Assembly: GCA_030068145.1 (NCBI GenBank)
Contig: JAPJBO010000123.1
Span: forward strand, 248,001 to 312,000
Direction: 5' to 3'
Source: Diplonema papillatum
Taxonomy: Eukaryota > Euglenozoa > Diplonemea > Diplonemida > Diplonemidae
Length of the DNA stretch: 64,000 nt
The notes beneath the pieces were generated by a model that was not told where the DNA came from, ran no database searches, and saw only the letters and a program-made list of their open reading frames with translations. Shown here piece after piece: positions 1-64,000 of this stretch; positions within the stretch are counted from its first letter, which is position 1, and the number at the start of each line of letters is the position of its first letter. The translations under genes and the position numbers were made by a program.

Positions 1-2425
1 TTTTGGTTTTAGGACCGCAGTGCGTATCCACTCAGCCAGAAACTTCCTTTTGAAGTTTTCAGAAGACAAGGGGAAAAAGAGGCTGTTTCTGGAGCGTGTC
101 ATTCATGCGGTTTCGGCAGCCGGTTATTCACAGACTCCGCACGGTTGGTCATCAAGAGAATGAATGAGATCACCCTGGTATTTCCTGGTATTTTTATTAT
201 TGCCCACAAGACCCTACTACACGAGGGAACTGCGGCCAGGATAGCTAACCCGGTCCCCGCTTGAAGGGTTTCAAGGGCCAACCGTTCCTTTAAAAAGAGT
301 CGGCCGCTAGCTATCATCCGAGCCCAAGGGCAAGGCCTCGGATCCGCCGCTTCAGATTTTTTGCATTCGGGTTCACGCATTCTTTCAGCAATTCTGCACT
401 TCCGAGCAAGCTAATCAGTGTGGTGCCGTATTGTAGTAGACGATGAGTCTTCTTGACTTGCTTCCGCAAATCGCAGTCCTTTTCAGTGAGCGTGGTCCCT
501 TCAGTGTACGTGGATGTCTATGGTGTGGAGTTGGTTTGCTTTTTTTGTTCCCGCCGATCCTTCCTCCCGCCGAACGTCATCGAATGTCAAGCTATCTCAC
601 CCGAAGGCGGGCAATTCCTCTGGAGGCAGGGGTTCTCCATCGGCGGAATCTCGCTTTCTCCCCGACAACAGCAAGTGTCAGGCTGGCCCACCCCGTAGGT
701 TGTAGAATCCTTCGGGTGGGGTTTCTCCACCCGCGGAAGTTGCTTGAATTTGAGCTAGCGACGATCAACCTTGGGTTGACGTGTGTGTCTCCTCGTGTTT
801 TCCGACGTTTTTTTTCTTGTTCATCGGCGGTTTAGGCTGTGTTCGATTCGCCCTGCTGCACGGATTTCCGCATTTGATTTCTGACGAAGTGCTGTACCTG
901 ATAAACTGAGGGTCGATGGCCGGGCCTCCGCAACGGCCTATATGCTTGTCTTCTCCCAGATGTCGGACGCGGCCAGAAACGGATCGGTTTCGTTATGTAC
1001 AGTTTTTGTGACTGTCTCTTGTGTTAGAATATTTCCAAGGCCCCAAATAATGACATCGCGAGGCGGGGTCCCTTGTAAAGTTAGCGCCAGAGTCCTTTTA
1101 CATCGATGGCCAGCCCCTTTTAGTAAATAGTTGACCCCCCCCTGGATTATAATTGCGAGTGACCTCTCTCCGAGGTATAAGCACCGGCTTTGCAAACCCG
1201 CACAAACTGGCTTCCGTCGAAAGGAACACTCGAGGGCGATACGTCCAGGTTGTTCACCTTGCGCGTCAGTCCCGTTCAAGCTCTCGGCCCCCAGGTCTGT
1301 ATGGCTGCTGCTGTGCACGCCACGCGCCCGCCGCCAACACTTCTTATCCCGTGAGAGTGTCGACCTGGACAAGCGAGCCAACACTAACACATAGACTGCA
1401 GCAAGCGCAGAATGTTCGCTTCGGCAAAGAAGTGCGTAGTTTTGTTTTATTCTTTTACTTGTTAGTTGTCGACAACTTGTTTTTGTGTTGAGGTGTCATT
1501 CAGATGTAAATCTAAAGCCGCCCACGTCAAATTTTGTTAAGCAGCGGCTGCCAAAACTTGCCGTGACACCTATGATCAAAGTAAAGTGGAGAAGAGAATA
1601 GAAGGTTGTCTAAAAAAGAAAGGGGGGGTTAGTGAATATTTTTTGACCCTCGTAGCTCGCAGGCCAGAAGCTGCCCGAAGTTGATTTGCGCCAAGAAGGC
1701 GAACACACAAAGCGGGCCACAAAAAGAACATTTCCGGAGTTGGGGCTTGCACTGATAAACGAAGCAACGGACGATCCGCATCAACTGACCAAAGGTGATG
1801 AAAATGATGAGTCAAAAGTTCCTTGTTCTTCGCGTGTACAGGGTATAAACCTCTCGGGGGGGGGTTTCCTGTATTAGCACTTTTTCGTTGGCTTCGGCTC
1901 ATGGAAGTGTTCCCGTCAGTACAGATGTACTATGAAGAAAAAAAAACAAAGCAAAGAGTATGCAATCTGCTTGCATTCTATAGGGGTGCCTGAGGTGGCA
2001 GCCAGACTACCTAACTTTTTTTTGTGTTGTTTTTTTTTTTTTTTTTTTGGAATGCCGATAGCGATTGAGGAAACAAAGCCGAGCTCTTTTACGTTGCTTT
2101 TCTAGCTTGCTTCAACGCACGTCACACACAGAACAGCTTGCTGCGGGAATAATGCAGCACACGGGAAGGCAACGGGCGTCGCCAAGCACCCTATGTCTCG
2201 AATATTCAAACTACTAGTACCCTCCCCTCTTGGAGGTAACAGCCATAGGCAACCGACGTTGGCCAGTTGCTCCCAAGCTCTTCACAAGCTACCGTGTCGA
2301 TACCGTGTGGCTCGGCAGCGCGTAGCCGGGCTCCCGGTGCTGAGTGGGGGTGCGTCACGCACCTCGTGTGACATCCGCAAACCTGGGATGACGACGCGTG
2401 ACCGAAAACCGCGCCGAGCGAGACG
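1..2425. other. Intergenic, no gene supported
   Basis: No reading frame here shows a recognisable domain or a convincing exon. It lies downstream of the caspase-like gene. It holds a diverged repeat at about 660-780 that also occurs near 53885-53960 and 56510-56630 (shared core around AGTGTCAG and a pyrimidine-rich stretch). A segment at about 1745-1865 resembles, on the opposite strand, 7345-7455 in the first caspase intron. A long T tract lies at about 2015-2049. Confidence 0.5.
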
Positions 2426-5400
2426 TTAGGTGGGCGACACCCTCCTCCTGTAGCTCGGCTGCGGCGTTGACGTGCGGCTGCTTCGGCGGGCGGAGCTGGG
2501 GGACCGCGGGGCCGGCGACTCGCTTGTGCGGGTCACGTCGAAGATCGAGTTGAGGCTCGACGTCGACGCGTCGAGCAGCGAAACCCGCGGCGACGGCGGC
2601 GCCAGCAGCAGGCTTCCGACGGTGTCCCCTAGCGAGGTTGCCCGCGTCCGGGACTCCCACGTGCCGTGGGTCCAGTTACAGCGGACGAGCTCGTGCTTCG
2701 CCTCGCGCTCGAGCTTGTCGCGCCCGCTGGCGAAGGTATGCCAGAGCCGAGTGTACCTATAGAGCCACCTCCACTCCGCTTGCCACGCCGCAGTCAACAA
2801 CAGACGACCCGCGTGCTCTTCCAACTGCCCGGTGTCGACGGCGCATTCGGCGTAAATAACCGCGGCCGCCCTCTCTTCGACGCGCTTGAGCCCTCTGCCC
2901 GCGCTCGTGAAGAGCAGCTCGCGGTCTTCCCACTCCCACACGGCCTTCTCGTGCCGGTCGTGCTCCTCCCTCAGGCTGAACTCGCGGACGGCCGTGTCGA
3001 GGAGCGACCGCTTCATGGCGCACACTTCGCGCCAGCGGCGGTCTTCGAACTCGCGCCGCTCGGCGCGTTCCCCGCGGATGGCCTCGCGCTGCGGGCGGAA
3101 GCGGGTGCGGACGAGGCCGCCGCGGTGGAGGGCCTGGATCGTGGCGGCCGCCCGCTCGAGCTTCTCGCGGGCTTTGTCAAGGCGGACCATGCGCAGGGAC
3201 AGCGGCACGAGGAGGCCCTTCAGCTCGCCGCTGCGGAGCGCACGGTCGATGTGCGCGTGGTGCCACTCCGAGGCGCGGAACGTGACGTCGACGCAGTCGT
3301 AGGCGTCGCGCAGCCGCAGCCCGCCGATCGCGTCCGTCGTCAGCGGCGGGATCGTCAGCACCTCCGGGTCGCTACGCTTCCGCTGCGAGTCGTTGCTGCC
3401 GCGCCGCGACGACGACACCGACGACAGGGCCTGGCGGGTGTGTGTTGCGTTCGTGAAAACCCGGAAGAGAAACAAGTTTTTGCCTGGAGGTTTTTACACC
3501 CCCGACGAGCAATAATACGCTAAGAACACCCCCGTCCTGGTTCAGACTCACGCCGCATCAGAAGCTGTCGTCTGTGTTTCAAACGACTCTTGGCGAGCTG
3601 TGTTCCCCCGTAGCTAGTGTGCACGATGCCGCTGCACACAGAAACCCGTAACAACGTTGGGAGGTGACTACCTACAACTTTGTACGGGTAACATCCATAC
3701 GTAGATCCTACTACTGCGTGGTATACTGCTACCTCAGTAGGTGGATGGATACATACACCGCTGCTGCATCGCATCCGGGATCTGAGGACCACGAGGTCGT
3801 GGTAGCACATGCCGAGGTGGTACTACGACGTAGCATCTACACTTATGAGTACGGTGTATGCATATGTACGTACATACTACCTACAGTACCCTAGGTTACG
3901 CTCGGGATTCTACCAGCATCCTGTGACTAGATGCTCGCCCACAAGCGTTGAGGTATTCGCACGGGGGCGCTCGTCTTTATGGCAGGCTGGGGGGAAAACA
4001 TGAGCATACCCTCGGCAGGCCGTTGTGCGCAAACAGCGGCGGCGTCGATCCTCCTTCCGACGCGTTCTCGACGACCTTGTTGCCGTCGAGGAGCAGCTTC
4101 GCGGGCAGAAAGTTCGGATCCGAGACAAAGTTGTAGTCGCCGAGTTTGGGCTTCGACGAACGCCGTTCGCTGAGAGAAGGCTGCAGACGATCGTCCAGAC
4201 CCTGTCGTGGGCGGAAGAAGTTGGTTTATTTCAAGAGCGCACGGTGCTCAAAACAAAACGAAGCGGCTGTCTTTTTCACGAGGGAATGGGTAACATAGAT
4301 ACATGAGGGTTGAAAACGAGACGCGCACCTGATCCGCGTGGACGGGTGGAACACGAGGACGCCGCCTGATTTGATGTGGTACGCGATGTCGGGCGGCGGG
4401 CCGCGGACGGCCTCGGCCAGCGTCTCGTTGACGGGCTCCGTGCGGATGCGCATCTTGCGGCGGTCGAGCACGAGCCCCTCGGCGCTGCCTTCCAGCGACA
4501 GCACGACCCGCGCCGGCGTGCATCAGGTACCGCACGTGGCAGCGGCACCCGCTCGCATCGCGTCTGCCTCGCAAAAAATGTAAAATAGAAAAGCCAAAAG
4601 GGTCGCCGGGGGAGTGTAAGACTATGGTATGAAACCTTGAGGGGCTGGTCCTCTTTATTAGTTTTCACCGGGGGAGGAGGGTAGCTGACATAAATGTATG
4701 GGGGTTGAAAACAAGACGCGCACCTGATCCGCGTGGACGGGGGGCGACCGCACGAAACACGAGGACGCCGCCTGATTTGATGTGGTACGCGATGTCCGGC
4801 GGCGGGCCGTGGACGGCCTCGGCCAGCGTCTCGTTGACGGGCTCCGTGCGGATGCGCATCTTGCGGCGGTCGAGCACGAGCCCCTCGGCGCTGCCCTCCG
4901 ACCCGCAGCCGCTCGCATCGCAAAAAATGTAAAATAGAAAAGCCAAAAGGGTCGGTATGAAACCTTGAGGGACTGGTCCTCTTTACTAGTTTTCACCGGG
5001 GGAGGAGGGTAGCTGACATAAATATATGGGGGTTGAAAACAAGACGCGCACCTGATCCACGTGGACGGTGGGCGACCGCACGAACACGAGGACGCCGCCT
5101 GACTTGATGTGGTACGCGATGTCGGGCGGCGGGCCGCGGACGGCCTCGGCCAGCGTCTCGTTGACGGGCTCCGTGCGGATGCGCATCTTGCGGCGGTCGA
5201 GCACGAGCCCCTCGGCGCTGCCCTCCAGCGACAGCGCGACCGCGCCGGCGTGCATCAGGTACCGCACGTGCAGCGGCACCCGCTCGCATCGCAAAAAATG
5301 TAAAATAGAAAAGCCACAAGGGTCGGTATGAAACCTTGAGGGACTGGTCCTCTTTACTAGTTTTCACCGGGGGAGGAGGGTAGCTGACATAAATATATGG

Positions 5401-7673
5401 GAGTTGAAAACAAGACGCGCACCTGATTCGCGTGGATGGTGGGCGACCGCACGAACACGAGGACGCCGCCTGACTTGATGTGGTACGCGATGTCGGGCGG
5501 CGGGCCGCGGACGGCCTCGGCCAGCGTCTCGTTGACGGGCTCCGTGCGGATGCGCATCTTGCGGCGGTCGAGCACGAGCCCCTCGGCGCTGCCCTCCAGC
5601 GACAGCGCGACCGCGCCGGCGTGCATCAGGTACCGCACGTGCAGCGGCACCCGCTCGCATCGCAAAAAATGTAAAATAGAAAAGCCACAAGGGTCGGTAT
5701 GAAACCTTGAGGGACTGGTCCTCTTTACTAGTTTTCACCGGGGGAGGAGGGTAGCTGACATAAATATATGGGAGTTGAAAACAAGACGCGCACCTGATCC
5801 GCGTGGATGGTGGGCGACCGCACGAACACGAGGACGCCGCCTGACTTGATGTGGTACGCGATGTCGGGCGGCGGGCCGCGGACGGCCTCGGCCAGCGTCT
5901 CGTTGACGGGCTCCGTGCGGATGCGCATCTTGCGGCGGTCGAGCACGAGCCCCTCGGCGCTGCCTTCCAGCGACAGCGCGACCGCGCCGGCGTGCATCAG
6001 GTACCGCACGTGCAGCGGCACCCGCTCGCCGCCGCCGCGGGCGACCGACTTGAGCTGGTGGTGCTGCAGGTGCTTCGCGGCCGCTGACGCTCGGCGTGCC
6101 TTCCCCTCGCACGCCTGCGCAATCGCGCTGTGCAGCGCCCGCAGGAACAGCAGGCTGCCGCGCCCGCCGTCCCGCACGCAGTAGTGCCGCGACCGCGACA
6201 CTAGGCAGGTCAGCGTGACCTTGCACGGCACCGTCTTCGCGTGCTCCTTGTTGTCCTTAATCACCTTCCGGTCAAGGGGCACCTCAAAGCGATCCAGCAA
6301 AATCACGTCCCCGCCGTTCAGGCTGTTGGACGTCGTGTACGTGCAGTCGAAACCCCGCTGCTTGAGCTTTTTATGGAGGTAGACGTTGAACGTGTTGGTG
6401 GTCACCCTGAACTCGCGCGTGGCGTGCCCCAAGAGCGCCTTCTTGAAGTAAAACGACGCGAGGAAGTTGTACCGCTTGCGGCAGTGCGCGAGCAGAACAC
6501 CCCCGACGGACGGCCTCCCGCCGACGTACACGCAACCTTCCTCGGGGACGGACTTCGGCGCGGTGTGGTGGGGGTGGTCATGCGCCGGCGGGATGGTCTG
6601 GTTGGCAGACGCCCCTGGTAGGGTGAGCCCGTTATGGCTCGCGAGGCACATGCCTGGGGGCCTGCGGAGGCTGCCGTAGCAGGACACCGTGTCGCAGATG
6701 ACCACCGGCGCGTTGAGCACCGCGCCGTGGTGCTCGGTCTCGCGGCAGAGCGCGCTCGTGCGCAGGAACCCCTTCCGCAGGTCGTCTTGCCGGCCGACGT
6801 CGAAATCCTTGCAAAACAGGTGCAAATCGACGGGGCTCGGTTGCCCTGCCGCGGCGCCCGGCACCGTGTGGTCGAAGAGCCCCGTGGTCCAGTGCCCGAG
6901 GCCGATGAAAATGAACAGAAAGACGTCCTCCGGCTCGACGCTCTTCCGCTGCGCTTCCGAGAAGGCACGGAGCACGTTCTGCTCGATAGGTGGGATCCCG
7001 CCCGGCCCGTCGTGCAGCTCGGTCACCTTGTACCCGGCCGTGCGCAGCAGGTTCGATATTTGAACCGCGTCGTCGGTCACCTGCGGGTTTGCTTTCTTAA
7101 CTAACGCGAACCGCGCTCGTCCAGGTAAAAGCTCCGGCACAAACCAGGCACAAATTGTGCCTCGGCAAGAACCGCGCACAAACCCGATAAGAGCCATGCA
7201 CAAAGCCGGCAACACTAGACTTGAATCCGATCACACACCGTGATAATATTACATTTGCGCTGAACTGAACATTTCCGGAACAACGGCTGCACATTGAAAG
7301 AGAGAAAACGAAGCCAACGACAAAAAAGGTCACGCAGGAAACTCAGGAGGTTTGAACCGTGAGCACACGAAGGACAAGAACCCTGTGGCTTCTGTTTTGT
7401 ATCGCCCTTGGCCAGCCGATGCTGATCGTCCATTGCTTCGTTTTTCAGTGCAACTAAGGAAAGGTTCCAACGTTGCTTGCTTGCTCCAGAGCGCAGGTTC
7501 GTTTGAGAATTGGGGTTCAAAATCTCCGGGTGGCTACCAAGTACCAGGGACGACAGATTCCTCAGTATTGCCGCACAGTTTTTGCACACCTGGCTGCAGG
7601 GCAACAACCGCGGGTCGTTGTAGTTTTCGATGCCTACGACGACGGCTTCGAGATGCCCGCGCATGCTGCGCAT
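2426..7673 (-). CDS. Caspase-like (peptidase C14) protein with amplified exon and IQ motif
   Basis: Likely cysteine protease of the caspase/metacaspase clan. Proposed exons: 7673-7545, 7080-5794, 5653-5423, 5282-5052, (4911-4724, 4551-4329), 4201-4010, 3430-2426. The core joins are phase 0. The product is about 1,024 residues without the two bracketed copies. It opens with VVVGIENYND, the usual first C14 strand. Joining exon 1 to exon 2 restores a normal core (NCAAILRNLSSL, then VTDDAV). The likely catalytic His is in GLGHW (about residue 106) and the Cys in DTVSCYGS (about 177); the family's usual His motif is SGHG, so this one is unusual. Residues 396-472 form a 77-residue module repeated by the next exons. 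The last exon has an IQ motif (ATIQALHRGGLVRTRFR), suggesting calmodulin or EF-hand binding, and a Ser/Pro-rich tail. The ATG at 7673 follows a pyrimidine-rich tract and CAG at 7700-7698, suiting spliced-leader addition. It could instead join the gene upstream through 7865-8067. Confidence 0.75.
4329..5794 (-). repeat. Tandem array of one caspase-gene exon
   Basis: Five copies of the same exon plus intron, 371 bp apart for the best three. The first is the 3' end of exon 7080-5794. Copies at 5653-5423 and 5282-5052 are each 231 nt (77 codons), phase 0 at both ends, and separated by near-identical 140-nt introns, so they can be added without changing frame. The next copy (4911-4724, 188 nt) has lost about 50 nt near its 5' end. 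The last (4551-4329, 223 nt) has small insertions and a deletion. In the downstream copies the acceptor is GCGAG, formed inside what is continuous coding sequence in the first copy, so the duplication itself created a splice site. The intact copies give almost identical proteins with RRKMRIRTEPVNETLAEAV at the centre. Confidence 0.88.
7345..7455 (-). repeat. Dispersed segment inside caspase intron
   Basis: Part of the 464-nt intron 7544-7081. On the minus strand it resembles plus-strand 1745-1865 (shared runs such as AACGAAGCAA, GGACGATC and CATC followed by GACCAAAGG-like sequence). It is probably an old mobile or duplicated fragment with no coding role. Confidence 0.45.
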
Positions 7674-7740
7674 GAACTCGTTGTTGTGGCGCGAGATCTG
7701 AGGGAGTGGGATGTGTCAATGAAGACTAATCTCATGTCTA

Positions 7741-7848
7741 CACAGAGTCCAGCCTCAGAAGCTGGAGATAAAGCTGGAGTTCAAGAAGCGGGTGTCACAC
7801 CCGCTTTAGGGTCTTTCACTCCAGCTTCTGGGGCCGGACCTCACTGTG
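7741..7848. mobile_element. Palindromic MITE-like element, copy a
   Basis: Terminal inverted repeats of about 28 bp (left contains GTCCAGCCTCAGAAGCTGGAG in spirit, GAGTCCAGCCTCAGAAGCTG as read) flank a second, central palindrome (AGCGGGTGTCACACCCGCTT). There is no coding capacity. It sits between the disordered-protein gene and the caspase gene, or within an intron if the two are one gene. Related copies lie at 46470-46757 and 48323-48458. Confidence 0.72.
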
Positions 7849-7864
7849 TTACAGTGTGTATGGC

Positions 7865-8067
7865 TAAATAATTCGGGGGATGAGTTTACGTTCCAGATCA
7901 AGACCGACGGTCTGAATCTGCAAACCGGGATCCACAGCAAAGTAGCTACGTATATCAACCCGCTCCGTCTGCTTCGTAACCGCCTCATGATGCAAAAGTC
8001 GAAGGGGGTTCTTGTCTTGGTTGGCCCCGATCGTGCGCACAGACGAGGGTGAAATTACGATGTTTTT
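7865..8067 (-). CDS. Possible short exon between two genes
   Basis: An open frame of about 67 codons containing VDIRSYFAVDPGLQIQ, ending at a TAG near 7865. It is in phase with the frame ending at 8077 if a 24-nt intron (8091-8068, GTACAA...CTGTAG) is removed, which also removes the TAA stop. It has no ATG, so it cannot start a gene. It could be the last exon of the disordered protein or a bridge to the caspase gene. The bridge through GTAAAC at about 7891 does not match the phase of the exon at 7697, so I keep two genes. Coding status is uncertain, since a frame this long can occur by chance in GC-rich DNA. Confidence 0.35.
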
Positions 8068-8076
8068 CTACAGGTA

Positions 8077-11000
8077 TTATTTTGTTTGTACGCACTGGCG
8101 GAACTTCCCTGCTTTGGTAATTTCGTGCAGTACGCCGCCAACTTCTAACTTTGCATTGGCAACCCCCAAAGAAAAGTGGCATACGGGAGCTGCACACGGC
8201 GCCGAAGGGGCCAGGTTGGAGTCCGACCTGCGCTGCCGGCGAACGAAGCTGCCGCGCCTTCCGTCGCCGCTGTGGAACGCCTCCACCGTGGAAGACGGCG
8301 TGCGCCGCGCCACCGCGGTGTGCCTCCGCTGCGGGCTGTGCGGGCACGAGGCTGCTGCGCCGCCGTGCAGCGGCGCGGCGGCGCTCCCCAGGCTGGTGCG
8401 GGCGAGCCGGACCACGCGCTTGGGCGCGGGGCCGGCGAGGACCGCCAGCAGCGCCAGGGCAGCGGCGGCGCAGGCCGCCTCTGCCGCAGGCAGCGGCGGA
8501 CCACCCGCGTCCTCCGGGTCTGCCTCCGGTCCCCGGTCGGCTCTGAGCGCGGCCAGGTTCGCGGCCGAGGCGGGGCGCTTGCGCAGGCGCCCCGCGTAGG
8601 TGCGGCCGCCGGCCCCGCCCTTCGGAAGCGACCCGCGCGCCGCCCGCGGCGAATTGCCGTCGGACAGGACCTCCTCCGACGGGCACCGCGTGTCGTCGAA
8701 GCCCGGCGACGGCAGCGCCGGCTTCGGCGACAACGCGTCGCCGCCGAGGGTCGCCCGCCGCAACGGGGAAAACGCGGGCCGCTTGCCCGCGTCGGTGCTC
8801 TGCCGCCGCTTGGCCAGCGGCCGGAGCCCCCGCGGGTGGTGTTGGGGGCCCGGGTCCGGTGTGTGCCTTCCGCCGGCATCTCGCGGGATCGACTCCCTCG
8901 GCGAGCCGGTGGGTCGCGTGAACGACTGCGCCCGCTTCGCAAGGCTCGGAGACGACGACGGCTTGCCGCGCTTGCCCGGCTTGGAGCCGACGGGGGAGAC
9001 GCACAGGGGGCCGTCCTCGTCGTCGTCCCCTTCACCCGGGCCCCCGTGCCGCGTCCACGGCGACAGCGGCGCGGCCAGCTGCAGCGTCGGCCTCGGCTTG
9101 TCCGAGGCCTTCCGCGAAGCGGCGGGGGAGACGCACAGGCCGTCGTCGCCCCCCCCGTCTTCCTCGAAGCTGGGGCCGTGGCCCCCGGGCCTCTTCCACG
9201 GGGATACCGGCGCCTGCAGCGACGCCCGCGTCTTGCCCGAAGTCTTCCGCGAGGCGCGGCCGGGCGACGACGGATCCTCGCCTGGAGCGTCGAATGGGAT
9301 GAAGCTTTCGTGCACGCGCAGGCTCGGGTCGCGCTGCACTGTGGGCGGGTCGTCGGAGGGGGAAGACGGCGGCGAGCGCTTCCCTGCTGCGGCGCCGGAA
9401 CGCAGCGTGGCGTCGGTGGTCTGCTTCTCGTGGAGGACCAGTGGGGAGACCACGGACTCCGTCCCGGGGCTGGTCGGGTCGGCGGCGGGCGCGAAGTTGT
9501 TGCTCGATTCGCACCGGACCACGTCGTTGGTGCCGTCGCAAGACGGGCTGCGTCCCTTCAGGCAGCCGCTGGCCGCGAAGCCGCGGCCCCCGGACGCGTT
9601 GCTGGCGTTGGTCGATGCATCGAGGCCTCCCAAAGCTTCCGCACGAGTCCGGGCGTTCGCAGAGGTTTCCCCGTCCGGGCTCTGAGCGTTCGCCGAGGCT
9701 TCGTCCCTTGGGGTCTGGGCGCTTGCGGATGGGTCCTCCGCCGGGCTCTGCGCGTCAGCGGAGGTTTCTTCCCTTGGGGTCTGGGTGTCTGCGGATTCTT
9801 CTTCCCGGGGGCTCTGGGCGTAAGTGGAGGTTTCTTCCCGCGGGCTCAGAGCGTTTGTGGAGACTTCTTCCCTCGGTGTCTCGGCGTTTGCAGATGCTTC
9901 CTCCCCGGGGCTCTGGGCGCACGTGGAGGCTTCTTCTCGCGGGCTCAGAGCGTTTGTGGAGGCGTCATCCCTCGGAGTCTCGGCGTCTGCGGATTCTTCC
10001 TCCCGCGGGCTCTGGGCGTAAGTGGAGGTTTCTTCCCGCGGGCTCAGAGCGTTTGTGGAGGCTTCGTCCCTCGGAGTCCGGGTGTTTCCGGATTCTTTCT
10101 CCCGGGGGCTCAGAGCGTTTGTGGAGGCCTCATCCCCCGGAGTCTCGACGCCGGCGGAGTCATCTCCCCGGGGGCTCTGGGCGTACGTGGAAGTGTCCTC
10201 CCGCGGGCTCGTCGAGGCGTCCGTCCGCGCGTTTGCCGAGTCTTCGCCCCGGGGGCTCCGGGCGTCGGTGGAGGTGTCCTCGTCCTTTGTGCTCTGCGCG
10301 TTGGTCGAGCACTCGGCGTCCCTGGGGCTGGGAAACGCGTTCGACGCGGTCTGCCCGTCGGACACGGGAGACGCGGCTTGCGCCCCGACCGGCGTTCGGC
10401 CATCAAGCTCCGCAACGGCAGCACTGGGTGCCTCGTTTGCCGCCTGCTGCTGGCTGCGGCGGCGTTCGACCGGAAGAAGCTGCGCAGCGTCCGCGGAAGA
10501 CGTGCGGGAGACGGATACCGCCGACCCGTGCGTGTTCCGGACGAGCGCCTCCTTCGGAGACGGCGGCCGCCCGCTCTCTCTCCCGGGGGGATCAGCCGGG
10601 ACGCCCGTCGGCACCAGCGGCGTGCCGGCCCGGCTGGCGGTGAACTCGGACACCTCGTGCAGCAGCGCTACCGACGCCGTCGACCCGTTGCTGACCTCGA
10701 GCGACCGGTCCCGGTGCAGCGGGTGGGCCTTGGCCGCGGCCTGCACCGGCGACCCCGGCGGCCCGGCCCGCAGCGTCGGGAACAACACAGGCGTCGTATG
10801 CGGGGCAGCCGGCTGCTGCTGCTGCTGCTGCTGCTGGGGTTGCGTCGCGTGTGAGATGACGGAGCGGGGGGTCCAGTGGCCGGACGAGAACGACGGGCTG
10901 AGGGGGGAGAGGGACACCCCGTGGACGGCGGGGACTAAGTGCGCCGCCGCCGACTGGCCCGCCGGGATGGACACCGCAGTTTGCAGGGGAGACCCGGGCT

Positions 11001-13315
11001 TGGAGAACCTCGGCGTCGGGTGCGGCGTGGGCACCGCCGCCGGAGAGTGCCTTGGCGTCGGCCTGCCGCTGCCGCATCCCGGCGCCCTGGCTGCCGGGAT
11101 CGGCTCCTCGGCGGGAGACGACCACGCGGCCGTGGCGACCGCGCTCGGCTCCGCGCGCGGCTGCCGCCGCGGCACGGCCGGCTTCGCGCCGTCCGCCGGG
11201 CCCTGGGGAGGGGGCGGGTGCTCCCGCGGAGCCGACCGCAGGGGGGATGCCAGCGGGTGCTTCTTCGTCCCCGCGTGGGTCGAGCTCGAGGCGCCGGCGG
11301 AGTGCAGCTGGAACGGCCGCTTGGCTCCGGAGGCGCGGTCGAGCCGCGGACCCGCGTCCGCAGAGTCGCAGGTGTCTTCGCCTTGCTTCGCGTGCCGTTG
11401 CTGCTGCTGCTGCTGCTGCTGCTGCGGCGGCGGCTGCAGGACGGTGTGGGCGCCGATGTCCATGACAGCGAGCTTCACCTCTGGGCGGCCTTCGGGCGCC
11501 GCCGAACCCGAGCCCGCGCCGGCGCTGTTCTGCGCACGCTCGCGGCTCCACTGCCGCGCTTGGAACGGCGTCGGCGCCGCCGCCGCCGGTGCGTCGAGCA
11601 CCGGCGCCGGGAGGGTTACGACGTGCACCGCCGCGGCTGCCGCCGCCGACAGGGGCCGGGGACTGGTCTCGCCCGCTACGCTGCTGCCGCCTGCGCGAGG
11701 GGTCGTTGTTGTTGGTGCTGGTTTTGAGGGATAAGGTATCTTTTTGCGGTGGCCTCCGCTGGTCTGGTAGTCTGTGCTACCTCCGTTCTTCTACACTCGT
11801 ACTCTTCTCTGCTCACTACTGTACGTACTCTTTTCACTCTTTCACTCTCTTTGGCTAGCCAAAAAAGACTGCGACCCGCGACACCACGAACACATTCGCA
11901 ATGAATGTGGCCCTGGGCCCCCCGCGTGCATACATGTTGAGCAGGGGTTGCCATGTAGCCCGCATCGGCCCGCCTGCGTGAGGGTGGAACACGGTGTATC
12001 AGCACTGAGATGGACTTGTATCAATGAAAGCAGTTCGCTTTGAACAAACGCGCACACCTTGCAGAGCCGGTGCGTCCTCTGTGTCCGGAGCCTTCGGCGA
12101 CTCGATTTTCTCTACCTTCTTCCCGCGCACGACTTCGTCGAAGCAGTCCACGGGTTCGGCCGCGCGCAGCCGGTTCATGGCCTGCCGGGCCTGCTGCTGG
12201 TGAACTTCCGCGGCGGAGTGCGACGGCGAGGGCGCCGCCGGCGAGGCGACCCGCCGGTTTCCCCTGAGGCTCGCGGAGCCGGGGGGGCCGGCTGTGTGCG
12301 GACGGGATATGACCTCCGGGTGCTGCTGGTGCTGGTGGTGGTGGTGATGGTGGTGCTGGCTGCCGGTTGGGTCGTCGAAGAGGATCTGGCAGCCCCGCTG
12401 CCCCGGCGACGGGAGCTTCGACGTGGGGAGGACGTACGGCGCCGCGCCCTCCGCGATTTTCACGGGCATCTGGACCGAAAGCCGGCCGTCAACAGCGCCC
12501 GGGAAAGGCAGGCCGGCCTCGCGCTGGGCCGTCGGCGACAGGGCCCCAACGGGGCTCCGCGCATGGTTGGGGGGAGGGGTTTGGTAGATGAGGTGAGACG
12601 GCGGGTGGTTGCCGGTGGCTGGCGATGACGGGGGGCTCTGCGCCGCGCGTGGCTTCGGGAAGAGGGCGGCGTGGGTGTCTTCGTAGCGCCGTTCGTTGCG
12701 CCGCTTCGCGATGACCGACTCGACGCTTTGCGGCTCGCCTTTGTCGCACGGCCCTGCCGGCAGCTCGTCGACGGGGCTCGCCGTCCTCCTCTTGCGCACG
12801 CCGCCAGCGGACAGCCCCGCGAACCCCATGACCTGCGTCCACGACACCGGCGCCACCGCCGCCGCCTTCCGCAGGGGCTTCCCACACCCGGCTGTCAACT
12901 CACGGGTGCCGGTTGCACCCAGCAGCGTCGAGCCGCGGCTGCCGTCGGAGACGGCGGCCCGCGCGGTGTCCCTGCTGGGGAGCCCGGCGAAGAGGGATGC
13001 CTCCTTCAGGAACTCCGCGGTTTCGACCTCGCCCGGTGGCTCGGCTTCGTGAGCCAGCCGCTCTTGTTCGACGCGGCCGAGGACGTCGAAGTGCGACGAG
13101 AACCCCCGCGGCTCGTTGCCGTCGGGACCCCGCAGCGCGAGCGGGTCCGCCTTGTAGTGCACGGGGAGGTCGTCCACGCCGGCTACCGACATCCGGAGTT
13201 TTCTCCGGATCGCGGTCTTCGTGAGGTCCTCCCAGAACTCCTCCTCGGTCACTTTGTCGACGGCATCCGCGTCGAGGTCGCTGTTCAAGGCGCAGCCTTG
13301 ACCCACCGTCGGCAT
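8077..13315 (-). CDS. Large disordered Ser/Pro/Gln-rich protein
   Basis: Unrecognised protein of about 1,620 residues in two exons, 13315-12058 and 11717-8077. The 340-nt intron starts GTGTGC; both sides are phase 1 and the frame stays open. I chose the ATG at 13315 (MPTVGQG...), the first ATG of this frame. Exon 1 has a short, possibly folded, acidic start (EEEFWEDLTKTAIRRKLRMS), then Ser/Pro-rich sequence with a His run. Exon 2 is low-complexity, with two Gln runs from CAG repeats, 13-14 residue repeats at 10290-9650, and two copies of a module with SPW and LCVSP motifs at about 9290-8990. A short Ala/Leu-rich hydrophobic stretch (about 8500-8430) could be a membrane segment. There is no catalytic domain. 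Many SP motifs suggest phosphorylation; a scaffold or cytoskeletal role is possible but not shown. The 3' end may be spliced onward at 8091. Confidence 0.55.
9650..10290 (-). repeat. Coding repeat, about 40 bp unit
   Basis: Within exon 2 of the disordered protein. Imperfect repeats of 13-14 codons read as variants of SPREETSTYAQ alternating with TPRDEASTNAL. Charged Glu/Arg, Ser/Thr and one Pro recur at fixed spacing. The unit is visible in the DNA as variants of GGGCTC..GCGT..GTGGAGG. Copy number is likely to vary between strains. Confidence 0.8.
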
Positions 13316-14690
13316 CAACCATCCGCCCCGCCGCGCAACCGCCCCAGGCGAACAGGCACCTTCGATTGAATCTGCGGGTGCCACCTTTTGACGAGCCGGC
13401 CGACCCCCTGCCAACAACGAGCTGCAACAGACTCCGGCAGCCGCTGATGCGGACTGCGGCAGACTGCGGACAGACGGCTGCTGGCAAGGCTGCGATCAGA
13501 CAGACAGACAGACAGACAGACAGACAGCACGCAGTACGATGCGGTTCGAGGGTGGACCGGCTGCAGCACCTATTCCGGCGCGGCCTTGCACACACGCTGC
13601 GCGGAGCCCCCAGCAAAAACGGGAGAGGGTTTTCCCCCGGCAAAAGAAGCCTCGCGCTGGCGGCGGCAAGCTGAAAGGCAGCGAGAACAACGCGCGGGTG
13701 GAAAATGGGTCGACGGGCCCTCTGGGGGGGCTGCTTACAGTGTGGACGGCCCCACCCCGGTGATATTTTGCCGGGCGGGGGGTGGCTTTCCTCCGATGAA
13801 CGTCGGTGCTTGTCTTTTGCTCTTGGATGTTTTTTTTTTTTTTTTTTTTTCGCCGACGATGCGCCCGCACCCAACACGTCGGACCTTCCGCTCCCAAGTG
13901 TTGACCCTGGTCAACAAGAAAGGGGGAAGAGGGGAGAGAGAGAGAGAGAGAGAGGACTTCCGCGCTTTTTCAAGGGGGTGGACTCGCGGGAGGGAATCCG
14001 TGCCGCTCGTTCGGGGGGATCCCGCCTCTTCCCCCTGCCTGCGCGAGAGGATTGCGGTTTAGAAGGTTGGTATCTTAAAGTCAGAGGTTTGGACTATGGA
14101 ACGTAGGTGCTAGGTGTACCACGATACCACCATAGGTTGTGCTCATGGATGGTGGGTTGTGTGTACACGCACCCACAAGCACGGCGCAGGAGGTCCTGAG
14201 ATCCACCCAGAGCACCGGTTAGCCATCCACGATACCCAGGAGGTGATGGTGATCCATTAGAATGCCACGATAGGTTGCGCTATTATTTCTGCACGCCGGG
14301 TTTCGGTATTTCGAGTTAAAACTTGTGTATACTCGTGTGGGACATAGGTTGGCGGTTGCAACGATATCACGGCGCCCCTCATCGGCATGTTTGAAAGGCC
14401 CTCAACAGGAGTTTACGCTCAAACCGCTGTGTTCCAAGAAGACCGCAACAGGGCCTCAACCAAAAGAACGCGAATCTGACCACAGAACGGCCACCAGAGA
14501 GCTGCGGGCGGGTCGTTGCTTCCGTACCCGCCGCCGCCAAGGATTCAGCCCGAATTGGATCGCGCGGCGCTGCCAGGCAGCTCTTGCACGTGACAGCATC
14601 CGCTCGAACTGCGCAGAGCAGAAGTGGTTGCATTCTACACAGTACGTACCTTCTCCCCGCATCAGCTAGGTTCTGGAATTATTCCCATGT
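13316..14690. other. Intergenic with microsatellites
   Basis: Upstream of the disordered-protein gene. Contains about eight units of CAGA at 13497-13527, a T tract at 13829-13850 and GA repeats at 13933-13954. The pyrimidine-rich minus strand near 13500 might serve expression of the gene starting at 13315. The stretch 14060-14310 has short imperfect repeats. No gene is supported. Confidence 0.5.
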
Positions 14691-16493
14691 CTCTAACACC
14701 TTCGTGTGCTTGCTTTGTTGCTTGCACGTGTGTTCGAACTGACAGTTTCGGCGCGGCGGGAATCGTGACGTCTAAAACAGGAAGGGAAAGGTGTATCGAA
14801 TGGCAACGAAATGAAACGAGGAGAGGAGGGCACAAAACTCATGCGCAAAGGCCTCGTTCGGGAGCTTCGTTTCGAAGGTGTCAACCGGTCCGCAGAGGGT
14901 AAGCCAGCGTTATCGTAGTAGCAGGTCTTTTGCAAAATGCCAGGTGCCCCGTGTGTAGAACATGAGAGGTGGGTACCGCCCGTGAGACAGAACTATTTGC
15001 AGGTACTGAAAACATGGGCGGATAGAGGGAGAGAGCGGCCGCAAGAGAGAGAGCGGTGACAAAACAAGAAGCCGGAAAGGCGATACAACCGACGTTTGCT
15101 GCTTCTCGTGCAGCCAATCTAACGACTCGGAGCAGAAGCACGTGAAGCCTCGGGAGGAAACAAACGCAGAAGCTGCTTCTTCTTCACTAGTGACTCTGAG
15201 CGTCAACTCGAACGAGCCACTCGCCGGTTTGCTCACCACTTCCCAGGCTGAGCCTGCAACTCGCATCATTTTGCGTGTTGCAGTTCGGTATCTGCTGGTT
15301 TTTCGCCAGTGACTTCTTCGGTCATCGCACCCCTCTTTGCTGCCGAAAAGGTTGGTTGCTGCGTAAGGGAGAGCAAGGACAGCCTCACGATTCGTGGACT
15401 GCTTCAAATAAACGGAGAGGTGTACAAGATTGTACCATTTCCCTGGACCAGGGGTACGGCTTCGGATGAGCTGACGGCATTTCGGGAAAGACCCTTAACC
15501 CGTCTCTTCGTACTGACGGCGCCATAGCGTCATTTTAGGTTTTGCGTATTGGAGCTGAGCTTCGAACTGAACTGCACGCGGCTGCTTCCTTTGAAGAATC
15601 TTAGCGGGAGTTGAGTACCAAGCAGGCTAGCGAACGCCGACGTATGCCTGCAGAGGGTGCAGGGTTCTGCACGTGGCTGCACAGCAACTCCTGGCACGCA
15701 CCAACGGAACCGGTTACCGATGGTGCAACTGCTCAGAGACGCTCACAGACCTCCTGACAAAAAAAATGCACACACTCCGAGGCGAAAACGCATGCAATCG
15801 CACCTGCTTGGCAACGTACAATCCCGAGTGCCTTTCCGTTGAAACAAACTACAGCACCATCTACGTTTTCGGACGCACAAGTCGTCTGCGCTGCTGCAAC
15901 GTTTTGAATGTCGGTTTTGATTGCGTCTGCACCGCTTCTTTATCCTGCTCCACCGAGCGGGCATGATGGGTGTCATGATACTTGACGCATCGATGCGCGA
16001 AAAGAGATGGTACGCAGCGACCTGCGCTCATCTGCATTCCGATTTTCACAGTCAGTATCATCTTGTCTTCTGGGGTTGTTCCTCTTTTTGGCCTCCTCAT
16101 ACGAGGCCGGAAAGCTTGCATCTCGAAAAGATATGCATACTTTTCTCGTTGAAACATGGAAAAATAACGATCCGATGAAGAACGAAGCATGGGTGCGTTC
16201 TTCTTTCTGATCTGCGGAAACGTGTTGCCTCCGCGCGTATTCGAAATGTTCGAAACACGGGGTCTTGTTTGCTTTGTTTCGAACACAACCCATTTCCTGC
16301 GCTCCTCAAAGATGTTCTCGAGAAGCGCCAATGGGTGTGTTTGCGTTGGTGTTGTGATGGTAGCTGGTTTGCTTTTGATTATTCTTTCTCGTTTGATTGT
16401 TTAGACTGTTTCTTGGGCTAAGCTGAAGATTATTCTTCCTTAGTCTCTGTACGTGTGGCGTTGCTGATTGCCGGCGCTGTGCGTGTTTCGTCC

Positions 16494-19400
16494 TTACCAT
16501 CCACGCTCGGGCAGTGTGACAGTCAGCGGACTCGAGAAAACTCCGGTCGCGTCGTACTTTGCTTTGATCGTCTGCAGCCTTTCGTTCACCTCCGGAACGA
16601 ACAGAACCTGCGACCGGTTTGTCGTCGTTCTGTCTTGGAAGTTCACGTACCACGAGTCGCTGATCTGAGACGCGATCAGACTGTCGAACTTGTCAACCGT
16701 TGCCCACAAGGTTTCCCTCGTGACGTCGCCCACGGGTGTCCTGCAGTACTGGAACGTCCCCCACGCATGCCTGCCCATGAACGACGACTTCACGAAGTCC
16801 GGGTCGTTGGTCGTGGCCGCACCTCCCCAAGGGTCGAAGTACGCAAAAAACGTCTGGTCCTCAACAGGGTTCTCCATCTCGTACCACATCCTGTCAGCGA
16901 AGCTGTCCAAGAACGCCCAGTTGTTGCAGACATCCTCTCGCTTCCTCACAAGTCTCGAGGTGCAGCTGTACGTCGTCCGTCCGCCCTGGTCGTTCAAGAT
17001 GTTGTCGAACTGCATCTTGTCTGGCACGGCCTGGATACTCTGCGTTATCAACGGAGCCGTCACACCTACCAAGAACTCGTTCAACACTTCTGCCGCCTCT
17101 GCCAGTGCACCACTGGCCGTGTCGTTGCGGTCAGGCAGGTAGTACACTTGCAGCATCAGCTGGTTCCCGGACCGGACGAACGGCCACATTATCAGGTTCT
17201 TGGCCTTCGGCGACTCGTCGTCGACGGAGTAGAACTTGCACACTGATCCCCAGAAGCTCTGCAGGTGAGCTGCAGACTGCGCTCCGAACAGGTAAAACCC
17301 TTTCACCATGTAGCTCGGACGAGGAATGGTGCGCATCCAGTACCGCGTCACCACCCCGACGTTTGCGTGAGCGTTCCCCTTCACAGCCCACAGAAGGTCT
17401 TGGTCCTCGTCGTTGTGCGCTCGCCTGTACCCAAGCAGCTGTTCTTCGTAGTCCTGGTCATAGACCTGTGCGAGTGGGGTGTGTGAAAGAGAGTGTGTGT
17501 GTGTGTGTGTGCGTTTGTAGATTGGTCGTGCATTGGTTCGGTGTGGTAAGACAAAATGTCTTGCTGAACACACAACAAACACACAGAAACTGGTACTGGT
17601 AGAGTTTTGCGCGCATCGGATGAAGAAGCACACCTGAACGAACTTGCCGTTCCCGAGAACAAGTTCCACGCCGACAATGAAGTCTGCACCGAAGCCGAAC
17701 TTCCTCGTGAGGTAGCCGACAGCTCCACCACCCAAGTGCCCCCCGAGGCCGACGGGTGCGTCCAGACCGTGCGGGAAGTACACGTCGCTGTGGTCCTGGT
17801 AGTCGGCAATGAGCTCCTTCAACACGACACCCGGCTCGACTCCCATGAACGTCGCACCCGTGTCAGATGTCACGTAGTCGATGCCCTTCATTTTCTCCAG
17901 CGAGATAACAACGCAGTTACTGCACGTGCTCGCGCACGACTGACTGTGAGCGCCGGATCGGATGCGGTAGTCGATGTCTCGCTCCTTGATGAACTTCAGC
18001 GACTTCGTAACGTCCAACGCGCTTCGGGCGATGATGACGGCGTTGGGCTTCAGGTCGTCGCAGTCGACCAGAACGCGATTGTGGCTCTCAGCGTAGCTCA
18101 GGTTCCCGTTCGCTGGGTCGGCTGCGCACGGAAAGCCTGGCGGCACCGCGCTGGTGCCGCAGCATCCCATCGCCGGCATCAGGACAGCGCCCTCTAACGC
18201 GCCAGAGAGTGCGCAGTAGTCTGTAACCGTCGGTGCCGAAGCGCCGACCAACGCCAAGGTGCTGTCTGCCAAGAACTCCGACCCCGGCAGAGGCACGCCG
18301 AGAGGCCTGTCGAGAACGTTCGTCGGATCGTAAACGTTCTTCACCTTCTGAAGTCGCTGGTACACCGCCGGCTCGGTGTAGATTTGCTCGGGTTCCGTCG
18401 CCAACGTGTCGAGGAAATTCAAGTACCACCCGTTGCCCACATCTGCCAGCACCGAGTCGTTGAAGTCCTTCGTACCACCTTCACCGTTGATCATGGCATT
18501 CGTGTCCCGCGTCGCAACGTTCAACGGGATTCTGCAGAACTGAATCGTGCCATACGCGTTCCGCGTGCTCACCGACGTCCGCTCGAAGTCTGCGTCGTTC
18601 AGCGAAGCTGCCCCGCCCCACTTGTCGAAGTACGTGAACAGCGTCGTCCCCCGCGAAGGAAACGCGGTGATCTCGTCGTAGATGAAGTCAGCGAACTTCC
18701 CAATCCACCCGTCTCTGTTGCACACGTCTTCCCGCGACGGAACGATCCTCGAAACGCATGTCGGTGCGTAACGGCTCGCGCTCGGGTCCACCAGATTCGG
18801 GAACTGCCCGCTCTCAGCCACTGCCTCGATGCCTCCCGAGTGGTAAGTCAGCCCTTTCACGTGCGTCAGGAACGCGTTCACAACCGGCGTCGCCTCGTTG
18901 AGAGCTCCCTGCGCAGTGCTGTTGTTGTCCGGGATGTAGTAGATGATGAACCGCATCAGGAACCCTGGTCCCTCTCTGTTGTTGCTCACCATCGGCCACA
19001 CGAGCAAGTTCCGTTCTCCCGCCGTCTCGTCCTCCGGCGCCTTCGAGTAGTACCCGCACATCGAGTTCCAGTACTCCTCCACACTCGTCTTGTCCGCGAT
19101 GTTGTAAGAGTACTTTCCAAGCACCACGTACGCCGGACGCGGGATGGTCCGCATCCAGAACTTCGTCACCACTCCGAAGTTCGCGTGTCCGCTACCTTTC
19201 AAGCCCCACAGAAGCTGTCGGTCTCTCTCGTTGTACACGCTCAGCCGCCCCGTCAGCCTCTCCTCGTACTCCGGCTCGAACACCTGCACGAACTCTCCCG
19301 ACGGCAGCACCACGTCCATCCCAACCACGAAGTCTGTGCCGAACCCGAACTTTCTCACAAGGTGGCCCACTCCACCACCAGTGAAGTGTCCACCAGCACC

Positions 19401-19946
19401 GATCCACGGGTCAAGTCCGTGCGGGAAGTACACGTCACTGTTCGCTGTGTAGTCCGCCCGAAGCTCCGTCAACGTCACACCCGCTTCAATCGTCACGAAC
19501 ACAGACCCGTCGTCGTGGTTGATGTACTCCACCTTCTTCATCGACTCCAAAGACAGCACCACGCCGTCTTTAACCGTGCTCAGGCAAGCCTGGCTGTGTC
19601 CACCGCTCTTCACACGGAACGCCACGTTCGCTGCCTTCGCGTAAGCAAGCGCTTTGCTCACGTCTCCCGGCCCCTTCGCGATGATCACTCCGTCCGGGAT
19701 TTCCCCGTCGCAATCCATCAGGTACTGCGCAGTCGTCTTCGCGTACGTTTCGTCCCCGGTATTAGCCGGGCAGAGGTAGTTCATCGGTCGGGCATAGCCG
19801 ACGCAACACGTCGCGGTCGACAGCAGAACCTTCCCGTCCAGCGTCTTCGCGAGCTTGCACATGTCCGCGTTCGACACGGGATTCTTCGCTGCAGCTTCGG
19901 CTTGCAGCCCAAGCACGGCCACCACCGCGACGAGCCTGCTCCACAT
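16494..19946 (-). CDS. Secreted two-domain FAD-linked oxidase, copy A
   Basis: Berberine-bridge/hexose-oxidase type flavoprotein, likely oxidising sugars or alcohols outside the cell or in the secretory pathway. About 1,094 residues after removal of a 168-nt intron (17633-17466). Start at ATG 19946, giving the signal peptide MWSRLVAVVAVLGLQAEAAA; the reading frame opens a little earlier, but the two gene copies share sequence only from this Met. Two homologous halves each have an FAD-binding domain and a C-terminal BBE segment. The His that would bind FAD covalently is present in both (VKSGGHSQ and IRSGAHSQ). The signature loops are GAGGHFTGGGVG and GLGGHLGGGAVG. The Cys used for a second FAD bond in BBE enzymes is replaced: both halves read HGLD before the loop. 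BBE segments read WYLNFLD and WYVNFQD, then RLQKVKNVYDPTNV and RLQTIKAKYDATGV. The tandem halves suggest an old internal duplication. Confidence 0.92.
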   Translation of the reverse strand: MWSRLVAVVAVLGLQAEAAAKNPVSNADMCKLAKTLDGKVLLSTATCCVGYARPMNYLCPANTGDETYAKTTAQYLMDCDGEIPDGVIIAKGPGDVSKALAYAKAANVAFRVKSGGHSQACLSTVKDGVVLSLESMKKVEYINHDDGSVFVTIEAGVTLTELRADYTANSDVYFPHGLDPWIGAGGHFTGGGVGHLVRKFGFGTDFVVGMDVVLPSGEFVQVFEPEYEERLTGRLSVYNERDRQLLWGLKGSGHANFGVVTKFWMRTIPRPAYVVLGKYSYNIADKTSVEEYWNSMCGYYSKAPEDETAGERNLLVWPMVSNNREGPGFLMRFIIYYIPDNNSTAQGALNEATPVVNAFLTHVKGLTYHSGGIEAVAESGQFPNLVDPSASRYAPTCVSRIVPSREDVCNRDGWIGKFADFIYDEITAFPSRGTTLFTYFDKWGGAASLNDADFERTSVSTRNAYGTIQFCRIPLNVATRDTNAMINGEGGTKDFNDSVLADVGNGWYLNFLDTLATEPEQIYTEPAVYQRLQKVKNVYDPTNVLDRPLGVPLPGSEFLADSTLALVGASAPTVTDYCALSGALEGAVLMPAMGCCGTSAVPPGFPCAADPANGNLSYAESHNRVLVDCDDLKPNAVIIARSALDVTKSLKFIKERDIDYRIRSGAHSQSCASTCSNCVVISLEKMKGIDYVTSDTGATFMGVEPGVVLKELIADYQDHSDVYFPHGLDAPVGLGGHLGGGAVGYLTRKFGFGADFIVGVELVLGNGKFVQVCFFIRCAQNSTSTSFCVFVVCSARHFVLPHRTNARPIYKRTHTHTHSLSHTPLAQVYDQDYEEQLLGYRRAHNDEDQDLLWAVKGNAHANVGVVTRYWMRTIPRPSYMVKGFYLFGAQSAAHLQSFWGSVCKFYSVDDESPKAKNLIMWPFVRSGNQLMLQVYYLPDRNDTASGALAEAAEVLNEFLVGVTAPLITQSIQAVPDKMQFDNILNDQGGRTTYSCTSRLVRKREDVCNNWAFLDSFADRMWYEMENPVEDQTFFAYFDPWGGAATTNDPDFVKSSFMGRHAWGTFQYCRTPVGDVTRETLWATVDKFDSLIASQISDSWYVNFQDRTTTNRSQVLFVPEVNERLQTIKAKYDATGVFSSPLTVTLPERGW
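17466..17633 (-). other. In-frame intron of oxidase copy A
   Basis: GTGTGC...GCACAG, 168 nt, phase 0, between FVQ and VYDQDYEE. Its length is 56 codons and it contains no stop, so an unspliced transcript would still be read through. The inserted residues (CFFIRCAQ..., then a run of THTH from a TG repeat) do not fit the fold, and the equivalent point in the first half has no insertion (FVQVFEPEYEE), so I call it an intron. The copy in gene B is 23761-23594. Confidence 0.85.
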
Positions 19947-20059
19947 GTTGCTCACGAAGATGTTTTTGTTGTTTGCCAAATTTGTTTGGGGAGAAAAATG
20001 AGAGAGGCAACCTTTGGGTGTGTAAGAAACTTACGACTGCCACCATCGATGTCCAAATT

Positions 20060-20850
20060 TCAGGACGTGCGAATCTGCTGCATTAGGCACGGGAGAGCTC
20101 TGCTCAAGTTTCTTAGTAATCCTCATACATGTAACCCCCGACGGGTGATTGCAAAAACGACGGGGTTCTGGGCTCAGCCACGGGGCTTCGAGGTTGCAGC
20201 GCTTTAGATGCTTGCGATGTGTTCATTTCTGCGCGGCAACGTTGTCAGACGGCTGTGGAAGAGAGCTGTGCAAGCATGTGCGCAAGCATAGCGAAAGAAT
20301 TGCGTGTCCACGGTGATGTTGGCCCGTTCTAAGGTACTCGGCTGTTCCCTGATGTCCGAAGGTGCGCCTTCCATCTCGGTATCGTCGACAAAGTCTTCCC
20401 CACGTGCACCAAGCCCCAAGTTCGGTTCAAGGGAGGGCCGTCACACGACGAAGAGGTACCCGCGAACCGGCGATGCAGATGCTTGCCACAGATTCTTTGC
20501 AGTCTAACTCAAACAATAAGTGTTGAAGATAGTCGCAGATTGCATCGTGTGGGTGGAGACCGGTTTCTATTTCGCCGCAATGGCAAGTTTCGACGGTGGT
20601 ACACTGCACGGCCGAGGGCTTTATGACAAGGGGCAGTGTGCAACATGTGCCTCCATTATTGCACCGACGTCTCCGAACCCCGTTTCGGCAGCACGACGCG
20701 GGTTCGGAACGAGGCCCTCAAAGAGCTGTGGCGTTCGTCAGTCTCGGCGAACCCGAGCAGGACTTGATGACCTTCCTGCACTCGCGCACAACCTGGTCTG
20801 AGCATTTTATGACGCTTCTCGTGCCGCTCTCTCAAGCCGCTCTACAGTGC
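20060..20850. other. Spacer between the oxidase copies
   Basis: Unique sequence upstream of copy A, before the diverged 3' flank of copy B begins. A minus-strand frame at 20204-20419 is open but short and unlike known proteins. Any promoter or spliced-leader site for copy A would be here or just below 20050. Minus-strand GTGAG at 19951-19947, just before the start codon, is one possible acceptor. Confidence 0.4.
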
Positions 20851-22621
20851 AGAAGTAGTTGCATTCCACATCTCCTTCCCATTCATCCTGAGCGCACTTC
20901 GATGCGAACCCCGCTTGCAATGGTCGAATCTTGTACTTGACACTCCGGCAAGCAGCGTCACGAAGATAACAGAAGGAAAAGGTATCACTATTGTTTAAGG
21001 AGATGAGGGCAAAAAACATATGCGCAAAGGCCGCTTTCGGGACCTTCGTTAGAAGGTGTCAACCGGTCTACAGCAACGAAGACAGAGGTATCGTAGTAGC
21101 AGGTCTTTTGCAAAATGTTAGTTGTCCCGTGTGCAAAACATGAGAGGTGGAAAAGATCCGGATACAGAACCTTGGCAGGTACTGAGAAGACGGACGGTAG
21201 AGGGAGAGAGCGGACGCAAGAGAGTGCGGTGACAAAACAAGAAACCGGAAAGGCGATACAACCGACGCTTGCTCCTTCTAGTGTAGCCTGAAGGCAATCT
21301 GACGACTCGGACGTGAAGCCTCGGGAGGAAACAAAGGCAGCAGCAAGCTGCTTCTTCTCGAACAAGCCACAACATGTGCCAGGCTGAGGCTGCTACTAGA
21401 ATCCGCCTGTCGTTGTCCTTGCATGTGGCAGGTCGGCACAGGTTTGTCTTTCGCCAGTGACTTCTTCAGCCATCGCATCTCTCTTTGCTGCCGAAAAGGT
21501 TGCTTGCTGCGTAAGGGAGAGCATGGACAGTCTCACGATTCGTGGACTGCCTCAAATAAACGGAGAGGTGTACAAGATTGTACCATTTCCCTGCATCCAG
21601 GGTTACGGCTTCGGGTGAGCTGACGCGTTTCGGGGGAAGGGCCGTCCCTTGTTATTGATCGGCGCCTTTGCTGCATTGCAGTTTTGGGGTAGTAAAGTTG
21701 AGCTTCGAAGTAAAATGCACGCGGCTTCTTCTTCGGACACGGAGCTTTAGTAGCGCGAGTTGAGTACCAAGCAGGCTAGCGAACGCGCCGGCGTATGCCT
21801 GCAGAAAGTGTAGAGCTCTGCACGTGGCTGCACAGCAACTCCTGGCACGCACCAACGGAACCGGTTACCGATGGTGCAACTGCTCAGAGACGCTCACAGA
21901 CCACCTGACATGAACAACCACACCCCCCGAGGCGAAACGCATGCAATCGCACCTTCTTTGGCAACGGACAATCCCGAGTGTGTCTTGCCTTATTGTGTGC
22001 GTTGAAACAAACTACGGCACACGAACAAGTCGTCTGCGCTGGTACAACTTTTTGAATGTCGGTTTTGATTGCGTCTGCACCGCTTCTTGCGAGGGCGTGA
22101 TCGGTGTAATGATACTTGACGCATCGATGCGCGAAAAGAGATGGTACGCAGCGACCTGCGCTCATCTGCATTCCGGTCTTCGTCAGTAATCGCTTGTCTT
22201 GTAATTTTCCTGTTTTTGGCCTCCTCATTCGAGGCTGGAAAGCTTGCATCTCGAAAAGCAATGCGTACTTTTCTTGGTGCGCAACCTTGAACATTATTGT
22301 TCGGAAGAAGAACGAAGCACGGATGCGTTCTTCTCTGATCTGCGGAAACGTGTTGCCTCCGCGCGTATTCGAAATGTTCGAAACACGGGGTCTTGTTTGC
22401 TTTGTTTCGAACACAACCCATTTCCTGCGCTCCTCAAAGATGTTCTCGAGAAGCGCCAATGGGTGTGTTTGCGTTGGTGTTGTGATGGTAGCTGGTTTGC
22501 TTTTGATTATTCTTTCTCGTTTGATTGTTTAGACTGTTTCTTGGGCTAAGCTGAAGATTATTCTTCCTTAGTCTCTGTACGTGTGGCGTTGCTGATTGCC
22601 GGCGCTGTGCGTGTTTCGTCC

Positions 22622-25600
22622 TTACCATCCACGCTCGGGCAGTGTGACAGTCAGCGGACTCGAGAAAACTCCGGTCGCGTCGTACTTTGCTTTGATCGTC
22701 TGCAGCCTTTCGTTCACCTCCGGAACGAACAGAACCTGCGACCGGTTTGTCGTCGTTCTGTCTTGGAAGTTCACGTACCACGAGTCGCTGATCTGAGACG
22801 CGATCAGACTGTCGAACTTGTCAACCGTTGCCCACAAGGTTTCCCTCGTGACGTCGCCCACGGGTGTCCTGCAGTACTGGAACGTCCCCCACGCATGCCT
22901 GCCCATGAACGACGACTTCACGAAGTCCGGGTCGTTGGTCGTGGCCGCACCTCCCCAAGGGTCGAAGTACGCAAAAAACGTCTGGTCCTCAACAGGGTTC
23001 TCCATCTCGTACCACATCCTGTCAGCGAAGCTGTCCAAGAACGCCCAGTTGTTGCAGACATCCTCTCGCTTCCTCACAAGTCTCGAGGTGCAGCTGTACG
23101 TCGTCCGTCCGCCCTGGTCGTTCAAGATGTTGTCGAACTGCATCTTGTCTGGCACGGCCTGGATACTCTGCGTTATCAACGGAGCCGTCACACCTACCAA
23201 GAACTCGTTCAACACTTCTGCCGCCTCTGCCAGTGCACCACTGGCCGTGTCGTTGCGGTCAGGCAGGTAGTACACTTGCAGCATCAGCTGGTTCCCGGAC
23301 CGGACGAACGGCCACATTATCAGGTTCTTGGCCTTCGGCGACTCGTCGTCGACGGAGTAGAACTTGCACACTGATCCCCAGAAGCTCTGCAGGTGAGCTG
23401 CAGACTGCGCTCCGAACAGGTAAAACCCTTTCACCATGTAGCTCGGACGAGGAATGGTGCGCATCCAGTACCGCGTCACCACCCCGACGTTTGCGTGAGC
23501 GTTCCCCTTCACAGCCCACAGAAGGTCTTGGTCCTCGTCGTTGTGCGCTCGCCTGTACCCAAGCAGCTGTTCTTCGTAGTCCTGGTCATAGACCTGTGCG
23601 AGTGGGGTGTGTGAAAGAGAGTGTGTGTGTGTGTGTGTGCGTTTGTAGATTGGTCGTGCATTGGTTCGGTGTGGTAAGACAAAATGTCTTGCTGAACACA
23701 CAACAAACACACAGAAACTGGTACTGGTAGAGTTTTGCGCGCATCGGATGAAGAAGCACACCTGAACGAACTTGCCGTTCCCGAGAACAAGTTCCACGCC
23801 GACAATGAAGTCTGCACCGAAGCCGAACTTCCTCGTGAGGTAGCCGACAGCTCCACCACCCAAGTGCCCCCCGAGGCCGACGGGTGCGTCCAGACCGTGC
23901 GGGAAGTACACGTCGCTGTGGTCCTGGTAGTCGGCAATGAGCTCCTTCAACACGACACCCGGCTCGACTCCCATGAACGTCGCACCCGTGTCAGATGTCA
24001 CGTAGTCGATGCCCTTCATTTTCTCCAGCGAGATAACAACGCAGTTACTGCACGTGCTCGCGCACGACTGACTGTGAGCGCCGGATCGGATGCGGTAGTC
24101 GATGTCTCGCTCCTTGATGAACTTCAGCGACTTCGTAACGTCCAACGCGCTTCGGGCGATGATGACGGCGTTGGGCTTCAGGTCGTCGCAGTCGACCAGA
24201 ACGCGATTGTGGCTCTCAGCGTAGCTCAGGTTCCCGTTCGCTGGGTCGGCTGCGCACGGAAAGCCTGGCGGCACCGCGCTGGTGCCGCAGCATCCCATCG
24301 CCGGCATCAGGACAGCGCCCTCTAACGCGCCAGAGAGTGCGCAGTAGTCTGTAACCGTCGGTGCCGAAGCGCCGACCAACGCCAAGGTGCTGTCTGCCAA
24401 GAACTCCGACCCCGGCAGAGGCACGCCGAGAGGCCTGTCGAGAACGTTCGTCGGATCGTAAACGTTCTTCACCTTCTGAAGTCGCTGGTACACCGCCGGC
24501 TCGGTGTAGATTTGCTCGGGTTCCGTCGCCAACGTGTCGAGGAAATTCAAGTACCACCCGTTGCCCACATCTGCCAGCACCGAGTCGTTGAAGTCCTTCG
24601 TACCACCTTCACCGTTGATCATGGCATTCGTGTCCCGCGTCGCAACGTTCAACGGGATTCTGCAGAACTGAATCGTGCCATACGCGTTCCGCGTGCTCAC
24701 CGACGTCCGCTCGAAGTCTGCGTCGTTCAGCGAAGCTGCCCCGCCCCACTTGTCGAAGTACGTGAACAGCGTCGTCCCCCGCGAAGGAAACGCGGTGATC
24801 TCGTCGTAGATGAAGTCAGCGAACTTCCCAATCCACCCGTCTCTGTTGCACACGTCTTCCCGCGACGGAACGATCCTCGAAACGCATGTCGGTGCGTAAC
24901 GGCTCGCGCTCGGGTCCACCAGATTCGGGAACTGCCCGCTCTCAGCCACTGCCTCGATGCCTCCCGAGTGGTAAGTCAGCCCTTTCACGTGCGTCAGGAA
25001 CGCGTTCACAACCGGCGTCGCCTCGTTGAGAGCTCCCTGCGCAGTGCTGTTGTTGTCCGGGATGTAGTAGATGATGAACCGCATCAGGAACCCTGGTCCC
25101 TCTCTGTTGTTGCTCACCATCGGCCACACGAGCAAGTTCCGTTCTCCCGCCGTCTCGTCCTCCGGCGCCTTCGAGTAGTACCCGCACATCGAGTTCCAGT
25201 ACTCCTCCACACTCGTCTTGTCCGCGATGTTGTAAGAGTACTTTCCAAGCACCACGTACGCCGGACGCGGGATGGTCCGCATCCAGAACTTCGTCACCAC
25301 TCCGAAGTTCGCGTGTCCGCTACCTTTCAAGCCCCACAGAAGCTGTCGGTCTCTCTCGTTGTACACGCTCAGCCGCCCCGTCAGCCTCTCCTCGTACTCC
25401 GGCTCGAACACCTGCACGAACTCTCCCGACGGCAGCACCACGTCCATCCCAACCACGAAGTCTGTGCCGAACCCGAACTTTCTCACAAGGTGGCCCACTC
25501 CACCACCAGTGAAGTGTCCACCAGCACCGATCCACGGGTCAAGTCCGTGCGGGAAGTACACGTCACTGTTCGCTGTGTAGTCCGCCCGAAGCTCCGTCAA

Positions 25601-26074
25601 CGTCACACCCGCTTCAATCGTCACGAACACAGACCCGTCGTCGTGGTTGATGTACTCCACCTTCTTCATCGACTCCAAAGACAGCACCACGCCGTCTTTA
25701 ACCGTGCTCAGGCAAGCCTGGCTGTGTCCACCGCTCTTCACACGGAACGCCACGTTCGCTGCCTTCGCGTAAGCAAGCGCTTTGCTCACGTCTCCCGGCC
25801 CCTTCGCGATGATCACTCCGTCCGGGATTTCCCCGTCGCAATCCATCAGGTACTGCTTCGTCGTCTTCGCGTACGTTTCGTCCCCGGTATTAGCCGGGCA
25901 GAGGTAGTTCATCGGTCGGGCATAGCCGACGCAACACGTCGCGGTCGCCAGCAGAACCTTCCCGTCCAGCGTCTTCGCGAGCTTGCACATGCCCGCGTTC
26001 GACACGGGATTCTTCGCTGCAGCTTCGGCTTGCAGCCCAAGCACGGCCACCACCGCGACGAGCCTGCTCCACAT
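22622..26074 (-). CDS. Secreted two-domain FAD-linked oxidase, copy B
   Basis: Same protein as copy A except for about three residues near the N terminus: Gly for Asp after SNA, Ala for Ser in VLLATATCC, and Lys for Ala before QYLMD. Start at ATG 26074 (MWSRLVAV...). A frame runs 41 codons further upstream, but that extension has no counterpart in copy A and would hide the signal peptide, so I do not use it. Intron 23761-23594. The upstream DNA differs completely from that of copy A, so the two genes may be expressed differently although the enzymes should be equivalent. Confidence 0.92.
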   Translation of the reverse strand: MWSRLVAVVAVLGLQAEAAAKNPVSNAGMCKLAKTLDGKVLLATATCCVGYARPMNYLCPANTGDETYAKTTKQYLMDCDGEIPDGVIIAKGPGDVSKALAYAKAANVAFRVKSGGHSQACLSTVKDGVVLSLESMKKVEYINHDDGSVFVTIEAGVTLTELRADYTANSDVYFPHGLDPWIGAGGHFTGGGVGHLVRKFGFGTDFVVGMDVVLPSGEFVQVFEPEYEERLTGRLSVYNERDRQLLWGLKGSGHANFGVVTKFWMRTIPRPAYVVLGKYSYNIADKTSVEEYWNSMCGYYSKAPEDETAGERNLLVWPMVSNNREGPGFLMRFIIYYIPDNNSTAQGALNEATPVVNAFLTHVKGLTYHSGGIEAVAESGQFPNLVDPSASRYAPTCVSRIVPSREDVCNRDGWIGKFADFIYDEITAFPSRGTTLFTYFDKWGGAASLNDADFERTSVSTRNAYGTIQFCRIPLNVATRDTNAMINGEGGTKDFNDSVLADVGNGWYLNFLDTLATEPEQIYTEPAVYQRLQKVKNVYDPTNVLDRPLGVPLPGSEFLADSTLALVGASAPTVTDYCALSGALEGAVLMPAMGCCGTSAVPPGFPCAADPANGNLSYAESHNRVLVDCDDLKPNAVIIARSALDVTKSLKFIKERDIDYRIRSGAHSQSCASTCSNCVVISLEKMKGIDYVTSDTGATFMGVEPGVVLKELIADYQDHSDVYFPHGLDAPVGLGGHLGGGAVGYLTRKFGFGADFIVGVELVLGNGKFVQVCFFIRCAQNSTSTSFCVFVVCSARHFVLPHRTNARPIYKRTHTHTHSLSHTPLAQVYDQDYEEQLLGYRRAHNDEDQDLLWAVKGNAHANVGVVTRYWMRTIPRPSYMVKGFYLFGAQSAAHLQSFWGSVCKFYSVDDESPKAKNLIMWPFVRSGNQLMLQVYYLPDRNDTASGALAEAAEVLNEFLVGVTAPLITQSIQAVPDKMQFDNILNDQGGRTTYSCTSRLVRKREDVCNNWAFLDSFADRMWYEMENPVEDQTFFAYFDPWGGAATTNDPDFVKSSFMGRHAWGTFQYCRTPVGDVTRETLWATVDKFDSLIASQISDSWYVNFQDRTTTNRSQVLFVPEVNERLQTIKAKYDATGVFSSPLTVTLPERGW

Positions 26075-26199
26075 GGTGTGCAGACGAATGTTTTGTTGAT
26101 TGATAGGGTTTTGTGTGTAAGGAAGACCTTCGTGGTATTTCGTAACCGAAGGACTGTTAGATCGCACGTAGGTGGACGGTCTGAGAAGCCGTCGCAAAG

Positions 26200-27720
26200 A
26201 AATGTAGAGTAGGAGTCATTGGAAAGCAAAAGCCAACAGCGTCGAGACCGTGCGCAGAAGGTGCTGGCTGATGGTAGATATCATGAAAAAATCATTTGAA
26301 GTAGCAGGACAGCATCCCTGGGAAGGCAGGTGTAGGGGTGAATGATTGGCTCGAGCGTGTTCCAACTTGCCACAGAGCCGAAAGAGCCTTGGACAAAACG
26401 ATTCGAGGCAGAAGCCGAAGGTCGCTAAATTTGAGAAAGACATCAAGGTTGAGCGTGCATTCGTACTTCGACATTTGGTCGTCGACTCAAAATATGACGT
26501 ACTCGGCTAAACCCTCACTCAACACCAGGACTAACTGGGGCAGAAGTCATGCCCAAGCGAGTACGAAACGAGGCTGCAGAACTCTGCAAGGAGCGGCTAC
26601 CAAGAGCTTGCTCAGAGCTGTGCCCGTGGAGTTCGACTAGACAACATACAGCAATTCCTGGGGAAGGCTGTTGACACTGGCAAGAAGCGCGATCAAAGGA
26701 TGCATGAGGCAGGTATCGCATGTGAGCTGCGAAAGCGGTGTCCTTCGAAGACATTTTCAACGGCACCAAGCATAGAGGAACACGAAAGGTTCGTGATCTA
26801 AACAATCTTCCCAGGAATGGATACGCGACGCTGAATGAGCCACATGGAGCACCTTCGCGAGGACAAACATCTGGACAGTGTGAGGTTGGCCCCGCAACTG
26901 CACACGAAGCTTTCGACGACCCGACGAGGAAGAAGCTGCTGGTTCAAAAACAGGACCGGTGATGCCGCTAGCAGAGCTCCCGCTAACGAAAAGCCGGCCT
27001 TTTACGTCGGCTGGCCAACACAGACGAATAATGAAAATTCGGGTCCGGACAATAACGGGCCTGAGTGGGCACCCCATTTTACGACACCAAAAAATATTTT
27101 CCGAAAAAGACCGGCTGGCCTGCCTTTTGTGGGCAAAAAAAAGACCGTGGGTCGTGGTATTGAATGGTAGTGCAGTGGCTAATTGCAAAGACAGCTCAAC
27201 AGGAAAGAGGGACCATCGTGAACAAATTGCCTGGACAAAAGCGCAGTTGCCAGGATAATGAGGACGGAGCGCAGAAAAAGCTGGGAGACGACACTGTTCG
27301 ACGCAGTTCCCGTCCAGAGACGATTGACAGCCTCTCGCGGGCGGATGCTGTGGGCCTTCATGACTCGATGCACTGAATTCCAAGTTCAAACTGGCCGCTA
27401 GATTCGGATCGTCAACGTCGTATGAAAGCGTCGTACAAAGACGAAAGAAGCTCTGGGCTGCTGTGTTGCGAGCGGGCTACGTTGGTGCAAGAGCGTTGTT
27501 TGGTGAGGATGACCAATGTGACCATTCTCAACCAACATAACTGGCAGCTCCACCAGGAGCAGCTGCATTTGTTGCTCCTGCCCAGCATATTAGCATTACC
27601 AGGCGCACGATGGTCAGCATTTGTGCCAGTCTTGGTGCGTGCAAGCCGAACGGTACAGATCTTCCCCCGTGAACCACGTACGTGGAGCAAAAGCACAAAC
27701 ACGACCCATACATGGCGCTA
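26200..27720. other. Intergenic, possible decayed element
   Basis: No certain gene. A plus-strand frame at 26835-27170 (with FYVGWPTQTN) is followed, after stops, by another open stretch to 27376. The composition is more protein-like than the surroundings, so a decayed transposase or gene is possible, but I recognise no family. Confidence 0.25.
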
Positions 27721-27995
27721 ACCACCACTTCACCACTTCACACCGATTTTGCGTTTACTATTACTTTTGACACCACTTCAGCACTTCATTCTGGCACTCA
27801 CTGCTCGCCGCTTCACCACTTCATGCCTTGCTGCGCTTAGCCACTTCATCGTCATGCCTTACTTCGCGTGCTCCGCCATTTCACCACTTCATGCCGTACT
27901 GCGCTTAGCCAATTCATCGTCACCACTTCATGCTTTACTGCGCCAGTTCACCACTTCATACCGATTTCACTGCTTCATGCTTGTCAGCACTTCAT
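27720..27995. repeat. Degenerate CACCACTTCATG repeat
   Basis: About 15 imperfect occurrences of CACCACTTCA(TG) or GCACTTCA spaced 12-40 bp apart. This is an old minisatellite with no conserved reading frame. Confidence 0.75.
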
Positions 27996-29674
27996 TGTGC
28001 TGTGTCAAAATCAGAAAACACGCACGACCAGACTTTTGTTTTCCAATTCCTTTGGAATCCGGTGCCCAACACCTTCCTGGTGAGTGGTTCGATACGCGCT
28101 TAGCATTCCAGCGATGAAACGACACAACTGCTCTTGTACGTCCGCGTGGCTCGTGCTTCCTCTGCATCTCCCTCCGTCCAGTTTTGGAAGTCTCACAGTT
28201 TGAGGTCTCCACCGCCATTTGGGAACGTGCACTGCTACCTGCTCCGGGCCACAGGAGACGGGGCTTTTGTTCCGGACGAAATGCACACCGCGACAACGGA
28301 TGTGGGGTACGACACACGGCCCAGCATGACGTGCGCGACTTTCTGCAAAGGTTGACTGCTTCAAGTGATGTAAACGTGGTGCGAAACCCGGCGATTCACT
28401 AAGTGGATGCCCTGCTCCTTGATCTTGAAGAGACGTTGGTCGGCGCCGGAGACATCTGGACGAACAAGTGGAAGTGCATTGCGCAGGCTGACTGCGACGG
28501 ACGGTTGGGTTCCAAGCCAGCTACTGAAAAGCCACACAAGGTGCTCAAACGTTGATGCTAGCGAAGGCTGACTGGCCCCGCCCCACACAAGACAAGCGGC
28601 ACCACGGCTCGTAGATATTTTTTCACCACTTCTCGAGCGTCTGCCTCACCGCAAGTTAGCACCATTTATGGTCACGACCAGGGGGTTATGCGCTGCAGCG
28701 GTTCGTTGTGAGTTACAAAACAAAAACAAAATTAAAAATCGGGTGGGAGGTTGGGTTACTTCGGATTGGGTTGGGCAGCGTTGTGGTGTCTGTATTCTGG
28801 GTTGGCGGGGGCAGGCTAGGTGTCTTCTGAAGGAGAAAGCTGGCTGCAGAAGGCCTGCCTTCAGCCAGGACATCAGATTTTGAGGCTCAATGTATCGTAC
28901 CGTCTCCCGGGGGGCGGTGCACCCCGGACCCCCTGTATTAAGACTCGCCTGAGAAAAAGCGCTATTCTGAAGGAAAAAACGGGCTGCATAAGGTCCTGCC
29001 CACGACCTAGCGCACGAGTAGTAGTAGTAGTAGTAGTATGTGTCGTCTGCCGACGCAGCCGGAGACAGCAGGCGCAGGGGGCAGGTCTTGCTTTACAATT
29101 ATCTTCTTCATGGAGACCCGCCCCCGGCAATCCCGACTGTCCAATCACTGTCGAGAAAGGTTTGTGCCCTATAGTGATGAGGTGGTTGACCAGGCCCCTA
29201 GCGCACGAAAAAAAAAAAAAGGAGTGCGGCGGTGCAGAGGGTGGTAGACCCCAAGGAGGCACAAGATGCCAACAAGGACCCCCCCTTGCCGGGGGAGGGA
29301 AACCAGGAGCGAGCGGGAGGTCAGGCAACCCCAAGTCACAGGAACAAAGCGCGCAAAAGAGCCAGGGAGCAAGTCAGCCCTTGACAGGGGCAGCTCGGAG
29401 AGCAGCATCACCATCAGCGAATCAGATCAGTTTGTTTTTGCTACCGCCAAACAAACCCAGGAGCAGGAGCGGAGCAGGGAGAGATGGTTGACCTCACTCT
29501 CCGTGACTCGGCCTGACAAGCCCCCCTCCGGGGGAGTCACGGGGATGGCCTCCTCAGCAGCAGTCTCTAAGGGCCCCCCGGTTGTTTTAGTGGGTAGCGT
29601 TCGGCCACCAAAGCTCCACGAACGTAGTCCCACACTCTCCGCTTAGTCCACGGGGGTCGTGCGTCAAGCATTTT

Positions 29675-30772
29675 TTGCAAGTCGAGGAGGCAGAGGCGAC
29701 GAGGAAGGCCACCCTCAAGCCACTCGAAGCAGGCAGGGCGGGCACGGCTTCGTCGCGCGACGGCTGGCGATGCGCACCCCCGAGGGCAACCCCGCCCGAG
29801 CCGTACAGGCAGAGACAGCGGTCGATGGGGACCAAGCGGGACCCGTTGGGGGTCGAGGATGGGCCATCCTCGCCGGTCGTGCCGCCGCTGCCACCGGCCG
29901 GCAACCCCAAAGCCGCAGGTCCGCAAGGGGGAGACCGCCCCGGCCACCTCGTAGCCCCTGGATCCCCCCGGAAAAGGTCGACCCCCACCAAAAAAGCAAG
30001 GGCTACCAAAAGGCCTCAATCCACACACACAGGCGCTCAAGCTGCAGGCAGCCGCGAAAACCCCCCAGCCCCCCGAAAAACGCCAACACCACCCGAAACA
30101 AACCCGCAGGCACCTCCCCCAAAACGAGAGCCACTCCCCCCGAAAAACGCACCAGCACCAGAAACAAACCCGCAGGCACTCAAGAGAAAAGACCCCCCGG
30201 TGGGACTGAGCAACCCACAACTCTTGAAAAAACCGCGCCCCCCGGGGGACGACCAGCCACCACCGCCCCCCCCGAAAAAGGCTCCCTCCCCCCCAGAAAT
30301 AATAATAATCGCCGCCCATCAGCCACCGCCCCGGCTGAAGCGAAAAGACCCCCCCTGCTCCATACTCCTGGGTGAGAAATACTGCCCCAAAAAAGCCCGC
30401 CTTCAGGACCCCAGCCTGAGCAAGAGCGCCCAAAACACCCAGGTGCAGCAGCAACCTCACCCGAGGCACTCTCCCAGACCGGTCGCAAGCCGGTCGCTTG
30501 TGGAGGGTGTCTCCCCGAGTGAGTTGAGCGGCGTGATCGTACCCTTGCCACAGTCTGCCGGTTCAACCGGACTCGCCCAGACTGGACGATCACCAGGTAC
30601 CCCAACGACCGTAGACAAACGGAATTGGGGACCGCCAAGCCGCGCCACAGCGAGCGCAGGGGTTCCGACACAAGATCCGGCTAGCCACCGGGCACCCCTG
30701 CGGCAGACAGCGCAAGGACTGGCCAAGTCCCGCGTGGAAGGTGGCCCCTCCATCGCGCCGCGTACACGGTGA
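29675..30772 (+). CDS. Pro/Lys-rich unknown protein, plus strand
   Basis: A frame of about 365 codons, very rich in Pro, Lys and Arg, with an imperfect internal repeat (PETNPQAPPPKREPLPP then PETNPQALKRKDPP). It is basic and low-complexity, as in nucleic-acid-binding ORF1 or gag-like proteins, but has no CCHC finger or other marker. It is the only sizeable plus-strand frame not shadowing a minus-strand gene. An ATG at about 29828 is possible; the earlier start is not an obvious ATG. Codon use may simply reflect C-rich DNA. Confidence 0.25.
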   Translation: MQVEEAEATRKATLKPLEAGRAGTASSRDGWRCAPPRATPPEPYRQRQRSMGTKRDPLGVEDGPSSPVVPPLPPAGNPKAAGPQGGDRPGHLVAPGSPRKRSTPTKKARATKRPQSTHTGAQAAGSRENPPAPRKTPTPPETNPQAPPPKREPLPPKNAPAPETNPQALKRKDPPVGLSNPQLLKKPRPPGDDQPPPPPPKKAPSPPEIIIIAAHQPPPRLKRKDPPCSILLGEKYCPKKARLQDPSLSKSAQNTQVQQQPHPRHSPRPVASRSLVEGVSPSELSGVIVPLPQSAGSTGLAQTGRSPGTPTTVDKRNWGPPSRATASAGVPTQDPASHRAPLRQTAQGLAKSRVEGGPSIAPRTR

Positions 30773-31020
30773 GAACCGTGGGTAGCACCCTCTGCATCTC
30801 TCGAACCTCTGAGTTTAGGTAGTTTTAGAGTGAAAGTTCGCTTGAAACTCCGGGGTTTTAAAGTCTCCGGGTGACCTTCGTCGTTAAGGGAAGATATTCT
30901 TTGTGCTCTGAGTGTCGTAAGTTTTAGTGGGTAAGTCCCGACTGAAAAACGGACAGTCCCACACTCACAAGTTTGTTCCGGCTTGTGGTCGTGCGTCACG
31001 CATTTCTCCCCTCAGTTACC

Positions 31021-31047
31021 AAAAAAAAAAAAAAAAAAAAAAAAAAA
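31021..31047 (+). repeat. Poly(A) tract
   Basis: About 27 consecutive A, the longest A run in the window, following an element with plus-strand frames. It may mark the 3' end of a retroposed sequence. Confidence 0.8.
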
Positions 31048-31559
31048 CAGAAACTCCTACCGGTCAACCGATACTTTCCTGGAAAGCGTTCGTTTGCTTG
31101 TGGAATTCCCACGATGGATCGCAGAAGAGTCAGGCTGTGGCGGTCATGATTCTCTGCACGAGGGATGGCAATTCTGTTATTTCGTCCAGGTTCACGACCC
31201 CTTCGCTGTGTGCATCTGGTCGTCAAGAGCCACTAGAGCTCGAGCGAGATACTCTGTCCCCTGCTCGTGCTTAAGGAGGGACACCCAGTGACACGACGCT
31301 CCGACGGGTCCTCAGCAGATAAGAGTAAAAGCTTGCTTGATAACACGATCTGCGTACCGAATCCTCGGTGCGAAATGACGCCCCTTTGGTCTCATCAGGT
31401 ATGAAGCCGGTGGTGCGAAAGAGAGGTTGGGCTAGGAAGCGGATAAACAAAATACTCGACGTTGCTGCTTCGACTCCGAATGGAAGGGAGGAAATGGTAA
31501 GGGGCAAATACAATACAAACACAATCTGATTTGTCCTTCGCTTACACCACCGTGTGTTG

Positions 31560-31735
31560 TTTTCTCACTCAGGACTTTGACCTGTTTTGTTTGTGTGAGT
31601 TGTCGTGTCGGGGTAGACCCGCATGACCTCACGTCCGTTCAACACGTGGTTCGGTAGTTACAGCACTTGGGATCTCTTCTGTTCTTTGTCGGGCAGCATC
31701 GTCGAGCATTTCCTTTCAAGCTGGCGCTTATGAAA
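31560..31735 (+). repeat. Inverted repeat partner of 47811-47965
   Basis: About 95 percent alike to the reverse complement of 47811-47965 by eye, including GGGGTAGACCCGCATGACCT and GGGCAGCATCGTCGAGCATT. Its end (GAGCATTTCC...GCGCTTAT) resembles the end of the dispersed family at 59405-59645, so this may be a subfamily member. Confidence 0.8.
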
Positions 31736-31799
31736 AAAGAGTTGCGGCGCTAACTCCGCATTGTCGCTGATCATGCAAGCCTTGGGCCAGACCCGCTTG

Positions 31800-32167
31800 C
31801 ACCATCTGAACAAGCACTGCAATGATGTCTCACACAGTGACACAGCACCATCTGGACAAGCACTGCAATGATGTCTCACACAGTGACACAGCACCATCTG
31901 AACAAGCACTGCAAAGATGTCTCACACAGTGACACAGCACCATCTGAACAAGCACTGCAAAGATGTCTCACACAGTGACACAGCACCATCTGAACAAGCA
32001 CTGCAATGATGTCTCACACAGTGACACAGCACCATCTGAACAAGCACTGCAATGATGTCTCACACAGTGACACAGCACCATCTGAACAAGCACTGCAATG
32101 ATGTCTCACACAGTGACACAGCACCATCTGAACAAGCACTGCAATGATGTCTCACACAGTGACACAT
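31800..32167. repeat. 46-bp minisatellite, 8 copies
   Basis: Eight head-to-tail copies of a 46-bp unit starting CACCATCTGAACAAGCACTG and ending with CACACAGTGACACAG. Copies differ at one or two sites (GGACAA for GAACAA, AAGATG for ATGATG). There is no spacer between units and no open reading frame of note. Confidence 0.95.
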
Positions 32168-32169
32168 TT

Positions 32170-33200
32170 ACAAAAAACTTATGGGCGGCGACTCGAAGCA
32201 TAAAGTCGCCTGGTTTTGCCACACGGACACGGCAGAACTGGCATGCGCGAAGCGATAACTGAGCCAATTCACCTACCCCCTGAAAGCGACCTGAGCTCGA
32301 TTACGCGGCGATGACACTTACACAGGTGATTTGACGGAATAATGCAATGCAGCAGCTGCCTACGTGGCATGTGTGCATGCGATGTCTGTTCGTGGAAGTA
32401 TCGCAGATAGGTGCACACCGCAGTCCCTATAACAGTCCCCATAACGTAACACAAACACAGCACGAGCACGCGGCGCAGCACAACCGCCGGCAGCGCACTT
32501 GTTTTCCTGCTTGAATACTTGTCATTCAGTCGTGAATCGCTGCGGTGTGGTTCTCTCCGGCACCAAATACGGAGTCCGAGTTCTGAGCTCTGGACAAGAA
32601 AAGAGCAGAGTTGGGCCTCGCAGCTCTTGGATAGATGTAAGAAAAATGGGAGAGAGAGAGAGAGAGAGACGAGTTAGAGTGCAGGGACCACCTCTCCGAG
32701 GAGTATCCGGTCGCCCCACTACTATCCCGTACTACTACGGCGGGCGCAAGTCGTTGCGCCGTGGGCGCGGAGCGAGCCGTGGCCCTGTCAAAGATGATTG
32801 TTGCACCGATGGTGGCGCAGCCGGGGGCGTTCTGACTGGCGGACGAGACCGCCTGGCAGGCGTGTGTTGACACGTTGTTTCGCGGGCTCTCCTCCTTTTG
32901 GCAATAGCCCGCCCTATGGCGGCGGCTAGCATCTTGACAGAGAATCTCAACTCCCACTGAACATAGGGTACGTCGTGCGGATATTCAGGCACGGCATCGT
33001 TCCAGCTGTTACGGGCGCAAATGGTGTTAGGGTGGTCGGCAAAAGGGGGTTTTGTTTTGTTTCATCGGACGAGAAGAAGGTGCCGTCGGGAATGTGGCAG
33101 CGCCGTGATTTATCCCTGGGACACCTGCGGAGGCTCACACACAACCCACTCCTCTCTTTGGTCAACTTCAGCAGGGAGTTCCCAGATCCGGGGGTTTCGA
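32170..33200. other. Intergenic, no gene supported
   Basis: Contains a GA microsatellite at 32648-32669 and otherwise unique sequence. No domain or consistent exon was found on either strand. Confidence 0.45.
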
Positions 33201-33769
33201 TCTGGGGGATTGCAAGGACGTGGTTCTGCGTTCAACACGGCACCGGTCGTGCATGCACCGTACTTCGGTCGTTTTAGTCAGGGACACACTAGTGGAACCA
33301 CAAGTTTGCGGGTTTTGCGGGCGGGTTCCTCGAAGTTTCTTCGTCGGGTGAAAAAATAGGGGAGGGGTGAGCATTAGGTCGTGGCTCGTATCCCGACCGC
33401 CACGGGGCATTACTGCACCGTCTTTTGGTCGTTTACGTCACGGACACGCAAGGCACCATCCTCCGGTGACTGGTGAAAATATTGGAATCACACGTGCTGT
33501 AGTTCCAATATGTCCATCCTTCCTCGAAGTTTGTTCGTCGGTTACAAAAAGGGGGTTGCGGCTCGTATCCCGACCGCCACGGGGCACTATTTTCACCGGA
33601 TGAGAAAGTGCTTACGATTTCCCGAGGGGGGCGGTGTGACTGTTTGAACGCGAATGATGACGCGAATGTAATCGCACATTCTTCCCATGAGAGCCCTCCT
33701 CGATCGCTGGGCTCGTTGGAGAGCACATTTTGAGGGAGACGTAGATCTCTGTCGTCGGGGCGGGACTGT

Positions 33770-34120
33770 AAGAACGTGCTTGGAATGACTACGTGCTCAA
33801 CACGCACTGGTCCTATCTGCACCGGCGGACCATTACCAGTGCGGAATTAGAGTAGCTGTAGACAGGAGCGGTGTGAATCTAGATTGTCATGCGGCTGTTC
33901 GTAGCGCGTCACAGCCAGGACCACCCACGCTACCGGAGCACAGGCAAATCCGTCTCGGAAGAAGACCCTTTCAACCGTTCCTGAGCATTCAGATAAAACT
34001 CAGGACGCTCTACTTGGAACTGCGACTCGCAAGAATGCACTGCAGCATGTCGCATTCACGAAGCACGGGGGGATGGGGATTGCAAGAACAAGTGAGAAGA
34101 AGAAGAGTCGGGGGGGGAAG
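33770..34120 (+). repeat. Dispersed family R3, long copy
   Basis: Matches 34985-35320 and 55085-55260, with partial copies at 43620-43700, 44480-44545, 54340-54430 and inverted at 50920-51010. Shared blocks: CACTGGTCCTGTCTGCGCCG, GCGCGGAACCTGAG, GTCACAGCCAGGACCACCCG and GAGCACAGGCGAATCCGTC. Non-coding; the number of copies in 22 kb suggests a mobile element. Confidence 0.75.
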
Positions 34121-34984
34121 GCAGGATGACGGAGAGAAGCGATGATCGTTCTTTACACTGGTGCGGTCCAACAAGTCAGCAGGCGGTTTGTTATGAAACA
34201 CGCGAACGGATGATGTATTTCACCCTCAAGTCACTTGCATGTGAACCAGAGAAACATTCCCGAAGAGTTCGACGTGGTGTATACCTGGAATACCCGGTCT
34301 TTCGGCAGGGATCGTGTCGCAAATATATTGCATTTATAGCTCATGTTCGGCTCGAAGCCTATTGCTAGCTCCCGCGATTTCTCCGAGCCTTTAACAACCG
34401 GGAACGGAGATCGAAGCCTTCGGCGGGACGATCTTCCTTAAATCGACTCAAACCCCGTCTGTCTTTCAAGCTGATGAACGAATGGAATGATCAATGCATC
34501 AATAGGCTTGACACGACAACAATACAAACTCCAGTACCGGGGCTTTCTCTCTCTCTGATTCGTCGGATTTTCCTCGGTCCAGTCTGGTTTGAGTGACAAG
34601 AAACCCTGCACCCCTTGTCGCAGCCTTGTATGAGTAGCCGAATTTTGTGAATTAACTACTGTGTGGAAAGAGTATGGGGGACGGGAAGGTGCTAAACTGT
34701 TGGATCCGCGGAAGGGATGCAAGCAACCATCCCTGCTTTGCTTTCAGTTTTCTGCTTTTCGCTTTCGATGACGGGGGTTCGGTTCTTTGCTGATGACAGA
34801 GGCCCCCGGCCGGAATCAGTTGTGAGACAGGTGACCCAGCTCGGACCAACCCGTGCATGCTGGGCATGGGTCTTTTTCTGCACACCACACACAGATGCAC
34901 CTGAGAGCGGGCTAGGACGAAGTGCCGGCCACAAGCCAGGCGTTGCTTTGCGCCTTTTTGCGGAGAAAGGGGAGAAGGTTTGTC

Positions 34985-35320
34985 AGGCGGCTGTTCGTAG
35001 CTCGTCACAGCCAGGACTACCCGTGCCACGAGAGCACGGCAATCTGTTAGGAGAGGAGGAGAGAGAGAAACGGATGGAAATGGGGGGTGGTGGGGGATTG
35101 CAAGAACGTGCTTGGAATGGATATGTGCTCAACACCGCACTGGTCCTGTCTGCGCCGTGTTTCGGTCCTTTAAGCCACGGACACATCACACATCAGCCGG
35201 CCCATCATCAGCGCGGAACCTGAGAGTCTGCAGACAGGACAGCGGTGTGAGTCTGGTCGTCACAGCCAGGACCACCCGTGCTACGAGAGCACAGGCGAGT
35301 CCATCACGGGGGTGGGGGGA
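34985..35320 (+). repeat. Dispersed family R3, second long copy
   Basis: The block order differs from the copy at 33770. The GTCACAGCCAGGACCACCCG block appears twice (about 35008 and 35262) around the CTGTCTGCGCCGTGTTTCGG block, so parts of the element are duplicated or chimeric. Confidence 0.7.
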
Positions 35321-35962
35321 TGGATGTACAACCGGCCACACCGCGGCTGGGAGGCAAGAGTGCGCAGATAGTGGTCGTGGTAGCTCGATTCCAGTGGCAG
35401 GCCAGGAGGAGACGGGTGGGACGACAACGAAGGCCGAGGACGGCAAGGCTCCCGACAATGACACACGCGCGGGGAAGAGCTGGAGCTGGCCGAGAGTGGA
35501 CCTGCGGCAGTGAGGTATCGAGCCCGCTTGAGTGTCGCGATCCCTTAGCCACAACCACCCAGTGAATACGCACCATGCCGCCGAGCAAGGGGGCGGGCAC
35601 AACGGGTAAGTAACGTGAGAGTCGGAAGCATGGATAGGAATTGTGTCGTTCCATCGTCTGTCGAAGGAGGTTCTTCCCACGAACGTCTACCAACTAGCTG
35701 CATCGAATCCAGATCGCTTTGTCGCGCCGATCTTGTAGACACCTTCGTTCCCCTGTGCGCACCGAGTTCCCGAACCCGAAAGGTAACCTCGGAGTCAACT
35801 CTGCTGAGTTCGGAGCGGGCTTTCCCGAAAAAAGACAACACACAACACACGCTTAAATGCACGCCAGCAACCCGCTCTCTCTCTCCTGGCATTCCCCCCC
35901 TTCCCCCCGGCTTTGCGTGGTGTGGCACGGAGGTGCCACCGGGAGGTCCGAGTCTGAGGCCA

Positions 35963-36080
35963 GGGAACCGGCGGCGCACGGTGACTTTCAGAAGAGAAAT
36001 TTCAAAGAAGTCGGGTTTGTCGGGAACCGGCGGCGCACGGTGACTTTCAGAAGAGAAGTTTCAAGAAGTCGGGTTTGCCG
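35963..36080. repeat. 59-bp tandem duplication at COQ10 3' end
   Basis: Two copies (35963-36021 and 36022-36080) starting GGGAACCGGCGGCGCACGGT. The second covers the last codons and stop of COQ10. The first is the same with a one-base insertion, leaving a downstream duplicate of the gene end. Confidence 0.93.
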
Positions 36081-36820
36081 GTGTCGACGGAGTTGGCGTT
36101 GTGCCGCGACGGGACCCGCAAGGGGAGGGCGACCTGGTGGAGGGACGGCTCGCCGTACAGCCGGGAGCTGCGGGAAGCGAAGAAGGACACCATGGGCTCG
36201 ACAACTTGGGACAGGACGGTGCCGGTGAACTGCTGGTGCATCGAGTTCCGGAACTTGAAGATCACCTCGAAATCAACCTCAGCTGAGTTCGGCGTGGGCC
36301 CCGCCGAGAAAGACCACTCGCATTGCAGGTATTCGAGCAGCTCGCCCTCTGTCTCCCCCGTCAACGTGGCGCGGATGCGGTTGTGCGGGGGGAAGAACTC
36401 GACGGACGACAGGTATTTCTGCTTGAAGAACGAAACTCCGATGCAGATGCGGGCGTCCATTTGCACCATCTCCCCCTCGCCGTTCACCTGCACGCCGCGC
36501 ACCGTTGAATCAACGCACCAAGGGAGGAAGTCGGTATACTTCTCGACGTCGCTGACGACCTGGTACATCTGCTCCGGTGACCACCCAAGGATCAAGTGCT
36601 CGCAGTAGCAAATCGCGCCTTCCGGCACCGACGGCTTCGCGCTGGCCGTCACCTTCACCTTCGCCTTCGGCGAGGACGGAGCCCCGGCCCGGCCGCCTTC
36701 CGCGGGTCCCGTCCACCGCCGCACACTCGATCCGCCGGCCTTGCAGCTCGCCCTCCTCGCGCCCGTCAACAGCGCAGGGCGGCGGGCAGCCGCCGCCGCA
36801 GCCGCCAGTCGCCGGAGCAT
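36047..36820 (-). CDS. COQ10: Coenzyme Q-binding protein COQ10, START fold
   Basis: Binds ubiquinone in the mitochondrial inner membrane and supports respiration and Q synthesis. 257 residues, single exon, about the usual length. The N-terminal 30 residues (MLRRLAAAAAAARRPALLTG) are Arg/Ala-rich with no acid, typical of a mitochondrial presequence. The polyketide-cyclase/START domain runs from about residue 75 to 235, with VVSDVEKYTDFLPWC, KYLSSVEFFPPHNRIRATL, LQCEWSFSAG and VDFEVIFKFRN. I use ATG 36820; the frame continues 10 codons upstream only from a GTG. The 5' end is the unit amplified in the array to 41440, and the 3' end is duplicated at 35963-36021. This copy is the only one followed by the START domain. 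Confidence 0.92.
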   Translation of the reverse strand: MLRRLAAAAAAARRPALLTGARRASCKAGGSSVRRWTGPAEGGRAGAPSSPKAKVKVTASAKPSVPEGAICYCEHLILGWSPEQMYQVVSDVEKYTDFLPWCVDSTVRGVQVNGEGEMVQMDARICIGVSFFKQKYLSSVEFFPPHNRIRATLTGETEGELLEYLQCEWSFSAGPTPNSAEVDFEVIFKFRNSMHQQFTGTVLSQVVEPMVSFFASRSSRLYGEPSLHQVALPLRVPSRHNANSVDTGKPDFLKLLF

Positions 36821-36865
36821 TGCGCACACGCGGTGGTCGCCTTCTCGCACCGCCCGCGGCTATGA

Positions 36866-36930
36866 TATTGTTTTATATACACTTGTGATTTCTTTTGCTG
36901 GGGTTGGGTTGGAGTTGGGGTTGGGGTGGG
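36866..36930 (-). promoter_or_regulatory. COQ10 upstream region: TATA-like motif and C-rich tract
   Basis: Reading the minus strand, a CCCAACCCCAACTCCAACCC tract is followed by GTGTATATAAAACAATATC and ATAG, about 45 nt before the ATG. This could be a promoter with a TATA-like box, or a pyrimidine tract with an AG for spliced-leader addition. Several array units repeat it; the units at 40093 and 41261 have ATATTC in place of TATATAAAA. Confidence 0.4.
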
Positions 36931-37353
36931 TGTCTTCCGACGTTTCTTTCGGTTTCCTAACGTGTAATGAAGGTCGAAAGGTTCGGTGTAGTCGGGTAGC
37001 AAAAATGATGCAGACACATTTGCACACGCTAACTTTGTTCTCGGTGTCGGATCCAACAGTTACTAACTGGGCTAGCCAAAATTGCTACGACTTTAGGCTC
37101 GGTTTCCTGTTTTTGTGTCTCGTGGTCGGCTTTCAGTATTGGAGAACTTTTGTGCATAGACTCACTGCCCGTCTGTTCCGCCGGCCTTGCAGCTCGCCCT
37201 CCTCGCGCCCGTCAACAGCGCAGGGCGGCGGGCAGCCGCCGCCGCAGCCGCCAGTCGCCGGAGCATTGCGCACACGCGGTGGTCGCCTTCTCGCACCGCC
37301 CGCGGCTATGATATTGTTTTGGTGAATTTCCCTTATATCCCACCACTTCAAAT

Positions 37354-37496
37354 TTTGTTCCCTTATATCCCAATGGGACAACAAATTTTGTTCCCTAATA
37401 TCCCAATCGGATTACCTTGGGCAAGGCAATCTCATTGGGATATAAGGGAACAAAATTTGTTGTCCCATCGGGATATAAGGGAACAAAATTTGTGGT
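37354..37496. repeat. Large inverted repeat, TTCCCTTATATCCCA family
   Basis: Arms of about 60 bp, each with two copies of TTTTGTTCCCTTATATCCCA or its complement, separated by about 20 bp. It lies inside the 1.96-kb interruption of the COQ10 array. The same 20-mer occurs in the perfect palindrome at 38780-38826, the other end of that interruption. Confidence 0.85.
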
Positions 37497-38514
37497 CATG
37501 ACGATTTTTAGGGGACCCCTTTTTAAAAATTTCCCGGGGGTCAAAGCGACTATTCGGGGACGTTTGGTGCCGTCGAAACAAAAAAATTCCAAATCTGAGG
37601 CTGCGTTTACCTCCAAAATGAGGTTTCAATTTCTCAAATCTCACTGCCACTTCGGCCCTTGTGGTCATGCGGCCAGAGGAAGAGGAAGCAATCGTCGTAA
37701 CAAGATTGGCAGCAGGACCAGCACCAGCAAATTCAATTCTGGAAGCAGTCAGCACATGTTTAGCACTGCCCTACTTCGCATCCGGTTGCGCTGCAGCTTC
37801 TTGCATGTTTGCGTGTTTTACGTTACGGATAAATTGGCCGATTTTTTCCATTTGCATGAGCCCCGCGTGCTCGTGCACCCGTATCCTTTTTTACACTCTG
37901 CTCAACGACGCCTTTTCTTTTCGGGAGGGCAAAGAGGGAAGGGAGGGGTAATATTGCATCGTCCTGCGTAAAGTCATCTGCACCATGATCGACGGAATTC
38001 GCTCTCTAAGTACGGAGTCAAGTCTCGTCTGTATACGCGATGCGGTTTACCGAAGCCATCGAGCGCCACGGCCAGGGATGGATACGTTTACTCGCTGATC
38101 GATGCTACGGCAGTTCCGCAAACCCACTATGCAGCCTGAGTTCAGCCCCGCGCATCTACGCTCACAAGGCAACCCATGATCACTTCGGTGTGAGGGATCA
38201 GTCCTGACCGAGCCTATTGCCTGCCGGGCGCCTGCTCCGTTGCGGTGTTTTGAAAACTTGGTAACTTTGTGCTCAGCGGTCCTACGAATCATGTTCCACG
38301 TCCTGTGATTCGTACTTTCAAACTTAATCCATGAATCATGTTCTACCTCCTGTGATTCGTGTGGACTTTTAACAACCTTGTACCTTCCTACAGCAGGACA
38401 GGTTCTGCATCTGTTCATTGGGTAACTAATTTTGTTCCCGTTCTTCCCATTGAAAGAACCCAAGGACCTAGAAGACCCACCCTTCCTGTTGATCTTGCAG
38501 CACCAACCGCCAGG

Positions 38515-38765
38515 GCTTGGTCTGGTCAGGCAGTCCAGGCTGGTCGGACTCTGGGTCAGCCGGACTAGACTGGTCAGGCTCCAGCCTCCAGCCTGCCAGG
38601 CTTGTCGGACTGTCTGGTCTGTCCAGGCTGTCCGGGCTGTCTGGTCAGGCTGTCCAGGCTGTCTGGTCAGTCCGGGCTGGTCGGACGAACCTGTCTGGTC
38701 AGGCTGTCCAGGCTGTCCAGGCTGTCTGGTCTGTCCAGGCTGGTCGGACTGACTGGTCTGGCCAG
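38515..38765. repeat. CTGGTCAGGCTGTCCAGG minisatellite
   Basis: Mosaic of about 10-bp units (GTCCAGGCTG, GTCTGGTCAG, CTGGTCGGAC) in changing order. No unit is perfectly periodic. It lies within the interruption of the COQ10 array. Confidence 0.85.
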
Positions 38766-38779
38766 GTTCTGTGGTCAAC

Positions 38780-38826
38780 AAATTTTGTTCCCTTATATCC
38801 CATTGGGATATAAGGGAACAAAATTT
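38780..38826. repeat. Perfect palindrome, 47 bp
   Basis: AAATTTTGTTCCCTTATATC followed by CCAT and its mirror image (TTGGGATATAAGGGAACAAA and so on). It can form a near-complete hairpin or cruciform and shares its arm with 37354-37496. Confidence 0.88.
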
Positions 38827-41826
38827 CAAGTGTTGGGATTTAAGGGAATTACACCTATTGTTTTATATACACTTGTGATTTCTTTTGTTGGGGTTGGGTT
38901 GGGGTTGGGATGAGTGTCTTCCGACGTTTCTTTCGGTTTCCTAACGTGTAATGAAGGTCGAAAGGTTCGGTGTAGTCGGGTACTGAACGGGGTGTAGACA
39001 CAAATTTGCACACGTTAACTTCGTTCTTGGTCGGGTTCAACAGTCACAAACTGGGCTAGCCAAAATCGCTACGACGTTACGACTTTATAGTCTCGGATTC
39101 CTGTTCTTGTTTCTCGTGGCCGGCTTCCAGTATTGTGCGTGCCCGTCTGTTCCGCCCGCCTTGCAGTTCGCGCCCGGCAACAGCGCGGGGCGGCGGACAG
39201 CCCCGCCGCAGCCGCCAGTCGCCGGAGCATTGCGCACACGCGGTGGTTGCCTTCTCGCACCGCCCGCGGCTATGATATACTTGTGATTTCTTTTGCTGGG
39301 TTGGATTGGAGTTGGGGTTGGGGTGGGTGTCTTCCGACGTTTCTTTCGGCTTCCTAACGTGTATTGAAGGTCGAAAGGTCCGGTGTAGTCGGGTAGCAAA
39401 AAGGATGCAGACACATTTGCACACGCTAACTTTGTTCTCGGTGTCGGATCCAACAGTTACTAACTGGGCTAGCCAAAATTGCTACGACTTTAGGCTCGGT
39501 TTCCTGTTTTTGTGTCTCGTGGTCGGCTTTCAGTATTGGAGAACTTTTGTGCATAGACTCACTGCCCGTCTGTTCCGCCCGCCTTGCAGCTCGCCCTCCT
39601 CGCGCCCGTCGACAGCGCAGGGCGGCGGGCAGCCGCCGCCGCAGCCGCCAGTCGCCGGAGCATTGCGCACACGCGGTGGTCGCCTTCTCGCACCGCCCGC
39701 GGCTATGATATTGTTTTATATACACTTGTGATTTCTTTTGCTGGGGTTGGGTTGGGGCTGGGATGAGTGTCTTCCGACGTTTCTTTCGGTTTCCTAACGT
39801 GTATTGAAGGTCGAAAGGTTCGGTGTAGTCGGGTACTGAACGGGGTGTAGACACAAATTTGCACACGTTAACTTCGTTCTTGGTCGGGTTCGACAGTCAC
39901 AAACTGGGCTAGCCAAAATCGCTACGACGTTACGACTTTATAGTCTCGGATTCCTGTTCTTGTTTCTCGTGGCCGGCTTCCAGTATTGTGCGTGCCCGTC
40001 TGTTCCGCCCGCCTTGCAGCTCGCCCTCCTCGCGCCCGTCGACAGCGCAGGGCGGCGGGCAGCCGCCGCCGCAGCCGCCAGTCGCCGGAGCATTGCGCAC
40101 ACGCGGTGGTCGTCTTCTCGCACCGCCCGCGGCTATGAATATATTCGTGATTTGTTTTGCTGGGGTTGGGTTGGGGTTGGAGTTGGGGTGGGTGTCTTCC
40201 GACGTTTCTTTCGGTTTCCCGGCGTGTATTGAGGTCGAAAGGTCCGGTGCAGTCGGGTAGCAAAAAAGGATGTAGACACATGTGCACACGCTACCTTTTT
40301 TCTCGGTGTCGGATTCAACAGATACAAACTGGGCCAGCCATCCGCGCGTCCAGCAGCGCGGGGCGGGCAGCCGCCGCCGCCACCGCCAGTCGCCGGAGCA
40401 TTGCGCACACGCGGTGGTCGCCTTCTCGCACCGCCCGCGGCTATGATATTGTTTTATATACACTTGTGATTTCTTTTGCTGGGGTTGGGTTGGGGTTGGG
40501 ATGAGTATCTTCCGACGTTTCTTTCGGTTTCCTAACGTGTATTGAAGGTCGAAAGGTTCGGTGTAGTCGGGTACTGAACGGGGTGTAGACACAAATTTGC
40601 ACACGTTAACTTCGTTCTTGGTCGGGTTCGACAGTCACAAACTGGGCTAGCCAAAATCGCTACGACGTTACGACTTTATAGTCTCGGATTCCTGTTCTTG
40701 TTTCTCGTGGCCGGCTTCCAGTATTGTGCGTGCCCGTCTGTGCCGCCCGCCTTGCAGCTCGCCCTCCTCGCGCCCGTCGACAGCGCAGGGCGGCGGGCAG
40801 CCGCCGCCGCAGCCGCCAGTCGCCGGAGCATTGCGCACACGCGGTGGTCGCCTTCTCGCACCGCCCGCGGCTATGATATTGTTTTATATACACTTGTGAT
40901 TTCTTTTGCTGGGGTTGGGTTGGGGTTGGGATGAGTGTCTTCCGACGTTTCTTTCGGTTTCCTAACGTGTATTGAAGGTCGAAAGGTTCGGTGTAGTCGG
41001 GTACTGAACGGGGTGTAGACACAAATTTGCACACGTTAACTTCGTTCTTGGTCGGGTTCGACAGTCACAAACTGGGCTAGCCAAAATCGCTACGACGTTA
41101 CGACTTTATAGTCTCGGATTCCTGTTCTTGTTTCTCGTGGCCGGCTTCCAGTATTGTGCGTGCCCGTCTGTTCCGCCCGCCTTGCAGCTCGCCCTCCTCG
41201 CGCCCGTCGACAGCGCAGGGCGGCGGGCAGCCGCCGCCGCAGCCGCCAGTCGCCGGAGCATTGCGCACACGCGGTGGTCGTCTTCTCGGCTATGAATATA
41301 TTCGTGATTTGTTTTGCTGGGGTTGGGTTGGGGTTGGAGTTGGGGTGGGTGTCTTCCGACGTTTCTTTCGGTTTCCCAGCGTGTATTGAGGTCGAAAGGT
41401 CCGGTGTAGTCGGGTGGATGTAGACACATTTGCACACGTCAACTTTGTTCTTCGGGTCGGATTCAAACAGGGCTAGCCAAGATCGCTACGACGTTATCGT
41501 CTCGGGTTCCCGTTCTTGTTTCTCGTGGTCGGCTATCTCCAGCTCGTTGGCGTAAGGGCACCGGCCCCGTTTGATGAATAAGACACGAAAAGACGAACGA
41601 GAAAACAGGGTGCTGAACAAGGGTGAAGAGAGGGGTAATACGAGGACGGGGAAAGAAGAGAACGCGTAAAAAAAAAAAAAAAAAAGGGCACCGAAATACG
41701 AAACTACATCGAAGAGGGAAAGAAGAAGTGTCCACCCACCCCCCCAACCTAAACTGTAGAGGAGCTAGTCAGAGCAGCAGATTTGTCAGAAAACAAGTAC
41801 GGTAGTGGTAGTAATGGCGGTAGTAT

Positions 41827-42072
<246 letters not shown>

Positions 42073-42319
42073 CAGGAGGAATTGGCAGCCAGCTTCGGCC
42101 ATCATCGCACTCGCACACGAGGGAAGAGAGAGACACGACAGGAACCTCCCTCACCAGTGAGTGGGATAAAGTGTGCCTGTTGGCGTTTGTAGACGTGTCA
42201 ACCAGGCGTGTTTGGGAGGGTGAGAAGAATTGTGGCGGGGAAGGCCCGGCATCAACACTCGAGTTCTCCTGTTGTAGGTTCGGGCGGTGGCGTTGCTCCA
42301 GTTCCTACCATGTACCAGA

Positions 42320-42760
42320 GTAGTAGTACTAGTTGTAGTGGTCGTTTGTTGTTGTTGTCGAGCTGCCGAAGCAGTCGGGGACAGCAGACGCAGGAGAGGG
42401 GAGGCAGGTCTTGTTTTCCTTGCTTTTTTAATTTTTTGTTTTACTCGCGTGGGGCAGTGTGCGCGCGATCAGCCGGCCTGCCGGCTGATTAAAATTCCGA
42501 GCATTTTTCCTCACCGGCAGACTCGCACAAGATCAGCCGATTTTCAACAGGTGTAAGCTTTGGTATGCTGCCCATGGAGCGGAATCAGCTACGAATCAAG
42601 ATGTTGTCGCAAAAACCTTCTGATCGGCAGACCTTCCAAAGATCAGCCGGCTGATTGTCGGTCGGTCACTTTTTTGAAAAAGCGGCTGGAATCAGCTGCT
42701 TTTTTCCGTAGCGCGAACACTGAACCCGCCCCCATCCCGACTGCCCAATCTCGGTCGCAA
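42320..42760 (+). repeat. Dispersed segment shared with 29018-29160
   Basis: Both begin in a short TAG run, then share GACAGCAGACGCAG-like, GGCAGGTCTTG and, later, CCCGACTG.CCAATC. In this copy about 300 bp with GATCAGCCGGCTGATT-type palindromes (42468-42490, 42636-42652) is inserted between the shared blocks. Related sequence is inverted at 59655-59710. Confidence 0.65.
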
Positions 42761-43266
42761 AAACGAGAACAAATAAGAGAATTCGACAGCCCGTTGTTTG
42801 TGCATCTTTTTTTTTTTTACCTCTGTTTTAGACTGCGTCGAGTTTTAGATAGACCTCGGTCAAGCGTGGTTTCGTGTGATGAGAAGCCGGCAGCCTCAGT
42901 TTCCGAATGACAATTAGGGGTGCGGAGTTTCTTTCGTGGGTTCTGATTCCGGGAACGTTGGGGGGTTGCGATCTCCGTCGGTTGGGTGCGTTCTGCTTGC
43001 GCCCCTCAACACTTTTCTATGTATACCCGCACAGCGCACGTCTACATGTACCCCAAGCCAATCGATTACAACTTCGGTGTGCTCGCACGCGCCTTGTGAA
43101 TCAAAGGAGTTCTCACATGGGGGATTCGAGCCCGGCCTCAGGTCGTGATGCATGTGATTGCGTGTACCAGTATCCCTATATCTACCTGGTGCCCCGTACC
43201 ATGCAGAGAACGTACTGTATTGAGCCGACCCGTCCCCTCCTGATAGACGGTGGTGGGCCGTGTTAA

Positions 43267-43619
43267 TACCGTGTCGTGTACTATGCTAGCCTGCTGATAG
43301 ACTGTCGATAGTCTATTGAGGTTAGCATGCAGAATATCTGTAGCGATGGCCTGCATCAGTCACTAGCCTCTTCGACCGTACCGTGTCGTGTACTATGCTA
43401 GCCTGCTGTTAGACTGTCGATAGGCTATTGAGGTTAGCATGCAGAATATCTGTAGCGATGGCGGCCTGCATCAGTCACTAGGTGATTACCTCTTCGACCG
43501 TACCGTGTCGTGTACTATGATAGCCTGCTGATAGACTGTCGATAGGCTATTGAGGATAGCATGCAGAATATCTGTAGCGATGGCCTGCACTAGTCACCAG
43601 GTGACTACCACCTGGATCG
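43267..43619. repeat. Three tandem units of 112-122 bp with hairpins
   Basis: Units at 43267-43378, 43379-43500 and 43501-43619 start TACCGTGTCGTGTACTATG. Each contains nested inverted repeats (GCTAGCCT against GAGGTTAGC; ATAGACT against AGTCTAT), so single strands would fold into regularly spaced stems. Small insertions (GTGATTACC) distinguish the units. Confidence 0.92.
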
Positions 43620-44049
43620 TACCGTGCCCGGCGCTGACCGTGGTGGTACAGAGCACAGGCGAATCCGTCACGGGGAGGAGGCTCCTGCGACCGTTGGGGT
43701 TGGGGAGTGGAAGAGTTTTCTATTCGGACGGGAGCTAGACTGCACTGGAGGTGGTGGGCTTCTATGGTGCCTTGAGACTTCAAAGGATGACGTCTATTCG
43801 AAGTGGGCGGAGGTGCCCAATTTCGCTCAATTTCGGAGGGGTTGCCAAAAGCAGCGGCCGGCAGGGGGTGGGTGTCGACTGATAATCGACGTGGGTGATC
43901 GTGTTTCTTCCTTCGCCAACACGACGCTGTGCCAGTCCCACCCCCCCTTTTTCACCAGAATGCAGGGAAGCTGCGAGAATACATTGCATCGACGGCGCCT
44001 GATTGAATGTGGTGTACTGGAACTCGATCGTGCGTGGTGCCCTATAGTT

Positions 44050-45460
44050 TGATGTTTAGGGCGGGGAGCTGAGCTGCACTAACAAGCATGGTTGTGCGCT
44101 CAACGACCGTCTCGACGAGCTTGTGTTCAGCGCAAGCGCCAAGCCCCAAGGTGCGCCACGCTTTGGAAAACCGGTAGCCACTGCTTTGACCTTTAGGCCC
44201 GTGGCTCTGCAGTACCGCCGAACACGTGAAGCTTGGCTCCCGTGTAGCAGGGTTTTCCCTGGTACGATGCACTGATCCCATCTGCGTGTTTCGTTTGTCC
44301 TTTAGCCCCACTACGGACGGAGGGGGAAATCTTAGTTTAATGTTTAGGCAGAGCACTGCCTCTCATGATGTAGAAAGGTCTCGCAACACAGCAGCAAACG
44401 TGAATCCTTTTTTGACTTGTCTTTACTCTGGAGAAAGTTCAGCTCGGGGTTGGGCATTGTATTTCAACATAAATATATGTCCTCCGTCTCCATTATCAGC
44501 GCGGAACCTGAGTACCTGCAGACAGGACAGCGGTGCTGTTCGTAGGAATTATCCCTTGCCGTAGCCGGCAAGAAACGACGTGCAATGTGCGCACGCTCAT
44601 TCATTACAGTAGTTGATACAATATTGACAGCTCACACCCCCCGCACGAAACTCAGCACACGGACGTTTTGTGCAGTTGGAATGCCGTGGGCATAGCAATG
44701 AATCCCGCGGTGTGGTTTGTGCAGGGAGCTACAGCGTTTTCGCCTTTTTGCGGTTGTGGCTTTCGTCCTTTGATGGAGTGGACCGACGCCTCTCGTCTCA
44801 CGGTTCAGATACGGCGGTGGCAGGCTTGCTCTTGCCGGGCGCTAGCGCAGCATTGCGCAGTGCGTGCCGCAGCCGTTGGGTGGTATTGACGAGGGGCTTC
44901 ACCGGACAACTAGCTCTTGTCGCATCAGTGGGGGGTCTTGGTCATTTGGCACCAATGAGTGCCACCCTAACTAAGTTACGCTACCGTAAGCGGCAACGTG
45001 ACAAAAAATTGACGCGCTTTTCGTCGTGGCGCAACTTGCGACGGTTGCAAACGTTTGGTAGCAAGCTGCGCGACATCGTACTTCGTATAGTACTTCGAAA
45101 TGGCGGTTACCCCGAGTATTTATTACAAAGCAGGCGCCTGTTCTAAAGAAGAAGGAAGAAGAGCAGGAAACGGCAGCGAGCGAGTGCTGCAAAGAAAGCC
45201 GTGGTTCGCGGTTGCTTGGTGTCAAAACACAAGGAGACGGCGGTGGTCCTGAAAACGTGTGAACGATTTCCGTGGCATCAGTACTGGACGTGCAATGGGG
45301 GCCCCCAGAGGGTCACACGCACTCTTGCCGCAACGTACACGCATCGCGGATAAGGCAACGAGTACAGAGCAGTCCACACGCAGACGAGCAGTGAAGCGGC
45401 CCGCGTCGCAGGTGGCACAAACGGAAGAAGCCCGTGCAGCAGGGAGTGGAGACGAGGTGA
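44050..45460. other. Intergenic, no gene supported
   Basis: Plus-strand frames at 44670-45146 and 45259-45582 are open, but match nothing I know. The second ends in a dispersed repeat, so it may be part of an element. A hairpin motif (TTTAGGCAGAGCACTGCCTC) at about 44341 recurs at 63620. Confidence 0.35.
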
Positions 45461-45466
45461 TGCAAG

Positions 45467-45633
45467 ACGAAGGGGAAGCGCGAAGCGACCGGCCCGGACG
45501 GACCAGCAAGACGCAAGACCAGGCGACCAAGAGAAGGAGGGGGACGCGACCCAGAGACTCGGGCAAAGTAGCCTGGAACTAGTGTGGTGGGCCTTTCTTC
45601 GGAGGGGCTCGCGCACTCAAAGTTCGACTTATA
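45467..45633 (+). repeat. Dispersed repeat, inverted copy at 52843-53005
   Basis: About 93 percent alike to the reverse complement of 52843-53005 by eye, sharing GAAGGGGAAGCGCGAAGCGA and AAGAGAAGGAGGGGGACGCG. It overlaps the end of a plus-strand frame (45259-45582, Arg/Lys-rich tail), which stops in the same place in the other copy. Confidence 0.88.
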
Positions 45634-45874
45634 CGCAACGTACACGCACCAACGTGGAAGGCAGGGCAAATTCCCGAACGACGGCACCAAGAAACAACCC
45701 GAAACGCCGGGAGGAGCAAAAGATGGCACCGAACCACGAGGATTCACAGCTGCAAGAGGGCACACAGAAAACGCGGAAGTCGCCAAGCGACGGCGCCAAG
45801 ACCTGCGATGCGCCTCTCAACTGGACGTACGCACTCGAAACGAAGCTGGATCGCATCAAAATGCCGCGTGTGAT

Positions 45875-45974
45875 GAATGACTCTGAATGACTCTGAATGA
45901 CTCTGAATGACTCTGAATGACTCTGAATGACTCTGAATGACTCTGAATGACTCTGAATGACTCTGAATGACTCT
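45875..45974. repeat. 10-bp minisatellite, CTCTGAATGA
   Basis: Nine perfect copies of CTCTGAATGA at 45881-45970 with partial units at both ends. Perfect identity points to recent expansion. Confidence 0.97.
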
Positions 45975-46469
45975 CGAACTAGTGTGTCCGTTGGAAGAGT
46001 CGGCGATGATGAGGATGAGGTCAAACTTGTCATTTCCAGGCAGGCGCAGTACTGGAGTACCTTCAGGTAGAGCTGTTGTTGTGTTGTTTCACGAAGGAAG
46101 ACAGGCCGCCCCAAGGGCTGGCAGACGATGCGAATGCACAAATGCTGCACTTTTCAGGACCACCGAAAAACAACAAGAGACGAAAGGACCCCGTATGCGT
46201 GAGGTATCGAAGGTGCAGTGGTTCACTCGACTCGGCGGGGCCACGGAAACGGCTTCCCAGACACACAAACAAAAGGACAGGAAAAAATCGCTCTTTTTGC
46301 ATTGAGCGCACATCGGAAAGGACAGAGGGTTAGTTCGTAATCGTGGTTCTTTCTTTTTGCTTATGGGGGATGGGGGGGACCGAGGGCGGTACATCGAACA
46401 AAAGCTTGGCTTTTATGACGAGCCAAGGGGCGTCGTCATGCGAGAGCCGCTTCAATCTTGCGCAGTGCA

Positions 46470-46757
46470 TGGCGGAGTCTAGCCTCAAAGAAGCTGGGGT
46501 TGAGGAGGGTGTGCCCGAGTCACACCCAAAAGCGGGTGTGCTTTGTTTGTACGTGCCGGGGGTGGATTCGCCTGTCAGTGAGTGAATATGGTCGGTAGGC
46601 TAATATTCTTCCAAACACGCTGATAACGTTCGCTTTTCGTGTTTTCAATCAATTGCTATTACGAAAAACCGCGTTCGAAGGCACACCCGAAACGTGGGCG
46701 TGACGCCCGCTTGTAAATTCCAAGTTTTGGCCCTAGCTTCTGAGGCGGGACTCCGCC
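46470..46757. mobile_element. Palindromic MITE-like element, copy b
   Basis: 288 bp. The outer inverted repeats GGCGGAGTCTAGCCTCAAAG and, at the other end, CTTCTGAGGCGGGACTCCGC match copies a and c. The interior is longer than in the others and holds separate GCGGGTGTG- and GGGCGTGACGCCCGC-like hairpins. Confidence 0.72.
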
Positions 46758-47346
46758 GTTCGCGAATCCAGCTGATGATGGATCAAAGTTGTATAGTCTC
46801 CCGGGAATCACACCGGGAAAAAATCCCCGAGCCTTCCCCCCGGGACCCAAGCTCCCAACCCGAAGGTGGCAATGTTGTAAAGCAAGCGTATCTTTGTTGG
46901 TTGTTGGGGGGGAAAATCTTACTTTCGTGTTCAGGCGCTACTTGCCTCTCATGTGTTTGATGCTAGCATCAAGTCTTCTTCGCGGAATGCAGAGTCTTAT
47001 TTTCTGTTCTTTTCTTTCTTTCGTTGTCGACAACTTCTTTTTTCTCCTTCTACTTTCTTTACCATGGTTTTTTGGACTTTCTGGGTGGGGAGGGGAGTGG
47101 GTGCTTGTTAACCGCGGTGCGTGCACCAGAGGCCAGGTTTTTTTTTTTTTTGTTCGCAGTAACAGTGAATCGTAAACTCGAAAGAGAACGCTGGCAGCGT
47201 GTTTGGGAGGAGATCAACCTACCGAGCAATGTTGTCCCTGGGTCTTGAGCTTAGACGTATATAGGTGAAGCACGGGTGACACACTGTAATCTAGAAAAGA
47301 AAGTCACAATGATGTAGAAGACTATTTCGATGATGTGCAGCTTCTT

Positions 47347-47507
47347 TTTTAGAGTTAAAGTTCGCTTGAAATTCCGGGGGTTTAGGGTCTCCGTGTGACC
47401 GTTCACGAATGGGTTCTCTTAGAGCAAGAAAGGGCTATATGGTTACGGGTTGGATATTAGGTGCACGCTTTCGTTATGGGTTATGGCTAGCCATGTCCGG
47501 GACTGGT
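47347..47507 (+). repeat. Dispersed family R2
   Basis: Begins TTTTTAGAGTTAAAGTTCGC, then AATTCCGGGGGTTTAGGGTC, and ends CTAGCCATGTCCGGGACTG. A second full copy at 52228-52520 has about 120 bp more in the middle. Partial, more diverged copies start at about 30820, 48865, 52602, 53695 and 54070. Non-coding as far as I can see. Confidence 0.82.
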
Positions 47508-47810
47508 TTTTTTTAAAAATGTCTCAGGTGAAGCCTGCGTCACCTGAACTTCCACGGTAAAAATGGTTAGGGCATCGTTAGGCCATGCTTTCACACCGAG
47601 GATCGGTACTGAAGATCGTGTATCGAGCAAGCTGTTGCCCTTACGCGAGATTTCTGTTCCCGCTGAGCTTGCCTTAGGACACCTGCATTAAAGTGTAACA
47701 GCGGGCGGCAGCTTCATGGCAAGACAATACTAGCCTCCTTCGAAATGAGCACAAGGCAGTCCCTCGAGTATTTTTGAGTTTCGCGGTTTAGGGGGAAATT
47801 TTGACATCGC

Positions 47811-47965
47811 GCCAGCTTGAAAGGAAATGCTCGACGATGCTGCCCGACAAAGAACAGAAGGGATCCCAAGTACTGTAACTACCGAACCACGTGTTGAACG
47901 GACGTGAGGTCATGCGGGTCTACCCCGACACGACAAATCACACAAACACAACAGGTGAGAACACA
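47811..47965 (-). repeat. Inverted repeat partner of 31560-31735
   Basis: Reverse-complement copy of the plus-strand segment at 31560, about 16 kb apart. It is followed directly by family R1 sequence (47965-48125). Confidence 0.8.
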
Positions 47966-48125
47966 ATACAACTACAAAGTGGGTCTTTTTTGTTGAACGC
48001 TTACGCCCGCCACTAAACCCAGATTTACCTGTGTTTCGTGTGGGATACAGCACATTTACCTCCTTTGATCTATCGCAACTGGCAGTCTCCTCAAGCATTT
48101 CCTACAAAGCAGGTGCTTACAAAAA
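47965..48125 (+). repeat. Dispersed family R1, copy 1
   Basis: Shares CAAAGTGGGTCTTTTTTGTT, GCCCGCCACTAAACCCAGAT and CTCCTCAAGCATTTCCTACA with 59405-59645. Ends in GCAGGTGCTTA followed by A-rich sequence, like other copies, so the 3' end seems fixed. Confidence 0.82.
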
Positions 48126-48322
48126 AAAGTCGGATCCCCCCCTAGCCCGGCACGATGAATAAAATAGGCTGAGTGAGTTCATGAAAGGGTACGCCTGCGC
48201 AGGGAGCGGTCGCAGAACAAACCATAAGACGCGATGACCATTTACACTGTTCTTTTTTTCTTCTTCTTTTTGATGGGAGCATCACCAGGGGGAGGAGGCG
48301 GCAGTCCGGCTCTAAAGCAACA

Positions 48323-48458
48323 TGGTGGAGTCCAGCCCTCAGATTGCGAGGGAGCGGATGTGCAACGACCGAAGAGGGGTCAAAGTGCCCGAAAGAGCAG
48401 GTGTGACACCCGCTCTTTGAATTCGACTTTCGCTCCAGCTTCTGAGGCTGGACTCCAA
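48323..48458. mobile_element. Palindromic MITE-like element, copy c
   Basis: Outer arms GGAGTCCAGCCCTCAG and CTGAGGCTGGACTCC, with a central palindrome AGAGCAGGTGTGACACCCGC followed by TCTTT. The left arm is more decayed than the right. Same family as 7741-7848 and 46470-46757. Confidence 0.75.
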
Positions 48459-49489
48459 CGGACTGGATGTGCCGGGTTACCAGCCTCAACCCCCGGGGCT
48501 GACGCTCCTGGGAAACCCCGTGCCAGCATCAAAGAGGCCTATCGAAAGGCCTGTCGTCACTGCGGTGTTTCTTCTGGATGTTGTCCACTGGTCCACCAGT
48601 GCGAGATTCTGCAACGCCAGTTGCTTTTGCCAACGTTCAGTTTGGCTTGCTCTCCAGGGAGGCAAGCACCATTTAACGCAAAAAAAGTAAATAAGGGGGC
48701 ACGTTTTTTTGCTGATACTGATACTTTCCGGATTCTCCTCCTTTGTATCGGATCTGCCCAACAAATTATTGTTTTGCTGAGCAGGCTGCCGTGGAAACTC
48801 TCTCTTGAGCTACTTCACCCGCCACTACCCCACGTTTCCAGTCAGACAGGTTCTTCTTTCTAGACTGTAAGTTTTTCGGAGTGAACGTTCGAATTTCCGG
48901 AGGTTTTAAGTCCTCGGGGTCACTCGTAGGCAAGTTGCTGATCCGTAGGCAAGTTGCTGATCTTTTCTTCACGCCACGATGACCCCGGATCCTTAACTCC
49001 TCGCAACTACGGTATAGTCTGCACCATGGTCCAAGAAGCCGGCATCGTCTCATAGTCTCCTCGCACCCGTTCGCTGCTTCGTTCACGGTGCTGCGTGATG
49101 CAAAACTGGTGATGCAAAACTGGTGATGCAAAACTGGTGATGCAAAACAAACGTAGAAAAGCCATGCAAAGTTTGTGTGCGAAACGTGTATGCCACAAAC
49201 TTCACGAGAGGTGTGAACGTACGGCAGTTTTTCTCGGGTAATTCCAGTCGGTTATTATGAATGAAGTACTGTGTAGAAAGAGTGGTGTTGGCACTCTTTC
49301 TGCTATGTTCCTTCGTAGAACTTCACACCTTCCAGGGCGTGATCGGTTAAAGATAGTAAAGTAACGTTCCCATGCGCAGTGGAGTCGGTTTCACAGACGC
49401 GTTCTTACTTCTCCCGTTCTTGGCAGTTCTCGTCAGACGATACGGAGAGCAGAAATTCCCAGTGAAATGTCACCGAGGGTGCACCAAAA

Positions 49490-49745
49490 ATACAAGAGGG
49501 ACTGCCGGAGAAATAGCTTCGACACGTACATAGCACGTTAGAAGCAATGGATGATATCTAAACCTGTCAATGAACACAATTGGTGGACAAGTCTGGTGCC
49601 AGCACCCGCGGTAATTCCAGCACGAAAAGCGTATATTAATGCTGCTGCTGTTAAAAAGCTCGTTGTTGGATCCAGAGCTGGTGGCCCGGTTTGCTGGGCA
49701 TCAGCGTACTGCTGGTATTTAGAAGGCTGGGATTTACCCCTCGCA
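49490..49745 (+). pseudogene. 18S rRNA fragment (pseudogene), euglenozoan-like
   Basis: The segment from about 49556 aligns with the 530-loop/V4 start of small-subunit rRNA: CACAATTGGTGGACAAGTCT, GGTGCCAGCACCCGCGGTAA, AAGCGTATATTAATGCTGCT, GTTAAAAAGCTCGTTGTTGG. Upstream, AGAGGGACTGCCGGAGAAAT looks like the earlier 18S stretch with AGAGGGAGCCTGAGAAAT, so about 100 nt of rRNA between them seems deleted. Changes at near-invariant places (CCAGCACGA for CCAGCTCCA, CTCGTTGTTGG for CTCGTAGTTGG) and the loss of flanks make it non-functional. From about 49740 it merges into family R1 sequence, so it may have been carried by that element. The ACCC spelling at the 530 loop is, from memory, typical of Euglenozoa. 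Confidence 0.83.
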
Positions 49746-49774
49746 TCAAGACCTTGCGCTTATTTCGACGGATA

Positions 49775-49995
49775 CTAGAGGGAGAAGGCAATACAACCAC
49801 AAAGTGGTCTCTTGTTGAAAGCTTACGTTTGCCTGTGGGCTACAGCACATATCCCTTCTTCGAGATTTTGGAATATTGTTGCGATAGTTGGGAGTCATCG
49901 GCATGCCGATGAGCACCACACTATGCTTCCTTCGAGGTTTCGCAACGAGCAGCCTCCTCAAGTATTTCCTACAAAACGGGTGCTTGTTATAAGCC
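49775..49995 (+). repeat. Dispersed family R1, copy 2, next to rRNA fragment
   Basis: Contains GGCAATACAACCACAAAGTG, GGCTACAGCACATATC and CTCCTCAAGTATTTCCTACA. The stretch just upstream (TTATTTCGACGGATACTAGA) also matches R1 copies at 53770 and 59440, so the boundary with the 18S fragment lies near 49740. Confidence 0.8.
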
Positions 49996-51310
49996 TTATA
50001 CAAAAGAAACCGAACCATGTTCGCCCTTTCCCTCTCCCTTTGAATATAGTCAGAGACGGTTACGCCACGGTTGCTCCGTCGGCACATTCGTGTCCTTCGG
50101 GCAAGAGTTCGCAAGACGAAAAAAAAAAAAGAGGCGGGGGATGGCAACAGGAACATTCCGGTAGAGGTTGGCTTTCAGGCGGGAGCCTTGAAGATACCCC
50201 CCCGTTCTCCCGAGAGCATCCCTGTTGGAGGTTTCCGCAGGTCGCGCTTCATAAAAAGAGGTCCCGGTCGCAGGCCTCGTCCAACACGATCGGCCAGCGC
50301 TGTCACGCCGCGTTGGAGGAAATGCGCTGAGCCGCAGCCTTTTTTTGACAAAAACGGATACAATTTTACGAAATCGCTTCTTCCCACGAAAGCGGGGGGT
50401 ACCGCTTCCAGCAGCGTTAGGTTCCCTGACTCCCGCGATCGTGGGAAGCAAACTCTAGAGGTCTACACCTATTCCCTGCTACTTTAATAATAGAATACTC
50501 GACGTAGCTGCTTGGACTCCGAATGGAAGGGACGAAATATAGGCCGCGTTCTTCGGGTCCATTCAGCCTGTCCGCCTCCCTGTAAACAACATCCGAGACG
50601 TGTTTGTGCGTACCGGTTGATCGTCTTATCCGCGTGTTCTTACCCTGTTTGAGCCAATTCACCCCCTGCCCGATTGAACGGTAGGAACGTAATCGAGTGT
50701 AGTAGTTTGGGCTAGAACGTAAGCAATCCGTGGCGATAGTCTGCGTCTGCTCACTATCGCGACTTCTTGGAGCGCACCGTGCCATCGAGCTCGGGTCGCA
50801 TTCAGGGGGGGAGGGTAGGTGAATTGGCTCACTGTTTCCTTTGCAGGTTAGGAATTCGGATCAACCGCCGAAGCACGCCGCGTCTACGTCTTGTTTGTAC
50901 TAAAAGAGTTGGCCTGTGGCAAGAGATTGGCTCATGAGTGGTGTCCGTGGCAAGGACCGAAACCCGGCGCAGACGGGACCAGTGCGGTGTTGAGCACATG
51001 TCCATTCCCCAAGCACGTTCTTGCAATTCCCCAAGCGCCAAGTAAGTTTTCCCCCGCCCCGAACTTATGAGCCCACTGAAAGACAACGGGCAACCCAAAA
51101 TGGGTCTCTGCTTACACACAAGGCGGACCATCGGAACTTGGCGTTTGGGAGAGAGGCAGAATCATGCCTCTCTCAGGGGGGGGGTCGAGTGCGTCCAAAG
51201 AGTTCGCCAGTTCCAGCTTTGCAACCCGGAGCTTCGAGTCGTCGATGGGTGGTGCACGGCCCTGCTTGGGCATTTTTGCTTCGTGTGCGCCTCCCTTACG
51301 GGGGGGCGGG

Positions 51311-54300
51311 TCACAAAAGCGACGACGTGTGCTGGAACTTCAGCTGCCACTCCGGCCACGTCGCCGCGAGCAGCGCCGAAGGGTCGCCGTTGGGGGGCGT
51401 GAGGTGCGCTTGGTAGATGAACGTCTCCTTCTTCAGCTCGAGGCGGGTCTTCGATCGCACGAACCGCTCGTAGCCGTCGTTCTTCGACGGTCGCGGGGGG
51501 ACAGGAAGCGGGTACGGCGTGCCCTGCCCGGATGACTCCTCCGAACCGGTGCCGGTCCCGTGCGCCTGTGTGAAAGTGGGTTGAAGGATGGGCGAAGACG
51601 AAACAACGGGAGAAAAACTGTGAAAGTGGGGTGAAGGATGGGTGAAGACGAGACAACGGGAGAAATAATGTTTGGGCGGGACACTGCCTCGCATGCATGT
51701 TTGATGCGAGCATCAAGTCTTCTTGGAAGAAAGTGTAACATAGAAAGGGTAAAGGGTAAAGGGTAAAGGGTAAAGGGTAAAGGGTAAAAGGGTAAAAGGT
51801 AAAAGGGTAAAAGGGTAAAAGGGTAAAAGGGTAAAGGGTAAAAGGGTAAAAGGGTAAAAGGGTAAAGGGTAAAAGGGTAAAGGGTAAAAGGGTAAAAGGG
51901 TAAAGGGTAAAAGGGTAAAGGGTAAAGGGTAAGGGTAAAGGGTAAAGGGTAAAGGGTAAAGGGTAAAGGGTAAAGGGTAAAGGGTAAAGGGTAAAGGGTA
52001 AAGGGTAAAGGGTAAAGGGTAAAGGGTAAAGGGTAAAGGGTAAAGGGTAAAGGGGCCGCAGGGTGTGTAAGACTCCGCGGTAGGTAGGGTATGAAACCTT
52101 GAAGGATTAGTCCTCACTATTATTTTTCACCACGGTGTTGTGTGCACCTCGTTCCACCTCGTTCTTCGTCTCGGGTTTCACTCGCGAACGCAGACCAAAG
52201 CAGAGTTAGACATCATCACTGCCGGCGAGTGGTTGTTTTTTAGAGTTAAAGTTCGCTTGAAATTCCGGGGGTTTAGGGTCTCCGTGTGACCGTTCACGAA
52301 TGGGTTCTCATAGAGCAAGAAGAACTGGTAATCGTGGTAAACTTTCTTTTTGTTCCTTTTACGGCTATTCTCTCCTTTTATGCGTCTTTTGCTCTCTATT
52401 GCTGGGAATACCGGTATTCCTGGACTTTTGGTGCTGAAGGACTAGAACTATATGGTTACGGGTTGCATATTTGGTGCACGCTTTCGCTATGGGTTATGGC
52501 TAGCCATGTCCGGGACTGTGTGTGACCGCCATTTTTGTGTTTCCGACGATCCCGTGTGGGCGCACAGACATTTCTTTGTGTTCCCGACGCCTTTGCGACC
52601 TTTTTAGAGTTGAAGTTCGCTTGGAATTCAGGGGGGCTCTACAGAGTCCTCCAGATGACTTTCGGCACCAGGGATGTCCTTTCGAATACCAGTCCCTTGT
52701 GCGTGGCGAAAGTGGGTTTGTGTTTCCGAATCGGTCTAGGCAGACAGCCCTTCCACCTAGGCGTGGGTGTGTGCACCAACCACCATCTCTACTTCTCTGC
52801 CCGACCAACTTCTCCGTGCACATGCGTAGTGCATGCGTATAAGTCGATCTTTGAGTGCGTGAGCCCCTCCGAAGAAAGGTCCATCACACTAGTTCCAGGC
52901 TACTTAGCCCGGGTCTCTGGGTCGCGTCCCCCTCCTTCTCTTGGTCGCCTAGTCTTGCGTCTTGTTGGTCCGTCCGGGCTGGTCGCTTCGCGCTTCCCCT
53001 TCGACTTGCATGCGTAGTGCATGCGTGTAGCAGCACTGTGTGTATACCTAATACCTAAGCCCGCAGGTGGAGCTAGGTATTGGTACACAGCGTGTGCACA
53101 CTGCGCAGTGCAGTACGTACGCAGCGTTTCAAGGAATCCATGTTGTCGAAGATCGCCCGGAGTTGTACTCTAGAAGGAACCGCCCGGCTCATGACCTTTC
53201 TTGCGACGGAAATGATGGTGTCTTAGCGACACGTTTAGAGTCTGCAAGTGGGGGTGCTACGAACGACGTGAAGGAGGCGTGCATACCGAGCTCTCGCCAC
53301 TGGTGACGGTGCCGTTGAAAGCGAGGGACTGCTCTGGGGTGATGCTGCGAAGGCGGCTGTTGGAGACAGAGGAAGACTGGGTTGCTTCAAAATCGTCGTC
53401 TTCCGCCTTGGCGGGCGTCATGTGGAAGATGAGGTTGCTGGGGCGCACTGCGATCACGCCGACTTTCCCGAAGTTGACCTGGATCAGCGTCCCCTGCGGC
53501 GGCTTCGCCCGGACTACCTCCGTGACATACCCTCGCATTCCGTTCAGCTGCACCTGCTTCGTGAGGCCACGCCCCTCCACCCAGCAGCCTTCGACCACGT
53601 CCACCTCGACTCCGATCGCCAACTCCTTCTTGTTCCCTGATCGGAAGGCTCGCAACGCCTGTCGTGTGGAAAGTTACCGGTGAAATGACGGTGCTTTCAA
53701 AGAGTGAACGTTCGCTTTTGATAACCCGGGGGGGGTTTGCCAAAAATACTAAAATGCCCGAGGGGTTGCCTTGGGCATATTTCGACGGAGGCTAAGGGGG
53801 GAGAAACAATACAACTACAAGTGGAAGTGGGGCGAAGTTGTGACGAAAGAAAAGGGGGGTCCTCTATGGTGGGCGCGGGCGGTGCTTTCCCCCCCCGACA
53901 GCATGTGTCAGACTTAGCCAATCTCAAGGCGGCTGATTCGTTGGGATTGCTTTGCAAGGTGCCATTATGGCACTTTCTTTTGTAGCGTTTATTGTGGTTT
54001 TGTGCGCCAGCGGAACTCACCTTTGGTAAGCCTCGTGTAAGCCGCGAGTAGTGTGCTGCCAACTACTGTTTTTTAGAGTTATAGCTCGCTTGAGAATCCG
54101 GGATGTTAGAGTCTCCGGGTGACCTTTGTCGAATGGGTTCTTTTAAAGCTAATACGTACTTGGTGGGTTTGGGGGGGGGGCATGCATGGCTTCTTTCGTG
54201 TACACTTTACTTCCTTGCTTTGGCAAGTCAGGTTCGAAACAATTTGTGACCGACACCAAGTTGTTAGCGTTATTTGTGGATTAGAAGGCCGGTATTTTAA

Positions 54301-57300
54301 AGTCTCCGGTTGACCGTAGAGGCTTGGGTGAGGAGGGAGTTTGCAAGACCCGTCTGCGCCGTGTTTCGGTCCTCTAAGCCACGGACACATAAGACGGACC
54401 ATCATCAGCGTGGAACCTGAGTGTCTGGCCGGTTCCTACGGTTATCTCCTGGTTCGGCTCCACTCGAAAGAGTGGGGTTGGATCAGGAGAAACCCGGATG
54501 TGAATTTGGAAAAAAGTGATGAATCCACCCAGAGTCTCTCGATGTTGGTCAATTTGAATGGAATGGAATGAATGGTTGAATCATCATATTTAAGGCAAAT
54601 CGAAAGACGGATCTCAAGCGGAATCTCTCTTGATCTCCGGCCGCACCTTACCAAACCTGCCTCTTTTTTTCTCTCCACGTCGTATGATTCCCTGAGATGT
54701 TCGCTTCGGCTTGAGCACTCGGGATGATGACACAGGAGAGGGATAGGGGGTCCGGGGAGGTAGGGTCCCGCCCGAGAATCAGGGGAGACAAGCTTTGAGA
54801 TTTCGTCGCGAGGTGACCCCTCGCCCGCTAAAATGCCCTCTTTCAGGCCCCCACCCCCTCGCCATTTTTTTTCGCGTCAAAGTTCCTGTTCTGGCCCTCG
54901 GCTCCCTTTGTAAAAAGGTTGAGCTCTGGGCCGGTGCGGGAGCTTCCCGGCGCGGAGAAGATTGGAGATGGAGGTGTTGTGCTCAGGAGTAAGGGTATGA
55001 GGTGGGCGCGTTGTTGCCAGGTGACTCGTGTGCTGCTCTCTCTCCTCTCTCTCTCCTCTCTCTCTCTCCTTTCTCCTCTCTCCTGCGGTGTGAGTCTGGT
55101 GTCAGGCGGCTGTTCGTAGCTCGTCACAGCCAGGACCACCCGTGCTACTAGAGCACAGGCGAATCCGCCACGGGGAGAAGGCCCCTACAACCGTGTCTGA
55201 GCAATCAGTTAAAAAACTCAGGGCACTCGCCCTGATTGTGACTGCGACTCGCTAGGCAGCACTGACTTGTCTTCTTTTTACGGTGGCAATCTGCGAAGTA
55301 AACTCCGCAGAGCACAGTGGACATGGGGTTGCCGTGTGCACCAATGGTTGAAGTACCAAAAGGAAAACGAGTGCGAGGTGACTCTTGGGAGGGAGGGGTC
55401 GAGAGCATTTCGGTACCAACGATAAAAAATCTTAACACAAAAACAGAAAGTTCCGCATACGTCCATAAACGACTGGAGCGTCGTCGCGTCTTTACCGTCC
55501 ATGGTCCGGACAAAACCGGGCAGCAGGCCGCTTCGGCAGGCAGCGGTGTTGGGAGTCACAGCGCACACTCGAACGCGATCAAAGCCCTTGCCTCTCTCTT
55601 CAGATTCCTGTCGGCGTGTTTCGGTTTTCATGAGGCTGAGTCTGTATGACTAGAGTCGTCACTCAGGACTGTCAGGGTCAGACCCAAACGAAGTGACAGC
55701 AGCCGGGACTTACTGAAGTCGGATCAAAGTCAGAAAGTAGTCAGAGTCAGGAACGTAAACGGGTTTATTACTGAAGAGCTGTAGCTTCCCTTTTGTCACT
55801 TTAGGCCAGATCGCAACGTTGGTTGGCTACTTTCAATACCCTCGGCCATCTGCGTGAAAAGTGCGGAAAGAACCCGGTGCTTCTTCTCTTTGACCGGAGC
55901 GCGTTGCTGCCTTCGGCACGCGGCTAAAAGGTGGGGCCGGAACTAGTGAGCCCTCCTGAAGTTGGACGAACGAGGAGGGTTTTGTTCCGAAAGAGGTATG
56001 GTTTGCACCCGCACACGAGTGATCGTGTGCTACGTCTTTTCACATGTCTATGCCGCTAGGCTATCAAAGGGCTAGCTTAGTCTATCAGGCGCCTAACACA
56101 ATATTGGCACCCTACCTGTTTTTTTATTTGTGTTTCCGACGACCCCGATTTTTCCGACGACCCCGCATATCTTTTTTGCTTTTTTGCTGTTTTTCTTTGC
56201 TCTGGAGGTTTGTGTTTTTTTGCCCTGGTGGTCTGCTGGTGCACTCTTGCTGGCTTGGGTGAGCCAGGGTCTTCCACGTGCAGGCCAGCGGTCTGGTGAG
56301 GTGGCATTTCGAATACTTATCAGAAGCTTTTGAAGCAGTCTGCAGAACTATCAGGATTGTTGAGCAGTAGCTGAATGGTCTTGGCAGGCAGGATGTGAAA
56401 GTTTTGGTGGCGTAGCAAGGTTCGGCCGGGCGTGTGCACGAGTATTGGGTTCACCAGGAGGGCCTTGTTTATTTGTTTGTATGCGTTTTTTTCGTTTTTT
56501 TTTTTTTTTTCCTGTTGACAACTTGTGTCAGACTAGCCCACCCGGGGGTGGTTGATTCCTTCAGGCAGGGTCTCCCCCGTCCAGAGATTGCTTGGGTCCA
56601 AGGTGATGATCGCCCTTCGGCTCTTTATTTCCTAATTCGCTCTCTTTGTCATTTTCATTTTATTGATATGCGTCCTCCCTCACTCTTAGCGTCCTAACCG
56701 GTCCTTTTTTTTATATGCCGAAACCAACTGGAAACGAAAGGAAAAGAAATATCCCTCCCTCTTTTTTTTGTTGTTTTTTTGCCTACATGCCTAACAGGGG
56801 GGTGGACGGGCTCAGTGATAAGTGGATCGTGTGTGTAGCAACTGAAAAACGCGCACACACCGCTGTCTTCAAACTCTGCACGTCCATTCCCAGGTCCTCG
56901 TTCGGGTCGCCGAGGCGCAGAGTGAACACGTCGCAGGCGGGGAGCGGGTGCTTGGAGCCCGGCTGCTTTTTCCTGCGGCCCGCCGAGTCCATGTTGAGCA
57001 TGTTTTTGAGCCGGGAAACCGTCGACTTCGCGGCGTATTTGTGGGTGACGGTCACCTTGATCATGAAGTAGGGAAAGGTGGGGATCGACTGGCACTCGAG
57101 GTCGCCAGTTTCGACCTCAGCCAAGGCGAGCTCCCCGAGCTTGGTGTCCCACGCTGCGTAGACTTGGTCGACGACGGCTTCTTTTAACGATGCCAGCCAG
57201 CTGGGCATGCGGGTGATGATGGAGGTGGCGTCTTTTTTGTCTCGCCGCGACGCCTCGGTGACGTGAGCGTCGACGGATGCGCGGAGCAGTGGCGAGCGGT

Positions 57301-58412
57301 AGAAGGCTACCCACGCGTTGAACGCGGTGCTGCTCGGAAGCCACGTGAACATGGTCTGCACCACACTCCACGGGAGCAGCTTCCGCATGGTCCGCAGCGG
57401 GATCTTCCAGTCCTTCGGGTACACAATACACCCGCACGGCTTGATGCAGCCGTCCGTTTCCTTCTCGTGCTCCCGTGCGTGGTACACTTCGGTCGCCCGG
57501 TCCATCAACTTCTGCACGGTCAGTTTACTGCACTCAATCCACTGCACATCCTTCGCGGCGAGCGCAGTTCGACCCGACTGCATGCAGGTGTCGACGTCGC
57601 CCAAGTGCAAATGGCAGTACATCAACCCCAGGTACACAGTGTCCCGCGTCGGGTGCAGCAGCAGGAGCTCGAAGAAATGGTTCAGAGCTTCTGCTGCGTC
57701 GCCGTCCTGGTACTTGTCCCACGCTTGCTGGACCTCCAGAGACGACCGGTACTCGGTGGTGCACTCGTTGAGGTACATGAGGATGTCGTGGTGCACGTCG
57801 TCGTCGGTGATGTAGTCCAGCGGGAACATTGCGTTGTGGTCCTTGCGGTACCGAGCCCCGGCGTATATCAACGCGCGTGCCACGTCGGGTTTGTGGTACG
57901 CGCAAGCCACGTGCAGCGGCGTGACCCCGGACCCACCCTCTGGGAGCTTGTTGTCCTCGTTCTTCCCCTTCCGGAAGAGGGCGAGCCAGTTGACGTCAGC
58001 CCCGTTCTCGGTCATGACCTTGACGTCCTCCTCCTCGCCTTCGGCCACGGCGCTGAAAAACACGCCGACCTGCCTCCGCAGGTCCCATGACTTGTAGTTG
58101 GCCCGCAGGTAGTCCCGCCTCTCCCGCTCGGCCTTCCGCTGGTTAGCGTAGCAACGCGAGCACACCGCCTCGAACCTGTCGTCGTTGGTGGATGGTCCGT
58201 GGACTGGAAAATCGGTACTCTGAAGTGCCCAGTTGCCCGTAGAGGGATGTGCTTGGCGAGGATGTTGCTCGGTGGCGGGGTGATGGGCCACCCTGTCGCG
58301 AACCCTTGATTTTACCCCCCAACGCGTTTAGGGAGAAGTTTCTGCTCTCCGTACTGTCTGACGAGAGCTGCCCAGAAAGGGTGAAATAAGAAGACGTCTT
58401 TGTGGCTGACAT
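51311..58412 (-). CDS. Ankyrin/TPR/PDZ scaffold protein
   Basis: Five proposed exons: 58412-58316, 58203-56861, 55607-55461, 53658-53287, 51565-51311; 737 residues. All junctions keep frame (first intron phase 1, the rest phase 0). Donors are GTAAAA, GTGTGTGC, GTATGC and GTATGC; acceptors are CCAG, CGACAG, CGACAG and CACAG. Ankyrin-like repeats lie at about 78-178 (GVTPLHVACAYHKPDVARAL, then DHNAMFPLDY), TPR-like helices at about 190-260, then a conserved-looking region. A PDZ domain at about 457-545 exists only after splicing three exons: FTLRLGDPNEDLGM, then VTPNTAACRSGLLPG, then LRAFRSGNKKELAI. That is strong support for the model. An SH3-like fold follows (GYVTEVVRAKPPQG...VNFGKVG), then a C-terminal exon with no known domain. 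Probably an adaptor binding C-terminal peptides. The first exon is the least certain part. Introns 3 and 4 are full of repeats. Confidence 0.78.
51566..51668. repeat. 52-bp tandem duplication of a splice acceptor
   Basis: Two copies at 51566-51617 and 51618-51668, sharing GAAAGTGGG.TGAAGGATGG and ACAACGGGAGAAA. On the minus strand each ends in TTTCACA(CA)CAG, so the final acceptor of the scaffold gene exists twice. Use of the upstream one would add 52 nt and shift the frame. Confidence 0.85.
51744..52053. repeat. AAAGGGT satellite in a scaffold-gene intron
   Basis: About 310 bp of AAAGGGT with AAAAGGGT variants concentrated in the middle (about 51786-51925). The 7-mer resembles, but is not, the TTTAGGG telomere repeat (the complement is ACCCTTT). 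It lies in intron 4, just beyond the duplicated acceptor. Confidence 0.96.
52228..52520 (+). repeat. Dispersed family R2, copy with extra 120 bp
   Basis: Starts and ends like 47347-47507 (same GTTCACGAATGGGTTCTC and CTATGGGTTATGGCTAGCCA blocks). About 120 bp between AGAGCAAGAA and CTATATGGTTACGGGTTG is absent there. One copy has a deletion or the other an insertion. Confidence 0.82.
52843..53005 (-). repeat. Inverted copy of 45467-45633
   Basis: Reverse-complement copy lying inside intron 4 of the scaffold gene; see 45467-45633 for shared blocks. Confidence 0.87.
55030..55083. repeat. CT-rich microsatellite
   Basis: Imperfect CTCTCTCCT repeats on the plus strand, immediately left of an R3 copy (55085-55260). 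Located within intron 3 of the scaffold gene. Confidence 0.85.
55640..56780. other. Intron sequence of the scaffold gene
   Basis: Part of intron 2 (56860-55608). Holds T tracts (56487-56502), two TTTCCGACGACCCCG-type repeats at 56133-56166 that resemble 52538-52555, and a copy of the repeat at 660-780. I see no further exon. Confidence 0.5.
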
Positions 58413-58765
58413 CGCTATAGCGCAAGGGAATGTTACTTTACATTATCTTTAAGAAGACGTCTTTGTGGCTGACATCGCTATAGCGCAAGGGAATGTTACT
58501 TTACATTATCTTTAAGAAGACGTCTTTGTGGCTGACATCACTATAGCGCAAGGGAATGTTACTTTACATTATCTTTAAGAAGACGTCTTTGTGGCTGACA
58601 TCACTATAGCGCAAGGGAATGTTACTTTACATTATCTTTAAGAAGACGTCTTTGTGGCTGACATCACTATAGCGCAAGGGAGTGTTACTTTACATTCTCT
58701 TTAAGAAGACGTCTTCGTGGCTGACATCACTAGCGCAAGGGAAGGTTACTTTACTTTCTCTTGGG
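58388..58765 (-). repeat. 63-bp repeat x6 carrying the scaffold start codon
   Basis: Six units, starting every 63 bp from 58391. On the minus strand each reads ATGTCAGCCACAAAGACGTC then TTC. In the unit nearest the gene this runs on in frame as MSATKTSSYFTLSG; in the others a TAA follows MSATKTSS. Each unit thus holds a start codon, and five are nine-codon upstream ORFs. Units nearest the gene are almost identical and the farthest two are more diverged. Confidence 0.9.
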
Positions 58766-60057
58766 AGGGTGGGAAAACTTCACTTTCTTTAGCCAACCGC
58801 ACCCTGTTGCGTGAAATTCTCTGCATCGACTTTCGTGGTGCGTCAACTCCGTGAGACTGTGAGCGCGCTTGGGATTGAGGGGCTGGTGGCCATTCTACTT
58901 CGGCGTCAGGGACGAGTCCGCGCTTTACTGCACGAGAATCCTTGTTGTCGCCTTGCATGACGACGTCGTTAATGGTGTGGTCAGTTCCAGTTTTTGCCGG
59001 GTTCATACCGGGTCCAATGAAGGGGGTGCGGAGCACACCAGATGATTTTTAACCGCATTGAGCCGGTCCGTCCCTATCTCTCACCACGGTCCACCACGGT
59101 CTATCAGGTCCATCCCTTGTCCCTAGAGCTGCATCGAATTGCCCGGTGTTGTATTCGTCGGTCTATCACGGTCCATCACGAGGGGATGGACCGGCTCACG
59201 CATGCAATGTGTGAGGAAACTGAACCGCCCAAGTAGGACCGTCTGAACATGATCATTTGCCAATTTCCGAAACCACGTACAGGATTTGGGCACAGGGTAG
59301 TGCGGTCAACGAAAACTTCAGTTTTCCTGTCTACTTTCTCCCACTCTCGCGGGTTCTTGGGTTAGCATGCAAAAAGAAGTCTGTGGCGACAGACCGAATT
59401 ATGACTGGCGGCCAAAAATACTCGAGGGGCTGCCTTGTGCTCATTTCGAAGGAGGCTAGAGGGGGAGAAAACAATACAACTACAAACTTGTCAAAGTGGG
59501 TCTTTTTTGTTGAGCGCTTACGCCCGCCACTAAACCCAGATTTACCTGTGTTTCGTGTGGGCTACAGCACATTTACCTCCTTTGATCTTTCGCAACTGGC
59601 AGTCTCCTCAAGCATTTCCTACAAAGCAGGTGCTTATCAGTGTTCGCGCTAAGAAAAAAAGCGGCTGATTTCACTGTTGAAACCGGCTGATTTTGTGCGA
59701 GTCTGTCGGTATGAAAAGGGCTCGAAATTTAATCGCTGATCGCGCGCACACTGTATATAATACAATCCTCACTCCTATGCTTGTGTCTGTCACTCTCGTC
59801 CACCGCTCCTGTTCTGCCTGCCGCGCGCCGTATGGTTGGAGTAAAAGGTGAAGCCGGAAAGCTGCTAATCTTGCTGCTTGGTAGGAAAAGAAACAAGTTT
59901 CTTTTCCTACCCAAAAAAAACAACCTGGGGCTCCTTTCCCAGCTCGGGTTCGGACTTTTCGCGACATAAATGAACGTCTCCCGTGCGTAAAGGGTTAACC
60001 TGGGTTACCAACTCAAATCGGTGTGATCTACAGAAGGTAAGAACCAAGGATGCATAC
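58766..60057. other. Spacer between scaffold and YGPEP genes
   Basis: Should contain the unseen 3' end of the YGPEP gene, but I cannot place an exon with the required phase. A minus-strand frame at 59036-58746 is open without a good acceptor. Contains a long R1 copy (59405-59645) and sequence related, inverted, to 42480-42720. Confidence 0.4.
59405..59645 (+). repeat. Dispersed family R1, fullest copy
   Basis: Runs from AAAATACTCGAGGGGCTGCC through GGAGGCTAGAGGGGGAGAAA and GTGTTTCGTGTGGGCTACAG to AAAGCAGGTGCTTA. Other copies: 47965-48125, 49775-49995, 53752-53825 (5' half only) and 63780-63962. About 240 bp, no coding frame and a constant 3' end; SINE-like in size, but I see no tRNA-type promoter boxes. 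Confidence 0.82.
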
Positions 60058-63000
60058 TTTCTGCACGCAGTGCAGCGGCTGCCCATGGGGACGGATTTGC
60101 TGGAGCGGAACTTCCGCCGGCGCTGGAAGGAGGCGTACTGAAGCTCCTCTTCTGAGAGCTCGTTGGCGACACGGGCGAGGATGAGGTGCCCGCCCATGAC
60201 TCGGTCGCCGTGCGACTGGTCGAGGGGCTGCACGGTGATGTTCTTGTCCTCGGTGCCGTCCGCGTCGAGCCAGCGCCCCATCAGGTGCGGCGGCTTGTTG
60301 TTGTGCTCGTTGGTCTGGAACAGGCCCTCGCCGGTCTCGAAGTGGTTCTTGTCGTTCGTCACCCGCCACGTGCCCTGCGGCGTGCAGTACAGGTAAGCGG
60401 CGTCCACGTCGTTGACCGCCTTCCGCTCCCACAGCGCTTGGTGGTTCGCCGTTTCGCCCTCGAGCTTCACGTAGCAGCCGCTGTATTCCGGGCAGTAGTG
60501 CTTGCTTTCGATCATGTACTGGTCGGCCAGGATGTCCTGCTTATCCAGCGGGAGCTCCTCTTCGCCCGGCGACTCGCCCGCTACGATATCCTGGTCGTGG
60601 TCCTGGTTCTGGTCGTGGTCGTTGCAGCCGTCCTCGCTCTCTCCGTCGGACTGCGTGTGCACGTACCCGAGGCTGCCGCCTTCCTTCTCCTTCCCGTTCG
60701 TGTTGATGTCGGGCGTGCTCTCCCTCTGCTGCGAGCCGTCTGCCTCATCGCCGTCGTCGTTCATCGGCGGCAGGCGCATGCCGGTCATGCTGCCGGAAGC
60801 ATACGAGGCGGCGAGGCTTTCGATCCGTGCCTAAAAAAAGTGTTCCGAGTTCTTGGAGGCCTTGGGAAGCGAGTGAGGATGCGGAGTTCTGTATACTTTC
60901 TCCCTTTTTCGTCTTTCGGTGTGCGATTTTGATCTTTTTGAGCATTCGACGAATCGAATACTAACTCAGGCGTTATTATTCGATCCGGCCGTTAAGCACA
61001 AGAGAAGCAGCCTACCAGCATTCCGAAAGACAAAAACGGATCTCCTTTGTTTTGTGCGCGCTTCCTTCAAACCTGTTTTGTTCATCTAACGGGAGTGAGG
61101 ATATTATGCTGCCATCGATCGGTTGTTGTCCTTCACAAATTGCATTTGTTAGACACAAAAGTGCTACGTTTTTCGGGTAGATAAATGACCTGGATAGGCA
61201 CTCTATGGTCTTCCCAGAAACGCGGGACAGCTGGGTGGAGAGCCAAATCTTTGAGAACTTCAATTCAAATTTACCAAACTCTCTCTCTAGACTCGGACAA
61301 AATGTTTCAGGTTGTACGCTGCCAGCTACTAATTTGTAGTGCCGTGCTAGCACGAAGAAGACGGGTGAGAAGCGGCATACCGCAGTCCCTTCGTCGGCAG
61401 CGCTCGAGCCCGGCAGCGCGCGGACGAGCTCGATGCACGATTTGGGGAACCAGGCGCCCTTGCCGTCGGCGAAGACGACGGCAACCGTGCAGTCCGGCGG
61501 CCGCTCCTTGACGATGGTTCCGACCTGGCCGACCCACCGCGCGTAGTCGCTGTCCCACGCCGGGAGCCGCGGGTGGAGGGTGATGAGTTGCTGGACGCGG
61601 GCCGCGTTGTTGATGATGCGGCCCTTCAGTCCGATGGAGCTCGTCGCCGACCGGATGGACGGCGAGCGAGACGGCGACATGTTCGGGATCGACCCGAGCC
61701 GGCTCAAGCTCTTGGTGGGAGAAGCGGAGTGGAGGCACGACAAGTAGTACCCCCGCGTGTCGTCGTCGACCTTCATCGAACTCTCGAGGTTCTCGGGCTC
61801 CGGTCCGTACTTCGCCACCAGCCGCTCGAACAGCAGGTCCTCCCTCCCGCGATACTCCTCCAGCTTCTTGTCGACCGTCCGCGTCATCTCGGGGTTGTAC
61901 TGGAAGTAGAACCGCAGGAGCCGCTGCTTCACCGGCGAGTACCCCCCGAACGACGCGGCTTGGGCGTCGAGGGGGGACAGCGGCGTGGTGCAGGACGGCA
62001 GGGAGGTGCGGCGGCTGGGGTTGAGCGTGCTGTCGAGCCGGGAGAGAGTCACGCCGCCCGGCGGCAACGTCTGCCGCAGGTTTCGCCTCTCGGCGTACCG
62101 GTGGCGGTCCGCCGAGCTCGAGTCGTCGGACTTGTTGTCGCGGGCCGCGTGGCCCTGCTTCCCCGACGGCGGCTTCGCTTCCGGGTTGTCGAACTGGCCG
62201 AGGATCTCCTGGTTCCTGCTCGACAGCCGCGTTTCGCCCGTTTTAGCCGCGTCATCCGCCGCCGAAAACGCAAACGGCGCCTCCGCAACGGCACTCTCCG
62301 GCCCGTGCTGGCTGGCGAGCTGCTGCATGAACTGTTCTTCCATCCCAACCCAGTCTGCCAGCTGCTCTGAAAGATGTGCGGTCGGGAGGCCGTGGGCTTC
62401 GTAGTACTTCTCGAAGCGCGCAAGGAACGGGGAGGGCTTGGGTTCTGGTTCGGGCCCGTACTGCTTGACCAGCTCCTGCAGCAGCGTTTCTTCGTCGTCG
62501 CGGTGGGAGTCGAGAAGCTCGTCGACGGTCGCTTCGCGCGGCGGGTCGTGCTCGCGGAAGAAGAGGACGAGGCGTGCGCGTGTGGGGCACCGGGTGGATT
62601 CCGGCGCCGCGAACGTGCCCGGGTCGAAAAAGACGTTCGGTGACGCGCTGGCGAAGATGGGCGAGCCGTGGGGGCCCTCGGCCAGCGGCGGCATGTCGAA
62701 GATGTCGGTCCGCTTGTGCCGCGACCCGCCCCGCAGCCGCGGCTGGTTGGGCGCGACGACCTGGTGGGCGGCGGAGAGGTGCTGCTGCTGCTGCGGGGCC
62801 GCGGCAGCCGCGTCGGTCGGGGAGAGCTGCTGCTGCTCGCCGGGGGCGAGGGCGCCGGGTACCGCCGACTTCTTCTTGCCGCCGAAGCTGGTCATGAAGT
62901 TGCGGAAGCGGCCGCCGCCGCCGCCGCTGGGGCTCTCCGACCCCGTCTTGCCCTCCTTCTGCGGCGTCACGCTCCGCGAGCTCGCCCGCGCGGTGTCGGC

Positions 63001-63060
63001 GGTGGGGAAGTCGTTCAGGAAGTCGAGCCCCGCTGCGGTGGCATCCGCAGCCCCGGGCAT
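60058..63060 (-). CDS. YGPEP-repeat, SH3-like and WWE-like protein, 3' partial
   Basis: Two exons seen: 63060-61381 (560 codons, from ATG MPGAADATAAGLDF) and 60830-60058 (257 codons plus 2 nt), joined in phase 0 (GTATGC donor, TTTTTTTAG acceptor). The frame then leaves through GTATGCATCC at 60057 in phase 2; the final exon was not found. Repeats of about 45 residues: 161-206 (ELVKQYGPEP), 211-257 (degenerate, LASQHGPES) and 376-424 (VDKKLEEYRGREDLLFERL, then VAKYGPEP), a motif I know from kinetoplastid and other protist proteins. An SH3-like segment (VGQVGTIVKERPPDCTVAVV) is at about 505-548. Exon 2 is acidic, then has a WWE-like or lectin-like module around SGCYVKLEGETANHQALWER. N-terminal half Gln/Ser-rich. 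Function unknown; the domains suggest a cytoskeletal or signalling adaptor. Confidence 0.68.
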
Positions 63061-64000
63061 CTTCGCGCCGCGGGTCTGCCCGCCTCGGGTTCTCTTTTGT
63101 GTGTGTTCTCCTCTTGTTGCTTTTTTGTGGGGGGGTGGGTTTGCCGTTTTTTGTTTTTGTGTTCTTTTCCTGCGCTTTTTTTGGGGGGGGATGTACTTGG
63201 AAATCTGGGTCCTGTGTATTTCTTCACATGCGCGTCGGGGTGTTGATTTTACCAGCATGTGGTGTCTAGTAGGGAGCTGCGCTGGTTGCCTTCCGGGTGG
63301 CCTTCCCCTCAGATGCCAGTTCGGCTGATACTTGCCGCAGTTTTGGTGCGGAGCTGTGGGGGGTCGTTGTATAATCGTCTAGCTTGAAGGGAATTGGAGA
63401 AACAGAGGACTATTGCATAGATAAAAAGAAGATTTATGAAGGCTCGCCAACTTAGGCCCTCGCGAAAGGGGCGGAGAAGGCCACAGAGGGGCAAGAGGAG
63501 GGCCCATGCGTGCTTCAAAGGCTATCGCCTGAGCTTGTTGCATGGCGGTAACGCCAGCGAGTCGATGATACTTGCCGCAGTTTTGGTGCGGAGCTGTGGG
63601 GGGAAAACCTTAGTTTAATGTTTAGGCAGAGCACTGCCTCTCATGGGGGGGGAAGAATCTTAGTTTACGTACAGCTTGGACAGCATGCTGTCTCATGGGA
63701 TTCAACCAGGCGCGGTACTCCTAGAACGCCACCGGGTGAGAGTGGCAGTGTCTCGGGGCACAGAGGCTGTGGTGCACGGCCTGTGTTTCGTGTGGGCTAC
63801 AGCACATTTAACTCCTTTGATCTTTTGCAGCGGCAGCCTCCTCAAGTATTTCCTACAAAGCGGGTGCTCATACAACAAAAAATATGTGCTTTGATCTTTT
63901 GCAGCGGCAGCCTCCTCAAGTATTTCCTACAAAGCGGGTGCTCATACAACAAAAAATATGTGACACCGGAGGGTGGTTAGTCTCAGGGCTGCCTAGACTC
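63061..64000. other. Upstream of YGPEP gene; repeats
   Basis: 63061-63300 is the presumed 5' region, with a C/A-rich minus strand (63100-63200) suitable for spliced-leader addition. A 37-bp block (GATACTTGCCGCAGTTTTGG and on) occurs at 63328 and 63566. The hairpin TTTAGGCAGAGCACTGCCTC is at about 63620. R1 sequence follows, its last 75 bp duplicated (63814-63888 and 63889-63962). No gene is supported. Confidence 0.6.

Follow-up and report, generated by a model that had tools for sequence, protein, structure and literature searches.

Within the 64,000-nt stretch of DNA that was analyzed (the window), the minus strand carries a caspase-like gene of the marine flagellate Diplonema papillatum, and one of its introns contains a real tandem array of partial exon copies. 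All features described here lie on the minus strand. In the gene model, exon 1 begins at an assumed ATG (7590-7673) and is followed by a predicted phase 0 intron of 509 nt (intron A, 7081-7589, GTGTGC...CCGCAG), by exon 2 of 1,287 nt (5794-7080), and, beyond the array, by exon 3 (4010-4201), an open, phase 0 stretch of 64 codons with a CAG acceptor and with GTATGC directly after it. Exon 2 alone scored 16.2 bits against Peptidase_C14 (Pfam PF00656), under the curated cutoff of 21.4, and joining exons 1 to 3 raised the score to 27.6 bits (E 2.9e-6). By eye, the predicted protein has GLGHW and DTVSCYG, which are candidates for the sites of the catalytic His and Cys. The caspase match covers residues 10 to 353, and the module repeated in the array corresponds to residues 381 to 457, outside that match. 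A protein search of the organism's own genome returned 10 matches, of which five were to this gene itself or its copies and five were weak (E 5e-4 to 0.39), and thus offered no close paralog as an outgroup. A sequence search of the PDB up to E 1 found no match, seven pattern stretches in viral_contigs included none confirmed as a relative, and a single-sequence structure model of exon 2 was uninformative (mean pLDDT of 32.9).

Each full repeat unit joins the final 231 nt of exon 2 to a 140-nt spacer and therefore spans the exon-intron boundary. The parent sequence, C1 (5794-6024), is the 3' end of exon 2 itself, 231 nt and 77 open codons long. It is followed by the intron-like spacer I1 (5654-5793, GTGCGC...GCGATGCGAG), the intact copy C2 (5423-5653), spacer I2 (5283-5422), the intact copy C3 (5052-5282), and spacer I3 (4912-5051). 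C2 and C3 each have 231 nt and 77 open codons and differ from C1 at two and three positions, respectively, and from one another at three; I2 is identical to I1 at 140/140 positions, and I3 differs from I1 at 2/140. Farther along lie two decayed, frame-broken copies, C4 (4724-4911, 188 nt) and C5 (4329-4551, 223 nt), separated by the longest spacer form, I4 (4552-4723, 172 nt), and the array ends in I5 (4202-4328), the 3' remainder of the native intron, which closes with CGACAG. GT..AG dinucleotides and phase 0 were found at all copies. TRF reported a period of 371 nt, 3.0 copies, and 98% matches at 4905-6029, with a decayed extension of the array at 4626-5226, and DNA searches within the array gave E values of 2e-191 to 6e-115, which rule out chance. 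Copy alignment and splice dinucleotides bear out what the sequence-only reading had claimed, a recent tandem amplification in phase 0 with three intact copies nearly identical down to their introns, and the open C2 and C3 agree with its 77-residue step without a change of frame. It had also described five copies of a 231-nt exon with a 140-nt intron. C1, however, is no separate exon, so two intact and two broken copies were added, and only three of the four introns gained are 140 nt long.

Near identity can also arise when an assembly falsely multiplies repeat units, and here C1 to C3 are about 99% alike and I1 equals I2. Such an artifact is very improbable, however, as changes unique to each are present in C4, C5, I4, and I5 and as PacBio support has been published for a similar array (PMC10161547). 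Thus, the sequence argues that the array exists in some form, and the exact number of inner units is provisional.

We think it probable, from the sequence, that the caspase-like gene is a repeat-bounded gene, in which exon 2 has had its 3' end copied into an intronic array that is removed with the intron from 5793 to 4202. The array is a tandem repetition of part of a gene, lies beside that gene, and includes degenerate copies. According to the genome paper on D. papillatum (Valach et al. 2023), dozens of genes have parts that are repeated in tandem, and in one variant that it names, repeats of the 3' end of an exon make up part of an intron (PMC10161547). Most likely, the structure belongs to this reported kind, and a silent array is favored because the same type has been published for the same species. 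Moreover, two HSP70-like genes, L063 and L064, contain comparable partial-exon arrays, and parts of a conserved domain would appear twice if those arrays were spliced in, which too favors a silent array. One limit is that the published RNA evidence concerns another gene, whose array is at the 5' side (PMC10161547).

The alternative that the copies are real exons, such that transcripts with C2 and C3 or with all of C2 to C5 add 77-residue modules constitutively or alternatively, is unlikely. C2 and C3 are indeed open and in phase, a T-rich tract precedes the added AG, and a 140-nt spacer is an ordinary intron size. Furthermore, 8 of the 16 inclusion patterns keep the frame of exon 3, none of the 16 meets a stop before 4010, and C4 and C5 together measure 411 nt (3 × 137), such that the frame is restored if all four added copies are included. 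Frame recovery by C4 and C5, however, is expected by chance about one time in three, and the GC-rich exon is stop-free in that frame anyway. Coding constraint of the kind that marks alternatively spliced tandem exons was not found: the 14 variable exon sites fall 5/5/4 across codon positions, with no third-position bias, and C4 and C5 are frame-broken. Likewise, the exon parts of C1 and C4 (10/187) and the introns I1 and I4 (9/140) have diverged alike (Fisher P = 0.81). We favor a silent array for these reasons, even though C1 and C5 differ less in exon (5/221) than I1 and I5 do in their stretch of native intron (6/38; Fisher P = 0.0018). The lower exon divergence could reflect either past exon constraint or exon conversion. 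In addition, the repeated module is not part of the caspase match, and such arrays are not reported as exons in the published description (PMC10161547).

Splice signals point the same way. The added introns have a GAG acceptor, whereas GTATG and CAG were found in 7 of 10 HSP70 introns inferred in the genome, the convincing ones, and CAG is the acceptor in four published Diplonemidae (PMC12621601). The comparison favors a silent array, but one HSP70 row that was set aside also has a GAG acceptor, and the T-rich tract ahead of the added AGs, like the restored frame, speaks for splicing. The claim that copies are spliced in therefore fares poorly, given the absence of coding constraint from copy to copy, the GAG acceptor, and a genome paper that places such arrays in introns or outside mRNA (PMC10161547).

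The donor GTGCGC itself departs from the GTATG consensus and counts against removal of the array by splicing. If 5793 is no donor, translation would continue for 21 further codons to a stop at 5728-5730, and the array would lie in a long 3' untranslated region. The open frame up to 5728 and a published median of about 800 bp for 3' untranslated regions are in keeping with such an arrangement, the second variant named in the genome paper, where repeats may form the 3' untranslated region of single-exon genes (PMC10161547). The gene is probably not single exon, however, as exon 1 raises the Pfam score, and exon 3 is open, keeps the phase, and is flanked by a CAG acceptor and by GTATGC as donor. 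We regard a long 3' untranslated region as quite improbable.

Tandem duplication alone had been proposed to make the new intron, and the claim has to be revised. Exact exon identity at the joint is limited to the last letters, GCGAG, which probably come from the exon, but in the added introns the 3' half, T-rich tract included, is a fragment of a dispersed repeat. Positions 51 to 172 of I4 (4552-4673; shorter versions in I1 to I3) align to this repeat at 36 other places, and 20 of those alignments run up to the acceptor, such that the splice signals do not derive from duplicated gene sequence alone. No near-identical source copy of the filler was found, the best outside match being 79%. The repeat was considered as a source of the acceptor AG but is the less likely one: 30 pattern matches at 26 loci read TAGC in 27 and TGGC in 3, never GAGC, with one match, in L010, appearing off-family. 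Because the exon reads GCGAG exactly and the repeat shows no GAGC, the exon is the likelier source of the AG, as judged against a repeat fragment that is about 20 to 25% diverged. A hammerhead ribozyme, suspected by eye in the repeat, gave no match at the Rfam gathering score in 9 of the 20 loci, hammerhead families up to E 10 were absent from one of those loci, and the idea was dropped. The joint in the window ends at the GATGC half of a repeat palindrome, TTGATGC..GCATCAA, and a similar hairpin, with 20-bp arms, adjoins the breakpoints of the HSP70-like exon copies in L064. The L063 array has no such element, so two of three arrays examined do.

How the silent array arose may be read from its joints. 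I1 to I4 carry the repeat from the point at which I4 and I5 diverge onward, and I5 lacks it, a pattern that favors the following route. A break or stalled fork within the native intron may have been repaired by copying part of the dispersed repeat, from its CGGTGAAAA up to GATGC. Short homology (GC, GCGAGC) would then have allowed a switch into the exon, whose end was copied again with the intron. Such repair would leave C1, then a spacer that contains the repeat, and then C5 followed by the end of the native intron, and unequal exchange could afterward have multiplied the inner units C2 to C4. In the transcript, the donor at 5793 would be joined to the acceptor before 4201, the 1,592-nt intron would carry the array away, and the protein would keep one module. 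The copies, the order of their divergence, the repeat fragment, and the junction letters are directly seen; we infer the repair route and the splicing.

Like the published repeat-bounded genes, the caspase-like gene pairs a tandem gene part with degenerate copies in the same genome, and in the one illustrated case the array is absent from mature mRNA (PMC10161547). The published case involves a first exon, whereas exon 2 is repeated in the model used here, and our copies have splice site dinucleotides and two open frames, unlike those described. The published description of these genes also mentions no dispersed repeat of the kind found at our joint (PMC10161547). In the intron gain of potato RdRp, the duplicated piece likewise crosses an exon-intron boundary, and the new intron pairs one formerly exonic splice site with one inherited site (PMC4974935). 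The potato case is a mirror image, however, as here the donor is inherited and the acceptor is new, and the intron, whose splicing is putative, takes its 3' half from a dispersed repeat. Tandem duplication also supplies the splice sites in the AGGT model (Rogers 1989; ATP2A1, Hellsten 2011, via PMC4974935; Drosophila cases, PMC2891723), but in those cases an AGGT within the exon is doubled with no change to the peptide, whereas the boundary-spanning unit would lengthen it. Finally, break repair is described as capturing and duplicating nearby DNA, exons and splice sites included, in vertebrates (PMC2671141), whereas here the route is read from two junctions.

If the gene is only repeat bounded, it is a clear, recent, and well-dated example with the joint still readable. 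Automated gene models in D. papillatum may invent exons from such arrays, a caution with which the genome paper agrees (PMC10161547). Should splicing include the copies even now and then, the array would show an exon and an intron as they are born, and the splicing tract would be the contribution of a dispersed repeat. We speculate, as a long shot, that a dispersed hairpin-bearing repeat seeds exon-end copying into introns genome-wide and that arrays are nurseries of introns and modules. It is similarly doubtful that each joint brings a T-rich tract beside an exonic AG and that some copies are spliced at a low level.

Other genome checks gave the following. An exon-wise search for the chlorophyll a/b-binding family gave no match, and a photosynthetic alga was rejected. 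The end of the spliced leader has 624 exact matches in the genome, and the reversed control has none; along with the U2 and 5S units, this indicates, indirectly, the diplonemid D. papillatum. Rfam detected neither 5S nor U2 on C91, which carries spliced-leader repeats, whereas on C66 5S sits beside U2 with spliced-leader sequence close by. Of the 46 U2 places listed, 27 lie on one contig (46 of 2,120 candidates were scored), and published U2 copies number up to 27 in a row (PMC10161547).

The array in the caspase-like gene fits with the repeat-bounded genes of Diplonema papillatum, in which part of a gene is tandemly repeated next to it (as described in parts of PMC10161547), and a gene of this class carrying a silent intronic array is the most likely reading of the sequence, one that we consider probable. 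The gene lies on the minus strand and is predicted to have three exons, 1 (7673-7590), 2 (7080-5794), and 3 (4201-4010, with GTATGC directly after), separated by intron A (7589-7081) and intron B (5793 to 4202), all in phase 0. With exon 1 joined on, residues 10-353 of 521 match Peptidase_C14 at 27.6 bits (E 2.9e-6), compared with 16.2 bits, short of the 21.4-bit cut-off, without it. Downstream, the end of the long exon recurs on the minus strand with a period of 371 nt (3.0 copies, 98% matches by TRF). The parent sequence C1 (6024-5794), which encodes residues 381-457 outside the Peptidase_C14 match, and its copies C2 (5653-5423) and C3 (5282-5052) each have 231 nt and 77 open codons; C4 (4911-4724, 188 nt) and C5 (4551-4329, 223 nt) are frame-broken. 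Per 231 exon sites, C1 and C2 differ at 2, C1 and C3 at 3, and C2 and C3 at 3, while the spacers I1 and I2 are identical and I3 departs from both at 2 of 140 positions.

The added spacers appear to be composite. The first 50 nt of I4, the spacer after C4, are native intron, and positions 51-172 are part of a dispersed repeat. The sequence-only reading had derived the added acceptor from coding sequence at the breakpoint; among the 40 places scored for the repeat fragment out of 469 first-look candidates (4 inside the array, 36 elsewhere), the alignment runs through position 172, the acceptor G, in 20 of the 36 outside. All 30 pattern matches to the repeat have GATGCTAGC or GATGCTGGC, and the corresponding letters at the joint are GATGCGAGC in the array and GGCGAGC in the exon. 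I5, the native intron end, parallels I4 as far as GTGAAAA and diverges beyond. The simplest account would be copying from native intron to repeat and back into exon via short homologies. We infer that I5 always lacked the repeat; alternatively, the repeat was possibly deleted from I5. Precedents appear in portions of reports on boundary-spanning intron gain in potato (PMC4974935), intron gain in Drosophila (PMC2891723), and repair-mediated duplication (PMC2671141).

Whether the copies are spliced in bears on an earlier claim that they add 77-residue modules. The copies, phases, and splice dinucleotides behind that claim were correct, and the interpretation as a whole is partly supported, inclusion as protein modules being unlikely. 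Exon 3 stays in frame in 8 of 16 inclusion patterns of C2-C5, and none of the 16 meets a stop before 4010. Moreover, the frame breaks of C4 and C5 (4329-4911, minus strand) cancel, such that including both (411 nt summed) restores the native exon 3 frame, a compensation with a chance of about 1 in 3. Codon positions 1, 2, and 3 hold 5, 5, and 4 of the 14 variable exon sites (p 0.004 for four or fewer at third positions, given two thirds expected there). Between C1 and C4, divergence was 10/187 in exon versus 9/140 in intron (Fisher p 0.81); between C1 and C5 it was 5/221 in exon versus 6/38 in the native intron stretch of I1 and I5 (p 0.0018). The lower C1-C5 exon divergence suggests that the exon was once under some constraint or underwent conversion, and the contrast argues against purely neutral evolution. 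That the array instead lies in a 3' UTR is rather improbable. Past exon 3, a minus-strand frame (3493-2426) with a weak IQ motif (E 0.1) may be part of the gene.

The array acceptor is GAG, and the gene's own donor, GTGCGC, likewise departs from consensus. GTATG..CAG was found in 7 of 10 inferred HSP70 introns of the searched genome, several of the retained rows being paralogues; the other three were excluded as misfits (donors GTCACT, GTTTGG, and GCCGCC; acceptors GAG, AAG, and AAG) at scores of 139, 172, and 93, so that one outscored the lowest retained row (166). Portions of PMC12621601 give a 3'-end CAG in four Diplonemidae and a 5'-end GTATG in three of those species.

In the illustrated repeat-bounded gene, DIPPA_19968, long reads back the assembly and RNA-Seq coverage indicates that the array is absent from mature mRNA, according to sections of PMC10161547 that also warn of spurious introns in D. 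papillatum gene models. That array is 5', whereas here the 3' end of an exon is copied downstream. An assembly artefact seems very improbable for the present array, given copies that differ from one another. Two HSP70-like genes, drawn from loci retrieved for a separate purpose, carry the 5' part of an exon in tandem: four copies in L063 (1651-5249; G000 C18:112500-118500), with self-matches mostly of 96-98% and one short piece of 93%, and three in L064 (1973-3860; G000 C507:70500-75500), 85-94% alike. We would read these arrays as intronic relics as well, because a protein that included them would have segments of the conserved ATPase domain more than once. Either gene may also be nonfunctional. 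In L064, two exon copies break immediately before a hairpin with 20-bp arms (-23.7 kcal/mol versus -7.6 for shuffles; z -8.2), which has a TTGATGC..GCATCAA core in common with the internal palindrome of the dispersed repeat, other copies of which have poly-C near their ends. Such an element at two of three arrays may be coincidence, because the repeat is common; further fragments lie in the window at 44319-44371, 46906-46982, 51666-51771, 52028-52221, and 63598-63645.

RNA-gene features also mark the searched genome (271 Mb, 2910 contigs). A 20-base query, which we take to be the diplonemid spliced-leader end, gave 624 exact matches there and its reversed control 0. On contig C66, one locus has U2 next to 5S and another has it next to the spliced-leader end, and contig C1335 carries 27 of the 46 U2 places scored out of 2120 candidates. 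Parts of PMC10161547 describe a 280-Mb assembly (6181 contigs), a unit of spliced leader, 5S, and U2 reportedly missing from other diplonemids, U2 runs of up to 27, and 28S pieces scattered in thousands through the genome. Isolated LSU (47543-47710, minus strand; Rfam 68.7 bits) and SSU (49513-49626, plus strand; 63.9 bits) rRNA pieces in the window resemble the 28S pieces described in that portion of the paper. On these features, the searched genome very probably belongs to D. papillatum.

Elsewhere in the window, a 1237-aa open frame (8077-11790, minus strand) rich in Ser, Pro, Glu, and Ala contains a 33-nt coding repeat (9676-10210) and matched no Pfam family at E 0.1 or below. Long simple and short-unit arrays comprise (GTA)90 (41802-42072), AAAGGGT x43 (51744-52054), 46 nt x8 (31799-32166), and 63 nt x6 (58387-58762). 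Neighboring arrays of 430-nt units at 38859-40340 (3.5 copies) and 40362-41288 (2.2 copies) are possibly another gene-adjacent array.
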